Program-made: the position numbers and the translations under genes
Assembly (NCBI GenBank): GCA_039654915.1
Contig: CM077593.1
Span: forward strand, 111,525,413 to 111,589,412
DNA from: Aquilaria yunnanensis
Lineage: Eukaryota; Streptophyta; Magnoliopsida; Malvales; Thymelaeaceae
Length of the DNA: 64,000 bases
Direction: 5' to 3'
The notes under the pieces: generated by a model
What the model saw: the letters and a program-made list of their open reading frames with translations, nothing else
Database searches by the model: none
Told to the model about the DNA's origin: nothing
Shown: positions 1 to 64,000 of the stretch, piece by piece
How positions within the stretch are numbered: the stretch's first letter is position 1
How the letters are laid out: each line of letters begins with the position of its first letter

Positions 1-1119
1 AAAATTAACAGAAGAATCATGACTGGGACAAAAATAGAGAGGTTAGGGACTTTAAGAGGACAAAATAAATAAAATTAATGTTAGAGACCCCATTTAGGAC
101 ATTTCAAAAGGTTAGGGATCATAGATAAAATTTACCCAAAATAAAAGTATCTAAAATAATAAGTAAAAGTATGAGAATGAATATGTAAAAGGGTTTAAAG
201 CAATATGTAAAAGTATTTTGAGCAATATGCCAAAAATTTATTATCTTTAGAAATGAAGGTGTCTGAATAAATATGTAAAGTGTTTAAATTAATATGTAGA
301 TAATTTGTCTCTTCAAAAATAAAAGTATACGAAGTATGTCTGAATGAATATGTAAAAGTGTTTGAGGTAATATGTAAAATTGCTTTTTGGACATGACAGA
401 TCACTGGCAACATGATCTCTTCATTAATTTCTAAAATTTGATAGGGAAATGAGCAAGTGCGACTTGAAGTTATTTTGCAATGGTTACCACCACTTTTGAT
501 CAGGATTGAATGGTAGAGACAATGCTACAAGGTAACTACTAGCCTCAATTTGTGGTAGAGCGGTAGAGACAACGACTTTTCCTTAGATCTAATATGGTCA
601 AACAACACCTAAATATGAGGTGACTAATATTTAGCGGTTTTGGTGTAGTTAGGTCATTGATGTGAAGTGCCGAAATCGTCTTTTGCAGATGGTGGCAACA
701 ACAAAGAAAAATGTTTTTGATCTAGAAAAGGCAACATTTGCTATGCAATATGAAGAAGACAAAGAATAATAGCAAACATGTAGATCTGTCGGCTTTTCTA
801 GTACCATGCCAACATTGCCACTAGAAATGTTGTTGGAGGCAATGGCGGCCGAAGAAGATAGAGGTTCACAATCTAGAAAAGCCACTGCTGGCGGCGGGAG
901 AAGAAGAAGACACAATTTACACTAAGATACAGGATGAGAATTAGTTAAAAAAATTAAGAGGTAAATTTAAAAATTACTGGCATGCCTAATCGGACATATG
1001 CATAAAATAACCTCCGTAGCAACTAAGCGCTGCCCATATTACATGATTGATGAATAAAACCAACGCTCTCTTCTTTAACATTAAATTGTGTGTTTTTTAT
1101 GCCTCTTGAATGTGAAAAT
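1..1119. other. AT-rich intergenic sequence, possible transposon end
   Basis: No convincing gene is seen. The first 140 bases have the phrasing of a transposon terminus (repeated 'gttaggga' and 'ttagagacc' stretches), but the other end would lie outside the window. Short reading frames on the minus strand near 650-915 lack recognisable domains. The sequence from about 1120 onward matches the second duplication unit near 27.9 kb. Confidence 0.3.
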
Positions 1120-4100
1120 TTTCGCCTGTTTGTTTCTCTGTATTGGTGAGCGTGCACTCTCAGTCTCTCTGCCTATGTCATGTGCCCCCTGCCGCGCGAG
1201 GGCTGAAGAAAGAACCTTACTTTCCTTCAACCCCTAAAATATACTTATAAACTGATGCACGATGTCTTCGTTTCCTGTGGCCCCTCGTTTGGTCAGTTTG
1301 TCTCTATGTTGACAATGTTAGGGTTTTAAACTTTAGAGATGGGTTCTGTTCCTGGTTTTCCTTCTTCACACAGGCTATGGTTCTCGACAGAGATTTTTCT
1401 TACCAAAGAGGTACTCGTGCTCTCTTCTTCTTCTGGGTTCTTTCTCTTACAGTTCATTTTCTTTTTATCTTCTGAGTATGTAATTGAATAGTAGTTACAT
1501 TTGAAAAAATGGGATGGCGAGAAAATCTCTAGAACTACCTCCAAGTTTGATATCTGTACTTGGTCGACTCCTGTGTCATGTGCTATGAGGTCTCTTTGCC
1601 CTTGCAAACATTTGACTCATATTGTCGAAAGAATGGTTTATTTGTTCCGTTTTAGTTGGCTTCTTGTTTTTATGTTTGTCCTTTGAATTTTGGAGCTTCA
1701 GGTAGAAACCTTGCCACTGTTTCAGAACCTATGAAGTTGACGCTGGGAGGGAGATGTCTGAACTTGGAGGTTTCTGGTTTAATGCCCAATTATTTTCGTA
1801 TCTTTGTTTAAGAGCATAGTTATTTAGATTTGAGACTACTGTAGTTTGTATATAAGTTTGCCTTAGGGAGGCTTTCGCTGTCCATGGGAAAAGGTGTGAA
1901 GAAAACATTATGCAGGGTGAAGAGAATTCTCTCTAATTGTGGAGCAGAAGATATCTATTTCATGAAACGATAAATTGGATGCCTTGAGATTCATTATAGC
2001 TAGGAGCTTCAACTACTAGTTCCCTATGTAATTATGGCTTCTTGAGTGCGTCTTGGTCCCAATTTTTAATTGGAGGAACTGATTCTTTTCAAACCTCCAA
2101 GTTTCCTTCTTTTGTTTTTTGGCTTGTTCTGTTTTTCTTTTTGGTTTAGTTCTGGGTGGCAGAGCATGTGCTGGTTCACTGAGAATGAATTTTCCTTTTG
2201 TTAATAATCCAGTTAGCATCTGAGTCTGACCATTAGATACTGACTTGAGAATGAAAACAGCAGCATCGACTTCAAGTTTTAGGACCCGGATAGAGGAACT
2301 ATTTCCTCTTATCGAGCTAAAGTTTCTGAAAAACAAACTCTAATAATCGAGTTCCAGCACTTCCCTCGAGTTTCAGGCCCCAGCCATAGCCCTATTTCTA
2401 GAAGGATGCTGTTTGTGCAATTATTTAGCGTAGGTTCCAGTAGAGCAGGAGAGATAGGGCTATTTGTGGTAGGATACTGTTTCTGCAACGACAGTGTAGC
2501 ACTAAAGGAAAAGAGAAGAAAAATGAACTTTTACCAGTATTAGAAGTCAATGTTACGCTTCATTTTCAATGTTGTTACCCTTCTTAGTTCTTGATACAGC
2601 TACTTCTAGCATGACAGCAATTAGTCCTTTTGATGCTAGATTTTAGACTGATGTGTCCTAGGTTTGTCTTTGTCTATGTTACTTCCACTCTAATTGCCTA
2701 GGTGTACTGATGTAGGAGCAAGTAGAAACTAAAAACAATGAGAGAACACACGAGAGAGAAGAAGAAAAATAGGGGAGGGGAAATTTCACTCAATTCAATA
2801 TCATCTGAAAACTCAATTCAATTTTTTAGGTGCTGCATCACATACCCGTTTTGATGCTCATATGGACATGGTCAATCTGTCATCATCGGACACTGAAGTT
2901 AACTTCAGGTCATTCATTTTGATGACTGTTTGAAATCCTAGGAATGTGGTTTTGGGAGAGCAGTGAGAGGAGGGTAAGGCATCTAAAGCAACAGAGGAGG
3001 GCCCTAAGGTCTATCCTTAGAAGAATGAAATGAGAAGTGGATAAAATTGATGACACAATTTTGTTCCATTTTTGGAGGACACAAGGATTCATAGACTTGT
3101 CTTGGGACCCATATCTGCTATGTCAACTTTTATTTCTGGCGAGTCAGGTACATGCACTAATACTTCCAAGACTTGTACCCAGTCCAAGTAACATAAAAGC
3201 ATATTCTTTCTTTCTTTTGTCATAAAGAAAAAGTGGATCTTGTCATCATACTTATACACATGAACTTAAATAATAAATAGGAAGTGTGTACGTTATAATT
3301 TTTCATTTTTTGACTTGAAAGATGTATTCAGTTATATCTACTGTCTCGAGGGGAAGACAAACAATACTGAAACGTCCTGCATTTGTGGCCATTTGAAAAT
3401 AAATATGCATATTTTGGTTGACTCAATCATGCTCAACAGTAGTTGTTTTATCTTTCAGGTTGAGAGACTGTATCCGTGCAGGCTCGTGCCTGTGTCTGCC
3501 CTAATTGAACATTAGAAGCCAGAGCCCTGTATCTCAAAGGTACTTTTGCAATTCCTGGATTGATATAATAGTGGTTTGGAGTAGGGAATGAAGCCATTGG
3601 TCCGTATAGCATAGGATAAATGTATTATATCAGATACGAATTGTAGGTTGTTGCTTTATTTTGGATTGTTAGATGGAAGGAGATTTTCTTCGATTAGCAT
3701 GTTTGTCTTTCCTTTTTCATTTCATTAGCTATTTAGCTAAATTTTCTGTCCTTCCATCTATATGTGCAGCAGACGCTTGCATTCTGATAAACAATTAAGA
3801 ACTTATCAATGTCGGCCCTTATCTGTTACCCCATTTCATATTCTACATACATGCACTCCCATGTTTGGGCATACACAATCACGTTTAGTGTAAGGGCCAT
3901 TATAGCATGAGGATCCGACATTTCCATTTTGTATGAGGGGCAGAGGGTATCGTTCAAGTTAGGTGGCCCCTTGGTAATTCAAGAGGGGTCCGTGTAGTTT
4001 TGTGGTTGTGGGTACATTGTCATTCTCTTTTTGGGATGATAGACTCAGGACAATAAAACTTGGCTTTGTTCAAATTATTCATGTATGAAAAATATAACAC

Positions 4101-4189
4101 TTCACATATAGAAAGAGAAAATGGTATCATCTTGTAAACCCAATGAATAAAATAAACACCCCATATGCATGAACATACTGCAAAATTTT

Positions 4190-5510
4190 GTGTTTCAGAA
4201 CCTTGAGCCATCCTTTGCATTCCTTTGGATTACCCTGAGGAAATCGTTTAAGATCGGTACAATAACTGTAAACCGTGATGTCAGTGTAGTATTTTTGCAC
4301 CCATCTCAGCCTTGTGTCGTGCTTGAGATGGCCAGGTGGTGGTTCTGGCAGTGTGGTGCTCCTGGCGTTGCACGCCAATTAGGCTACGTTCAGCCAAGTG
4401 CAAGCGTCGAATGTTCAGGTTGGAAAAGTAGGCAGTGAAAGGGGAATTGGTCCAGTCGGTTTAAAATTGTCCGCCCATCGTAGCCAATTGCTCTGTGTCC
4501 CATATGCTTGAATAGACACGCATGGGGTTGCCCTTGGGGAAGGGGACCGGACGACTCCTTATCCTCATTGTTGAAGGCTCGTAATGGGATGTCATCTACC
4601 AAGAAACTAATGAACAACATATCAGTAGCGCTATAATTACAAATGATTCTAATAACGTGATTGCTAAAATTTATGTGAGATAGAAATCAGTGATTGTCTA
4701 TTTGTCAAAATGTAGAATTGTAGTATTGCACAGCCTACTTAGCCGGTAAAGATTATCGAAGAGTTATTGAAAATGATATGTAACTTTGCACTATGATCCA
4801 ATTAACCCTATTAATAACTAATAAACAAAAAGAGAAGAAAATTGATATATTTGAGAGATAGTAACACATGGAAAGCAGTGAGAATGCCAGCAGAATTCCC
4901 ACGGACAAGCTTGATTTCCATGTCAACTCTTCCAATGAGGAACTTTGTTTTGGACTAAAATCCAGAGCTAGGGGTCTGGTCAAAGGTAAGATTTACAAGC
5001 TTTCCTTCACTTAAGATCCTATTTCTTTATTTAGGGCTATAAACAAACAAGATGGTTCGATGAAACATTCGTGAATTATTCAGCAGGAGTTTGTTTATTT
5101 AGGTAAATGAATGAACATGAATAGATTTTTTTGTTTGATTAGTTAAACGAACAAACACAAATCTTTTTCACTCATTTATGTTCGTTTATGTTTGCGAACT
5201 ATTGATTTAGGGTTTAGGAACATGTTTTTTTGTATATTTTTGTTTAATATTGTTTATGGATGCAATCATTCATATATATTCGTGTGAATCATGATAATGT
5301 TATTATCAACAAATGAATATGAACACTGTATGGTTATAAACGAACAAATACGAATAAAGTAAGTATGTTCATTTATTGTTTATGTTTATGTTTGTGTTCT
5401 TTAAAAGTTAAAGGGAAAAACAGGACCACGGCTTGTTCATGTTCATTCAGTTTGTTTATAACCCTAGCTCTATTGTCATCCCAATTTAAGTCTACCTGGT
5501 TTCTACCGGT
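4190..5510 (-). pseudogene. XTH (xyloglucan endotransglucosylase/hydrolase) pseudogene
   Basis: Pieces of an XTH gene are recognisable by comparison with the intact paralog at 31273-32709. Exon 1 residues appear at about 4870-5030 and continue at about 5467-5500. The C-terminal XET_C part (reading RLRWVQKYY, then [11 protein letters not shown]) lies at about 4200-4340, and the start of exon 3 (FLVDDIPLRAF) near 4580-4605. The gene is dead four times over. A TAG stands at 4955-4957 where the paralog has CAG for Gln at 32509-32511. Exon 2 with the catalytic HEIDFEFLG segment is missing because about 0.47 kb is gone between 4625 and 4860. Exon 3 is frameshifted, and a hAT-like element splits exon 1. 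The family remodels cell-wall xyloglucan in the apoplast, but this copy cannot encode an enzyme. Confidence 0.85.
5032..5466. mobile_element. Non-autonomous hAT-like element inside XTH pseudogene exon 1
   Basis: The 435-bp element has terminal inverted repeats: TAGGGCTATAAACAAAC at the left end and the complement of TAGGGTTATAAACAAAC at the right end. It is flanked by a decayed 8-bp target duplication (tctttatt at 5024-5031, gctctatt at 5467-5474, 6 of 8 matching). The intact paralog has gctctgtt at the corresponding place without the insert, so the empty site is visible. There is no coding capacity. The 8-bp duplication and TAGGG termini fit the hAT superfamily. Confidence 0.75.
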
Positions 5511-7350
5511 TGAAACTATATACTATCAGTTGAATACCAATTTTTCTACTTACTATTGTGTTGAATATCAATTTGAAAGTCGTTTGCAACCTATGGTTGT
5601 AATAGCTGGATTGGACCAGCCGGTTCAATAGAGAATTGATTCTCCTTCCGGCTCGATTATATGCTCATTTAGTGTTTAATCAAAACCGGCCTAAACAAGG
5701 AAAAAAACTCTTTTTTTTTTTTTTTTGAACCGCCGTATGGTAAAAATTGCAAGCATATAAACATAAACTAGTTTTATGCTCATCTCATGGTTTAATTTTA
5801 GGAGTAATTAAACATAAAAATACAATTAAATATTATTGTATAAGTACTACATGTATGTATATGTATGTATGTATGTATGTATGTTGAAATCATTAATTCT
5901 GGACTTTCTTTGACCCTTTTAAACGTTTTTGACTCACTTTTTAACGCAAAAATATTTTTGAGTCCCTTTGACTATACCTTGTTATTTGAATTTTTATTAC
6001 ATTGATGTCCTCATGAATTTTTGTTAAGTTATAATTTGGCCATCCTCTTCTATTACTACCAATCTTGAACATAATTCTACCTATTAAAAGTATACCAATA
6101 GATTTATAGTTTATTATTTACTCACATGGCCTATCAATTTTTTTTTTAATTTTTGAAATAACATGGTTCATCAATTTAATGATTTATACAATTGGACTCT
6201 TTAAGGTTTTTTTCGAGAATTATTGTTACCAATTTGAGTGTTACGGGGGTAATACTACTAAAATTACTTATTATTTATTTAATATTTTAGTATTTAATAG
6301 TTTAGTTACCAACATTTATTAGGCAAAAAATTTGATCCAGTAATTATGCCAATTCTACATGTTGAATGTGGAATTCAATTCTTTAAGCCATGACTAATTA
6401 TATGGTAATTAGAAAAAAAAACAATAAGTATAAATTAGCCTAATCTTGTTTGTTAGAAGAAGGAACAAAAACTTTAAGTCTATATGGTGCAAAAATGGCT
6501 AGGTTTTGGATATATAATTTCACGTAATTCTAATTCTATCTATAATCATTTCAATTTTTTGTTTCTTTTATTTTATTTTTTTAAAAAAGAAAACTTCTCA
6601 TACTATCTAATATGTCTATTCATTTTGCATTGGTGGTGATGGGTTTGTACTTTTTTTATATAATAGCTTTAGTTATTTCATAAAATTGTTTGTGATATGT
6701 TTAGATGTATTTAATTGTGTTATTTTTAATTTTACTACACTAATCTTTTCTCCCTTGTTTAGTTAAAAAAATAAAACTAATTAATTTTACAATTTTTATT
6801 TCTCTTTGCATTCTCTTTACCTGCTAACAACTAATTTAATCAACTTTTTTATTAAATACTCATTGATATAAAAATAAAAAATATCAGCTCAATAGTACAT
6901 ATTTTATTTTTACCATTTAAGTTTCAAGAATAAATTGAAATTTACATTTCCAAGTTTGATAATTGGTGATTGATGTGCTATTCTTTATTTGGTTTTTTGT
7001 GGAACTTAATAAAAGAAAAGAAAAATATTGAAGGTCGAATTCACCTTTTAGATTTTAAATAGATCACTATTCTTTAATTGTTATATTCATTGCTTTATGA
7101 AAAAAAAAGTTAAAAATAGCTAAATTGTATTAAATTTATGAATATAGATTTATTCTGAATCTCTTATATTATAATAATAATAATAAATAAATAAATAATA
7201 ATTAGGAAATTACATATACAATTAAAATGTATAAAAAAATAAATTCATACATCATACCGACCAAAAAAATTTGTGCAAATATAAATAAAAAACTTAAAAA
7301 TTTCATTACTGAACAAAAAGTACATATTAAAAGTCTAGTGCATCTTCATT
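5511..7350. other. AT-rich gene-free sequence with simple repeats
   Basis: Very AT-rich sequence with homopolymer runs and short tandem repeats: (ATGT)n at about 5851-5884 and mixed AAT/AAAT units at about 7167-7200. A stretch near 5600-5700 resembles a decayed transposon. I see no gene, RNA gene or conserved frame. Confidence 0.5.
5851..5884. repeat. (ATGT)n microsatellite
   Basis: About eight near-perfect tandem copies of a 4-bp unit, directly visible. Confidence 0.9.
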
Positions 7351-7544
7351 AAGATAGGAGGATCCACCGTAAAGCGGAGGCTTCGCCAATTCCTATCTCG
7401 GTTTGTTTCTTACACAATTGTCTTTCATTCAACAAAATATTCTTGGGTTAGTGGTAGTCACTGCCCAAGAAACATAAGCGGGGATCAGTTTGACTCATTA
7501 AATTATGAAATCTAATGTTAGTATAAAGAAAGAAGGTTATACCA

Positions 7545-7699
7545 AGACGAATAAAAAAAATTTTGTTTATATTTCTCGCTCTGCCAATTCAGTTGCCCAT
7601 ACTCTTGTTTCACTATCAAATGGCGTATCTGGTCGTGTTGGGGGGGAAGTCCCATACCCACATCGTTTGGCCGCAGCTCTTCATGTTGATTCTGCTTAA
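7545..7699 (+). pseudogene. LINE retrotransposon fragment (RNase H-like tail)
   Basis: The frame reads FVYISRSANSVAHTL followed by about 30 residues to a stop. This pattern is typical of the C-terminal end of the RNase H domain (RVT_3 type) in plant LINEs and LINE-like host fragments. Nothing upstream continues as a reverse transcriptase, so this is a short truncated remnant. Confidence 0.5.
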
Positions 7700-8188
7700 C
7701 TTCCAATGAATTCCATTTTACCACCTAAAAGAAAAATGGGCCTACTTGATCGTTAGGAGAGACATTGTAACGCCGAAGCCGGTTGCATAAAACGCAAGGG
7801 GAATTGTGAATTTCATACACAATTAACGCTTAAAATTTTCATTTTTTTGACATCATTTTAAAAAAAAAAAATTAATTTAAACTAATTGGTAACTATCTTC
7901 CAAAAAGCTTCAGCTATGCAATTAAATAATTAAATTTTTTTTTTCTATCTATAACTGTAAGTCATGTTCCTGTTTAGTATAACTGTCTTTCAGTCCAATT
8001 ACCACTAATAGTTAACAGCTTAATAAAGTTTAAAATGTATCAGGACTGAAACTGAAAAGGAGTACAAGTTTGGGACTTAAAATTTTCCGTTCCCGTGAAA
8101 GTTTCATCATTTTGTCAAATTGTTTTCAAAACAGTGGTAGTTTTTAATTTTAATTGCATAATAGAGGTACTTATAATTTTATTTTCAA

Positions 8189-8420
8189 ATGAGGGGTTAC
8201 AAGTTGCCACGTCATCGAATTTTTGGTGAGTCTACATACACCCTACACATCAGGCCCTGCCCCGCACGTAAGGTGCCCAATTTGTTTCCTTTTTCTACTG
8301 TTTCGCATCTTGTTAATTGGGAGCAAGTGTGTTCTTCCGAGTCTAATGGTGGTCTTGGCTTGCGGCAAACCAGAGAGATTGGCCTTCTCTCTCCTCGTCT
8401 TTCATGTCATTTCTCCCTTT
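8189..8420 (+). pseudogene. LINE reverse-transcriptase zinc-binding fragment
   Basis: Within the plus-strand frame starting at 8189, the segment HLVNWEQVCSSESNGGLGLR (about 8308-8367) matches the conserved W..VC..K..GGLG..  pattern of the zinc-binding region after the RT domain in plant LINEs. Flanking residues are not LINE-like, so this is a small decayed fragment or an exonised piece. The overlapping frames at 8223 and 8449 look like shadows. Confidence 0.4.
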
Positions 8421-9089
8421 TGGCATTTAGTGAGTCGAGCGGACAGCTTTGGCGCTCTCCGGCGACGTGGCTCTGCCGGTTGGCGGCACAGCTTGCATGG
8501 AGGTCAACCTTTGTGCCTGTTGGTCCAACTCCAGCAAACATTGGAGCTCGCACTCAGATCTGAAGGGCCCTCACGTGGTTTTTGGTGTGTTGAATCCTGT
8601 TTTGCGCCAGTCTCCTGAGACCAGCGAAGGGTATCGAGCTCTGGCTTGGGGAGGAGCTTGACTTTTTTCGATTTTATCCTTGTTTACCATTTAGTCGGAG
8701 TGCTTTTGTTTTGTGCCTTCCAATGGATTAGGCTCCTGTGTTGCCTGTCCCTGTCTAAGGCTCATTCGATTGCTTCAGCCTCGTTGAAACTCGGAACTGG
8801 AGGCTGAGAGAACAGAATTACGGCTCTAAACAAGGTCTAGCATATCGTCTCCTGCAATCCAGTTGTCGTCTTCAGGTACCATCTCAGGTTCGCTGCAGTC
8901 TATTCCACCAAACAAAACGATTAAAATTGAATTCACTAGCTGAAACTTCATGGGTTTGAATTAAATTTTGCTATCTAAGTAGTTGGAATCTAACCCCTGA
9001 AAATTGAATTTCACTACCTGATGCTTTGAGTAGTTGCATCAAGGAGAACTTTTCGTTTCATATGATTATGATTATTTCCAAATAGCATA

Positions 9090-10476
9090 TGTTGGCACAA
9101 GTGCAACGGGTGGATTGGTTGGGTTTAAAAAATAAAGTACAAATAAATTCTTGAAACCCCAAACTCAAATTCAATTTGAGGAACAATGATTAACTCTATT
9201 TTACTTAGAAAATGACTATCACAATCCACCTAGAATTTGCTTTGAAAGCTATCTTTGAAGTAGTTTTGAAAACAAGCAAGTTCAACCAAAACAAATTGCA
9301 TAAAACATCTACCAAAACTCAAGTATGTAGAGAGAAGAAGAAACTTGGACAAGAGAATTTTTATAGAGGTTCGAACTCTCCTTTTGAGAGCCTATTCCTC
9401 TCCTCAAACTCACCACTTGAGAGTTTTCTTCTCTACTATAAAACACAATAATACACAATAGCCTTTAAAGGCATACAACACTTTGGTAGATCCTTCTACC
9501 TTCACCTCTCACTAGTTTTGCCAAAGACTAACTAGAAACCCTTCTAACCATTTTTCCCTTGTAAGGAAATCACTCAACCACTCAAGACAAGCTCAACAAT
9601 TCGTGGTTACAAGGTAAGAACTAAGCAACCAATGCTAGATAAGCCAATGAAAGCACAAGCACAAGTTCTTGGCAACTTTTCTAATTTAAGCTCTTTGATG
9701 GAGGATTCCTTTTTTCTAGTTGCTAAGTTAGGTTTACAACATGTTTCTTAGTGTAAATATACTCTTTAGGAAGCTATTAGACTGTTGAAGCCCTGCTGTA
9801 AGTACCTGAAAAGTTTCTTTAAAATCTGGAGAGCCGTTGCTCTGTTTTTACCCAAAAATCCAGCATTCCCAGATTTCGCGTTAAGTCCTGAGTTTAACGG
9901 GTTAAACTCGACTTCTCTATTCAACGGTCAAAAGCAGCAGGAGACAACGCATTTAATGCGCGGCAGAGCTATATAGGTGGCGTCTCCTGATTCGTCCAAG
10001 TTCCATTTGAATTTCTGGCTAAAAATGCGCCATTTGAAACATTTGAACGCAATCTTTCAGACTTTAACTTAACAGGTTAAAGCCGAGTTTTAACGCGTCA
10101 TCTGAAGCTTGAAAAGTCACAGGAAACTCAACCCTCAAATTAACCCAGTTTAACGTATTAAAGTGTAAACTTGGGAGCAAGTTAAACTTAGGTGAAACAA
10201 ATACCTGTTAAACTGTGACTTTAATGGATTAAACTTAAAACAACTCGAAAACACTTGTCATTTGGAAATCAAACTTGATTCAAATTAGTTTCTTTTCAAA
10301 AGCAATTTTTCCTCAATATTCTTAAAACATATTTTTTGAGATAATCACTTGACACACTTGGAAATTAAGTATAAGTTCAATTAAACTTATTTTGACCAAA
10401 GAAGTGAGATTAAAAATATTAACACACATCATTTGTCATCATCAAAATTAAAGTTTTCTTTGGAACAAATCCAACA
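9090..10476. repeat. Solo LTR (about 1.39 kb)
   Basis: The element begins TGTTGG and ends CCAACA, the short inverted repeat expected of LTR ends. It is flanked by GCATA (9085-9089) and GCATC (10477-10481), a 5-bp target duplication with one mismatch. A TATA-like ctatatagg lies near 9969. No internal gag-pol or second LTR is present, so it is best read as an old solo LTR left by recombination. A GGTTCGAAC sequence near 9368 resembles a pol III B box, but no tRNA fold surrounds it. Confidence 0.65.
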
Positions 10477-12341
10477 GCATCTATATCCTGTGATGCTTTG
10501 TAAATATCACAGTCCAAACCTGGATCGGTGATCAGTTTCAAGGATTGGGGTAGTAGATGGGTTGGTCGCAGGTTCTAGTACTATAGATAACTGAAACACT
10601 TCGATTTTCAAGTATAGTTATTTAGGATCTTCCTTACGGAGGATTCAGAGCTCCGAGATCAAAATTCTCAGACCGATAATGGATAAGACAATAAACCGTA
10701 GTGCCTATCATCCAATGGACTTGCTGTGATAATAGCCATTCTAATCTTGAATCTGGTTGTTCAAAATATGAATTTGAATGTTGCAGACTGTTGTTCTGCA
10801 TTTGCCCTTGCTAGGCTTATTATCAATATTATTTAAGATGTTCTGGTTTCTTCTTTTCTCTTCCTGTCTGGTGTGAGAATTTGAATGGAGCATGGAGAGA
10901 AGCTGTTTAATTCATCAGAAGTTATTAATACTTCATTTTTTCCTTTTGAAGGAGGTATCAGTTACACTTTTACTTGCTTTTTCCTTGTTACTTGTTGTGG
11001 TGACTGTCATATATTGATGTTGCCCTCATATTTGAAATAGATTGTAAATGTTAATGTCGTACCAGTTTCTGTACTTTGACTTACTACACTTTTTCCTTCA
11101 AAAGATGAGATTGGCAGTCAGAAGACAATCAGGAGTTACCGAAGTATGGATAGGTGACATGTGAAAGAAATTTTGAAAGAAAAGGTATCTTTTGATGCCT
11201 GTGACCAAATCGTAAGGTTCTTCCTGCTTGTCATTTAATATTGCAAATTTGACACCAGAGATGTTAATTGGAGCTGAGGGAGCAGAATTGGGTGGATATG
11301 CATTGACGGTGGTGTACTCCAGACTGGATGGTTGGGGTTGGGTAACAGGGGGTAATGACAATTTGGGTAGAAAGTTCTAGATAGAGTAAAAAGGATATAC
11401 AATTTGCTTGTTGACAAACTGGCACTTTGTAACAGAAATTGTGAAGAAAATTTTGGTGGGAGGACCAACTTGTTTTCGATCTAGGAAGTCGAAGTTGATG
11501 GACTAAATTGTCTAACATATGAAGTTTGAGAATCGAATCAGTCTGTGTCATAGTTGGAAGTAGTTTCTTTCTGATGCAAGTGAATGTGTAAACGAGAGTG
11601 AACTCTATTGCTTCATGATATTGATGTAATATTGGTTATGGTTTTTGCGAGCTTTACTGTGCTGGAAATGTGCTGTGGAAACTTTTTATGACTTGGTTAT
11701 GCTGTGAGGATCGAGTACAGGTCTTGGAGTTTCACCTCTAATGTTCATGGTCTTTGTTTTACATCTTGCAGGCTCTTTATCAAAATGTAGCGCAGCCTGA
11801 CAAGGGTTTGATTGAGCTTAGGAAAGGGGGACTTGGTTGTTATTCAGGAGGTATTGCGACTCTGATGTAGGTTTATGTTTGAATTGTATATGAATATTTC
11901 ACCTCTAATTGCTGTTGGATTTAGGTCATCATTTTTACAATCACTTTAGAGCTACTGCAAAGCATAAATCAGAAAACTATATATGCTCAATGAAATTTCA
12001 TTTTATAGCTGGAGACCTTGTCCATATCTAGCATGTAGCTTGTTAATGGGATGCTTCTGTTTCAGCTTAAATATTTATTTCATGCATTTCTATCTTGAGA
12101 AATTGGAATATTTCTTTATACTAACAAAAGGAGGGGGAAAAAAAAAGGTTGTATCATTCCAATGTACAGAGTTCGTTTCGAACCTCCAGTTTTCTCTGAA
12201 TGACCAGACTCTTAATGTCTTGATTAGATCCTGCTCTTTGGTTTAATTCACAATTTCCCCCTTTTTGCTGGAATTTATCTGTGCCAAAGTTGATAAATGG
12301 ATCAAAATTGAAGGAAAAAAATCTCCACTCTGTTACTACCC
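10477..12341. other. Unassigned sequence downstream of the ABCB gene
   Basis: This holds the 3' flank of the minus-strand ABCB gene (stop at 12342-12344) and moderately GC-balanced sequence of unknown origin. A plus-strand stretch at about 11771-11866 is open between an AG and a stop codon and could be a terminal exon remnant, but I recognise no family. The minus-strand frames at 11098-11551 have no domain. Confidence 0.35.
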
Positions 12342-15300
12342 TCATTTCAAACTCGTATGGAGTGCAACCAGAGACGCATAAGCTCCATTAGGAATCCTCA
12401 TCAGTTCATCATGCCGTCCTACCTCAGCTACGACTCCATTCTTTACCACTGCAATAATATCAGCATTCTTGATGGTGCTTAGCCTATGAGCGACCACGAC
12501 ACATGTTCGGTTGACCATGACCTTGTCCAACGCCTTCTGAACCACACGCTCTGATTCAGCATCAAGCGCGCTTGTCGCCTCATCAAGCAAAAGGATTTTC
12601 GGGTCTTTTAGTATTGCACGTGCAATGGCTATTCTTTGTTTCTGGCCCCCAGACAACTGCACACCCCTTTCTCCCACTGAAGTTTTGTATCCATGCGGCA
12701 ACGAGCTGATAAAGTTGTGTGCATTCGATGCTGTTGTTGCAGCTGTTGAAGATTGCCTCAACTTTGTTCTTAACCTTCATCCCACATGGACTAGGAAACA
12801 AAGGCTTAATGCCTTAGCTCCATATTTCACCCTTCATCCCACATTGGCCATAGAAAGGGCCTTGGTATCTTCAACTCCTTATATAAGGAGCTTAGTTGTG
12901 ACAATTAGAATTCGTCCCACAATCTAGTAGTCACTTAGATTGTATTCTTCTTCTTTCTTAGTGAATTCTTTCTTCCGGCTTGCCGCCCGAGGTTTTTCCC
13001 CGATTTGGGGTTTTCCTCGTAAATTCTCGTGTCTCTTTTCTTTGTGCTTACGTTCTGATTCCTAACAAACTGGTATCAGAGCCAAGGTTAGGTTAGTGAT
13101 AGCTGCTTATAGTATGCTCTGTGGTTGCCCCTAATAGGCGGATCCTCCACATCAGAAATAAGTAGTTTATCAATTCATCTTGTGGTGTTGGGTACTATTC
13201 TCGTATACAGTTACTATTCCCGTATATGATCACTATTCCTGTATACGGTTACTACACATACTGTTTCTGTATACGAGTATTATTTCTGTATACGATCACT
13301 ATTCCCGTATACGGATACTGTTCCCATATACGGTCACTATTCACGTGTACGGTTACTATTCACGTGAAATTGTCAGAGCTTATTTTTGCTCAGAAAGCTC
13401 GTTGCAGAGCTGTGATGGCTTCGACATCGACAAAGCTTGATATAGCACCACTCACGTATAGCACAAAGTTTTCAATTTGGAAAATCAAGATGAAAGCAAT
13501 TCTCATAAGTCTTGATTTGGATGAGGCACTACTCGGGATGGAGAATATGTCCGGAACAGAGCAGGAGAAGGAGAGAAAGAATCTGAAGGCACTCGCTCAA
13601 ATTCAGTTGCACTTATCAACGGAGATTCTTCAAGAGGTCAGTAAGGAGACAACTGCTGCCAGCTTATGGTTGAAGCTTGAATCGCTTCTTATGACAAAAA
13701 GTCCAGCAAGTCGCTTGTACGCTAAATCCAGGCTGTACTCGCATAAGCTGTCAGAAGGTAAGTCTATTAAATCATATCTTGAAGAATTCAGAGAGATCAT
13801 CAATGATTTAGAAAATCTTGATATTAAGACCGATGGTGAGGATTTGGCTATGCTTTTATTATATCATCTGCCAACATCATACAATAGTTTCCGTGATACC
13901 ATGCTTTATGGAAAAGATACAATAACTTTAGATGAAGTCTGTTCCAGTTTATTGTCAAGAGATAGGATGGACACTTCAAAGCGTGAGGAAAGCGGAGAAG
14001 GCTTGTATTCAAGAGGCAGATCAGTTGAAAGAAAGAATGATAAAGGATCATCTTCAAGGTCCAAGTCAAAACATCGGAATCTTTATTGCAACTATTGTAA
14101 GAAGAAAGGTCACATTAAGGACGATTGTCACAAATTAAAGAAGAAGAATCAAAGTGGTGGAAATGGAGACAAGAACAAGCAGAGACCACCAGATGAGGCT
14201 AGTATTGCCACCAATGAAGATGATTTTGCTTTAGTTGCTGAAAACTCATCTATAAACAGCACAGAAGCTCATATAACTGCACAAGCAGAAAGTAGCAGGA
14301 GTGGCGAATGGACCATGGATTCTGCTTGCTCATTCCATTTGACTCCCCATAAGGACTGGTTTTACACATATGAACCGGTCAATCGAGGAGTAGTCATGAT
14401 GGGGAATGACAATGCATGTAGAATTGCAGGCATCGGTGACATCAAAATTCGAATGCATGATGGGATAGTGAGAACACTATCAAATGTTCGCCATGTCCCT
14501 GATATGAGAAGAAATTTAATTTCTTTGAGTACATTGGAAGAAAATGGTTGTTCCTTTATTGGCAGGGATGGTTCGCTGAAAATCGTCAAAGGATCATTGG
14601 TAGTCATGAAAGGCCAGCGGAAAGGAAAGCTCTACATTTTGGATGGCAAGACCGTGGAAGGCCAATCTGCAGTTGCTGAATCATCTATGTCTGAAGAGGA
14701 GGTGACAAAATTGTGGCACATGAGGCTAGGCCATATGAGTGAAAGAGGCATTTCTGAGCTGAGCAAAAGAGGACTACTCGGAGAACAAAAGGTCAGTAAG
14801 TTAGATTTCTGCGAACATTGCTTATTTGGAAAGCAAAAGAGAATCTCTTTTACTACTCCTGCAAAACATAACACTAAAGGAACTCTTGATTATATTCATG
14901 CTGATGTTTGGGGACCGTCTCGTGAGGCATCTCTTGGTGGAGCTCGTTACATGGTTACCTTCATTGATGATTTTTCAAGGAAGGTTTGGGCATATTTCTT
15001 GAAGCATAAGAATGAAGCCTTTGTCGCATTTAAGCAGTGGAAGACTCTGATCGAGAAGCAGACCGGGAAGCAGGTGAAACGGCTAAGGACAGATAATGGT
15101 TTGGAATTCTGTTCGGGAGAATTCAAACAATACTGCAAGGATCAAGGTATTGTTCGCCATCTGACCGTTCCAGGGACTCCACAACAAAATGGTGTAGCAG
15201 AACGGATGAACAGAACCTTGTTGGAAAAGGCAAGATGCATGCTTTCAAACTCTAGATTGGGGAAGAAATTTTGGGCAGAGGCAGTCTCTACAGCTTGTTT

Positions 15301-18300
15301 TCTGGTAAACAGATCTCCTCATACTTTTATTGGTTTAAAGACACCTGAAGAAGTTTGGTCGGGCAGTCCGGCTAACTATAATGATCTTAAGATATTTGGA
15401 TGTCCTGCTTATGCATATGTGAATGAAGGGAAGTTAGATCCTAGATCGATTAAATGTGTCTTTCTAGGATACACTACAGGAGTTAAAGGGTATAAATTAT
15501 GGAATCCTCATACTTCCAAAGTTTTCACAGCCAGGAATGTTATGTTTGACGAGACATCCATGTTGCATCAAAAGGAGGAGTTGACTGTCGCTGATCCAAG
15601 CATTGAGAAGGAAAAGATTGGAAGCAAGGTGGAGCTCCAAATACATCCTGAAAGTCATGATCAGGATGTCAAGGATACAGAAGTTGAGGTGGAGCAACAA
15701 GCCTCAACTGATGACATTCAGCCTTCTCATTCTATTGCTATCAATCGTCCCCGTCGTAGCAATCAAGGTATGCCTCGAAAGAGGTTAATTGAGGAAGCAG
15801 ACTTTGTTGGGTTTGCTTTTGCAGCTGCTGAAGAGACAGAGAGTTGTTTTGAACCTGCAAATTATAAAGATGCAACTAACTGTCCAGATTCTTCTAAGTG
15901 GGTTGTAGCTATGCAAGAAGAGATGGAATCGCTTCAAAAGAATGACACTTGGACACTAGCTAAACTACCCAAAGGTAAAAGAACTGTCAAGTGCAAGTGG
16001 GTGTTCAAGAAGAAAGAAGGAATTCCCGGAGTTGAAGAACCAAGGTATAAAGCTAGACTAGTTGCAAAAGGCTTTAGCCAGGTACCGGGAGTTGACTTTA
16101 ATGATATTTATTCTCCTGTTGTGAAGCATAGTTCTATCCGACTGTTTCTTGGTCTTGTTGCGTTAGATGATCTTGAGTTGGAGCAACTTGATGTTAAAAC
16201 AGCTTTTCTGCATGGTGATTTAAAGGAAGAAATCTATATGGAGCAACCCGAAGGTTTTAAGGTCGAGGGGAAGGAGGACCATGTCTGCAAACTCCAGAAG
16301 TCATTATATGGCCTCAAACAATCACCTCGACAATGGTATAAATGCTTTGATATGTTTGCTTTGAATCTTGGTTTCAGGAGAAGCAGTTATGATTCATGTG
16401 TCTACATGAGACCGGTTGGAGATGGTTCATTTACATACTTACTGCTTTATGTGGATGACATGCTTATCGCAGCAAGGAGCAAGTCAGAAATTGCCAAGAT
16501 TAAGGCGCAATTAAGTGCAGAATTTGATATGAAGGATTTAGGTGCAGCAAAACGCATCCTAGGCATGGAGATCAGGCGTGATCGTAAGGCTAGGAAGCTT
16601 TATCTTTCACAGGAGGGTTATGTACGCAAAGTTCTGGAAAGGTTTGACATGAGCAAAGCCAAATCAGTTTCTACACCTCTTGCTGCACACTTCAAGTTAT
16701 CATCGCATCAATGTCCGACAACAAATGAAGAAATTAAGAAGATGGAGAAAATACCATATGCAAGTGCTGTTGGGAGCATTATGTATGCAATGGTTTGCAC
16801 GCGTCCCGACTTAGCACATGCAGTTAGCGTTGTGAGCCGTTACATGGCTAATCCAGGACAAGAGCATTGGCAAGCAGTAAAATGGATATTAAGGTATCTA
16901 AAAGGTACAACTACGGCTTATCTTGAGTTTGGTGGTTCTAAAGCTGGATTGATTGGATATGTGGATTCTGACTACGCGGGTAATCTTGACACTCGACGAT
17001 CCACATCAGGATACGTTTTTACATTCGGTGGTTGTGCTGTGAGCTGGAAGGCTTGCCTACAAGCAACAGTTGCTCTTTCAACTGCAGAAGCAGAGTATAT
17101 GGCAATCACTGAAGCAACGAAGGAAGCAATTTGGCTTAGAAATATTTATACAGAGCTTACTCAAGATGATCGCAGGCTGGAGATATATTGTGATAGCCAA
17201 AGTGCTATTTTCTTGACAAAAGATAGTATGTTCCATGAGCGTACTAAACATATTGGGGTCAAATATCACTTTGTTCGTGAAATTGTTGATAAAGGTGATA
17301 TTGTGATCATGAAGGTTAGTACGCTGGATAATGCTGCTGATATGATGACGAAGACTCTTCCTGGATCTAAGTTCAAACATTGTTTGGACTTAGTAAATCT
17401 TATTTGTTGATTATCACTTATTTGGAGGTGGCTGTGAAGATCAGAGAAGAAGGTTACAGATCAATTTGGTATGAAGGTGGAGTTTTGTTCATGTACAACA
17501 AAATTGATGCAAGGTGGAGATTGTTGAAGATTGCCTCAACTTTGTTCTTAACCTTCATCCCACATGGACTAGGAAACAAAGGCTTAATGCCTTAGCTCCA
17601 TATTTCACCCTTCATCCCACATTGGCCATAGAAAGGGCCTTGGTATCTTCAACTCCTTATATAAGGAGCTTAGTTGTGACAATTAGAATTCGTCCCACAA
17701 TCTAGTAGTCACTTAGATTGTATTCTTCTTCTTTCTTAGTGAATTCTTTCTTCCGGCTTGCCGCCCGAGGTTTTTCCCCGATTTGGGGTTTTCCTCGTAA
17801 ATTCTCGTGTCTCTTTTCTTTGTGCTTACGTTCTGATTCCTAACAGCAGCTATGATCTCTTCTTCCGTCACCTGACCTTGCTTACCATAGGCTATATTGC
17901 TTTGTATTGACTTGTTGAAGAGTGCTGGTTCTTGGCTGACCAGCCCTATTTGTTGCCTTAGCCAGCTTATTTTTAGCGTCTTGAGATCTGCTCCATCAAG
18001 ACGTACTATGCCGGAATCTGGATCATAAAACCTCTCTATCAAACTTATGACAGTTGACTTCCCACTGCCACTCTCCCCAACAAGTGCAACCACCTGAGCA
18101 GAGGACATCAAGAAAATCGAGTAAATAGGTCAATGAAAAAATTTACTTCTGGTGCAAAATAACATAAATACGCCTTGTGCTTTAAGGTTTTTGCTCAAAT
18201 GGCCAACCTATGCTAAAAGTCGTACTAAATCAGCACACAAGGATCACTTTTGACAATAAATAGAGGACCTAATAGAATTTTTATGGACCCACACATTCAT

Positions 18301-21300
18301 ATTAAACGTCAAAGTTTTCCCTTTCTTATTGTGAAGCTTTAATGCTTAAAGTAGCAAAAAAAATTCTTACCTTTCCAGACGGGATATTTAAACACAGGTC
18401 TCTAAAAATTTGCACCTCCGGGCGTGTCGGGTACTTGAAACTAACATGTTCGAGCTCAATATTTCCAACAAGGTATGGAAGAGTTGTCCCGTTCTCATTG
18501 CTCGAATCAATTTTCGGTTTCCTATCTAGGATTTGAAATATTGAAGCTGCTGAATCCTTGGCTTTGTTGGTGTCAGCAATCGTCGAGCTTGTTTGTGAGA
18601 GGCCAATTGCTGAAATTGTCAATGCAAGGAAAACCTGCAAGCCAAGAAATGTGACCCTTGACATGGCTTCATCAAGTCACAAAGTTTTCACAAGTTAAAT
18701 AGTGAATGCAAATTCTAAGGGCTTTCACCTTGAAGACTTCTCCAAATGTAGCTAATCCATGCTGAACTAGGACTGCTCCAATGTAGAAACAAAATGCATC
18801 TATGCAGTAGAGTGCCAAGAAAGCAAAACCGAAACCTGTTCCACTGACAAGTCCTGCACGGACACCTTGTTTCATCGGCGCCTCACATTTCTTTTGGTAC
18901 ATATCCATTACTTTCTCTTCTGCACAAAAAGATGCTATAGTTCGGATGCTGCCTACAGCATCGTTAGCAACCTGGCTTGCTTCCTCATACATAACCTGAT
19001 ATGGAATTACATTAGAAATGATTCCACACGACTTATAATCATTCAATTATGAAACTCACCTTGGCGTCTGCACTAAATCCTTGTAGAAACTTTGTCTGGA
19101 TTGTGCCTTGCCCCACTAAAATAGGTGATACAGCTATGATACAAAGAGCTAGAATCCAGTTTGCAGTGAGTGCTATGATCAATCCTGCTGCCAGTGTTGA
19201 TGTGTTCTGGACGATCAAGGCTAAAGTATCACCCACCATAGTTCTCACCGTTGATGCATCAGTCGAGAGTCTAGCACCGATTGCTCCACTATAGAGTTCA
19301 GAAAAACCTCACAGTCAAGTAGAAACATAGACATAGTCATGAAAACTACAGAATGATTATAAAATGAAATGGACCTTGAGTTTGCTGGATCATCAAACCA
19401 ACTGATTTCTTCATGCACAACTTTCTCAAATGTCAAGGAACGGATTCTCTGTATCAATCTTCCACCAGCAATGCCGAAAGAGTAATTCTGTAAGGGTGCG
19501 ACCACTAGAGTTATGAGGCCCATACCGACATACAGAAGTGCCCACTTCTTAGCATCTTTACGCAGAATATATGGTGGTTCGAAAAATGAGCTAATGGCAG
19601 AAGACAATAAGAGGCCAAATATAGGGAAAACCAAGCCATTAACAGATGCACCTAATGATCCAGTTAATAAAAATAGAGTTTCAGGTCTGTTGAGGTAGGC
19701 CAGCCGCTTGATAGAGACCTTTTTGTGCCTTTCTGCACCTACTTCACAGCTTGTAGAACCCTCGTCATCCTTTTCTCTGGTCTCACTGATATTGATAGGC
19801 CCAGGAATAGTAGCATCCACGGTAAAAAAGTGTTTGCTACCCAAAGAACTCATAGAGTATTTGCTATGCGAAGAACTCATAGACCTTTTCAAAGAGATAC
19901 TGCGGCTTTTAGATCCACTTGAGATTTCAGCTTTTACATAATCAGCAGCTTCAGACTTCCCTGCATCTCTAGCCCCGACTCTTGCTTCTTCAGGATCTTT
20001 AGCTCCTTTTTGGAGCTGAATCAGTTGTGAGTAAGCCCCTTCTGGGTCTTTGATCAGCTCATCATGTGTGCCTATATTTGAAAACATAAACATTATAGAT
20101 TGAAGATTAGATGACGCAAACTAATGGTGAGCTAGTGTTTATGCTCACCTTTTTCCACAAGCTTCCCTTGATGCAACACTGCTATCATATCTGCGTTCCT
20201 AACAGTGGTCAAACGATGTGCAACCACCACAGTTGTCCTATTTGACATGACTTTATCCAATGCATCCTGAACAATACGCTCTGATTCGACATCCAGGGCA
20301 CTTGTTGCTTCATCGAGAAGAAGGATCTTGGGGTCCTTCAGTATGGCCCTTGCTATTGCAATTCTTTGCTTTTGTCCACCAGAGAGTTGAGTTCCATGCT
20401 CACCAACCATTGTGTTCAATCCCTACAATAAGAACCAATAAGCACAAGTTTTCGACAAATCACGCAACACCACTTAACTGCGCTAGAATGCTTGACAACT
20501 CACAATTCTTTTGACCAACCTGAGGCAAATTCTCAATGAAGTTGGCAGCATTGGCGAGCTCAATGGCGGACCTAATCTCCTCATCAGTTGCATTTTCCTT
20601 TCCATATGCTATGTTCTCTTTGATGGTTGTTGTGAACAGATTTGGCTCCTGACTGACCAACCCTATTTTCTCCCTCAACCATTTGAGCTGCATCTTTTTC
20701 AGATCAACCCCATCTATAAGCACCTCACCAGAGTCAGGGTCATAAAATCTCTCTAACAACGCAATCACTGTTGATTTCCCACTCCCACTTTGCCCAACCA
20801 TGGCCATGGTGGTGCCACTTGGGACGTGCATTGTGAAGCCATTAAATATTTGGATGTCAGGCCTACCTGGGTACCGGAAATGCACATCCTTGAGATCAAT
20901 ATCCCCATGAAGGTCTTCCAACACAACTCCACTCATGTCATATGCATCTATTTTCGGTTTTCGTTTGATGGTCTCAAACATCTGGTAGGCTGCAGCCCTC
21001 CCAGCCGCAAATGCATTGACACATGGGGATGCCTGTCCCAATGACCTAGATAGCAATTACAAAATATTAGAAGCAATTTCAACTGTCCTGAAAAGAAAAA
21101 GAAAGGAAAACAAGAAAAGAATTTCACTTACATTCCACCGGTCATGACAGCTATGACAACATTAATAACTTGTCCTCCATTGTAACCTTTATGGATGATG
21201 AGTTTTGCCCCATACCAAACTGCTAATCCGTAAGTACTAAATACAACTACCATCAGTGCACCAAGTCCTACCCCTGATACTAGCCCTTGCTTAGCCACTA

Positions 21301-22350
21301 CCTTGTAAGCAATTTCCAACTTGTTGTCATATGCTTCTATTGCTTTTCTCTCTCCCGTAAAGGATGCCACCTGGAAAATTACTTTAGACCCAAGCAAACA
21401 TCTAACTTCATTCAATTTTCATCCGAAGTATCAAGAGCTTGAATTTACCGTTCTTATAGTGCCAACTGTTTGCTCTACTACATCCCCAGCTTCCGCATAT
21501 GCAAGTTGTTCCTTGCTGGACATTTTGGATTGGACCTTGGCCATGGCCGCAGCACAGATGGCCACCAGGGGGATGCAAGCGCACATCACTAGAGCCAATT
21601 GCCACCCTTTGACAAAGGCAGTGGCGAAACCACCGATGAAAGTTGTGATAAGCTGCAGGAACTTGCCTACCTTCTCTCCCATTGCATCTTGTATAAGGAT
21701 AGTGTCTCCGGACATCCGTCCGATGACTTCTCCCGTGGTCATCTCGGTGTCAAAGAAGGCAATGTCTTGTTGGAGTATGGTTTTAAGATACAGCCCGCGA
21801 ATCCGAGTTGCCTGTCTCTCACCGGTTACCATCCAACATGACACCTCTGCAATGTACGTATATGCCAATTAACAATACATATAACAATGTAAATCAACAA
21901 TTCGTGAACCAATCTACTCACGTAAAAATGCAGCGACACATGTGTACACCGCTAAATACAGAAATTTCACCGCTACCTGAAAAACAAAACAAATTAATAG
22001 TACTATTATTATTATTATTAAGTTGGGCACTGAATTCGGTCAGCATTACATTGCTTAGGTAAACATAATGAAAATAAGCGCGGTTAGGTTTGAAAGCAGA
22101 GTACGAGGTAGGGGATAATGATCGTAATTGTGGTTCATATATCAGTCACCTTGGAGATGGTGGGTACGACGTGGGAGGGCTTGGTGGCGCCGAAGGAGTT
22201 AATAAGCTGTCCGACAATAACCGTCATGAGCGGCTGCGATAGGCCGTTGGCGACAGCGGCTATGGTCCCGACGGTCATCAGCATTATATCCTTACGGTCG
22301 GAGAAGGAGAAGAGCTTGTAGAAGGCTACTTGCCTCTGTCGTTCCGCCAT
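12342..22350 (-). CDS. ABCB-subfamily (MDR/PGP-type) ABC transporter, interrupted by a copia element
   Basis: A full transporter (TMD1-NBD1-TMD2-NBD2) of the plasma-membrane ABCB family. Several plant members export or import auxin, but the substrate here is unknown. Exons fitted with GT-AG sites: 22350-22150, 21976-21922, 21846-21449, 21370-21132, 21045-20520, 20422-20149, 20071-19375, 19288-19060, 18995-18729, 18634-18371 and 18093-12342. The last exon contains the inserted element 12744-17845. Without the insert these exons give 1265 codons in one frame, the normal family length. NBD1 has Walker [10 protein letters not shown] (about residues 382-390), LSGGQ (486-490) and Walker B ILLLDEA. 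NBD2 has GESGSGKST (about 1056-1064), a Q-loop, LSGGQ and the H-loop VVVAHRLST. The linker is Ser/Lys-rich. As it stands, translation would enter antisense LTR sequence after residue 1133 and stop at 17713, giving about 1176 residues that lack the NBD2 signature and Walker B. The residue pattern is closest to ABCB4/11/21-type proteins; that placement is from memory of the family. Confidence 0.93.
12744..13067 (+). repeat. 5' LTR of the copia element
   Basis: 324 bp, TGTTGAAG at the start and CCTAACA at the end. It matches 17522-17845 with no difference found by eye. The short length is typical of Tork-type copia elements. Confidence 0.96.
12875..12890 (+). promoter_or_regulatory. Palindromic TATA box in the copia LTR
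   Basis: CTCCTTATATAAGGAG is a perfect 16-bp palindrome with a TATA core. It is likely the LTR promoter and, being symmetric, would read the same on both strands. The same sequence recurs in the 3' LTR at about 17653-17668. Confidence 0.65.
13071..13083 (+). other. Primer-binding site (initiator tRNA-Met)
   Basis: TGGTATCAGAGCC begins three bases after the 5' LTR. It is the canonical plant retroelement site complementary to the 3' end of initiator tRNA-Met. Confidence 0.95.
13193..13370 (+). repeat. Degenerate tandem repeats in the copia leader
   Basis: About eight variants of a roughly 20-22-bp unit built around 'actattcccgtatacggt' fill the untranslated leader between the PBS and gag. They keep a frame open upstream of the likely gag start, which makes the longest ORF begin at 13226. 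The repeats could be cis-regulatory or packaging sequence; nothing proves either. Confidence 0.8.
13415..17410 (+). CDS. Copia gag-pol polyprotein (1331 aa)
   Basis: A single frame encodes all functions for reverse transcription and integration. Gag (UBN2/DUF4219-like) starts at [11 protein letters not shown] zinc knuckle CX2CX4HX4C lies at residues 225-238, and the protease motif DSA at 302-304. A gag-pre-integrase HHCC domain begins at about 432. The integrase catalytic triad is D497, D560, E596 (the D-to-E spacing of 35 is canonical). RT has YVDD at 1012-1015, and RNase H (DSDYAG, STAEAEY, DSQSA) runs to the end. I chose 13415 as the start because the 63 codons upstream are leader tandem repeats. 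No stop or frameshift is present. Confidence 0.97.
17510..17521 (+). other. Polypurine tract of the copia element
   Basis: The purine-rich run caaggtggagat directly precedes the 3' LTR and would prime plus-strand DNA synthesis. Confidence 0.85.
17522..17845 (+). repeat. 3' LTR of the copia element
   Basis: 324 bp, indistinguishable by eye from 12744-13067. On the minus strand, transcripts of the interrupted ABCB gene enter here and meet a stop codon at 17713-17715. Confidence 0.96.
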
Positions 22351-22467
22351 CAATATTCAATCTGTTCGCTACTCAAGGTGCTTGCTTATTCCGTTTGGTT
22401 CCTCGTTCTCCGAAGTTGGTCCGAATTACGGCTGAGAAACAGTCTGTGTCTTCGTGTCCATTGTGCA

Positions 22468-22480
22468 TAAATATATAAGA
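22468..22480 (-). promoter_or_regulatory. Putative TATA box of the ABCB gene
   Basis: On the minus strand the sequence reads cttatatatttat, about 120 bp upstream of the ATG at 22350. The position and AT core fit a plant TATA box. No other promoter element was identified. Confidence 0.5.
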
Positions 22481-22499
22481 GGTTGAAAGTCGACGCAGT

Positions 22500-24523
22500 T
22501 TCAACAGCCTACGTGACTCTCGATCGCCGCTTTACTTGTTGCGTGACCTTTGTGGACAACTTACAATATGCAAACCGCCTTATTTGGTTGCAACACAATC
22601 TTTGCGTTTCTTTTTTCCTTAACATTGTTTCTAGTTACATTCTTTTATGAGTTAGCTAGTCATCTGGCACATATGAAAGTATAATTACGGATGTAATTAA
22701 AAATAATATATGAAAGGTATACACAAGATCTTAAACATTAAATTTCAAGAAAAAAAATGTAATTTGTTCAATATTATATATTGTGCGAAGGAGGGGAAGA
22801 CATATGTTGAAAGGGAAAAATCTTAGATAGACCAGGGTCGACCTCAACCCATTATTTTTGTGACCATGATACCCTTTTGCCTTTTGAAACGGTAAATAGA
22901 GTTACATAATTATGGTTCATAAAAAAGACAACTATTATACATATATTTGGTAAGTATATTTGGTAACTATTAGATACATGTATCTAATAAATTTGTATTG
23001 ATTCGATTTGGAATGTGAACTTTATTGCTATTTTATTAAAATGAAAAATTTGGTGCAAGTGTATAATTCTATATTATAATTGTCTATTTTTTATTCTAAA
23101 AATAATTAGAGTAAAAATGCTATTTATATATTTTTCTAATGCAGACTAAACACATATTAAAATCTATCATGTACACACACATATATAGATGCACAAAGAA
23201 ATTGATGTCAAAACATACTTGTACTATTATGTACGTGGAAATTGTAGAATATACATGTATAAATATATACACAAAAATATCATACCGTACATGAATGTAC
23301 AAGAATGTACATAGAAATTGTAAAACACAAATGTACAAATATGTACATAGAAATATCATACAATATATGTATATAGACAAATATATACAACATATATAAA
23401 AAAAATATATGCAGATGAATTTGTGCAAAACAAATACATAAATATATAGTAGAATATCAAAGGTAGAACTATTAACTTGTGCATAATATACATATGCATA
23501 TTAATATATTTATGTAATATTCTACACATATAATGTCATGCGTGCAAAAATTTTAAAATTATATATATTTGGAATGTATTGGTTGTTAATTCTCAATTAA
23601 TTCTTTATTTCAAAGCATATTACCATAACTTCTCTTCAAACAGTTTCTTATTTCAAATTTCCACATTAATTACATATGTAACTCCTTCCATGTCATCTAA
23701 TGTTTTGGTTTGTAATTAATGGGGGTAAGTTGGTCACATTTCTAATGGGCTCATGAAGACCTTGGTGTATGGTGGAGAGCCTCTGTTATAAGGGTAATCT
23801 GTTTTTATGTATTCAGCAATAACATCACAATTTTCTAGAAGCTTGTTAGTGCTAAAACAGAAAGTGAGGTACGTGTTTACCACTTTAGATGATTAGCAAA
23901 ATTTTGTTATAAGTTGTGTATATGGAGTTAAATAAATATAAATCTAAGAAGAAAGAGAATTACAATTTACATCCATGTCGCAACCATGTCATGCAAACAC
24001 AAGATGCTTATTTAAAGCATGACAAGTCAGAGGGGGAATAAATAAAGAATCTGTGATAAATCAATTCTATAATGCATGACTAAAGAAATGTACAATGTGG
24101 TAATTTAGATGGCATGTGCCCAATAAAACAAATAACATTGAAAGTTTGACATAAAACCCCGAAAAAGAAATAATGTAAATATTAAAACAGATTTAAGTTT
24201 GACACATTGAAATGGGGGGAACAAAAAGGAATAAAGGTGAAAATATTTATAAATTTAAAACGTAGCCCTAAAATTTTTTATTTAATTTAAAATTAATAGT
24301 TTAAAAAGAAAACAAAAAAAAATCAAATGAATGAAAAAAATTTATCAATTACTTCAATAAAAATTTTATATTAAGTTCACCCAATATATTTAGGAAACAA
24401 TAATTAAAGTTTTTAATAATTTGTACTTCGATAAAAATTTTAATGAAAGTAAGGTGAAAAAAAAGAGGGGAAAATGGCATAAACGAAAAGCAAAAGAATC
24501 AAAAGCTAGAGGAAAAAGAAATA
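22500..24523. other. AT-rich 5' flank of the ABCB gene
   Basis: No gene is seen. From about 23110 to 23450 there is a degenerate tandem array built on 'tgtacatagaaat' and 'atatgtacaaa' motifs with a spacing of roughly 75 bp. The rest is low-complexity AT-rich sequence. Confidence 0.5.
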
Positions 24524-24852
24524 CTCCCTCCGTTTCATAATATTTGGCTTCTATTGTTCTTTTATAGTTTCAAAATAGTTGTCTCCTTCTTATTTTTCTA
24601 AATAAGGTAACTTTTTATTATTTTACATATGTATAAATCATTGAAAGAAGATAAGTTGAGAAAATTAAAGAGTAAAAGTACTTAGAACCCATTAAAAAGT
24701 ACAAATGCCGGTAACTTTTTTTAGATAAGGACATGTACTTTATATAAAAATAAATAAGTTAATAATTTTATATTAAAAGAAGGAAGTGAAAAATAGAAAA
24801 GTTTTAATTTGGTGCATTATCAAAGAGGATAGGTTTTATGAGACGGGGGGAG
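24524..24852. mobile_element. Stowaway-type MITE (Tc1/mariner)
   Basis: The 329-bp element has terminal inverted repeats: CTCCCTCCGTTTCATAA at the left end and TTATGAGACGGGGGGAG at the right. TA dinucleotides flank both ends (24522-24523, 24853-24854). These ends are diagnostic of plant Stowaway elements. There is no coding capacity. Confidence 0.92.
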
Positions 24853-25073
24853 TAAAAGGTTTGTACCATAATAGTTTTCCAGTACTGCCAAACCCATATG
24901 CATGTTAATTATGAAAGCAAAAACAATCTTACGGTGGCTAAAAAAACCATTAGATTGGCCCCAAGAGAATCAAGTTGACCCTGGCCCAAAAGGACAAATC
25001 ACAAATGTGTCTATGGGAATTGCGAACAATGACATTTAGAAACTGGCACAAAGGTGGATTAAGGAGGCAAGAC

Positions 25074-26558
25074 TATGGGTGAAAATGGGCCGGGCTTCTT
25101 TTGGGTAGCTCGAACTCGAGCTCGAGTTGAAGCATTTTGAGTTGGGCCTACTTGAGTTCAACCTTGAGCTTGAGCCAAAAAATGGGCTCAAACGTTTTTA
25201 GGACTCGAGCTCGAGCCTAAGCAAACCCGACCCCAAAGGCTCGCAGGCCTAACAGGCCCCTTTCATCGTTTATTCCATCAGGCCCTAAACTCTTCCCACC
25301 CACAATCGATTAATCCCATTTCCACCCACACAGGCAGCCACCACCTAGAGCACTACCTACACCGTCAGCCACCATCGACCACAAGAGCAGAATGTCAATG
25401 GGGAGAGCAATCGACGCTAATGTGCCGCGAGATAAATTGATAGGAGAGCAATCAACAATGCAAAATCGGGCAATCTAGCAGAAAATCGACACCAGTGCTT
25501 GATTGCACCCACCTAATCAGTTGTTGGCTAGTCCCACCAGACCACGCTAATGTTCAATAATGAAATCAGTGCCGACAATACCCCACCCAAGATCCAGGGA
25601 CGATAGCTCTCACCACTACCAACAATAGCCTCACCCAAGATTGACAATGCCGCCATCAACGCTTGAAGCAGACGTCGGAGACCAGATTGACACCTCAAGG
25701 ATGGATTACAGTGGCTCTACTGTCGAATTAAGGGAGACGATGCCTCATTTGTTAAGTTCACAAAATCAAGCCATAATCGCAAAACAATTACAAAATTTAG
25801 AACAAGTTTTCTACTTTCCCTTCTTTGGTTATCAATGTCAGAAAAATTACAGATTTAGTCCTTATCTTTTATCTAAGTTGTAGTTGGGGTACTAAATATT
25901 TATGTGTCATTCGAGCTTCACGGGCTTTCGAACCAAGCTCAAGCCCGTGTCGAGCCTAGCTTGAGCTTAAAAAATTGAGCTGAAGAAATTCGAGTTTGAG
26001 CCTGAGTAGTACCGAATAGTGAAGGGGCCGAGCTCGAGCTTAGTGGGCTCCATTAGGCCAAGCTCATTTTCACCCGGGTTAGGGTCGGGACCCGAAATTC
26101 ACAACCAATTTGGCCATCCGAAATTTGAAACCCGAACTGACCCTAATCCGAAAAAAATCAGGTTGGGTCAGGTTAGGTCGAGTCTGAAGCTTGGAAAGGT
26201 GTAAAAAAAATGCACACACATATATCAAGAATTCAACACATTAGCTAAAAGCAACTTTATAAGTTAATCTAAAAATGCACATTCTATAACCTAAAAGCAA
26301 CTTCATAACACATAATAGTCATAAGTTAATCCAACATATACACATTAGACATTACATTTGCCAAGGCCCAATATTTTTAAATAGCACTTATTCAGGTTCA
26401 GGTTGGATTCGGGTTCTAACTGAACCATCCCAATTTCTGACATTTTAAACGGGTCGGGTTCGGGTTGACCCGAATAGCCCTTATTTATCTCTTTAACCTG
26501 ACCCTAACCCATAAAATAGGGTCGAGTTTCGGGTTAGGGCCAACCACTTACACCCCTA
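25074..26558. mobile_element. hAT-like non-autonomous element, possibly composite
   Basis: The left end reads TATGGGTGAAAATGG and the right end is the complement of TAGGGGTGTAAGTGG. An 8-bp target duplication GGCAAGAC occurs at 25066-25073 and 26559-26566. A second inverted match (gggtgaaaatg at 25077, cattttcaccc near 26064-26074) suggests two related elements nested or fused. The interior is rich in 'gagctcgag' and 'gggtcgggtt' runs. I see no transposase. Confidence 0.75.
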
Positions 26559-26740
26559 GGCAAGACTACTAAGAATGTCAATTTATAAACAATGAGGGCT
26601 TATATGGCATGTGGAGATAAATGGGGTACTTAAGTGTGTAATTTTGCATTTTAAGAATCTATCTAAAAGGCTCCTTTGTTACCCAATTGTTGTCCTTTTA
26701 ATAATTGATTAATAAAAAACGATTTATGTCTTTTTATATT

Positions 26741-27827
26741 GGCCTAAATATGCATATGGTCCCTTAACTATGGTGACTCACACGAGTTAGTCCCTAATGC
26801 GTGACTTATCACAACTTAGTCCTCTAAGTTTGATAAATATTATGACTTAGTCCCTAATTGGATGGTAAGATGGATGACATTACTTAGCCTACTCGGACAA
26901 AGCGGGAGGAATCAGGCTAGAATTTAGGTTACCAAACAACCATGGAACTTGAAAATTTTCCTTTGAGGCTGAATGCTTCCGAAGCTTTCTGGGCACCATT
27001 GTTCCCGAAAATCACCAGTGCATGACCTGGTTATGTAGAATTCAGGCCACAAAACAATAGCCACATGGTTTCGGGTCTCAATTTTGCATGGTTTGCTTCA
27101 ATTATGATTCAATTCAAATTTGGTTTTTGAAAGTTGCTTATGAACCCTAACTTTAATTTTTTAAATTGAGTATTATGTGTGTGAAATTGATAAAAATGAA
27201 TGATTCTTTGGTGTTCATCGATTAGTGGACAGTGACGCCCCTCTATTTCCAATCGCTGATTGATGGAGTATGTGCATCGGGTGGAATTGCGACGGTCGCG
27301 ATTCTTGGAAGAGTCACCAAATAGAGACGGCAATTACATGCCAAGGTAATGCGCTGGTTCCTTGCTGGCCTTGCCGCCCCAAGCCAAAGGTGTCCTATGG
27401 AAAAAGGCAGCATCGGATTCAATGGAGAGAGGATGCAAAGCCACGATGATGGCGTTAGATTCCCTGATGGCACCAATTTCCTGCTGTAGCGTCACGAAGA
27501 TGGAGAGCTTGACTTGGGATTTGTTGAAACAGAGGCTGACGGTGAAAAGCAAGGCCAGATTTTATGGAGAAGAGGTCGCCGGCAAGGCATGAGGCTGAAT
27601 TTGCTTGAAAGATCGCCAAAAATTGGTGGCGAGGGAAAGAAGCCCTAACGGCATCGCGGTCACGTGATGGCCTGTGTCATTTAAGGGACTAAGTCGCACA
27701 CACTTTCACAATTTCAAAACTAAGTTGCATATTTATTTAACTTGAAGGACTAAGTTGCAATGATTCAATCTTTAAGGACTAACTCGTGCGAGTCACCAAA
27801 GTTAAGGGACCATAGATGATTTAGGCC
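26741..27827. mobile_element. MULE (Mutator-like) non-autonomous element, possible Pack-MULE
   Basis: The element is 1087 bp with long (about 100 bp or more) diverged terminal inverted repeats beginning GGCCTAAAT. A perfect 9-bp target duplication TTTTATATT lies at 26732-26740 and 27828-27836. The 9-bp duplication and long TIRs are Mutator hallmarks. The interior (about 26930-27660) is clearly more GC-rich than the TIRs. It has open frames on both strands (27362-27592 plus, 27334-27552 minus), so it may be a captured host fragment, but I cannot name the source. Confidence 0.85.
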
Positions 27828-27924
27828 TTTTATATTTTAAAAAACCATCAGTCTCCTTTAACCTTTTTTTTTTTTTTATAATGTGTTTTTTAATGCCCTT
27901 TGGGACTTGGGGAAAAGAGGGGGA

Positions 27925-30900
27925 AATGCGTTTGTTTCTCTCTGTGCCCGGTGAGTGTGCACTTTTATAGTCTTATACCCAATTTATTTTAACTTAAATT
28001 AATTGATATTAAAATAATTTATTTTTATTTTTATATATATTTTATCTAAAATTAATTTTAATTAAAAGTTAATATTATATAGTTATAATAATTCATTGAA
28101 AATATAATTTTTTTTATTTTAAGGCATTAAAATTTTTTTATAAAAATTTAACAATATTATGAAAATTTATTTTTAAATAGATTATTACATTTACATAATA
28201 TTAACTTTCAAATGAAATTAGTCTCATAATAAAAAAATATAAAAATAAAAATAAATTAATTAATTTAAATTAAAACGAATTAGCGATTACTCTCACTTGC
28301 TTGTGTGCTGTCTCTCTGCCCAGCCAGAACTGAAGAAAGAACCTTACTTTCTCAACCCCTAAATTACATAAACTGATGCAGAACATTTTTGTTTTCTGTG
28401 GCCCATCTTTTGGTCAGCTTGTCTCTATGTTCACAATGTTAGGGTTTTAAACTTAAGAGATGGGTTCTGTTTCTGGTTTTCCTTCTTCACACAGGCTATG
28501 GCTCTCGCCAGAAACTTTTTTTACTAAAGAGGTACTCTTGCTCTCTTCTTCTTCTTCTGGGTTCTTTATCTTACATTTTTTTAATATGTAACTGAATAGT
28601 AGTCACATAAGAGAAAATGAGATGGCGAAAAAAATGTCTGAAACCGCCACCAAGTTTGAGATCTGTACTTGGTCCGCTTCTATGTCTTGTGGCTATCAGT
28701 TATCCTTGCCCATTGAAACATTTGACTCGCATTGTTGAAAAATGGTTGATTTGTTTTCTGTTTGAGTCGGCTTCTTGTTTGTATGTTTGTCCTTCGAATT
28801 TTGGAGCTTCAAGTAGGAACCTTGCTACTGTTTCAGAACTTATATAAAGTGGATGCTGCGAAGGGACATGGAGCATTTCTGGTTTAATGCCCAGTTAATT
28901 TGGTATATTTTTCCAATAGTATTTTAATAAATTCTGGAGAGAACAGTTATTGAGATTTGAGACTACTGTAGTTTGCATATAAGTTATGCCTTATGGAGGC
29001 TGTTGCTGTCCATGGAAAAAAGCGTGAAGAAAAATGATGCAGGGTGAGGAAAATTCTCTCTAATTGTGGAGCAGAAGAGATCTATTTTATAAAATGATAG
29101 ACTGGATGCCTCAAGATTCATTATAGCCAGGCGCTTCAAGAACTAGTTCCCTGCATAATTGTGGACTTTTTGCGTGCTTCTTGGTCTCTATTTTTAATTG
29201 GACGAACTGATACCTCTCATACCTCCAATTTTCCTTCTTTTGCTTGTGGTGTTTTTCAATTCGAGGTAGTAGAGCATGTGCTTCTTCATTGAGAATGAAT
29301 TTTCCTATTGTTAATAATCCAGTTAGCATCTGAGTATGACCACTAGATACTGACTGGAGAATGAAATCAGCAGCATCTACTTCAGGTTTTAGTGCCCTGG
29401 ATAGAGGAACTATTTCCTCTTATCAAGCTAAAATTTTTTATAAAACACACTTCAATGGTTGAGGTCCAGCACTCTCCTTGAGTTTCAAACCCCAGAGAGA
29501 GCCTATTTCTAGAGGGATGCCATTTGTGCAATTATTCAGTATAGGTTCCAGTAGAGCAGGAGTGACATGCCTATTTGTGGTAGGATACTGTTTGTGCAAG
29601 TAAAGTGTAGCATTAGCTAAAGGAAAAGCAAAAAAAAAACTTTTAACAGCATTAGAAGCAGATGTTTTGTTGCATTTTTTATGTTGCTACCCTTCTTGAA
29701 ACAGCTATTTCTAGCAAGACAGCAATTACTCCTTTTGATACTAAATTTTAGAATGATGTCTCCTAGGTTTCTCTTTGTCTTTGTTACTTCCACTCTAATT
29801 GCCTAGGCATAACTATGTTGATGCTTATAGGAACATGGTCAATTTATCGTCATCGGACACTGAATTAACTTCAGGTCATTTATTTTCATGGCTGTTTGAA
29901 ATCCTAGGGATGTGGTTTTGTAAGAGCGGTGCGAGGGGGGTAAGTCATCTAAAGCAACAGAGGAAGACCCTAAGGTATCCTTAGAAGAACGAAATGAGAA
30001 GTGGATAAAATTTGTGACACAATTTTGTTCCCTTTTGGAGGATACAAGGATTCATAGACTTGTCTTGGGACACATATCTGCCGTGTCAACTTTTGTTTCT
30101 GACCATTCAGGTGCATGCACTAATACTACCAAGACTTGTGCCCGGTTCTGTAACGTAAAAACATATGCTTTTCCTTTTCATAAAGAAAAAGAGGATCTTG
30201 TCATCATACTAACCTTAATTTGCTTGTCTCATGATCTTGTGTGTTGCTAGGTGAATTTGAAAGCAAATGCTTTTCTTTGCCACAAAGAAAAAGAAGATTT
30301 TCTTGTCATATTCTCCAACTCAGGATTTGTATTAGGTTTTGGGGTTTAACAGACCAAATGAATTATGGATATAGAAATTGGTCCTGTCCTGAACTCTATA
30401 GTAATTACTTTCTTATATGCATGAACTTGAATAACGAATAAGAAGTGCGCATGTTATAATTTTCTTTTTTTCAAGTTGGAAGATGAATTCAGTTATATCG
30501 ACTGTCTCAAAGGGAAGACAAACAATACTGAAACGTCCTGTAATTGTGGCCATTTGAAAATATGTATGCATGTTTTAGTTGACTCAATTATGCTCAACAG
30601 TTGTTTGGTTGTCTTTCAGGTTGAGAGACTATTGGTGCACCCTCTCGCCTGCGTGTGCCCTAATCTAACGTTAGAAGCCAGAGCCCTGTATCTATAAGGT
30701 ACTTTCAGAATTCCTGGATTGTTTGGAGTAGGGAATGAAGCCATTGGTCCGTATAGCATAGGATAAATGTAGTATATTAGATATGAATTGTAGATTGTTG
30801 CTTATTTTGGGATTGTTAGATAGAAGGAGATTTTCTTCGACTATCATGTTAGCTATTTAGCTAAATTTTCTTTCATTCCATCTACATGTGCAGTAGACGC

Positions 30901-32630
30901 TTGCATTCTGATAAACAATTAAGAACTTATCAATATCAGCCCTTGCATACATGCACTCCCATGTTCACGTGCACACAATCACGTTTTGTTCAAGGGCCAT
31001 TGTAGCATGAGGGTCCAACATATCCATTTTGGATGAAGGGCACAGGTTAGTCGTTCAATTTAGGTGGCCCCTTGGTCGTTAAGGAGGATCCCATGTACTT
31101 TTGTGGCTGTGATACATCGTCGTTCTTGTTTTGGATGATAGGCTGTTACATGAGCATTTTCCTTCAAATTGTTCATTTATGAAAGATATATTGATTAACA
31201 TAGTATCATCCTGTAAACCTAATGAATAAAACAAACACCCCATATGCGTGATTACAGTGAAAATTTTGTGGCTCAGAACCTTGAGCGCTTGCATTCCCTG
31301 GGATGACCCTGAGGAAATCGTTTAAGATCCGTACAGTAATTGTAAACCATGAAGTATTTTTGCACCCATCTCAGCCTTCTTCTACCTGTGGCATCGAGCT
31401 CTTGAGATAGCCATGTGGTGGTTCTGGCAGTTGCAGAAGCGCTCTTGGTCTCACATGCCGAGTAGCCTCCATTCGACCAAGTGCAAGCTTCGATTTTGAG
31501 GTTGCGAAAGTAGGCAGTGAAAGGGGCATTTGACCAGTCCGTTTTAACTCTCCCACCCATTGTAGCCCACTGCTCTGCGTCCCATAGGCTTGAGTAGACT
31601 CGCATAGGCTTGGTCTTGGGGAAGGGGATACCCAACAATTCATCACTGCTGAAGACTCGTAATGGGATGCTATCTACCAAGAAACTAATGAATAGCATAC
31701 TTATCAGTGGAGCTATAATCACAAAAAGAATTTTTTTAATAAAGTGATTTCTACCAATTTATGTGAAATAGAAATCAGTGATGGTCTATCTGTTAAAATG
31801 TAGGATTGCAGTTCTCATATGTTGTTCGACATGGTTTTAAATAATTTCATTTTGGTCCCCAAGCTTCAATATATGTGTCTGATTTACCTACAAAAAAATC
31901 ATATAACTAGATAGGTCAGTGTGATAAGAGGGTAGCATGTATCTTACATTATGCGGCGAGGATTCCAAACAATGGAGTAAGTGTGAAAGTCCTTCCTGGG
32001 ATCAAACCAGAGGTAGAACTGCTGCTCTCTGTTCCCTTTTCCTTCTGTGTAGATGTTCGTATGCACGATATAGGGCTGTCCACTCAAGTTGCCCAAGAAC
32101 TCAAAATCAATCTCATGCTGGTTTGGCCATTCAGAGGACAGCTGCAACATTACAGGGCAATGCAGTTAAGAAAACATGCCTCTAGTATCAATTTATCACC
32201 ATCAATAACAAGAAAGAAAAAGAAAAGTATGTGAACACGATGTGAATCATGATTGTGACTCATTTCATTTATCCAAAAATGAGCAAATTACTGAAGGCAT
32301 TTGCAGTATTGTGTAGCTTGCTTAGCTGGTATAGATTATTGAAGAGTTATCGAAAGGTTTTGCACTATGATCAACCATAAAGAAAAAGAAAGGAAAATTA
32401 CAATGGTTGAGAGATACATACATAGAAGGCAGTGACAGTGCCAGCAGAATTCCCAGGGACAAGTTTGATTTCCATGTCAACTCTTCCAAAGAGGAACTCT
32501 GTTTTGGACTGAAACCCAGAGCCAGAGGTCTGGTCAAGGGTGAGGCTTGCAAGCTTTCCTCCATCAAGAACCTGTGCTCTGTTGCCACCCCAGTTCATGT
32601 CCACCTCCTTGTTAAAATCACTACCAGCGG
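27925..32630. repeat. Segmental duplication, copy 2 (carries the intact XTH gene)
   Basis: Direct-orientation homolog of 1120-5510. It is interrupted near its left end by a foldback MITE (27981-28281). The plus-strand stretches at about 28500-28760, 29800-29960 and 30620-30700 correspond to the conserved stretches in copy 1. They are open for short distances only and match no family I recognise. The XTH half (31.27-32.71 kb) is complete here. Confidence 0.8.
27981..28281. mobile_element. AT-rich foldback MITE
   Basis: The ends form a long inverted repeat: aatttattttaacttaaatt on the left pairs with the complement of the right end, which reads taatttaaattaaaacgaat. Duplication copy 1 lacks this roughly 300-bp segment at the corresponding place, showing it is an insertion. 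The target duplication could not be settled, so the superfamily is open. Confidence 0.65.
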
Positions 32631-32709
32631 CAACTAATATTATCGGTGCAACAAATATTAGGGAACTGCCAACAAAAACAGAGAAAATAAGTACAAAAGT
32701 TGGAGACAT
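31273..32709 (-). CDS. Xyloglucan endotransglucosylase/hydrolase (GH16), TCH4/XTH22-like
   Basis: An apoplastic enzyme that cuts and rejoins xyloglucan in the plant cell wall. Three exons fit GT-AG sites: 32709-32422, 32141-31948 and 31684-31273, giving 297 aa, the usual size. Residues 1-28 form a hydrophobic signal peptide. The GH16 active site HEIDFEFLG is at 105-113 with the catalytic Glu/Asp/Glu at 106, 108 and 110, followed at once by the conserved N-glycosylation site NLSG. The C-terminal XET_C domain has paired cysteines (ACTW, YSACE) and ends [14 protein letters not shown]. The start is the first ATG of the signal peptide. The decayed paralog is at 4190-5510. The residues before HEIDFE are NQ rather than the more common pattern, but the catalytic set is complete, so it is probably functional. 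The subgroup is inferred by eye. Confidence 0.93.
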
Positions 32710-32839
32710 TTTGTTTCTTCCCCATTTTCTTTGAAAAAAAAAAATTGGTCAAATATAGGAGGCATCCAAAGGCCCCTTTATATGCCATGTGGGAAAAAGA
32801 TTTGACCCTAAGAAAATAGCTGGAGATTGGGTGGTGCAA

Positions 32840-33828
32840 GCTAGTTAAGCTTGGGTGTAAAGCTTATTAACGCCAGTTTAAAGCTAATTTGTAGTATCAT
32901 ATGAACTGTGCAAATGAACTGGTCTATGTATGGCCACACCACATATATTCGTAATCTGTACGGCACATTTTAATTCTACATGAAAAGTACTCAGAAAGGA
33001 ATTCTTCTTAATAATTTAACAATATTTAGTTAATTTTTTTCAGAGAATTTATTTACTTGGTTATTTCTAAACATTAGAAAACTTATTTGATGCCAAGGTC
33101 CCAATATTCATTGTGTGAATGCAACTTCTGCCTAACAAATTTCCTGAATTCAAGCTCTCTTTCACTTCACGGCAACCATGGACTTATGTTCGGCGGAAAC
33201 GGGCCATGAAAAACAAAAATAAAAATAAAAAAGCTAAAAACAGAAAATAAAACCTTTGGAAATTAAGCAATGGTAAAGTCCCAAAGAAAAGGGGAGGTAA
33301 ACTATTTGCGCGATTATAAACTATGTCTCTATTGTGTCAGATTCACAAAGATAATAGGTGGCCTTTGTAATATTTTAATTGGAATTTTATGCGGATTGAT
33401 TGAAGTGAATCATTTTAATAACGCTAGTGATTTATTCAGTAGGTATATGTCATCAGCCTATTGGTGGCTAATTCTTTCCAAAGAATTATTTGGTTTTTTT
33501 TTTAATTGAGAAATTTCAGAGGAAAACATGCTGCTGCAGTGCATTTCATCATGGTGTCAACTGTGGTGTGCCGAGCACAGGCATCAACTATCAGATGGAT
33601 AAAGCTACTAATTATTATTATTTATTATTATTTCTTGGATTAAGAGAAAAAAACAAAAGACTCTAATTTTCTTTTAAATGCATCACAATAGATGATGGAA
33701 TAGAACTAAGAAAAAGAAGTTTGTATTTTCTTAGAAACGCAACTTCAGCTTTGATTCGATGGAGGAAAAAGGGTCACGCATCAAAAGATGCGCCGCGTGA
33801 GCGTGAGGGGGAGTTTTGTTTGGAGTAT
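32840..33828. other. Promoter-side flank of the XTH gene, no gene seen
   Basis: Upstream sequence of the minus-strand XTH gene. It is AT-rich, and short frames (for example 33270-33509 plus) have no domain or coding character. Confidence 0.45.
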
Positions 33829-33975
33829 AGTATTAAATATCCTAGTATACTATTTATTGCAGGTACTCAGTATGCGGTATAAATATTTTTATATTTTATT
33901 ATTTTACTGCATGATATATCATTATACTATTTTGTATACCGCTAACCTTTTGTATATATCTTATAAAAAAAAAGT
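33829..33975. repeat. Left arm of a TIR element split by the Ogre-like insertion
   Basis: Stretches here (tactgcatgatata, gtataccgctaac, gtattaaatatc) are inverted relative to 51420-51515 (complement reads tactgcatgatatacc, gcataccgttac, gtgttaaatacc). With the retrotransposon removed, the two arms would bound an element of roughly 1.1 kb. The arms are diverged and the flanking duplication (about tgtttgga / tgatttgga) is uncertain. Confidence 0.5.
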
Positions 33976-35527
33976 CATGATATATTGTAAATACCGCTTA
34001 GTACATACCATGGTATTTTTTTTTATGGCTATTTTTTTTCATTTTACATCAAAATATTATAAATATATAAAATATTAAAATATAAATAATATATATATAT
34101 CATAAAATAAACATATTTTTTTATATTTTTTATTACTTTTCTTAGTTAATATAAAATTTTAATAAATGGTAGCAACTTAAATGTCACAATATAAGTTCAA
34201 TTGATTGTAGTGGCTCCATGGTATATGGATCATATTGATATCTACAACAAGTGTCATCATCATTAACCGAAAATTCATCATCATTGGCCCCCATCTTTTT
34301 CAATAATCTATTCAGTGACAATTATTACATTTTTCAGCCATGTTGACACCCAATTTCGTCCGACTAAAATTTCTTTAAAAAAAAAAAAAATACATATATT
34401 ATTTTAGGGGTATTTTTATTCTAAATATGTGTGTATAAAAAAAATTGATTAAATTAATTAAAAAAAACTAAAAATTAAAATATTATTAGTTAATTTTTAT
34501 TTTAAAAAAAAAAAGTGGCTCTCGAGAGGCTTCGGGAGGCTTCTCCCTTCTTCTTTTTCTAGTTAAAAGAGAAGCCCCTGGGCTCCAGCGAGAGGGGAGA
34601 GCCGTCCATCTTTCTCTCTTCTCCCTCCACCTGCTCCCTTCTCGATTCTTCTTCCCTTTCTACATAAACAATTTCTCTCCTTCACGCTCTCAGCTCTCTC
34701 TCTCTCGGCCTATAGCTGAGTTATCTTTCTCTCTCTCCCTCCCGGTTTCGATCTTTTCTCTCTCTCCCTCTCTGAGTTATCTTTCTCTCTCTCTCCCTCT
34801 CTGTTTCTTCTCCCTCTCTGTTTCTATTCTCTCTCTCTCAGGCAGAACGCACACACACAGAAAAAAAAATTCTCTCTCTCTTCTCCCTTTTCTCTCCGCG
34901 CCAGCCTCCCTCTAGCCTTCTTCCGCGTCGCCGTCCGACACCATCCTAGCTTCGTATCGCCATCACCTCCGGTTTCCATCCCCGACGTCCCAGCCTTCAT
35001 CTTCTCTCCTCCGTTCGCCTCTGCTCCCGTCGCTCACCTCCGATCTCCCCTGCTGCTCGCCTGCCGCCGTGCTCCCGTCAGCTCCCGTCGCGCCCTCTGC
35101 TCTCCGCGTCGTGCCCCCTGCCGTCACGTCGCCTCCCTCGCTGCGACGCCATCTGCAGCTCCTCCCTTCACTCTTCGCCCGCCGCGTCAACGCCGTGCAA
35201 CCCCCCACCTCTCACGCCGTTGCGTTCCAGATCCGGTTGCAACGCCAGTGAGAGGTTGAAGACGAAGACAAGCGCGTCTGTTTTGTTTGACTAAGTCAAA
35301 TTCTTTTTCTTTTGGGGGGTGGATACGTATGGCTAATATGCATCTCACTTGGTGGTGTTTCATGAGTTGAATTTTGATATAGAAATTTGATACCTGGATG
35401 CAATTATATCAGTTTATTGTACCCTTTAAAATCAGTAGATCAGTTTCAGAATTACGGGTGTTTATTCAAAAAAAAAATGAATGATAAAATTCTGAGATTT
35501 CGAGGGTGTTTATGTCCATGACCGGGT

Positions 35528-35541
35528 GATCTGGTAAGATC
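35528..35541 (+). ncRNA. LTR hairpin 1 of 3
   Basis: GATCT-GGTA-AGATC, a 5-bp stem with a 4-base loop. It is flanked by ccgggt on the left and ccatggcttgga on the right. The same flanks and geometry recur at 36668-36681 and 36796-36809 with different stem bases that still pair. The 3' LTR copy is at 49385-49398. Confidence 0.6.
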
Positions 35542-35812
35542 CATGGCTTGGATAATTATTTAAAAATATTTCAAAACAATAGAAAATATATAAAGGGGAT
35601 TTATGAAAATCCTTAGAAGATAATCACCGCACCACTCGATAAGCCCAGCACTGATCGTTGATCAATCGCCCACTGCCGAACGATATCAAAACAGGACAAA
35701 AATCTGTTCTGGAATCCATAGCTCGATTAAAAGTCGACTCAAATCTCGGTACAATTCCTCTTATATTCTTCAACTTTTCTATTTCACATAAGTTACTAAC
35801 TAACTAACTTTA

Positions 35813-35845
<33 letters not shown>

Positions 35846-36198
35846 AGGGAAGGTTATGCCTCCTATTTATTATTTTTAAAAAAAAGTGGATGGCCGAAAA
35901 GCCCTACTTTATTCATTTATATATCATCTTTTGATATTCTTTTGTTTACTTTATGTGTTTTCCCTTTATCTATTTGCATGTGTTATTTAATTTATGCATC
36001 TCTTTTTTTTAATGGATGTTCAAAACAAAAATAAATAAATAAAAAAAATAAGAAAACCTCCACTTTATTTATTGTTATTTAATTTTTCTTTATTTTATGG
36101 TTAAACTCATTTCATTTAAAGAAATTAGCCATAAAAAAATATATATGTAAAATAAATTTGAACCATGTTGTTAAGTCAAAAAATTTTTTTTTTTAGTT

Positions 36199-36294
36199 CA
36201 TGGTATATTGGCTGGAAACTGTCTCGTGCCCGCTTTTGAGCTGCTTCACCTGGTGAAGAGGGTCTGGCTGAGTAACAACGCCCCGTACCATGAT
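36199..36294 (+). ncRNA. Structured leader motif shared with the pararetroviral leader
   Basis: TCATGGTA and TACCATGA form a closing stem of 8 bp. Inside are two blocks (CTGGAAACTGTCTCGTGCC and GGGTCTGGCTGA followed by GTAACAACGCC) around a variable hairpin (CTTCAC-CTG-GTGAAG). Both blocks recur at 59259-59366 on the minus strand around a different hairpin. The second LTR copy lies about 13.86 kb downstream, near 50056-50151. Confidence 0.6.
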
Positions 36295-36667
36295 CAAAGA
36301 TTTTTATTTTTAAACTCTTTGATTCCTTTAAATTAACTTCTTATTAAATAAAAAAATTAATTATTTTTTTATTCTTTTATAAATTGAGTAATTCTTTAAA
36401 TAATAAATATCCTTCATTAAACAAGAAAAATCAGATAAGAAAAAGAAAAGAAAGATAAGAGAAAGATAAAAATCAAAAAGATAAGAAAAAAAGAAAAGAA
36501 AGGAAAGAAAAAAAAAAAGAAAATAAATAAAATTTTTAGATTATTAATAAATCTAAAAATTTCATAAACAAAAAGAATTACGAATTAGTAATTAAACTAA
36601 CAATTAATTCTATAATAAGTAAGAATGTAATAATTAATTATAAAAAAATTAATTTCCATATCCGGAT

Positions 36668-36681
36668 GATCCTGCAGGATC
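36668..36681 (+). ncRNA. LTR hairpin 2 of 3
   Basis: GATCC-TGCA-GGATC in the same flanking context (tccggat on the left, tacggtttgga on the right). The stem differs from hairpin 1 at its last pair (T-A becomes C-G) and remains complementary. The 3' LTR copy is at 50525-50538. Confidence 0.6.
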
Positions 36682-36795
36682 TACGGTTTGGAAAACTTTT
36701 TTTACTAAAATAAATTAAATAAATACAAAGATAAAAATCCATATTTACAATATGGATTAGATTATTTAAAAGTTCACCAAATTCCGTGTCCAAAT

Positions 36796-36809
36796 GACTC
36801 GGCAGAGTC
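36796..36809 (+). ncRNA. LTR hairpin 3 of 3
   Basis: GACTC-GGCA-GAGTC, flanked by tccaaat and catggttcgga. Three stem pairs differ from hairpin 1 and all are compensated. The 3' LTR copy is at 50653-50666. Confidence 0.6.
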
Positions 36810-37106
36810 CATGGTTCGGAAGTATAAAATTTCATACAAATTAATTAATTACCAAAAATCCACATTTCGACTAATCCAGTTAAAATTTCTAATTTTGAAA
36901 ATTAACTGAAAATTATTTAAAAGCAAAGCAAAACAAAATTAAAATCAACTAAGGTGCCAATTTTTGGGCGTTTTGTCAAAGTTGTTTTAACGTAACAGTA
37001 CTCCCGATCCCCGAACTCTCGCAGACCATATTTTAGGTATCCAATCGACCTAAGAAAAACAGATTGGTGGCGACTCCCGAAAAAGGGCCAATCCGTTGCC
37101 ACAGCT

Positions 37107-37124
37107 TGGCGACTCCGCTGGGGA
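37107..37124 (+). other. Primer-binding site (tRNA-Arg-like)
   Basis: TGGCGACTCCGCTGGGGA starts three bases after the 5' LTR. This sequence class is known from Ogre and related Tat elements, which use tRNA-Arg. The exact tRNA match was not computed. Confidence 0.8.
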
Positions 37125-37971
37125 TCTTGGTTAGTGAGTCAAGCCTAAAAGTTGATTTATTTTGTTCTGTTTTGTTTATTTTTATGTGGATTTATATGTT
37201 ATATTTACTTATTCTAAACATGCATAATGCATTCACAAAATGAAGCTCTATACCCGAGCTTCCTCAAATCGAACACAATTCTTTCTAAGCGGAATTGGTG
37301 TTGTTGTCCTTGTGAGGCCATGGTCTCCAAGCCTTCACCGGTTTCAAAGTAGCAAAGTAGTGTATTGCCTCCTGAGACGGTTAGTCTCTGCATGGGCCCA
37401 CGAAAAGCTACGACTCGAATTAATCCATTCCTTACATTAACCCTAGAGGGTAAGGAATCGGGCCGTCATTATGATTTAGTGACGGGATTCGGGAACTATC
37501 CCTTACCTTTTTGATAAGCCACCTTATGCATATAGAACTCCCCACTTAACCATAGAACTGACCATAGAATTTCTACCATTTTTACCAACACCATAAGCAT
37601 ATCCTTGTTATGTTGTGTTGTTACTCTATACTTTTCTTCGTATGGTTTTAACTTGTTTATTCATAATACTTCATGAGTTGTTAATTACTATTTAACTTGT
37701 TAATAATCTTATTTTTCTTTTGTTATACTTCCGTTATGTGCAATTATTCTTCATGCATCAAAACCACACATCAAATTATGCTAACTTTTTGGTCTTTATA
37801 ATGATAACTAGAAGTCTTGAAGTTTCACAATAGTTGATAATCAAGCTCACTCATTGCATGCATCCATTGCATCAATCATATACATGTAAAATCTAATAAA
37901 ATGAATCTCACTTTAAAAAAAGTAAAATTGGATCTCAACACCAATATCCAACTCGGCTCCAAACAAGACTA
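37125..37971. other. Untranslated interior after the PBS
   Basis: No domain is visible. The sequence resembles the leader of Ogre-type elements. A 66-codon frame at 37240-37440 has no recognisable similarity. Confidence 0.45.
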
Positions 37972-38154
37972 ATGGCAGAACAAACTGAAGGACGTCTCAT
38001 AGATATAGAGTCCAAGATAGAAAATATGGCCGGAGCAATTCCCTCCTCATTACACCAAAAAATGAAATTCATTTTTGAAGGAAAGTTAATCACAATCTTT
38101 GCTGAAGAAGGCATTCTGCTATCATCTATATCAATAGTAGCAAAGGCCAAGTGA
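37972..38154 (+). pseudogene. Remnant of Ogre/Tat gag fused to a protease-region fragment
   Basis: This 60-codon frame begins MAEQTEGRLIDIESKIENM, a coiled-coil-like gag N-terminus. It then passes into LHQKMKFIFEGKLITIF and AEEGILLSSIS, which resemble the segment of Tat/Ogre polyproteins near the protease (a K-F-I-x-x-G-K-L-I pattern with a following E-E). The join implies an internal deletion that removed most of gag-pol. Recognition is from memory of the family. Confidence 0.5.
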
Positions 38155-38469
38155 CCTTCTTTTCCAAGTTGGTGTGACCCAAATCCCAAATGTAACTGAA
38201 AAGTCTGTGGTGCTGAAATTCAAGGTCCAACAGTTGGTCGAGTCTAAGTTGCTAGGCCATGATGTGATTGATAATTGAAAGTGAAGATTTTGAGCTGGAA
38301 TTACATTAATTTTGGAAGGGCTCCAAGTCAGATCTGACCTAACAGTCCGCACACACTTTTGAATGACAGGGAATCCTTTGAATAAACTTGTATCTTTGAA
38401 AGCTTGCAAAAGTAATTTAATAGTAAAAATCTCCTAGATTTAGTCCAGAATCTAGGGTGTAGTCTTTGT

Positions 38470-38830
38470 TAAATGGACACCTGCTATTCTTTTTCTGCTA
38501 CAACAAAAAGATGTGATGCGTGCATTCTACTACTTTCCATTTTTACACTCTTTGCCATTATACTATCCATTATTGCTATCACACTTTACTTTTTGACAAC
38601 CGGTAATTCTTTTTGTTCTCCAACAAAAAGATGTTATGTGTGCATTCTACCACTTTTTAATTCCATTATTACATCTACACATTCTACCAATTTTTACCAA
38701 AAATTCAATTATTACACCTACACATTCTACCACTTCTTACCAAAAATTCCGTTTTTATATCCATCTCTCACTCCTTTCCATTATACTATCCATTATTGCT
38801 ATCACACTTTACTTTGAAAATGATACTACT
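38470..38830. repeat. Internal direct repeats in the element
   Basis: Segments containing 'caacaaaaagatgt' and 'tgcattctac' recur at about 38500 and 38620. 'tatactatccattattgcta' recurs at about 38560 and 38780. These are degenerate repeats without coding capacity. Confidence 0.7.
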
Positions 38831-39676
38831 CGTGGGTGAAAATAAAAAGTTAAGGGAGATTTAATAGTGGCGATCTTGAAAGTGCTGTCAAATCTAGTAA
38901 GAAGGATTTCATATGTTGCACCCCAACTCTCAAAAAAAAGAATTCATAGTGGTTATCAACATCCTTGCAAGAAGTCTGGGGTTAGCTTCCAAACAAGGTA
39001 GCTCTCATATTAAATGACTTCAGTGGCCTCCCAATTCTCACAAATGCTCAATACAAAAAAAAAGATTCTCAGTTTTCCGCAACACAAATTCCAACAAAGG
39101 AAAGAAGTTCATCCTTTCCATCAAAAGCCATTAAAGGGAAAATCCAAAACAAAAAAAAAGAGACTGAGAGCAAACACAAGCAACTAAGGCCACTTGAATC
39201 ATCTCATTTCAAGAAGACTATGATCTCGGTTCTCTGTAACAAAAAAAAAAAACTCCGAAAAGGAAAAAGTTCATCCCTTCCATCAAAAAGCCAATAAGGG
39301 AAAATTCAAAACCAAAAAGAACTGAGAACAAGCACGAGCAAGCAAGGCCACTTGAGTCATCTCACTTCAAGAGAGTTATCAAGTATGTCATCACCATAGC
39401 TCACAAAAAAAAAAAAAAAAAAGGGAAACAAAAAAAAAATAAAAAAACAAAAAAAGAAAAAGGGCTCAAGTTAGAGCAAAAGAAAGAAAACAAAAAAGTG
39501 AGCTATGGATTCTAAACTGAAAACCTGCAAAGGCGGTCTAGAAGACAAAAGCAACTTTCAAGCCAAGCATACATAAAGACCACGATAGTTGGGGGGCAAC
39601 AGATGATGTTTAACTTTCTGGAAAGAGTGGCAAGTTTGAGGTCATCACTATTGAGTTTTTCACCATAATCAAATTT
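38831..39676. other. A-rich interior with degenerate repeats
   Basis: Two related segments, 39100-39240 and 39260-39380, share 'agcaagc/aactaaggccacttga' and 'catctcatttcaaga'. Long A runs follow near 39400. No gene is seen. Confidence 0.5.
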
Positions 39677-40140
39677 GCTCACGAGTAGTATTAAAAGACC
39701 CTTCTTCCACACCACTTAAATTTAACTTTTCTCAAACCGAACATCCTCATTCAGTTAAAAGACTATTATTGTGAATCATGTTTCTACCTTGTTTAATACT
39801 GCTCACGAGTAGTATTAAAAGACTATTCTTTCACACCACTTAAATTTAACTTTTCTCAAACCGAACATCCTCATTCAGTTAAAAGACTATCATTGTGAAT
39901 CATGTTTCTACCTTATTTAATACTGCTCACGAGTAGTATTAAAAAACCCTTCTTTCACACCACTCAAACTTAACTTTACTCAGACCTAATATTTACCTCT
40001 TAATATCATTCTCATTCAGCTAAAAGATTGCAACAAAAAAAAATTCAAACTTAATTTTCCTCACGCCTAACAGTTACCTCTCGATATCATCCTCATTCAG
40101 TTAAAAGGCTATTATTGTGAATCATGTTTCTACCTTATTG
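39677..40140. repeat. 124-bp tandem repeat
   Basis: The phrase gctcacgagtagtattaaaa starts at 39677, 39801 and 39925, giving a 124-bp period for over three units. The last unit is degenerate. Confidence 0.9.
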
Positions 40141-41100
40141 CCTTGCACAGTTTATGTCTTCGAGTTGGAAAGGGAAGAATGACAAGATATTTTAATTAAA
40201 AACAAAGACCGTAAATTACTTTGTCAAGCTTTGCAAATTGATGAAAGTTTTTCTTTAAGGCCAAACCATTATTCATTAATGTATGTAGACTTAAAAGTGA
40301 GGAGATAGCTTGAGTCTTTCTTTAATAAGATGTGGTTATTGTAAGAGAAATTTACGATCAAGTGCCATCACAAAGGTCTAGAAATGCTCGACCTTCTGTT
40401 AAATCAAAGGCGAGATGATACCTTTTATCCACATAAATACCATATTCAGGGGGGCAAAGTAGTCTCTATGAAGCGTAAGAGGAGTACTGCCAACAAAGAA
40501 GTTCAATAGACAATGGGGCAAGTCTTATGGATCAAAACATGAGTTCAAGGAAGAGCAATCATTCAGATTATAACATGGGAATAAGTAAGTGTCGGCACGG
40601 CCACAAGAAAAGGGGTAAAGCAGACATTGAAAGTAAAGCCTTTGATGGTATCAAATCCATGACAATGGATGAGTACCCGAAAGAGATATAAATTATGAGG
40701 CGGGCCAACTTTAAAGAAATTGAGGCCAAAATTCAAGAACAAGTCAAAGAAAGGGGATTTTGAAAAGAGTTGGGCTTTTGAGGCAGTGAACAAAAGCTGG
40801 AAAGCATAAAGAGATTCAATAATAGTCCAAGAAGGCCATCACAAAGAGGATCCAGTAAAACAAAGACATGAAGAACTAGATCCATACAAAAAAAAGCCAT
40901 TAGTTACACATGCTCTGCATTCATGCATTTCATATCATGCATACATAGCCTTTACATAACAAGGACCAAACGGGAATCACATTCACAGCACAGTTACAGC
41001 AATATAAGCTGAGATCTCAATGTCATCAGCTCTTACCAATCTATCACTGGATACACAGCTAATATGCGGGACCAACCCGCATCAGGAATTCAAGGATAAA
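40141..41100. other. Interior sequence without a recognised gene
   Basis: No domain-bearing frame is visible. A minus-strand frame at 40563-40793 and a plus frame at 41020-41202 lack similarity. Likely decayed internal domain of the element. Confidence 0.4.
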
Positions 41101-41480
41101 GTAGACAATATTGTCAAAAGCTTGGCTACCGATTCAATAATCGAGGCTACATCTGGAAGGACAGGATTGACGTCAGCTAGTAGTATCCAAGATAAGAGAT
41201 AGCTATAGCCAAGGATAAGGCAGATATCAAAAAAAAAAATATAAAGTAGACAATATTGTCAAAAGCCTGACAATTGATTCAATAATCGAGGCTACACCTG
41301 GAAGGACAGGATTGATGCCAGCTTAGCAGCATCCAAGATAAGAGATAGCTGTGGTCAAAGATAAGGCAGACATCAAGAAATATTGTCGTTGAAACTTTGT
41401 CAAAAGCGGACAATGGATTTAATAATCGAGGACTGGATCAACGTCAGCTCGATGGAATATCCAAGATAAAAAATATCTAT
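41101..41480. repeat. About 145-bp tandem repeat upstream of the first cargo ORF
   Basis: 'gtagacaatattgtcaaaag' occurs at 41101 and 41246. A third, diverged unit starts near 41385. Each unit continues with 'aataatcgaggctac' and 'atccaagataagagatagct'. The array ends about 140 bp before ORF A. Confidence 0.85.
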
Positions 41481-41616
41481 CACATCAAAATGAAGTAGGA
41501 TCTACCTTTCCGGTTAAGCGGCGGATACGGTACTCCGTGACTCTCAAGTCGGTTCTCTCAGTTGCCCATAATAACTAATTCTTTCCTCTCTTCTTTCTTT
41601 TACTTCCCTCTAGAAA

Positions 41617-42165
41617 ATGGATCCTACTCTTTCTGTCTTACAAAAATATTTTCCTTCTCTCCCAATGAACATTCTCAAAAAGATCTACCAAGTTCGCTGT
41701 GAACGATTAAGAGTTCTGATGCACAAAGGAATCCCTGAAGATGTGCGGTGGTTAATCGAAGCCAAGGTTCGTCTGGCAGGTGAAATCCCAGAGGCATTTG
41801 TGTCTCACATGCCTGGTATAGGCAGAAGCTCTTATGCCAAAAAGCGAAGAGCGAAAAGGTTACGAGTCTGCCACAAATGTGGACGGTGGACTTGTAATAC
41901 TAAATGTCGTTCTTTAGGAATGATCTCCGATAATCGAGAAGATAAAATACGATTCATCAAGAATGGCCTGAGTAAGGACTCATTGGATGATATCCAATTG
42001 ACTCTTGAGACGCATTCCTGTGGATCAGTGCAACGCGAACTTCTTGGTTTATGGAGTATTTTTCATGAAGAACGAGAGCGTTACAGTCCCAGGAATCTGA
42101 CTTTAAACGACCCTATTTGCCAGTTTGTAAGAAAGCTGGATGGGAAGCAAATCCTCGACTCATAA
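41617..42165 (+). CDS. Retrotransposon cargo ORF A (182 aa, cysteine-cluster protein, unknown)
   Basis: I do not recognise this protein. It is 182 aa, basic in the middle (AKKRRAKRLRV at about residues 74-84) and followed by a cysteine cluster C85-x2-C88-x4-C93-x3-C97 that could bind zinc. The C-terminal half is charged and helical in character, ending LTLNDPICQFVRKLDG. Two paralogs of exactly the same length follow in tandem (B and C). All three keep an open frame despite many substitutions, which argues for past or present selection on the protein. The start is the only sensible ATG; it follows a pyrimidine-rich stretch also present before B and C. DNA or RNA binding is a guess from the basic stretch plus Cys cluster. 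Confidence 0.75.
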   Translation: MDPTLSVLQKYFPSLPMNILKKIYQVRCERLRVLMHKGIPEDVRWLIEAKVRLAGEIPEAFVSHMPGIGRSSYAKKRRAKRLRVCHKCGRWTCNTKCRSLGMISDNREDKIRFIKNGLSKDSLDDIQLTLETHSCGSVQRELLGLWSIFHEERERYSPRNLTLNDPICQFVRKLDGKQILDS

Positions 42166-42326
42166 AAGCCGTTAATGCCGTTACTAGATGTAAAGCCAGT
42201 GGAAGATGTGAGTCACAGTCACAATTACTGTACATACAGTTTGTTATATTTGGAAAAGTTTGCATTTTCTTTTGACAGATGTACATGCTCCCCTAAGTGT
42301 AATCGACACGTTATCCCTTTTCATCA

Positions 42327-42334
42327 CTATAAAT
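42327..42334 (+). promoter_or_regulatory. TATA box of cargo ORF B
   Basis: CTATAAAT inside 'tcatcactataaat', 120 bp before the ORF B start. The same context precedes ORF C and, in a close variant, LOG. Confidence 0.65.
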
Positions 42335-42454
42335 GCGTGTTCTTCCTTCTGATTAAGCAGCGGATAAGATACCTCGTGACTTCTAAAGTCGGTTATTCCA
42401 GTCTCCTACAATAACTGATTCATTTCCCTCTTCTCTCAAATTCTTCTCTCATCA

Positions 42455-43003
42455 ATGGATTCTACTCTTTCTGCACTGCGAAAATACTTTTCTTCCCTTC
42501 CAATAAAAGTCCTTAAAAAAATCTACCTTGCTAGATGTGAAAGAATCAGAGTTTTTACACGCAAAGGCATTCCCGATAATGTGCAGTGGATAATTGAAGC
42601 TAAGGTCCGTTTGGCAGGTGAAGTTCCAGATGCATTTATGCCCCGCATGCCCGGTTTAGGTAAAAGCCGTTATGCCAAAAGGCGAAGAGCAAAGAGACTA
42701 GGCGTGTGTTATAAATGTGGGCGATGGAATTGTATTACTAAATGTCGCTCTTTAGGATACATCTCCATAAATCGTGAAGATAAAAGAAAATTCATTAAGA
42801 ATGGCCTGCGTAAGGAATCTCTGGAAGATATCCGAGAGACTCTTGAAACGCATTCTTGTGGAAAAGTGCAAGGTGAAATTATCGGTTTATGGAGGACTTA
42901 CCATAAAGAACGAAACCGTTACAGTCTTGGGAATGTGACTTTAAACGATCCTGTTTGTCAGTTTGTAAGAAAACTAGATGAGAAGCAAATCCCCGACTTA
43001 TAG
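42455..43003 (+). CDS. Retrotransposon cargo ORF B (182 aa, cysteine-cluster protein, unknown)
   Basis: Second tandem paralog, the same length as A. It retains the basic run (RRRAKRLGV) and all four cysteines (C85, C88, C93, C97), with the block LGVCYKCGRWNC. The region 5' of it (aagcggataag..., pyrimidine-rich to the ATG) is homologous to that before A. Differences from A are spread along the protein and no stop intrudes. Function unknown. Confidence 0.75.
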   Translation: MDSTLSALRKYFSSLPIKVLKKIYLARCERIRVFTRKGIPDNVQWIIEAKVRLAGEVPDAFMPRMPGLGKSRYAKRRRAKRLGVCYKCGRWNCITKCRSLGYISINREDKRKFIKNGLRKESLEDIRETLETHSCGKVQGEIIGLWRTYHKERNRYSLGNVTLNDPVCQFVRKLDEKQIPDL

Positions 43004-43152
43004 AAGGCATTGAAGCCATTACTGGACATAAATCAGGGGAAGATGAGAGCCACAGTCATGATTGCTGTACATATAAGCTGTCATTTGTCTTTTCTTTTGA
43101 CAATAATGTACTTGCTTCTGCAAGTGTAATTAACGTATTATCCCTTTCATCA

Positions 43153-43160
43153 CTATAAAT
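43153..43160 (+). promoter_or_regulatory. TATA box of cargo ORF C
   Basis: CTATAAAT in 'tcatcactataaatata', 67 bp before the ORF C start. Closely matched to the TATA of LOG. Confidence 0.65.
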
Positions 43161-43227
43161 ATATGTTAGTTATTTCCGTTTCCTACAATCACTAATTTCT
43201 TTCTTCTCTTAAATACCTCCTTCATCA

Positions 43228-43776
43228 ATGGAGTCTTCTCTTTCCGCCCTACGAAAGTATTTTCCTTCCTTCCCAATAAATATTCTTAAAAAGATTTATC
43301 AAGCTAGATGTGAACGATTCAGAGTATTTATGCAAAAAGGCATTCCTGATAATGTGCGATGGCTAATCGAGGCTAAGGTTCGTTCAGCCGGTGAAGTTCC
43401 AGAAGCATTCTTTCCCCGTATGCCCGACTTCGGTAAAAGCGCTTATGCCAAAAAAAGAAGAGCAAAGAGGCTAGGCGTTTGTCATAATTGTGGATGGTGG
43501 ATTTGGGGCAATAAATGTCGTTCTCCAGGAGTGATCACCAGAAATCGTAATGATAGAATAAAATTCATCAAGAATGGCTTGCGTAAAGAATCTCTGGAAG
43601 ATGTTCGAGAGGTTCTTGAAGCGCATTCTTGCGGAATAGTGCAATTTGAGGTTGTTGGATTATGGATAATTTTCCAAAAAGAACGAGATCGTTATAGTCT
43701 TGGGAATCTGACTTTAAACGACCCAGTTTGCCAGTTTGTAAGAAAACTGGATGGGATGCAAATCACCGATTCATAG
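43228..43776 (+). CDS. Retrotransposon cargo ORF C (182 aa, cysteine cluster partly lost)
   Basis: Third tandem paralog, again exactly 182 aa and uninterrupted. The cluster reads VCHNCGWWIWGNKCRS, so the third cysteine is replaced and only C85, C88 and C97 remain. If the cluster binds zinc in A and B, this copy may not. The conserved C-terminus (LTLNDPVCQFVRKLDG) is kept. It is followed by the 43790-44300 repeat field that leads into LOG. Confidence 0.75.
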   Translation: MESSLSALRKYFPSFPINILKKIYQARCERFRVFMQKGIPDNVRWLIEAKVRSAGEVPEAFFPRMPDFGKSAYAKKRRAKRLGVCHNCGWWIWGNKCRSPGVITRNRNDRIKFIKNGLRKESLEDVREVLEAHSCGIVQFEVVGLWIIFQKERDRYSLGNLTLNDPVCQFVRKLDGMQITDS

Positions 43777-43789
43777 AAAGCATTGAAGC

Positions 43790-44300
43790 CATTACTGGAC
43801 GCAAAGCCAGTGGAAGACGAGGATCAAAGTCACGATTACTGTACGTGCTAGCTGTCGCTTTTGAAATTTTCCTCCCCTTTTGGTAATAATGTATCCACTC
43901 CTGACGTGAACCAAAGTCACGATCACTGTATGTGCTAGCTGTCGCTTTTGAAATTTTCTTCTCCTTTCGGCGATAATGTATCCACTCCTGACATGAGCCA
44001 TAGTCACGATACTGTACATGCTAGCTGTCGCTTTCGAAATTTTCCTTCTCCTTTGGCAATAATGTACCCACTCCTGACACGGACTACTGTATATAGCTGC
44101 TACTTTTGAAATTTTCCTTCTCTTCCAATAATCACGTACCTACTCCTGACATAAGCTACAGTAGTGACTACTGTGTATGCTAGTTGCTTTTGAAATTTTC
44201 CTCATCTTTTAACGATAGTGTACCTATACCTGACCAGAGTCATACTTGTGACTACTGTGAATAGCTGGCAATAATGTATCCATTCTTGAAAATAAAATTA
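43790..44300. repeat. About 80-90-bp degenerate tandem repeats between ORF C and LOG
   Basis: Five to six units share 'gtcacgat.actgta.(c/t)gctagctgtcgctt', then 'gaaattttcc' and 'aataatgtatccactcctgac'. Related sequence follows ORFs A and B (for example 42210-42300), so this field looks like an expanded 3'/promoter spacer of the same cassette. Confidence 0.85.
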
Positions 44301-44319
44301 TTACTTTATCTTTTCATCT

Positions 44320-44327
44320 CTATAAAT
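44320..44327 (+). promoter_or_regulatory. TATA box of the LOG-type gene
   Basis: CTATAAAT in 'ttttcatctctataaatata', 49 bp before the LOG ATG. The context is nearly the same as before ORF C, so LOG appears to use a cassette promoter rather than its ancestral one. Confidence 0.65.
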
Positions 44328-44368
44328 ATATCCTCTTTTCTTCTTTTCTCACATGGGTAAGGATATGA

Positions 44369-44998
44369 ATGGAGAAAACCTCCACTCGTAAACCCCGAAG
44401 TATTTGTGTATTTTCTGGAGCTTTTCCTGGAGAAGATGAAGAGTACTTAAAGGCAGCCAACCATTTGGGTAGTGTATTAGCTGAGCGAAAAATACACTTA
44501 GTTTATGGAGGAGGTAGTGTCGGATTAATGGGAGCTGTAGCATCAGCAGCATCTTTAGGAGGAAGCCAGGTTCTGGGTATTATCCCTGCATCTCTGAAAT
44601 CGGTTTCTGGGGGCACGATTGGAGAAGAGCTAGTGGTTAAAAATCTGCAAGAGCGCTTGATACAAATGCTTTTTAACGCTGATGCTTTTATCGCTCTACC
44701 AGGTGGCTTTGGCACATTAGGAGAAGTCTTCCAAATTGCTTCCATGGCCCAACTTAATTTGCATCAAAAACCCATTGGGCTGTTAAATGTTAACTATTTC
44801 TTCGCAGGTCTATTATCTTTTATGAATCGTGCTGTGAAATAGAAGTTTATCCCTAAGGTGGCACGACGAATCATAATATCCGCAACAACTGCTGAAGAAT
44901 GGCTAGATAAAATGCAAGCTTTTGTTCCTGAACCATATCCAGCGATGATCCAAATAGACTGGGCACAACAGTCTTTCCCAACCAGTTCCGTCCCATAA
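44369..44998 (+). pseudogene. LOG-type cytokinin riboside 5'-monophosphate phosphoribohydrolase, intronless, one amber codon
   Basis: LOG enzymes release active cytokinin bases from riboside monophosphates in one step. The frame shows the Rossmann-like start SICVFSGAFPG, the nucleotide-binding block LVYGGGSVGLMGA, a conserved ER pair, and PGGFGTLGE (the family motif PGGxGTxxE) at about residues 111-119. A TAG at 44840-44842 ends the first 157 codons. The same frame stays open for 51 more codons with LOG-like content and ends at TAA 44996-44998, 210 codons in all, which is full family length. Host LOG genes have several introns and this copy has none, so it was probably captured from mRNA. Two out-of-frame ATGs lie just upstream (44353, 44365). 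Either it is a recently broken gene, or the truncated 157-aa form is what is made. Confidence 0.85.
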
Positions 44999-45539
44999 TT
45001 GTCCTTTACCCGGCCTGTTGAAGCATTGTGGAAGAAGAAGCGATCTGATCCGTTTTTCTTGTCCTTTCGTTTTAATTATCAGCATTTTCTTTCGTATTTC
45101 AGTTTTTCTTTTCAGGAAATTTCGTTATCTTATAAGATAGTTTCGTCCATGCTGATATTAAAACCATGGGACAATGCCTTTAGGTTGGAATGGCTGAGTA
45201 AAGAGTAATTTTTATTACTCTTGAGACGCATCCTATTAGGTCTACTAGGCATAACATTTTGGGGTAGTTAAGCTTTAACCTTATTTGGATGACATATCTC
45301 ACAAGGGAATCTATATTTACTGAAGAAAATATTAGATGAACCTTAGATATTGATTCCAAACATCCGTTCCCTTTACATAATTTGTCAGTGTTATTGTCAT
45401 CATCAAGATTCACTCATCTTATCGAAGTTTAAATTTTTGCACTCACCTATTATGAAAATTCACACTTTCGAAGAAAATTATTCCAATTTCAATTGCTTTC
45501 ATATAAATTTCGTTAAGGTCCTAAGGAAAGCTCCTTAGC
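44999..45539. other. Interior sequence between LOG and the 3' repeat field
   Basis: AT-rich sequence with no recognised gene. Short frames (44999-45208 plus, 45180-45413 minus) have no similarity. Confidence 0.45.
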
Positions 45540-47300
45540 CTCAAAATCAATTTTCATCATCGGGGTTTTAAGGATGGAACTTTTGCCTCGAAAATAATCA
45601 ATTTTCATCATCAGGGTTTTAAGGATGGAACCTTTGCCTCGAAAACAATCAATTTTCATCATCGGGGTTTTAAGGATGGAACCTTTGCCTTGAAAATAAT
45701 CAATTTTCATCATCGGGGTTTTAAGGATGGAACCTTTGCCTCGAAAATAATCAATTTTCATCATCGGGGTTTTAAGGATGGAACTTTTACCTCGAAAATA
45801 ATCAATTTTCATCATCGGGGTTTTAAGGATGGAACTTTTGCCTTGAAAACAATCAATTCTCATCATCGGGGTTTTAAGGATGGAACCTTTGCCTCGAAAA
45901 TAATCAATTTTCATCGTCGGGATTTTAAGGATGGAACTTTTGCCTCGAAAATAATCAATTTTCATCATCGGGGTTTTAAGGATGGAACTTTTGCCTTGAA
46001 AACAATCAATTTTCATCATCGGGGTTTTAAGGATGGAACCTTTGCCTCGAGATCAATCAATCAATTCGAGGTTTTAAGGATGGAACCTTTACCTCGACAT
46101 CAATCAATCAATTCGAGGTTTTAAGGATGGAATATTTACCTCGACATCAATCAATCAATTTGAGGTTTTAAGGATGGAACCTTTACCTCGACATCAATCA
46201 ATCAATTCGAGGTTTTAAGGATGGAACCTTTACCTCGACATCAATCAATCAATTCGAAGCTTTAAGGATGGAACCTTTGCCTCGAAATCAATCAATCAAT
46301 CCGAGGTTTTAAGGATGGAACCTTTGCCTCGAAATCAATCAATCAATCCGAGGTTTTAAGGATGGAACCTTTGCCTCGAGATCAATCAATCAATTCGAGG
46401 TTTTAAGGATGGAACCTTTACCTCGACATCAATCAATTTTCATCATCGGGGTTTTAAGGATGGAACCTTTACCTCGACATCAATCAATTTTCATCATCGG
46501 GGTTTTAAGGATGGAACCTTTGCCTCGAGATCAATCAATCAATTCGAGGTTTTAAGGATGGAACCTTTACCTCGACATCAATCAATCAATTCGAGGTTTT
46601 AAGGATGGAACCTTTACCTCGACATCAATCAATCAATTCGAGGTTTTAAGGATGGAACCTTTACCTCGACATCAATCAATTAATCCGAGGTTTTAAGGAT
46701 GGAACCTTTGCCTCGAAATCAATCAATCAATCCGAGGTTTTAAGGATGGAACCTTTGCCTCGAAATCAATCAATCAATCTGAGGTTTTAAGGATGGAACC
46801 TTTGCCTCGAGATCAATCAATCAATTCGAGGTTTTAAGGATGGAACCTTTACCTCGACATCAATCAATTTTCATCATCGGGGTTTTAAGGATGGAACCTT
46901 TGCCTCAAGATCAATCAATCAATTCGAGGTTTTAAGGATGGAACCTTTACCTCGACATCAATCAATCAATTCGAGGTTTTAAGGATGGAACCTTTACCTC
47001 GACATCAATCAATCAATTCGAGGTTTTAAGGATGGAACCTTTACCTCGACATCAATCAATCAATCCAAAGTTTTAAGGATGGAACCTTTGCCTCGAAATC
47101 AATCAATCAATCCGAGGTTTTAAGGATGAAACCTTTGCCTCGAAATCAATCAATCAATCCGAGGTTTTAAGGATGAAACCTTTGCCTCGAAATCAATCAA
47201 TCAATCCGAGGTTTTAAGGATGGAACCTTTGCCTCGAAATCAATCAATCAATTCGAGGTTTTAAGGATGGAACCTTTGCTTCGAAATCAATCAATCAATC
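45540..47300 (+). repeat. 3' tandem-repeat field, part 1 (51-bp then 47-bp units)
   Basis: About ten units of 51 bp (to about 46050), then about 26 units of 47 bp, sharing 'ttttaaggatggaacctt'. The two unit types alternate around 46430-46510 and 46860-46890. Each unit has GAGGT...ACCTC and AAGG...CCTT arms, so it can fold into a short hairpin. The 51-bp period is a multiple of three, which explains long open frames on both strands here; these are not genes. Confidence 0.95.
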
Positions 47301-48110
47301 CGAGGTTCTAAGGTAGGACCCTTAACCTCAAAATCATCAATTTTCCTTCAAACGATAGGAGAGTTCCTATCGTCGAGGTTCTAAGGTAGGACCCTTAACC
47401 TCAAAATCATCAATTTTCCTTCAAACGATAGGAGAGTTCCTATCGTCGAGGTTCTAAGGTAGGACCCTTAACCTCAAAACAATCAATTTTCCTTCAAATG
47501 ATAGGAGAGTTCCTATCGTCGAGGTTCTAAGGTAGGACCCTTAACCTCAAAATCATCAATTTTCCTTCAAACGATAGGAGAGTTCCTATCGTCGAGGTTC
47601 TAAGGTAGGACCCTTAACCTCAAAATCATCAATTTTCCTTCAAACGATAGGAGAGTTCCTATCGTCGAGGTTCTAAGGTAGGACCCTTAACCTCAAAACA
47701 ATCAATTTTCCTTCAAATGATAGGAGAGTTCCTATCGTCGAGGTTCTAAGGTATGACCCTTAACCTCAAAATCATCAATTTTCCTTCAAACGATAGGAGA
47801 GTTCCTATCGTCGAGGTTCTAAGGTAGGACCCTTAACCTCAAAATTATCAATTTTCATTCATCGAGGTTCTAAGGTAGGACCCTTAACCTCAAAATCATC
47901 AATTTTTCTTCAAACGATAGGAGAGTTCCTATCGTCGAGGTTCTAAGGTAGGACCCTTAACCTCAAAATCATCAATTTTCCTTCAAACGATAGGGAGTTC
48001 CTATCGTCGAGGTTCTAAGGTAGGACCCTTAACCTCAAAATTATCAAATTTTCCCTTCAATGATAGGAGAGTTCCTATCGCAGAGGCTCTAAGGAAGATT
48101 CCTTAACCTC
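47301..48110 (+). repeat. 3' tandem-repeat field, part 2 (about 73-bp double-hairpin units)
   Basis: About eleven units, most with two palindromes: GAGGTTCTAAGG-TAGGAC-CCTTAACCTC and a perfect ACGATAGGA-GAGT-TCCTATCGT. One unit lacks the second palindrome (about 47850-47870). The field ends about 100 bp before the polypurine tract. Confidence 0.95.
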
Positions 48111-48202
48111 TGAGTTTAGGCGACGAGAAAATTCTCAATGCCTAGCTAAGCCGGACGAAATTTGATAACGACTTTGCATACATCATGTCCCATGAAGCAT
48201 GC

Positions 48203-48215
48203 AAAGGGGGGCAGC
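48203..48215 (+). other. Polypurine tract of the Ogre-like element
   Basis: aaaggggggcagc directly precedes the 3' LTR. Confidence 0.9.
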
Positions 48216-49669
48216 TGTTGACACCCAATTTCGTCCGACTAAAATTTCTTTAAAAAAAAAAAAATACATATATTATTTTAGGGGTATTTTTATTCTAAAT
48301 ATGTGTGTATAAAAAAAATTGATTAAATTAATTAAAAAAAACTAAAAATTAAAATATTATTAGTTAATTTTTATTTAAAAAAAAAAAGGTGGCTCTCGAG
48401 AGGCTTCGGGAGGCTTCTCCCTTCTTCTTTTTCTAGTTAAAAGAGAAGCCCCTGGGCTCCAGCGAGAGGGGAGAGCCGTCCATCTTTCTCTCTTCTCCCT
48501 CCACCTGCTCCCTTCTCGATTCTTCTTCCCTTTCTACATAAACAATTTCTCTCCTTCACGCTCTCAGCTCTCTCTCTCTCGGCCTATAGCTGAGTTATCT
48601 TTCTCTCTCTCCCTCCCGGTTTCGATCTTTTCTCTCTCTCCCTCTCTGAGTTATCTTTCTCTCTCTCTCCCTCTCTGTTTCTATTCTCTCTCTCTCAGGC
48701 AGAACGCACACACACAGAAAAAAAAATTCTCTCTCTCTTCTCCCTTTTCTCTCCGCGCCAGCCTCCCTCTAGCCTTCTTCCGCGTCGCCGTCCGACACCA
48801 TCCTAGCTTCGTATCGCCATCACCTCCGGTTTCCATCCCCGACGTCCCAGCCTTCGTCTTCTCTCCTCCGTTCGCCTCTGCTCCCGTCGCTCACCTCCGA
48901 TCTCCCCTGCTGCTCGCCTGCCGCCGTGCTCCCGTCAGCTCCCGTCGCGCCCTCTGCTCTCCGCGTCGTGCCCCCTGCCGTCACGTCGCCTCCCTCGCTG
49001 CGACGCCATCTGCAGCTCCTCCCTTCACTCTTCGCCCGCCGCGTCAACGCCGTGCAACCCCCCACCTCTCACGCCGTTGCGTTCCAGATCCGGTTGCAAC
49101 GCCAGTGAGAGGTTGAAGACGAAGACAAGCGCGTCTGTTTTGTTTGACTAAGTCAAATTCTTTTTCTTTTGGGGGGTGGATACGTATGGCTAATATGCAT
49201 CTCACTTGGTGGTGTTTCATGAGTTGAATTTTGATATAGAAATTTGATACCTGGATGCAATTATATCAGTTTATTGTACCCTTTAAAATCAGTAGATCAG
49301 TTTCAGAATTACGGGTGTTTATTCAAAAAAAAAATGAATGATAAAATTCTGAGATTTCGAGGGTGTTTATGTCCATGACCGGGTGATCTGGTAAGATCCA
49401 TGGCTTGGATAATTATTTAAAAATATTTCAAAACAATAGAAAATATATAAAGGGGATTTATGAAAATCCTTAGAAGATAATCACCGCACCACTCGACAAG
49501 CCCAGCACTGATCGTTGATCAATCGCCCACTGCCGAACGATATCAAAACAGGACAAAAATCTGTTCTGGAATCCATAGCTCGATTAAAAGTCGACTCAAA
49601 TCTCGGTACAATTCCTCTTATATTCTTCAACTTTTCTATTTCACATAAGTTACTAACTAACTAACTTTA

Positions 49670-49702
<33 letters not shown>

Positions 49703-50960
49703 AGGGAAGGTTATGCCTCCTATTTATTATTTTTAAAAAAAAGTGGATGGCCGAAAAGCCCCACTTTATTCATTTATATATCATCTTTTGATATTCTTTT
49801 GTTTACTTTATGTGTTTTCCCTTTATCTATTTGCATGTGTTATTTAATTTATGCATCTCTTTTTTTTAATGGATGTTCAAAACAAAAATAAATAAATAAA
49901 AAAAATAAGAAAACCTCCACTTTATTTATTGTTATTTAATTTTTCTTTATTTTATGGTTAAACTCATTTCATTTAAAGAAATTAGCCATAAAAAAATATA
50001 TATGTAAAATAAATTTGAACCATGTTGTTAAGTCAAACAAATTTTTTTTTTAGTTCATGGTATATTGGCTGGAAACTGTCTCGTGCCCGCTTTTGAGCTG
50101 CTTCACCTGGTGAAGAGGGTCTGGCTGAGTAACAACGCCCCGTACCATGATCAAAGATTTTTATTTTTAAACTCTTTGATTCCTTTAAATTAACTTCTTA
50201 TTAAATAAAAAAATTAATTATTTTTTTATTCTTTTATAAATTGAGTAATTCTTTAAATAATAAATATCCTTCATTAAACAAGAAAAATCAGATAAGAAAA
50301 AGAAAAGAAAGATAAGAGAAAGATAAAAATCAAAAAGATAAGAAAAAAAGAAAAGAAAGGAAAGAAAAAAAAAAAGAAAATAAATAAAATTTTTAGATTA
50401 TTAATAAATCTAAAAATTTCATAAACAAAAAGAATTACGAATTAGTAATTAAACTAACAATTAATTCTATAATAAGTAAGAATGTAATAATTAATTATAA
50501 AAAAATTAATTTCCATATCCGGATGATCCTGCAGGATCTACGGTTTGGAAAACTTTTTTTACTAAAATAAATTAAATAAATACAAAGATAAAAATCCATA
50601 TTTACAATATGGATTAGATTATTTAAAAGTTCACCAAATTCCGTGTCCAAATGACTCGGCAGAGTCCATGGTTCGGAAGTATAAAATTTCATACAAATTA
50701 ATTAATTACCAAAAATCCACATTTCGACTAATCCAGTTAAAATTTCTAATTTTGAAAATTAACTGAAAATTATTTAAAAGCAAAGCAAAACAAAATTAAA
50801 ATCAACTAAGGTGCCAATTTTTGGGCGTTTTGTCAAAGTTGTTTTAACGTAACAGTACTCCCGATCCCCGAACTCTCGCAGACCATATTTTAGGTATCCA
50901 ATCGACCTAAGAAAAACAGATTGGTGGCGACTCCCGAAAAAGGGCCAATCCGTTGCCACA
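48216..50960 (+). repeat. 3' LTR of the Ogre-like element (2745 bp)
   Basis: Near-identical to 34341-37103. Differences noted include catctt/cgtctt (near 48858), gataagc/gacaagc (near 49497), cctac/cccac (near 49760), a small change near 50038, poly-A lengths and the 17-bp CT-tract indel. This indicates a recent insertion. Confidence 0.96.
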
Positions 50961-51419
50961 AGCCATAATATGGTGTTAAACAATATCCCCTAATTGGATT
51001 TCTGATGCATGCTACTCTAACTAAATATTACTATCATTTGCAGAATTTCTTGACTCAAAACCAAAATCCCATGACGTGAGATAAATATGTTGCTTTTGCA
51101 GAACAAGCTTGGAAAGAAGCGTCATACTTTGAGCTACTTAGGAACTCAATGTGGTATTAGAAAATATATTGTTATTATTAAAATATTAATTTTTTCCTCT
51201 TATATCAATAAATTAAATTTTTTTAGCATTATTTATTTTGCTCTATATATAACATTTTTTATGTTTTTTTATTTTAATAAAATATCTTCTATCATATATA
51301 TTTTATTTATATTTGACAAATTATGATTAGAAAAATTAGAATACATATAAAATGCATAAAAATAAATTATTGAACAAATTATGTTATCTTAAAATAATAT
51401 TTTAACATTTATCTTTTTA

Positions 51420-51515
51420 CAAAAACAGTAACGGTATGCAACATGGTATATCATGCAGTAGACCTTAAAAATTCGGGGTGCAGTATAACTAGCGGTAATG
51501 GTATTTAACACCTTG
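51420..51515. repeat. Right arm of the split TIR element
   Basis: The inverted counterpart of 33829-33975. The two arms are now about 17.4 kb apart because the LTR element inserted between them. Confidence 0.5.
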
Positions 51516-54500
51516 ATTTGGAATCTAGAAAAGGGTTTTCTATTATTTAGCCTACAAGTTACCTAAATATAGTATACTGACGAGGTTATTTTTGACTTGC
51601 ACTTTGTAGCATGTATTTTTTTTCTTAAATTTATCATTAAAATAAATATCAATAATAGATAACTAAAAAAATTATTAGCCATAAACTTATATTAATAAAT
51701 TAAAATTTTACTTTATTTTAATTTTAAGTTGGTGTTCTTTATGTCATGTTCTTATCATTCAAATGATTAGTTATAATTGAAACATAACACATGTACATGC
51801 TTTGAAATAATGAATATTTTTTGTGTCACTAAACAAGAATTCACTAAAAAAGTTACCTTCTATCAATTCAAATTCCAATATTTAATATTGATGAAAATTT
51901 TATTTATAAAAATTTACTTTCAATTTTAACAGTTATGGAAAAAATTACTTTATTAAATCATATAACTTTTGAATTAAATAACTCATTCTACAAGACTCAA
52001 TTAATAGAGATTAAAAAAAAAATTGGCAAAAAGATTCAGGGACTAAAAGATGAAATGGAAAACCTTTTGGTATTAAAATTCTTTAGGTATTAAAATTTAA
52101 TAATCGATGGGGACCAATGTTTTGCTCTAGAAAATGATACATAAAAAAACAAAAAAAAATTCAAAACCGAAATAGCACATAAAAAGAATATATTTAAGTG
52201 GTTATTATTTATTAAGTTTGGGACTTAAACATAACATGGGTCAAACTTACTGACTGAAATGAGAAAGGAAAGAAATTTATGGACTGAAATCGCAGTTTAA
52301 CTTCACTCGTAAAATTACAACACAAGCCCCCAAGACACGATTTTCTTGAAAGAAGATGACCGAACTTAAAAAAGAGTCAACCATATTTTAAAAAAAATAG
52401 CACTATTGATGAACATTGTTTGACATTGTTCATAAACAATGTCAAACTTACAACTTTTAGAATTACACTATACTTCTAAATATTAACACTGGTATTGTTG
52501 GATGAACAGTAACTTCATTTTGAGCTAGTTGAGCCTAGTTGGTTTTAGGTCATGGTTCAGCAACTTTTTATTTTTATTTTTTTGCTCTCAACTTTTATTT
52601 TTCTTTCTTTTTTGCTTTTTTTAGGATATGATTTGCTCTTTTTTCAGTTTTATCTCATTTTGTAAGGTGCTTGCCTTTATAAGGGGCTAGTTGCAATTTT
52701 TCCAGTTTTCGTATGTCTCACATTTTATTAAATTAAAACGCGATTTCATTCCCCAACTTTTTAATTTTTTATTTTTTGGACTTAAGTTACGTCCGTGTTA
52801 TATTTTAGTCACTAAATTTTAAACTATTTAATTAAATCTTCTATTTGTTATCTTGGCCTCAAGTTTTTGTTTTTGTTGTTTTTTATGTACTATCTTCTAA
52901 AATAAGACATTTGTGACCATAATTGTTTATTTTTTAGTTAAATTTTGTTTTTTTTTAGTTAAACCATTTTTTATCTTCATTAAGTCAATTGTTAAATCTT
53001 TAATGCCTAAAGTTTTTTTCATTTTTTTGTTTTGATTCTAACTTTTTTTTATTGATTTTTTTTATTGTTGTTTTCTAAAATGAAGCTTTAATCATTATTT
53101 CTATTATTATTCTTTCATTATTGATTATTAAGATTTGTAGCATCAATTATTTATTTCAAGCTCTATATTTTAATAAAGCAATTTGATCCATAATTGTTAA
53201 ATTTGAGAGTAAATTTTTCTAAATAAATTTTTCATCGATATTAAAAATTAATTTTTTGTTAATAAGAGATGAAAATTTTTATTGAATTGTTTTCAATTAG
53301 TAGACCAAATATGTATTGTTTCGAAGCATATAACATATTCTGTGTCATACTGTTATTATTAAAATTTATTACAAAAAATATCTACTACAATATGCTGGTC
53401 ACCAAACCTCTCCATTTGTTCTCTAATTTTTTTGTCATTTTTTTATTGTCTTCTAAAGCAAAATATTGATAACCATGATTTGTTTCTCTTATGTTTCTGG
53501 TAATAGCATTTTTTACTCTAGTTTTCATCTAGCAAGATGTGAACATTATTTTATTCTAAAATTATAACGGCTGAAACATGAAAGCATATTTTTTTATTAT
53601 ATTAAGTCTCTATATCTTTCTACAAATTTATGCAATGATCATATGAACCGGCGCAACGTGTGATCTCCATGCACCTCGTTATAACTATATATTAATTGTC
53701 GACTTGGTGTTACTGTTTATGAATAGTGCCTCTTTTTTTTTTCCCTTAAGTAATGGTCTAACCTCCTTCTAGCCCTTTAGAAATTTCCTTTCTTCTGTTT
53801 TGGTCCCTAAATTATTTCATCTGACAATCAGGCTTTGAGAGACAGTATGAGGGCAATAATATTTTTTTTTTCTTTTCCTTAGTAATGGTCTAATCTCCTT
53901 CTAGCCCTATATAGATTTCCTTTCTTTCATTTTGGTCCTTAAATTATTTCATCTGACAATCAGGTTTTAAGAGACAATACGATGGTAATAACATGGTCAA
54001 TAAATTTGTAACTTTGGAGACTGTATCTGCCAAAAATAAGACTTTCTCCACTTTTTGTCATTTTCGACATTTTTTCTACCAAAGATAAGCATAACTTTTT
54101 ATAGGAATGTTATTTCTATCCTCTATGAAAAAAAAATTAGCCGCTTTTGTCTAATTTTGACCATGGATTTGATTGCTCTGAGTCTTTGCTTTGAATTTTT
54201 TGTTTAAATCCTCAATTCATACCATTTTTTTATTTTTTATTTTTTTGTCAATAGTTAAACACCACTTTAATTGCTAACAAATTCTACTATTTTATGTTAA
54301 CTCCAAATGTCAGTTTTTTGTATTGAATTCTTTTCCGTCAATTGTTAAACTCAGATTGCTAGAACTCTAATTTTCCTCTTTTCATTCCTAAACTTTATTA
54401 TTTAATAATTATTTGTTATATTTACATAAAATGATACCACATGTAAACCTTTATAAAGACCGGGATTTATAAACCTCGTATAGTTATAATTGGTATTATT

Positions 54501-55800
54501 TATTTATAGTATCCTGAGGTTTAGTAATTAAAGGAAAGGTAAAAGGGGTAGGTATACTATTAATCTTTATATGCTCCACCATAAATTGTCTATGATTGTT
54601 TTCTTACATGCATATCTACCACTAATATTTTAATGGAGAAAAAATACATCACAAATGTTCTTATTGGGAATATAGCGCTCACTGATGTGAGTAAACAAGA
54701 GAGTTTTATTTTCCAAATATTTGAAAAACTTATGTGTTAAAATTATCTTAAACTGCATTACAACAAAAAAGTTTTTGACATCTTTAAAACAAACTATAAA
54801 CTCCAAGTTTTATGAAGGAAATTTTGGCAAAATAATGAGAAAATTTTCACATCCAAACACCCTCAACATGTCTCTTGCCTATTTGTGAACAATTTTTATA
54901 ATTAATGTTAAATTTTGAGATAATTTATTAATAATGAAGATTAGACCGTTAATGTTAAAAACTAAAAGCTAGAATTGGATAAGTTTTTCAATTCTAGCAC
55001 TAATAGCTAACAGGGCGTCTACCTCATAAGCTATTTTTTTTTTATTTTAATATACTTCTAACAAACTATGGCATCTCCGTTATGGTTTAATTAATAATCA
55101 TATTTAAGAAATCAATTCTAAAATTAAATTAAAAGTTTCAGATTTTATTTTGAATTCAATAAATTTCACCAGGTACCTAGCTTATTTTCTTGTATCCTAT
55201 TTAAATTTTTTTGTCCTAATAAATATCTCATACCTTACAAACCATGTCTTAGTTGTCGTCCTTTAACCATTTAAATTCATCGTTAAATTTGATGAAATTT
55301 CAATGAAAAATACCAAATCTAACTCCTAGAACTTGTGAATCTAACTAGAATATGAACTTGTTAACAAAGCAGGGATCCATAGATTCGACTAAAATTTTCA
55401 ATTTCTTATAAATATAAATAAATTTTTAACAAGACCACATAAAAATTTAATGGAGACCCGCTAATCAAGTAAAACAAATAAGAAATTAAAATAAATAACT
55501 AAAATCATTGTCTCCATAAATAAATTAGGATTTTATTGAGAGTGAAATCAGATTAGCCTACTGTTTGAAGAAACGTTTTTTTTTTAGTTTAAATAACTAT
55601 TATTAAAGCATCAAATTCTCTATTTATTTAATAATCACTTGAATAATTTAAAAATAATTTTTGTGTTGATGTGGTCAAGGGGAATTGGGAACCTGCGAAT
55701 GCATCTTACTCCCTTCTATAAACTGCGAAGATGCTTATGCAATGCAACTGTCTAAGCTTTCCAAACTCTGTCTTGCTGTATAACAAAAAAAAAAGACTGT
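51516..55800. other. AT-rich gene-free sequence with decayed repeats
   Basis: No gene found. The region is strongly AT-rich, with phrases typical of decayed plant transposons ('ggtccctaaatta', 'ttaagtccc'). Frames such as 53269-53469 look random. Confidence 0.5.
53746..54000. repeat. About 130-bp tandem duplication
   Basis: The stretch from taatggtctaacctccttct (about 53751) recurs from taatggtctaatctccttct (about 53884). The two copies stay similar through 'atttcatctgacaatcagg'. Confidence 0.85.
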
Positions 55801-55828
55801 TACTGAATGGATATGATTTAATGAATGT

Positions 55829-56080
55829 ATGAGTCTTATTAAACAAACAAAACCAGCTGGGAAGACTAGGCTCCCCATCTGCAACAGCAGCAAAGCCAAT
55901 TCAAGGCGTCTTCTTGAACAGAACTACGTTGAAATTGATTCCCTGCCGCTCGCTCTTCGGTCACGGTACGAGGAGCTTACTAACGACCCAATTAGTAAAA
56001 GGAATGCCGCGACTGAAGAGCGACCTGCCGAGATCTTTGGTTTTTTATCCAATCAGTTAGATGAGTCGGGTGGATCCTAA
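55829..56080 (+). CDS. Hypothetical 83-aa ORF
   Basis: The frame has a coding-like composition (no low complexity; a run LLEQNYVEIDSLPLALRSRY) unlike the surrounding AT-rich sequence. It could be an exon or remnant of a host gene. It converges on the 3' end of eIF4E. I recognise no family, and a complete gene structure is not visible. Confidence 0.35.
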   Translation: MSLIKQTKPAGKTRLPICNSSKANSRRLLEQNYVEIDSLPLALRSRYEELTNDPISKRNAATEERPAEIFGFLSNQLDESGGS

Positions 56081-56554
56081 TTTCAGAGCTTTTGCACCAA
56101 AACCTACTCATCAACATTGGTTACTCTAGAAACCCAACCATAAAAATCAATTGTGTTGGGTTATGTAAAAATAATTATCTCAGGAGGACTTGGACTGGGC
56201 ATTATCAGATTTTTTCTTTTTCCCTCGCATTATCCATAAGTGATGCATGAACATCACTTCAAACATCAACAACTTCAAAATGGCGCTACATGATAATACT
56301 ACTTGTAACATATCTACTAGTATCTAATTTCATTCAAAACAAAATCATTATAAAGGCTCGGACAATTTTGTTATTTCAAAATTAAGGGCAAGTAAAAGAG
56401 CTGCTCATATTTCATCATTTAAAATCAAAAGCACAAAAAAAAATGTTGCTTTTGCTCATAAGTATATGGCTTTCCAAAAAGAATAGAACTGAAGTACTTA
56501 TTACAAGATATGCTTTTCCCAAGATAAAGAACAGGGGAAGAAAACCTGCACAGC

Positions 56555-59114
56555 TCATATTGTGTAACGGTTCTTCGCAGCTCTGTCAAGCCTCTTTGCA
56601 TCGTCCTGTAAGGGCAAACCACAGGTATATTAATCATAAATTCTGCATCTGATAATTGTACCCCAAAATTTAGACCAAAAGCTGCAAAAACAAAATTTAA
56701 CATCTTACATGAAATATGAACCCAATGGTATCATTGTAATCCAGGAACTCCTTCCACTGCTTACCAATACTCATCTGCATCAAATATTCAAGTAAGAACT
56801 CCGTAGCACTGCAATCAGACAAATGCGTGCAAGTCCATTGATGAAAATGCACATTGACAAGCACACATTAAGTGTTCTCAACTTTAATCATTGGACGTTA
56901 TACCCTCAAACTTTGTAACCAACCTGCTTTTTGCTATTCAAAGTTTCTTGAGGTAATGGTAGGCATGCAGAGGGAAATATTGATGAAAGAAACAACCCCT
57001 ATCGTTGCCAAGATTACTGCTTAAGACTGTGTCCGTAATACAGGTTTTTGCATTTGCTTATAGTGAATACCAGGTTCTTTTTTGCTTATGTCACCTGAGC
57101 AGATTCATTAACAGCATTCTTGGTCCACAGTGCTATTTTCTCTTGCTTGCCTCGGACACTGACAACTGCTCCACAAATTTCATCCCCATAATCAAATTGC
57201 TCTCCAATCATAGCAAGCAACTGACAGAAGCAGATTCAAGATAAAAAGTTAAGGCCTCCATCGCATTGGGAACTGAATTTCACAAGGACATGCTTCTTCG
57301 ACCAACAGCATACCGTATACAGCCAACATGTATCTGACTTGTATCTAGGAACTACTACCATCCATTTGCCTCCATTGTCACAGACAGGATCTTCCCACTT
57401 TGGCTCAATTCCATGTTTGAAGCAATGAAAGTCTGCCCCCACAGCCAACTTGCTAGGATGATGTATGTTATTGTAAAGGCTGGTTTATAGAAAGTAGGTG
57501 TTATTTATGAAGCATCAAAATAGGCACTAGAGATAGATCTATGCTAGAAGGGCAGACAGAGAATGGAATACAGAAATAGCAAAATAATGTAAAAGCAGAA
57601 CTCTTCTTTCACTGCAAGGTAATAATGCAGAACCAAAGTTTTTCACAGTAGCATTTGCTACTAGGCCTACAGGTCCAAGCTCCAGTGTCTCTACCCCAAG
57701 AAAAAAGCACCTCTTTAACTCCAATCCAGTTTCTCCAAATTGAAGCTAAAACGACTACAACTCCAAGAGATAAGAATTAAACAAGCCACCAGCAATGAAC
57801 AACAGATATCAATGGTATGCACTCTCTTTTTTTAATTTCTACATCAGTTGGTACAGATCCCAGAATGGTTTGACCAGGTAATCATTTAATCAGAACAAAA
57901 CAATTTGATAAAATTCATGTCATATGCCATAGATGACTGTTCTACCCAACAGGTGTTTTTTCTTAAAAGTTCCCTCTAGATTAATATTAATGACCGGTTC
58001 TCATCCTAAAATCTGTTAATAAAGCAGATAACTCCAAGATCACGAACATGACAACATAACCACATAATACTAGGTCAGGGCTCAATATTTCCCCAACGGT
58101 GTATTTTAATTGTGAGTTCTAATTTGTTCTTCCACGCTCTTAACAAATGTGACTCTTAAGAACTGTCAAAATAACAAGCAGCTTGCTTTCTTGTCCTTAT
58201 TATTATATTGCCCCTCAAAACCAACTACGTTAAATTCAGTGACATGAAGTTCGCAATGTGAACTAACAATTAGAAGAAGATACATTTGCGTCATAAATTC
58301 ATGTTAAGGAACAAAGTTGCCAGGTTTCACGCTGAATACCATTCTTGACATATTGATGAGCAACCGTACATGATAAATAGAAATAAAAAAAGACCATACA
58401 AAATCAAGAAAGCCATGGGACGCCAACCAAAGCTCACTCACTCAAGCAGGGCAACAGACAATATTTCTATTGGAAGAAAATACGAAACTGATTTTATTAA
58501 CTCAACAAACAAAATTGAAACATGATCCTTCGTGGTAGCAGCAGTTAGCGGCTCCAAATCTCGATAAATTATGATGTGGAAGAAGTGAAACCTTATCGAA
58601 CCATAAAATATAATCTCATGCAACTCAATGGAACATTGGAACGTTAATTCAGTTTCAATCTGAAATCAAATCGAACAAGAAATCCACGGGACGAACACAA
58701 TCGTATCATTTACGGAAAACCAGAATTCACCTCAAGAATTCAGAGTAAACAAAAGATGTTCAACGTCACAAGAAAATCAAAGAGAAAGAACAAAGAGAGA
58801 GGGAAAAAGAAATAGTGTCAGACGATTTAACAGAATCAAAAGGAAAATCACCTCCAGAATTCTTCAACAGTGTGGAAAGTGTAAATGGATCGCATGGAGC
58901 TACCCCAGGTGGCTTGCCTGGATTTGGCGGACGGATTGTCGAACCAGAAGGTCCATGAGTGCTCAAGCGGGTGCGGCTGGTAGGCCGCCTCCGCCTTCTT
59001 CAGGGAGGACGACGTCGTCCCACCATCCTCCTCCTCCGCTTTCGATTTAGGGTTCGAAATCTTGGCTTCCTCTTCTATCGGTAACGATATACCAGTGTCT
59101 TCTTCCAGCGCCAT
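56555..59114 (-). CDS. eIF4E: Eukaryotic translation initiation factor 4E (cap-binding protein)
   Basis: eIF4E binds the mRNA 5' cap and recruits eIF4G. In plants it is also the host factor that potyviruses need, and a source of recessive resistance. Five exons fit GT-AG sites exactly: 59114-58852, 57479-57314, 57220-57095, 56774-56709 and 56605-56555. They give 223 aa in one frame. Seen: [14 protein letters not shown] (residues 48-61), cap-stacking Trp W70 (in ATWG) and W116 with E117 (KWEDP), IGEQFD and ALWTKNA in exon 3, [10 protein letters not shown] in exon 4, and the terminal [16 protein letters not shown]. The acidic N-terminus and [10 protein letters not shown] sequence fit eIF4E rather than eIF(iso)4E. 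No breaks. Pararetroviral sequence begins about 145 bp upstream of the ATG. Confidence 0.95.
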
Positions 59115-59258
59115 TTTTCAGTTGTTTGTTTCTCCCATTCCAGGATCTATTTCTGGCGCTCGCTGTCGTGATTAATAAAAAAAAAAAACAGTACCAAATG
59201 GGTTCCGAGGTAGCCCAGTAACTAATCTTTCTTAAAATCTTTTGAAAACAAGGTTTAA

Positions 59259-59366
59259 TCCTGGTACGTGGCATTGTTATTCAGCCAGACCCTCCATAGA
59301 GATTTCCGAAGAATTGCTCTATGGTACGTTTTACCGTGGCACGAGACAGTTTCCAGCCCAATATAT
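59259..59366 (-). ncRNA. Leader motif shared with the Ogre-like LTR
   Basis: On the minus strand, TATATTGGG and CTGGAAACTGTCTCGTGCC are followed by a variable hairpin (CATAGAG...CTCTATG), then GGGTCTGGCTGA and ATAACAATGCC, then CGTACCA. The conserved blocks match 36205-36230 and 36258-36290 almost base for base, while the central hairpin differs in sequence. Confidence 0.6.
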
Positions 59367-59937
59367 TAAGGATAAGTAGAACTGCGAAAAACGCAGGATT
59401 CTGGAAATCAACAGGAAAGATTAATTGTGATATAGTCCAAGAACACACAATGAACTCATAAGCTCTAGCCAACTTTTCCATAAGCATCAGGCCCCGAGCA
59501 CCAAAGTTCCAGGAGGCATTCTCCAGGACTTTCCCACACAAATAAATCTTTTCTGAAGATCATTTGAAAAACCTTTTAAAACATATTTGAAAAACACGTT
59601 ACTGGATTATCCGAACATATCACCGGGGATCGAGGCCGGTAGATTACAACAATTATGATTGAAGGCAGAGGACGACTTGAAGAGAGGATCCACAGAATGG
59701 CAACTCCTAAGTCATCATTTGCCTTTAAGCTTAATTATTATAAGCTTGAAGATGATCTAAACCTGAGAGGATCCACAAAAGTGGCAACTCAGATTATCGG
59801 ACAGAGTTGAGAAACTAAGAACTTCTGCCTCACCCTTTAGCCAGAATTTTATAGTGAGAAAATGAGAACATAGAGAGGAAGATAAGAAAGGAGTTCTATA
59901 TTAGCTCCGAGATATCTTACAAGAGAAACAAGGCCTC
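59367..59937 (-). other. Pararetroviral leader region
   Basis: Transcribed leader candidate between the viral promoter and eIF4E. It contains a short ORF of 86 codons (59541-59281, minus) ending inside the shared motif, plus other short ATG frames, which is usual for pararetroviral leaders. No tRNA-Met primer site was found here. The phrase 'gttgccac/ttctgtggatcctctc' occurs twice in this stretch. Confidence 0.5.
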
Positions 59938-59995
59938 CTTATATAAGCGGAGGAAGGAGGAAGCAAACAAACTTAGTGACGTAAGGGCTTACGTC
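59938..59995 (-). promoter_or_regulatory. Pararetroviral promoter (as-1-like element plus TATA box)
   Basis: On the minus strand, GACGTAAGCCCTTACGTCA (59995-59977) gives two TGACG/ACGTCA-type sites. It stands about 30 bp upstream of CTTATATAAGG (about 59947-59937). This matches the layout of as-1 and TATA in caulimovirid promoters. It points toward eIF4E. Confidence 0.8.
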
Positions 59996-60009
59996 TAAAA
60001 CTAATAATG

Positions 60010-61290
60010 CTAGACCGGAAGTGACAGGCCACTAACCGGAATCTTATTATTACAAGCACTAATATGCCAGCTGTTATAGTACAGTGCCAGCTGGAAAACA
60101 CTAGTTCCATTTTCTGTTGTCTCTGAAGGCAGGCTCTGGGAAAGCATATGGGTCAAGGGGCCAGTTGTGGTTTGAATCTTCAGAGTCACTTTGGGTCTGT
60201 CTTTCGCGCCAAAAATATGGGTCATCGATACGCGGGTCATCCATTGACGGTCATCTGGATCTGGTCCATTGAGACGCTTCCAGTGAATGCAAATGAATCC
60301 GCAACCACAGTCAGGCATGATAAGGTGTTCGCTTGTCTGGGTCAACGGAAGATCTTCGTCTTCTTCTTCAATGGTCAGTGGAGAAGAAGGAGTCGGAGCA
60401 GGGCAGTTGATCTGGTTAATAGCCTTTTGTGTGGCTATAGCTCTTTCTCGACGTTCTTTGTGATGGCGGAGTCGCTGAAGATCATCAAAGGACTGGAGAG
60501 CTTCATGGATCATTTCTTGATAGTCCATTGGATAGGATGGCCATTCAGGAGAGTCATGAAGCCAGAGCTCCATAGAGAACACAGTGTGGTTGTATCGATA
60601 AGCTTCCCGCATAAAGGCACGGTATTCAGAATGTCGTTGCCATGGAACTTGGGCTAGGTTGAAGTCTAGGTTCTTATAATGGAAATAGGAGGGAGAAGGG
60701 ATAAATTTAAGGCCAGAGGGAGACTTGGTAAAGGTGATAGGCCTATGGAAGAAATAAATAACATGGCTAACCCCATAATTCATACAGGAGTTAGCGGAAG
60801 AAATATTATTTAGCTGATAGCCTTTTCGGCGGTCTGGGATAGCAGGGTTGAGGGCTTTGTAGGATTTATGAAGGTGGTCAATCCATGTGCAGATTGGATC
60901 AAACCAGGAGAGGAAAACAGAGAGGTCAGAAGAGAAATCAGAATGGAAATTTGTGGAATAGGAGAGAAGCTGGTGGAGTTCTGAAATATTAAAAATAATA
61001 CCTATGGTATGAACAGAGCATAGGTACTAGAAACAGCAGAGGGCTAATGAAGGGAAGGTGAAGACATCAGGGATGGAGAAGAGATGAGCAAAAGGAAACT
61101 GGGGATGAATCCCGACAGGTTTAACAGGGCAGTCGTCGAAACCATACCTCTCAATGAGGGAGACATGATAGTGGAAGACTCGGTGTCTCTGGGTGAAGGT
61201 GAAGGACTGATGCTCATATCTTTCAACATCAACCGGGAGATTTTCATCCTTGTTAAAAACTGGGGGACTGGAAGAGGAGGAAGAGGCCAT
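60010..61290 (-). pseudogene. Endogenous pararetrovirus ORF2 (unknown function), broken by one stop
   Basis: One frame of about 426 codons begins with ATG at 61290, a single base after the ORF1 stop. A TAG at 61027-61029 splits it into an 87-codon part (starting MASSSSSSPP) and the rest, whose longest ATG-initiated piece is 60783-60010. The middle has a Glu/Asp-rich stretch (TIEEEDEDLPL), and the C-terminal part contains MPDCGCGFICIHWKRL. No enzymatic motif is recognised. The place fits the function-unknown ORF2 of florendoviruses. Confidence 0.7.
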
Positions 61291-61291
61291 C

Positions 61292-63202
61292 TTAGTTTTT
61301 TGGTTTTGGAGGCTTTGGAGGTTTGAGGAAGGATTTTGAAGGTCTGCTCAGGATATCGGCAAGAGTGTTGGAGGTGCCCTTTATATGCTTGACGTCGAAG
61401 CTGAAGCGGACGAACCACTGTTGCCAGCGAAGCAGCAGATAATTAGGGAGATGTTTCTGCCTATAGTTCAGCATACGAGGGAATGCTGACATGTCCATCT
61501 CGACAAGGAAATGGTGACCAATGAGGTGGAACTGAAACTTCTCAATCCCACGTTTAACGGCCAAGATTTCTTTGTAGGTGGAGTGGTAGTGCTTCTCTGA
61601 CTCTTTGAATTCTCCACTATTGTAGCAGCACACGTGTCGAACACCATTGATTTCTTCAAGGAGGACCGCTCCCCAATATTCGTCTGAAGCGTCTGTCTGG
61701 AGTATCCTTTCTCCTTTGTCGGGAATCTTGAGTGGTGGCAGGTTCTGAACCACTTCTTTAAGCTTGAGGATAGCTCGTCGGTGCAGGTCGGACCAGGGCG
61801 GAGAGTTCTTTCTGAGGTACACGTGTAAAGGATGGAGAATGGAAGACAGCTTCGGGATGAACTCGCGGATATAGTTGACAAGGCCGAGAATTTGTTGGAC
61901 TTGTCGTCTCGTGAGATGATCATCCGGGAAGTTCATGATCTTGGTAGCAATGTGCGGCTGAGGATGGTACTTGTTATCTTTGATCTGGACTCCAAGGAAT
62001 TCAATGGAAGTCTGACCAAGGACCATCTTACTCTGGGAGAACATTACTCCATTGTCTTTAACTATCTGGGCAAACTGAGCTAATAACTTCAAATGGGTAC
62101 CTGTACAAGGGGAAAACAATAAAATATCGTCAATATAAACAAGGGCCGACTGCAGTATCGGCTCGAAGATTCGGATCATCGTCTTCTGGAACAATAAGGG
62201 TGCCGTCTTCAGACCGAAAGGAAGCACCGTCCATTGGTAATGGTGGTCTGGGATGCAGAAGGCAGTTTTGTACTTGTCTGGAGGAGAGATTGACAATTGC
62301 CAGAAGCCAGACTTAAGGTCAAGCTTGGAGAAGACCTTGGCATTCGTCAGGTTGGCGAAGAGAGTGTTTTTCCGTGGTAACGGAAACTTGATGTCAGCAA
62401 TGAACTCATTCAGGGGCTTGTAGTCAATAACAAGCCTGGGCTTCTTTCTTTTTTGTTCTGAATGCTTGTTGACGTAGAAGGCCTGGCAGGCCCACGAAGA
62501 GGTTGTGGGCTCAATGAGGTTTTGGGCCTTGAGCTCTTGCAGCTCTTGGATCGCCATCTTTTTCTCCTCTGGGCTCATTCCCAAATGGGTAGCCTTTGTT
62601 GGGTTGACATCCTCATTCTTCTTGAATGGAATTTCGATGAAGAACTTGGGATTCTTCCAAAGGGGAAGAGGATGCTTCTGTTCGAACTCAGCATGTGACT
62701 CAGCACAAGATTGCTGGATAAGAGCTTGCATGATTGTGCCGTACACTGGGTCACTTTCAGATTGAATCTGACTTGCTGAGAGAGCTTCTCCTTCAGTTGA
62801 GTAAAGTCTTGGAGTTGTCGTCCATGGAAGGAAAAACTTGTGTAGCTGCAGACCTTTATCAGTCCATTTGCGAACTGATATCTTTTTGATGATGTCGAAG
62901 CCAAGGATCATATCTCTGCCATGGTTATAACCAAATACAGTAGTAACTACGTACTTTGTAGGAGAGAACTTGATCCGAATTGGCTTACTTATCTTAGTGA
63001 CATAGAAGACACCATTTGCAGCTCGGAATCTTTCATTGCAAGGTCGCCACATTCTGTCTGGAAGGAGGGAAGGGTTGACAATGGTGTTTGTGGCACCAGT
63101 ATCAAACAGAGCAATCACCGGGATTGGTTTTGCATACTTATCCAGGAGAATGTTGATCTTGGCTTGAGGTATGACTTGAGCAGCAAAGAGGAAGGACTGC
63201 AT
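61292..63202 (-). CDS. Endogenous pararetrovirus ORF1 part: protease, reverse transcriptase, RNase H
   Basis: A 636-codon open stretch. The aspartic protease has DTGA at residues 34-37. RT has the conserved LVIDYKPLN, FCKLDLKSG-like and YIDDILLFS (about residues 355-363) motifs. RNase H follows with QTDASDEYWGAVL near residue 500. There is no integrase, as expected of pararetroviruses. It is in the same frame as the coat-protein part upstream and separated from it only by TAG 63212-63214, three codons before this ATG. It ends TAA at 61292-61294, directly before ORF2. This portion has no internal stop. The RT style recalls caulimovirids of the tungrovirus/florendovirus side, by eye only. Confidence 0.85.
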   Translation of the reverse strand: MQSFLFAAQVIPQAKINILLDKYAKPIPVIALFDTGATNTIVNPSLLPDRMWRPCNERFRAANGVFYVTKISKPIRIKFSPTKYVVTTVFGYNHGRDMILGFDIIKKISVRKWTDKGLQLHKFFLPWTTTPRLYSTEGEALSASQIQSESDPVYGTIMQALIQQSCAESHAEFEQKHPLPLWKNPKFFIEIPFKKNEDVNPTKATHLGMSPEEKKMAIQELQELKAQNLIEPTTSSWACQAFYVNKHSEQKRKKPRLVIDYKPLNEFIADIKFPLPRKNTLFANLTNAKVFSKLDLKSGFWQLSISPPDKYKTAFCIPDHHYQWTVLPFGLKTAPLLFQKTMIRIFEPILQSALVYIDDILLFSPCTGTHLKLLAQFAQIVKDNGVMFSQSKMVLGQTSIEFLGVQIKDNKYHPQPHIATKIMNFPDDHLTRRQVQQILGLVNYIREFIPKLSSILHPLHVYLRKNSPPWSDLHRRAILKLKEVVQNLPPLKIPDKGERILQTDASDEYWGAVLLEEINGVRHVCCYNSGEFKESEKHYHSTYKEILAVKRGIEKFQFHLIGHHFLVEMDMSAFPRMLNYRQKHLPNYLLLRWQQWFVRFSFDVKHIKGTSNTLADILSRPSKSFLKPPKPPKPKN

Positions 63203-63211
63203 CAGGGAGAT

Positions 63212-64000
63212 CTATACTGTGTAGATTGAAGCTTTCTCTGGATCAGAATCAGATTCTGAAGAGTAGGCTTCAATAGCAAAGAGGCTAGACGCCTCATCTT
63301 CTGTTTCCGAGAAAATGGACTCCATGTCGTCATTGGAAAGATCAGCTCCAGTGACTTGGGAGATGGTGTGCGCCATTTTCTTCTTTGACTTGCTGTTCTT
63401 TTTAGGACAATCTTTGGCAAAGTGTCCTGGTTGACGGCAGATGAAACAACATTTGAATTTGCCGCTATTCTTCTTGTATCGGAAGAATCTTTTCTTCTTT
63501 CTTCGAAATCGTTGGGGGCGATCAGGAGAATAGATTCTTCGTCTGTGGTGCTTCTTCCGAGGAGTGTTGCAATTGCAAGCACCTTTGTCTTTGCACTTGA
63601 TTGTTAACTCAGGTTGCTGACAGGCTCTATCAAACAGGCTCTGGGACTGGTTGAAATCCTTGAAGAATGAGTGAGTGTTACACAGCTTCCTGAGGGCCAT
63701 CATAAGGACTTGGTGGAGCTTTCCAAAAGAATAATCTTTAAGAGCAAGTCCACTCTACTGTATGATGCGAAGAGCTTCCTGGCCAATTGTGTCTGGCACA
63801 GAATTTAAGTATGCCTGCTTCAGGTTGTTGTCTGCTTCATAGCCGATGCAGATAAGATAGAAGCGTCTGAGCATACTTTCATAGTGCTTCTCAAGATCTT
63901 TTCGGTTATATGAGCAGCACTTCATTTTGAAGAATTCTTCTCTAGCTATATCCAGAAAAGCTTCTGGTTCACCAATGAATTCTTTGTATAGCTTGAGAAC
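63212..64000 (-). pseudogene. Endogenous pararetrovirus ORF1 part: coat protein with zinc knuckle (partial)
   Basis: The frame enters from the window edge as coat-protein-like sequence. It meets a TAG at 63755-63757, then continues through a basic region (RRRIYSPDRPQRFRRKKK) and the knuckle CFICRQPGHFAKDC (CX2CX4HX4C, about 63413-63454). An acidic serine-rich tail ends at TAG 63212-63214. Two in-frame stops therefore separate coat protein from protease/RT in what looks like one ancestral ORF. The 5' part with any movement protein is off the window. Confidence 0.75.

Follow-up and report, generated by a model that had tools for sequence, protein, structure and literature searches.

Ordered NABP-like and LOG genes as cargo of large LTR retrotransposons without a detected pol in Aquilaria yunnanensis

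The window analysed here, a stretch of 64,000 nucleotides from the genome of Aquilaria yunnanensis, contains a 16.6-kb LTR retrotransposon that, judging from sequence comparison, almost certainly represents a family of large LTR elements, in which two to four NABP genes and one LOG gene stand in a set order, no pol of the family's own is detected, and the cargo is subject to purifying selection. These retrotransposons carry, in several copies and under selection, a protein family known above all for its viral silencing suppressors; the family has relatives in several eudicot genera and is coupled here to a hormone-activating gene. This arrangement opens the question whether retrotransposons spread by means of virus-type suppressors and growth hormones, and it bears on where the flexiviruses got, or gave away, their NABP gene.

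The element at 34341–50960 is delimited by LTRs, a primer binding site, a polypurine tract and a 5-bp target site duplication, as had been claimed in a preliminary description of this DNA, and the duplicated AGCCA is found on both sides (34336–34340 and 50961–50965, no strand assigned). The 5′ LTR (34341–37103, plus strand, 2763 bp), which has relatives at other genome positions, and the 3′ LTR (48216–50960, plus strand, 2745 bp) both have TG...CA ends. Aligned over 2745 sites, the two LTRs show 7 substitutional differences besides indels, and the element is young. LTR length was measured in two elements, that of the window (W) and its sister E2, and amounts to 2.7–3.0 kb; both have near-identical LTR pairs. 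The 5′ LTR is followed on the plus strand by a PBS-like region (37104–37127), whose core GCGACTCC[G/A]CTGGGGA is present in all nine elements read, and by a long leader without gag-pol (37128–41616) that holds a 124-bp tandem repeat (39657–40028). The Ogre/Tat lineage of Ty3/gypsy is marked by large LTRs, and a PBS of the Ogre type is complementary to tRNA-Arg (PMC9289625); no tRNA was found within the window. Minisatellite arrays with 47-bp and 73-bp units (45533–48110) lie 5′ of the 3′ LTR, as does the polypurine tract (48202–48215), both on the plus strand.

The nine elements (W, E2, E3, E4, F3, F4, G3, H5 and H8) were selected because their LTRs resemble those in the window, and they do not constitute a genome-wide sample. 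Other genomic copies with these ORFs between such LTRs, for which a search had been proposed, were found at eight further positions, on C3, C4, C5, C7 and C8 and elsewhere on C1, each with the same gene order: two to four NABP genes, then one LOG. Eight further elements with the same kinds of ORF make it very unlikely that the interior was joined in assembly, the doubt raised beforehand, or that it arose as a one-off accident. Together with the target site duplication, these elements leave a negligible probability for an assembly artefact or for unrelated LTRs that happen to enclose a row of genes.

Three genes of the window element, each encoding 182 amino acids, follow one another on the plus strand: A at 41617–42165 (PF05515, E = 5e-7; PF01623, E = 1.4e-5), B at 42455–43003 (2.5e-7 and 2.6e-5) and C at 43228–43776 (1.3e-6 and 1e-4). 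The series of three paralogous ORFs described previously was located in full, but the finger pattern CX2CX4CX3C, present in A and B, is absent from C, which has lost one zinc-finger cysteine. What had been taken for an unknown gene family is, by Pfam, the flexivirus NABP/CRP family, all three ORFs exceeding the gathering cut-offs of Viral_NABP and Carla_C4. These families comprise zinc-finger cysteine-rich proteins (CRPs) of carlaviruses and their relatives, known as suppressors of RNA silencing (PMC12172455). Among 56 aligned relatives, Viral_NABP is matched in 52 and Carla_C4 in 47 (E 0.001); the match spans residues about 28–120, and the N- and C-terminal parts outside it are also conserved.

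The element NABP is a basic zinc-finger protein whose cysteine finger is preceded by a basic stretch. It shares this arrangement, and PF05515/PF01623, with carlavirus and betaflexivirus proteins such as p12 of chrysanthemum virus B (CVB) and NaBp of sweet potato chlorotic fleck virus, and differs in being a 182-residue protein with conserved termini, chromosomal, multi-copy, carried in an LTR element and of putative activity. In a search of BFVD, 29 of 39 matches were named flexivirus proteins, mostly annotated as "RNA silencing suppressor" or nucleic-acid binding, with no match reaching E 0.001. The predicted structure is poor (pLDDT 61, pTM 0.32), the search of solved structures returned nothing meaningful (best E 0.35), and the viral contigs and phage records searched contained no relative. 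A whole endogenised flexivirus was considered and rejected, no other viral gene (replicase, coat protein or movement proteins) being present among the ORFs of at least 100 aa in the window element.

LOG is a cytokinin riboside 5′-monophosphate phosphoribohydrolase with the signature motif PGGxGTxxE. The LOG-type cytokinin-activation gene noted earlier in the window (44369–44842, plus strand) was recovered with PF03641 (E = 1.8e-26) and the motif PGGFGTLGE, but this copy is truncated by a stop at codon 158. A LOG-like frame continues to codon 209 (44843–44998, plus strand), and the other eight elements are open to that codon. The PGG motif is present in eight of the nine elements, G3 having LGG instead. 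Open frames are kept by 20 of 25 NABP copies and by eight of nine LOG copies, the window's being the interrupted one. The finger pattern is found in 23 of the 25 NABP copies and is absent from window C and the frameshifted F3-A; H8-C is counted among the 23, with a stop inside the pattern.

The statement that three of the four genes have a TATA box within about 130 bp of the ATG was borne out. A TATA-like CTATAAA lies on the plus strand at −128 of gene B (42327–42333), −75 of gene C (43153–43159) and −49 of LOG (44320–44326), and none occurs within 160 bp of gene A in the window. Across the family, the box of gene C is at −66 or −67 in the other eight elements, and for LOG eight of the nine have it at −41 or −49. 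The B-type box also lies 5′ of copies in F3, F4, G3 (both), H5 and H8 and is absent at the B-type copies (copy 1) of E2, E3 and E4, and no such box was found at any of the six A copies. Five degenerate copies of a repeat of ~87 bp, 5′ of LOG (43816–44270, plus strand), may act as an enhancer.

The family's own pol was sought with a reverse transcriptase (RT) probe that detects gypsy pol elsewhere and finds no match inside the window element. Apart from the four genes, the interior ORFs of at least 100 aa, with ATG, GTG or TTG start, are limited to two within repeat arrays and one of 114 aa that has no Pfam match, in agreement with the initial reading that no working gag-pol is present. The probe was silent in W, E2, E3/F3, E4/F4 and G3 and positive in H5 and H8 only within nested elements, so that none of the nine elements has an RT match of its own. 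Both H5 and H8 were examined as the autonomous partner and rejected: the 1861-codon gag-pol ORF between LOG and the 3′ LTR of H5 (on C5) is a nested element with its own LTRs 99.5% alike, and the pol in H8 belongs to a nested element with LTRs 99.96% alike; no autonomous partner was found. The classification as a non-autonomous LTR retrotransposon with multi-gene cargo, put forward from the window alone, is supported, and the eight sister elements are alike in this. LARD-type elements are large, non-autonomous, replication-defective, non-coding LTR elements; by that definition, an interior without coding capacity, the window element differs in its open, selected cargo genes.

Similarity between elements changes along their length. 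In most 300-bp steps of 37104–40100 and 43704–45500, W is 99–100% alike to E2/E4, whereas in most steps of 40404–43400 it is only 75–93% alike, and there G3/F3/H8 reach 97–98% in places. By these comparisons the window element has a mosaic make-up, with its likeness in the NABP block being to another subfamily, and cargo blocks are shown to differ in ancestry between elements. In places the divergence of the cargo exceeds that of the adjoining non-coding DNA, which such recombination explains, and rates are uneven as a result.

Median dN/dS is 0.27 for A-type genes (10 pairs), 0.35 for B (23 pairs, with up to 0.84 in one pair), 0.18 for C (17 pairs) and 0.25 for the first 157 codons of LOG (26 pairs). 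Under neutral simulation the median was 0.86 for NABP (from only 10 open pairs) and 0.80 for LOG (205 pairs); the two frames of a pair both stayed open in 0.5% of the NABP runs and 10% of the LOG runs. By these ratios the cargo bears the mark of purifying selection. Captured viral and host genes that ride along passively and do nothing for the elements are therefore improbable, and this reading is already disfavoured: plant LTR elements are known to capture genes (PMC7264820) and the window LOG is broken, yet both genes are kept in nine of nine elements read, LOG ratios of 0.03–0.36 and NABP medians of 0.18–0.35 compare with about 0.8 under neutrality, and NABP relatives occur in five named plant genera. 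Use at the level of the host, with NABP copies serving as decoys or dominant-negatives against flexiviruses and plants retaining the elements for that purpose, would accord with the homology to viral suppressors; we give it a similarly small chance, since young copies (near-identical LTRs in W and E2) on several chromosomes fit element-level selection better than a fixed host locus.

Another reading makes NABP a packaging or replication chaperone that would bind element RNA and bring it into gag particles of the partner as a nucleocapsid substitute, with LOG as separate cargo. It is unlikely, though less so than the two preceding ones; a basic zinc-finger protein in two to four copies is found here in elements without detected pol, but its finger is, as we take it, not of the retroviral CCHC type, and LOG and the separate promoter-like modules are left unexplained. 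In its favour, Zn-dependent association with virions is reported for a viral CRP from a different group (PMC11213338); against it, the roles described for the viral relatives are silencing suppression and transcription (PMC12172455). The explanation that we narrowly favour is that the element is kept by the effect of its cargo on its spread, not by replication genes of its own.

In such an element, the RNA would be packaged, copied and inserted by the gag-pol of an autonomous gypsy relative, blocks would be exchanged by template switching between two co-packaged RNAs, and cargo genes with a TATA-like box may be transcribed from their own promoters. NABP, as a nuclear, nucleic-acid-binding zinc-finger protein, could weaken silencing of the element or regulate transcription like its viral relatives, and LOG would raise active cytokinin where the element is awake, leading to division and favouring lineages that reach the germ line. 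A benefit of the cargo to the element through silencing or proliferation has a probability slightly below even. LTR elements abound in plant genomes and have to escape silencing, yet to our knowledge few proteins of plant retroelements are known to act against it. Acutely transforming retroviruses are replication-defective LTR elements with growth-promoting cargo; the window element resembles them in being a replication-defective LTR element, and the growth effect of its cargo is a proposal only. More speculatively, and with doubt prevailing, these may be gag-pol-less retrotransposons that depend on an accessory programme, in which a virus-type silencing suppressor or transcription factor, amplified in number, is joined by a cytokinin-activating enzyme in a cassette co-inherited, swapped and shared across eudicots; they would be the plant counterpart of acutely transforming retroviruses, promoting their own expression and the proliferation of carrier cells, with NABP exchanged between RNA viruses and retrotransposons. 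Several observations count against the favoured explanation: the truncated window LOG, the damaged finger of window C, the LGG of the G3 LOG, the interruption of five of 25 NABP frames, the ratio of 0.84 in one B-type pair, the lack of a TATA-like box at some NABP copies and the poor NABP model.

Parts of this scheme have counterparts elsewhere. VANDAL is a DNA transposon, and the likeness is a plant transposon protein countering silencing, an activity shown for VANC and proposed for NABP; the two proteins are unrelated. The VANC anti-silencing proteins of VANDAL transposons are described in PMC10398659 and PMC5735166. CVB p12 is reported to be a transcription factor that induces hyperplasia, and viral CRPs to suppress silencing (PMC12172455). 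In insects, a viral RNA-helicase domain carried by retrotransposons has been reported as a weak suppressor of silencing (PMC6338049). These elements, too, took up from plus-strand RNA viruses a domain for which an anti-silencing role is proposed; there the helicase is fused to the polyprotein, whereas the NABP genes of the window family stand free, in plant LTR elements in which no pol is detected. Orchid Ogre-like elements, which carry an AlkB/2-ODD RNA demethylase (PMC9289625), are likewise giant gypsy elements with an extra domain also found in Alpha-/Betaflexiviridae, but retain gag-pol and encode a different protein, in contrast to the window family, in which no pol is detected.

LOG as gypsy cargo is already known, and the literature searched yielded no earlier report of NABP as retrotransposon cargo. 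A LOG (YgdH, LOG-family) domain has been reported in Ty3/gypsy elements of Citrus and Populus (PMC9289625, citing Steinbauerova 2011), and section 12 of that article does not name NABP. The likeness is the LOG-type extra domain, and Populus also has NABP proteins; those elements were found through their reverse transcriptase, whereas in the window family no pol is detected and two to four NABPs precede LOG. Proteins related to these NABPs are present in Populus, Acer, Xanthoceras, Rhamnella and Orobanche, and one Rhamnella gene model fuses NABP to LOG. By eye, the flanks of NABP in Rhamnella P0078 (UniRef name "Reverse transcriptase domain-...") and Orobanche P0109 resemble what we take to be gypsy integrase and protease tails, a likeness that Pfam searches of these flanks did not confirm. 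Contigs of 905, 1018 and 1386 bp recur among the matches, the first two too short for both genes, and equal sizes may be due to chance; NABP and LOG matches on contigs of equal size (8723, 4511 and 2128 bp) suggest that both genes lie together there.

The LTR element W at 34341-50960 of the window (C1:111525413-111589412 in the 842-Mb assembly) is bounded by a 5′ LTR of 2763 bp (34341-37103) and a 3′ LTR of 2745 bp (48216-50960), with TG...CA ends and a 5-bp target duplication, AGCCA. The PBS region begins at 37104, the PPT ends at 48215, and the interior contains four genes, all on the plus strand, as the preliminary description had stated, together with large minisatellite arrays. The LTRs differ at 7 of 2745 aligned sites (0.26%), plus indels; 1.3e-8 substitutions per site per year would place the insertion of W about 0.1 million years ago. 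Five degenerate 87-bp repeats (43816-44270) lie 5′ of the LOG-type cytokinin-activation gene (LOG). By eye they resemble stretches 3′ of each of the other genes, and they may represent a common control sequence or enhancer.

The three 182-codon genes, A, B, and C, had been regarded as an unknown gene family. Instead, all three match the Pfam models PF05515 (Viral_NABP; E 2.5e-7 to 1.3e-6) and PF01623 (Carla_C4; E 1.4e-5 to 1e-4) above both gathering cut-offs; of 56 aligned relatives, 52 and 47, respectively, match at E 0.001 or better. They are hence referred to as NABP-like, after the flexivirus nucleic-acid-binding/cysteine-rich protein (CRP) family. The Pfam-covered part, residues about 28-120, comprises a basic stretch and the Cys finger. 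Both the N-terminal and the C-terminal part show conservation among the plant proteins yet fall beyond the match, so the element NABPs do not look like recent viral gene copies. The predicted NABP structure is poor, and a BFVD search with it returned 39 matches at a cut-off of E 10, with low TM-scores and none reaching E 0.001. Of these, 29 bear the names of flexivirus proteins, for the most part silencing suppressors or proteins that bind nucleic acids, and the rest are 5 unnamed and 5 other proteins, which lends weak support to flexivirus kinship.

A genome search with the window LTR yielded 61 matches (40 scored of 796 candidates). Six stretches picked from these were read, and the cargo, NABP genes plus LOG, was present in all six. 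The further copies that the preliminary description had proposed to look for thus exist: eight more elements were found via LTR similarity, although the resulting nine, chosen by likeness to W from part of the LTR-related places, are neither a random nor a complete sample. NABP genes number three in W and two in E2 (both on C1), two in E3 and three in F3 nested within it (C7), two in E4 and three in its nested F4 (C4), four in G3 (C3), and three each in H8 (C8) and H5 (C5). LOG is present in all nine elements and open across 209 codons in eight, the sole interrupted copy being that of W (codon 158). Twenty of the 25 NABP copies are open across 182 codons, the interrupted ones being F3-A, F3-C, E4-1, H5-B, and H8-C. 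The finger CX2CX4CX3C occurs in 23 copies (H8-C has a stop within the pattern) and is absent from gene C of W and the frameshifted F3-A. The LTR pair of E2 shows 15 differences over 2975 sites, and E2 has its own target duplication, ATGGT. In G3 (L019-L021, C3:78813500-78841100), the minisatellite 5′ of the 3′ LTR has expanded to about 13 kb, alongside four open NABP genes.

With a caulimovirid RT of the window as tblastn probe, no match at E 0.001 was found in W, E2, E3/F3, E4/F4, or G3. The probe works, since it detected gypsy pol both in H5 (E 8.6e-32) and in H8 (E 4.5e-59); both were rejected as the elements' own, because each lies inside a nested element that has LTRs of its own. Among ORFs of at least 100 aa in W, a single one (114 aa, no Pfam match) is unexplained, in agreement with the earlier view that W has no working gag-pol. 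By eye, G3 has no ORF of at least 150 aa beyond cargo, LTRs, and one low-complexity stretch. The element nested in H5 (L025-L027, C5:95612300-95639700) has an open 1861-codon gag-pol ORF, LTRs 99.5% alike, and large opposite-strand ORFs towards its 3′ LTR that, by eye, resemble the antisense ORF pattern of Retand.

Selection on the cargo was assessed by dN/dS (NG86), restricted to stop-free copies and to pairs with dS above 0.05. Gene A had a median of 0.27 (range 0.18-0.60 across 10 pairs), B one of 0.35 (0.20-0.84, 23 pairs), C one of 0.18 (0.12-0.33, 17 pairs), and the first 157 codons of LOG one of 0.25 (0.03-0.36, 26 pairs). Differences between W and F4 by codon position are 10/6/23 for A, 13/22/34 for B, 5/4/22 for C, and 17/6/33 for LOG. 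Gene B, whose set takes in the chimeric-looking copy 1 of both E2 and E3, is the weakest case for selection. In a neutral simulation (substitutions only, 2000 runs; NABP at 79% identity, LOG at 88%), both frames stayed open in 0.5% of runs for NABP and 10% for LOG; median dN/dS was 0.86 for NABP, where only 10 pairs were open, and 0.80 for LOG (205 pairs). From the low dN/dS and the simulation we conclude that the cargo has been kept by selection, though the elements show no detected replication genes.

The cargo is in places more diverged than adjoining non-coding DNA, which is explained by block exchange. When W was compared in 300-bp steps, taking the best local match per step, it shared 99-100% identity with both E2 and E4 across most of 37104-40100 (97% in one step) and across 43704-45500 (lowest step 98.7%). 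Identity to the same elements was 75-93% over most of 40404-43400, except for 94% at 41004 and 98% at 41304; within this interval G3, F3, and H8 reach 97-98% in places. W accordingly combines an E2-like backbone with an NABP block nearer another subfamily, and template switching between co-packaged RNAs is the likely route of exchange.

A protein search with gene B gave 141 relatives among 203 candidates, and one with an Orobanche NABP member gave 284 among 316, with 120 listed in each case. Among the matches listed, those with a named source come from Rhamnella, Xanthoceras, Acer, Populus (two), and two species of Orobanche. A single gene model, Rhamnella P0091, has an NABP part (from precomputed annotation and 55% identity to gene B) followed by a separately confirmed LOG domain; Rhamnella P0078 has an NABP part and the UniRef name of a reverse-transcriptase-domain protein. 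LOG has a very large number of relatives, in keeping with a plant enzyme family, and many of the 120 listed lie on Reevesia chromosomes. In a FastTree phylogeny of 102 proteins, NABP copies of four elements of this genome form one clade with the related proteins P0001 and P0002 (support 0.989), indicating that A, B, and C arose inside this host lineage or near kin.

Gypsy elements with LOG (YgdH) domains are already published from Citrus and Populus (PMC9289625, citing Steinbauerova 2011), additional ORFs of plant LTR elements are reviewed in PMC7264820, and other additional domains are named in PMC11963269 and PMC6317226. Insect retrotransposons carrying a viral helicase with weak silencing suppression (PMC6338049) are a precedent in kind, and an endogenous flexivirus replicase is known from cucumber (PMC3136472). 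Titles and abstract openings, supplementary tables apart, revealed no paper reporting NABP in retrotransposons, a negative limited by section 12 of PMC9289625, which counts 15 domains and leaves 6 of them unnamed. The nine elements are classed with the additional-ORF-bearing gypsy-type elements, as a variant that has virus-type cargo and lacks detected gag-pol.

The motif CTATAAA precedes C in all nine elements (-66 to -75) and LOG in eight (-41 or -49; F3 is the exception), and 7 of 10 B-labelled copies have it at -88 to -128; none occurs within 160 bp of A (six of six copies) or of copy 1 in E2, E3, and E4. Its position, rather than its mere presence, makes separate promoters likely for C and LOG; for A one is possible. 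LOG proteins release the active cytokinin base. Cytokinin activity is regulated by LOG proteins (PMC9289625), viral CRPs suppress silencing, and CVB p12 additionally acts as a transcription factor that induces hyperplasia (PMC12172455). The pairing of NABP with LOG suggests a possible anti-silencing plus proliferation programme.

Elsewhere in the window, a Copia-type element (12744-17845; polyprotein 13226-17410 in one open frame) with 100% identical 324-bp LTRs sits within what, by eye, resembles a minus-strand ABC-B transporter gene (ORFs 12342-21868). An endogenous pararetrovirus-like stretch occupies 60010-63703 on the minus strand, where RVT_1 and two RNase H models match the ORF at 61292-63202, as does a protease, though weakly. 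A xyloglucan endotransglycosylase gene fragment (PF06955, PF00722) lies at 31273-31722 on the minus strand.
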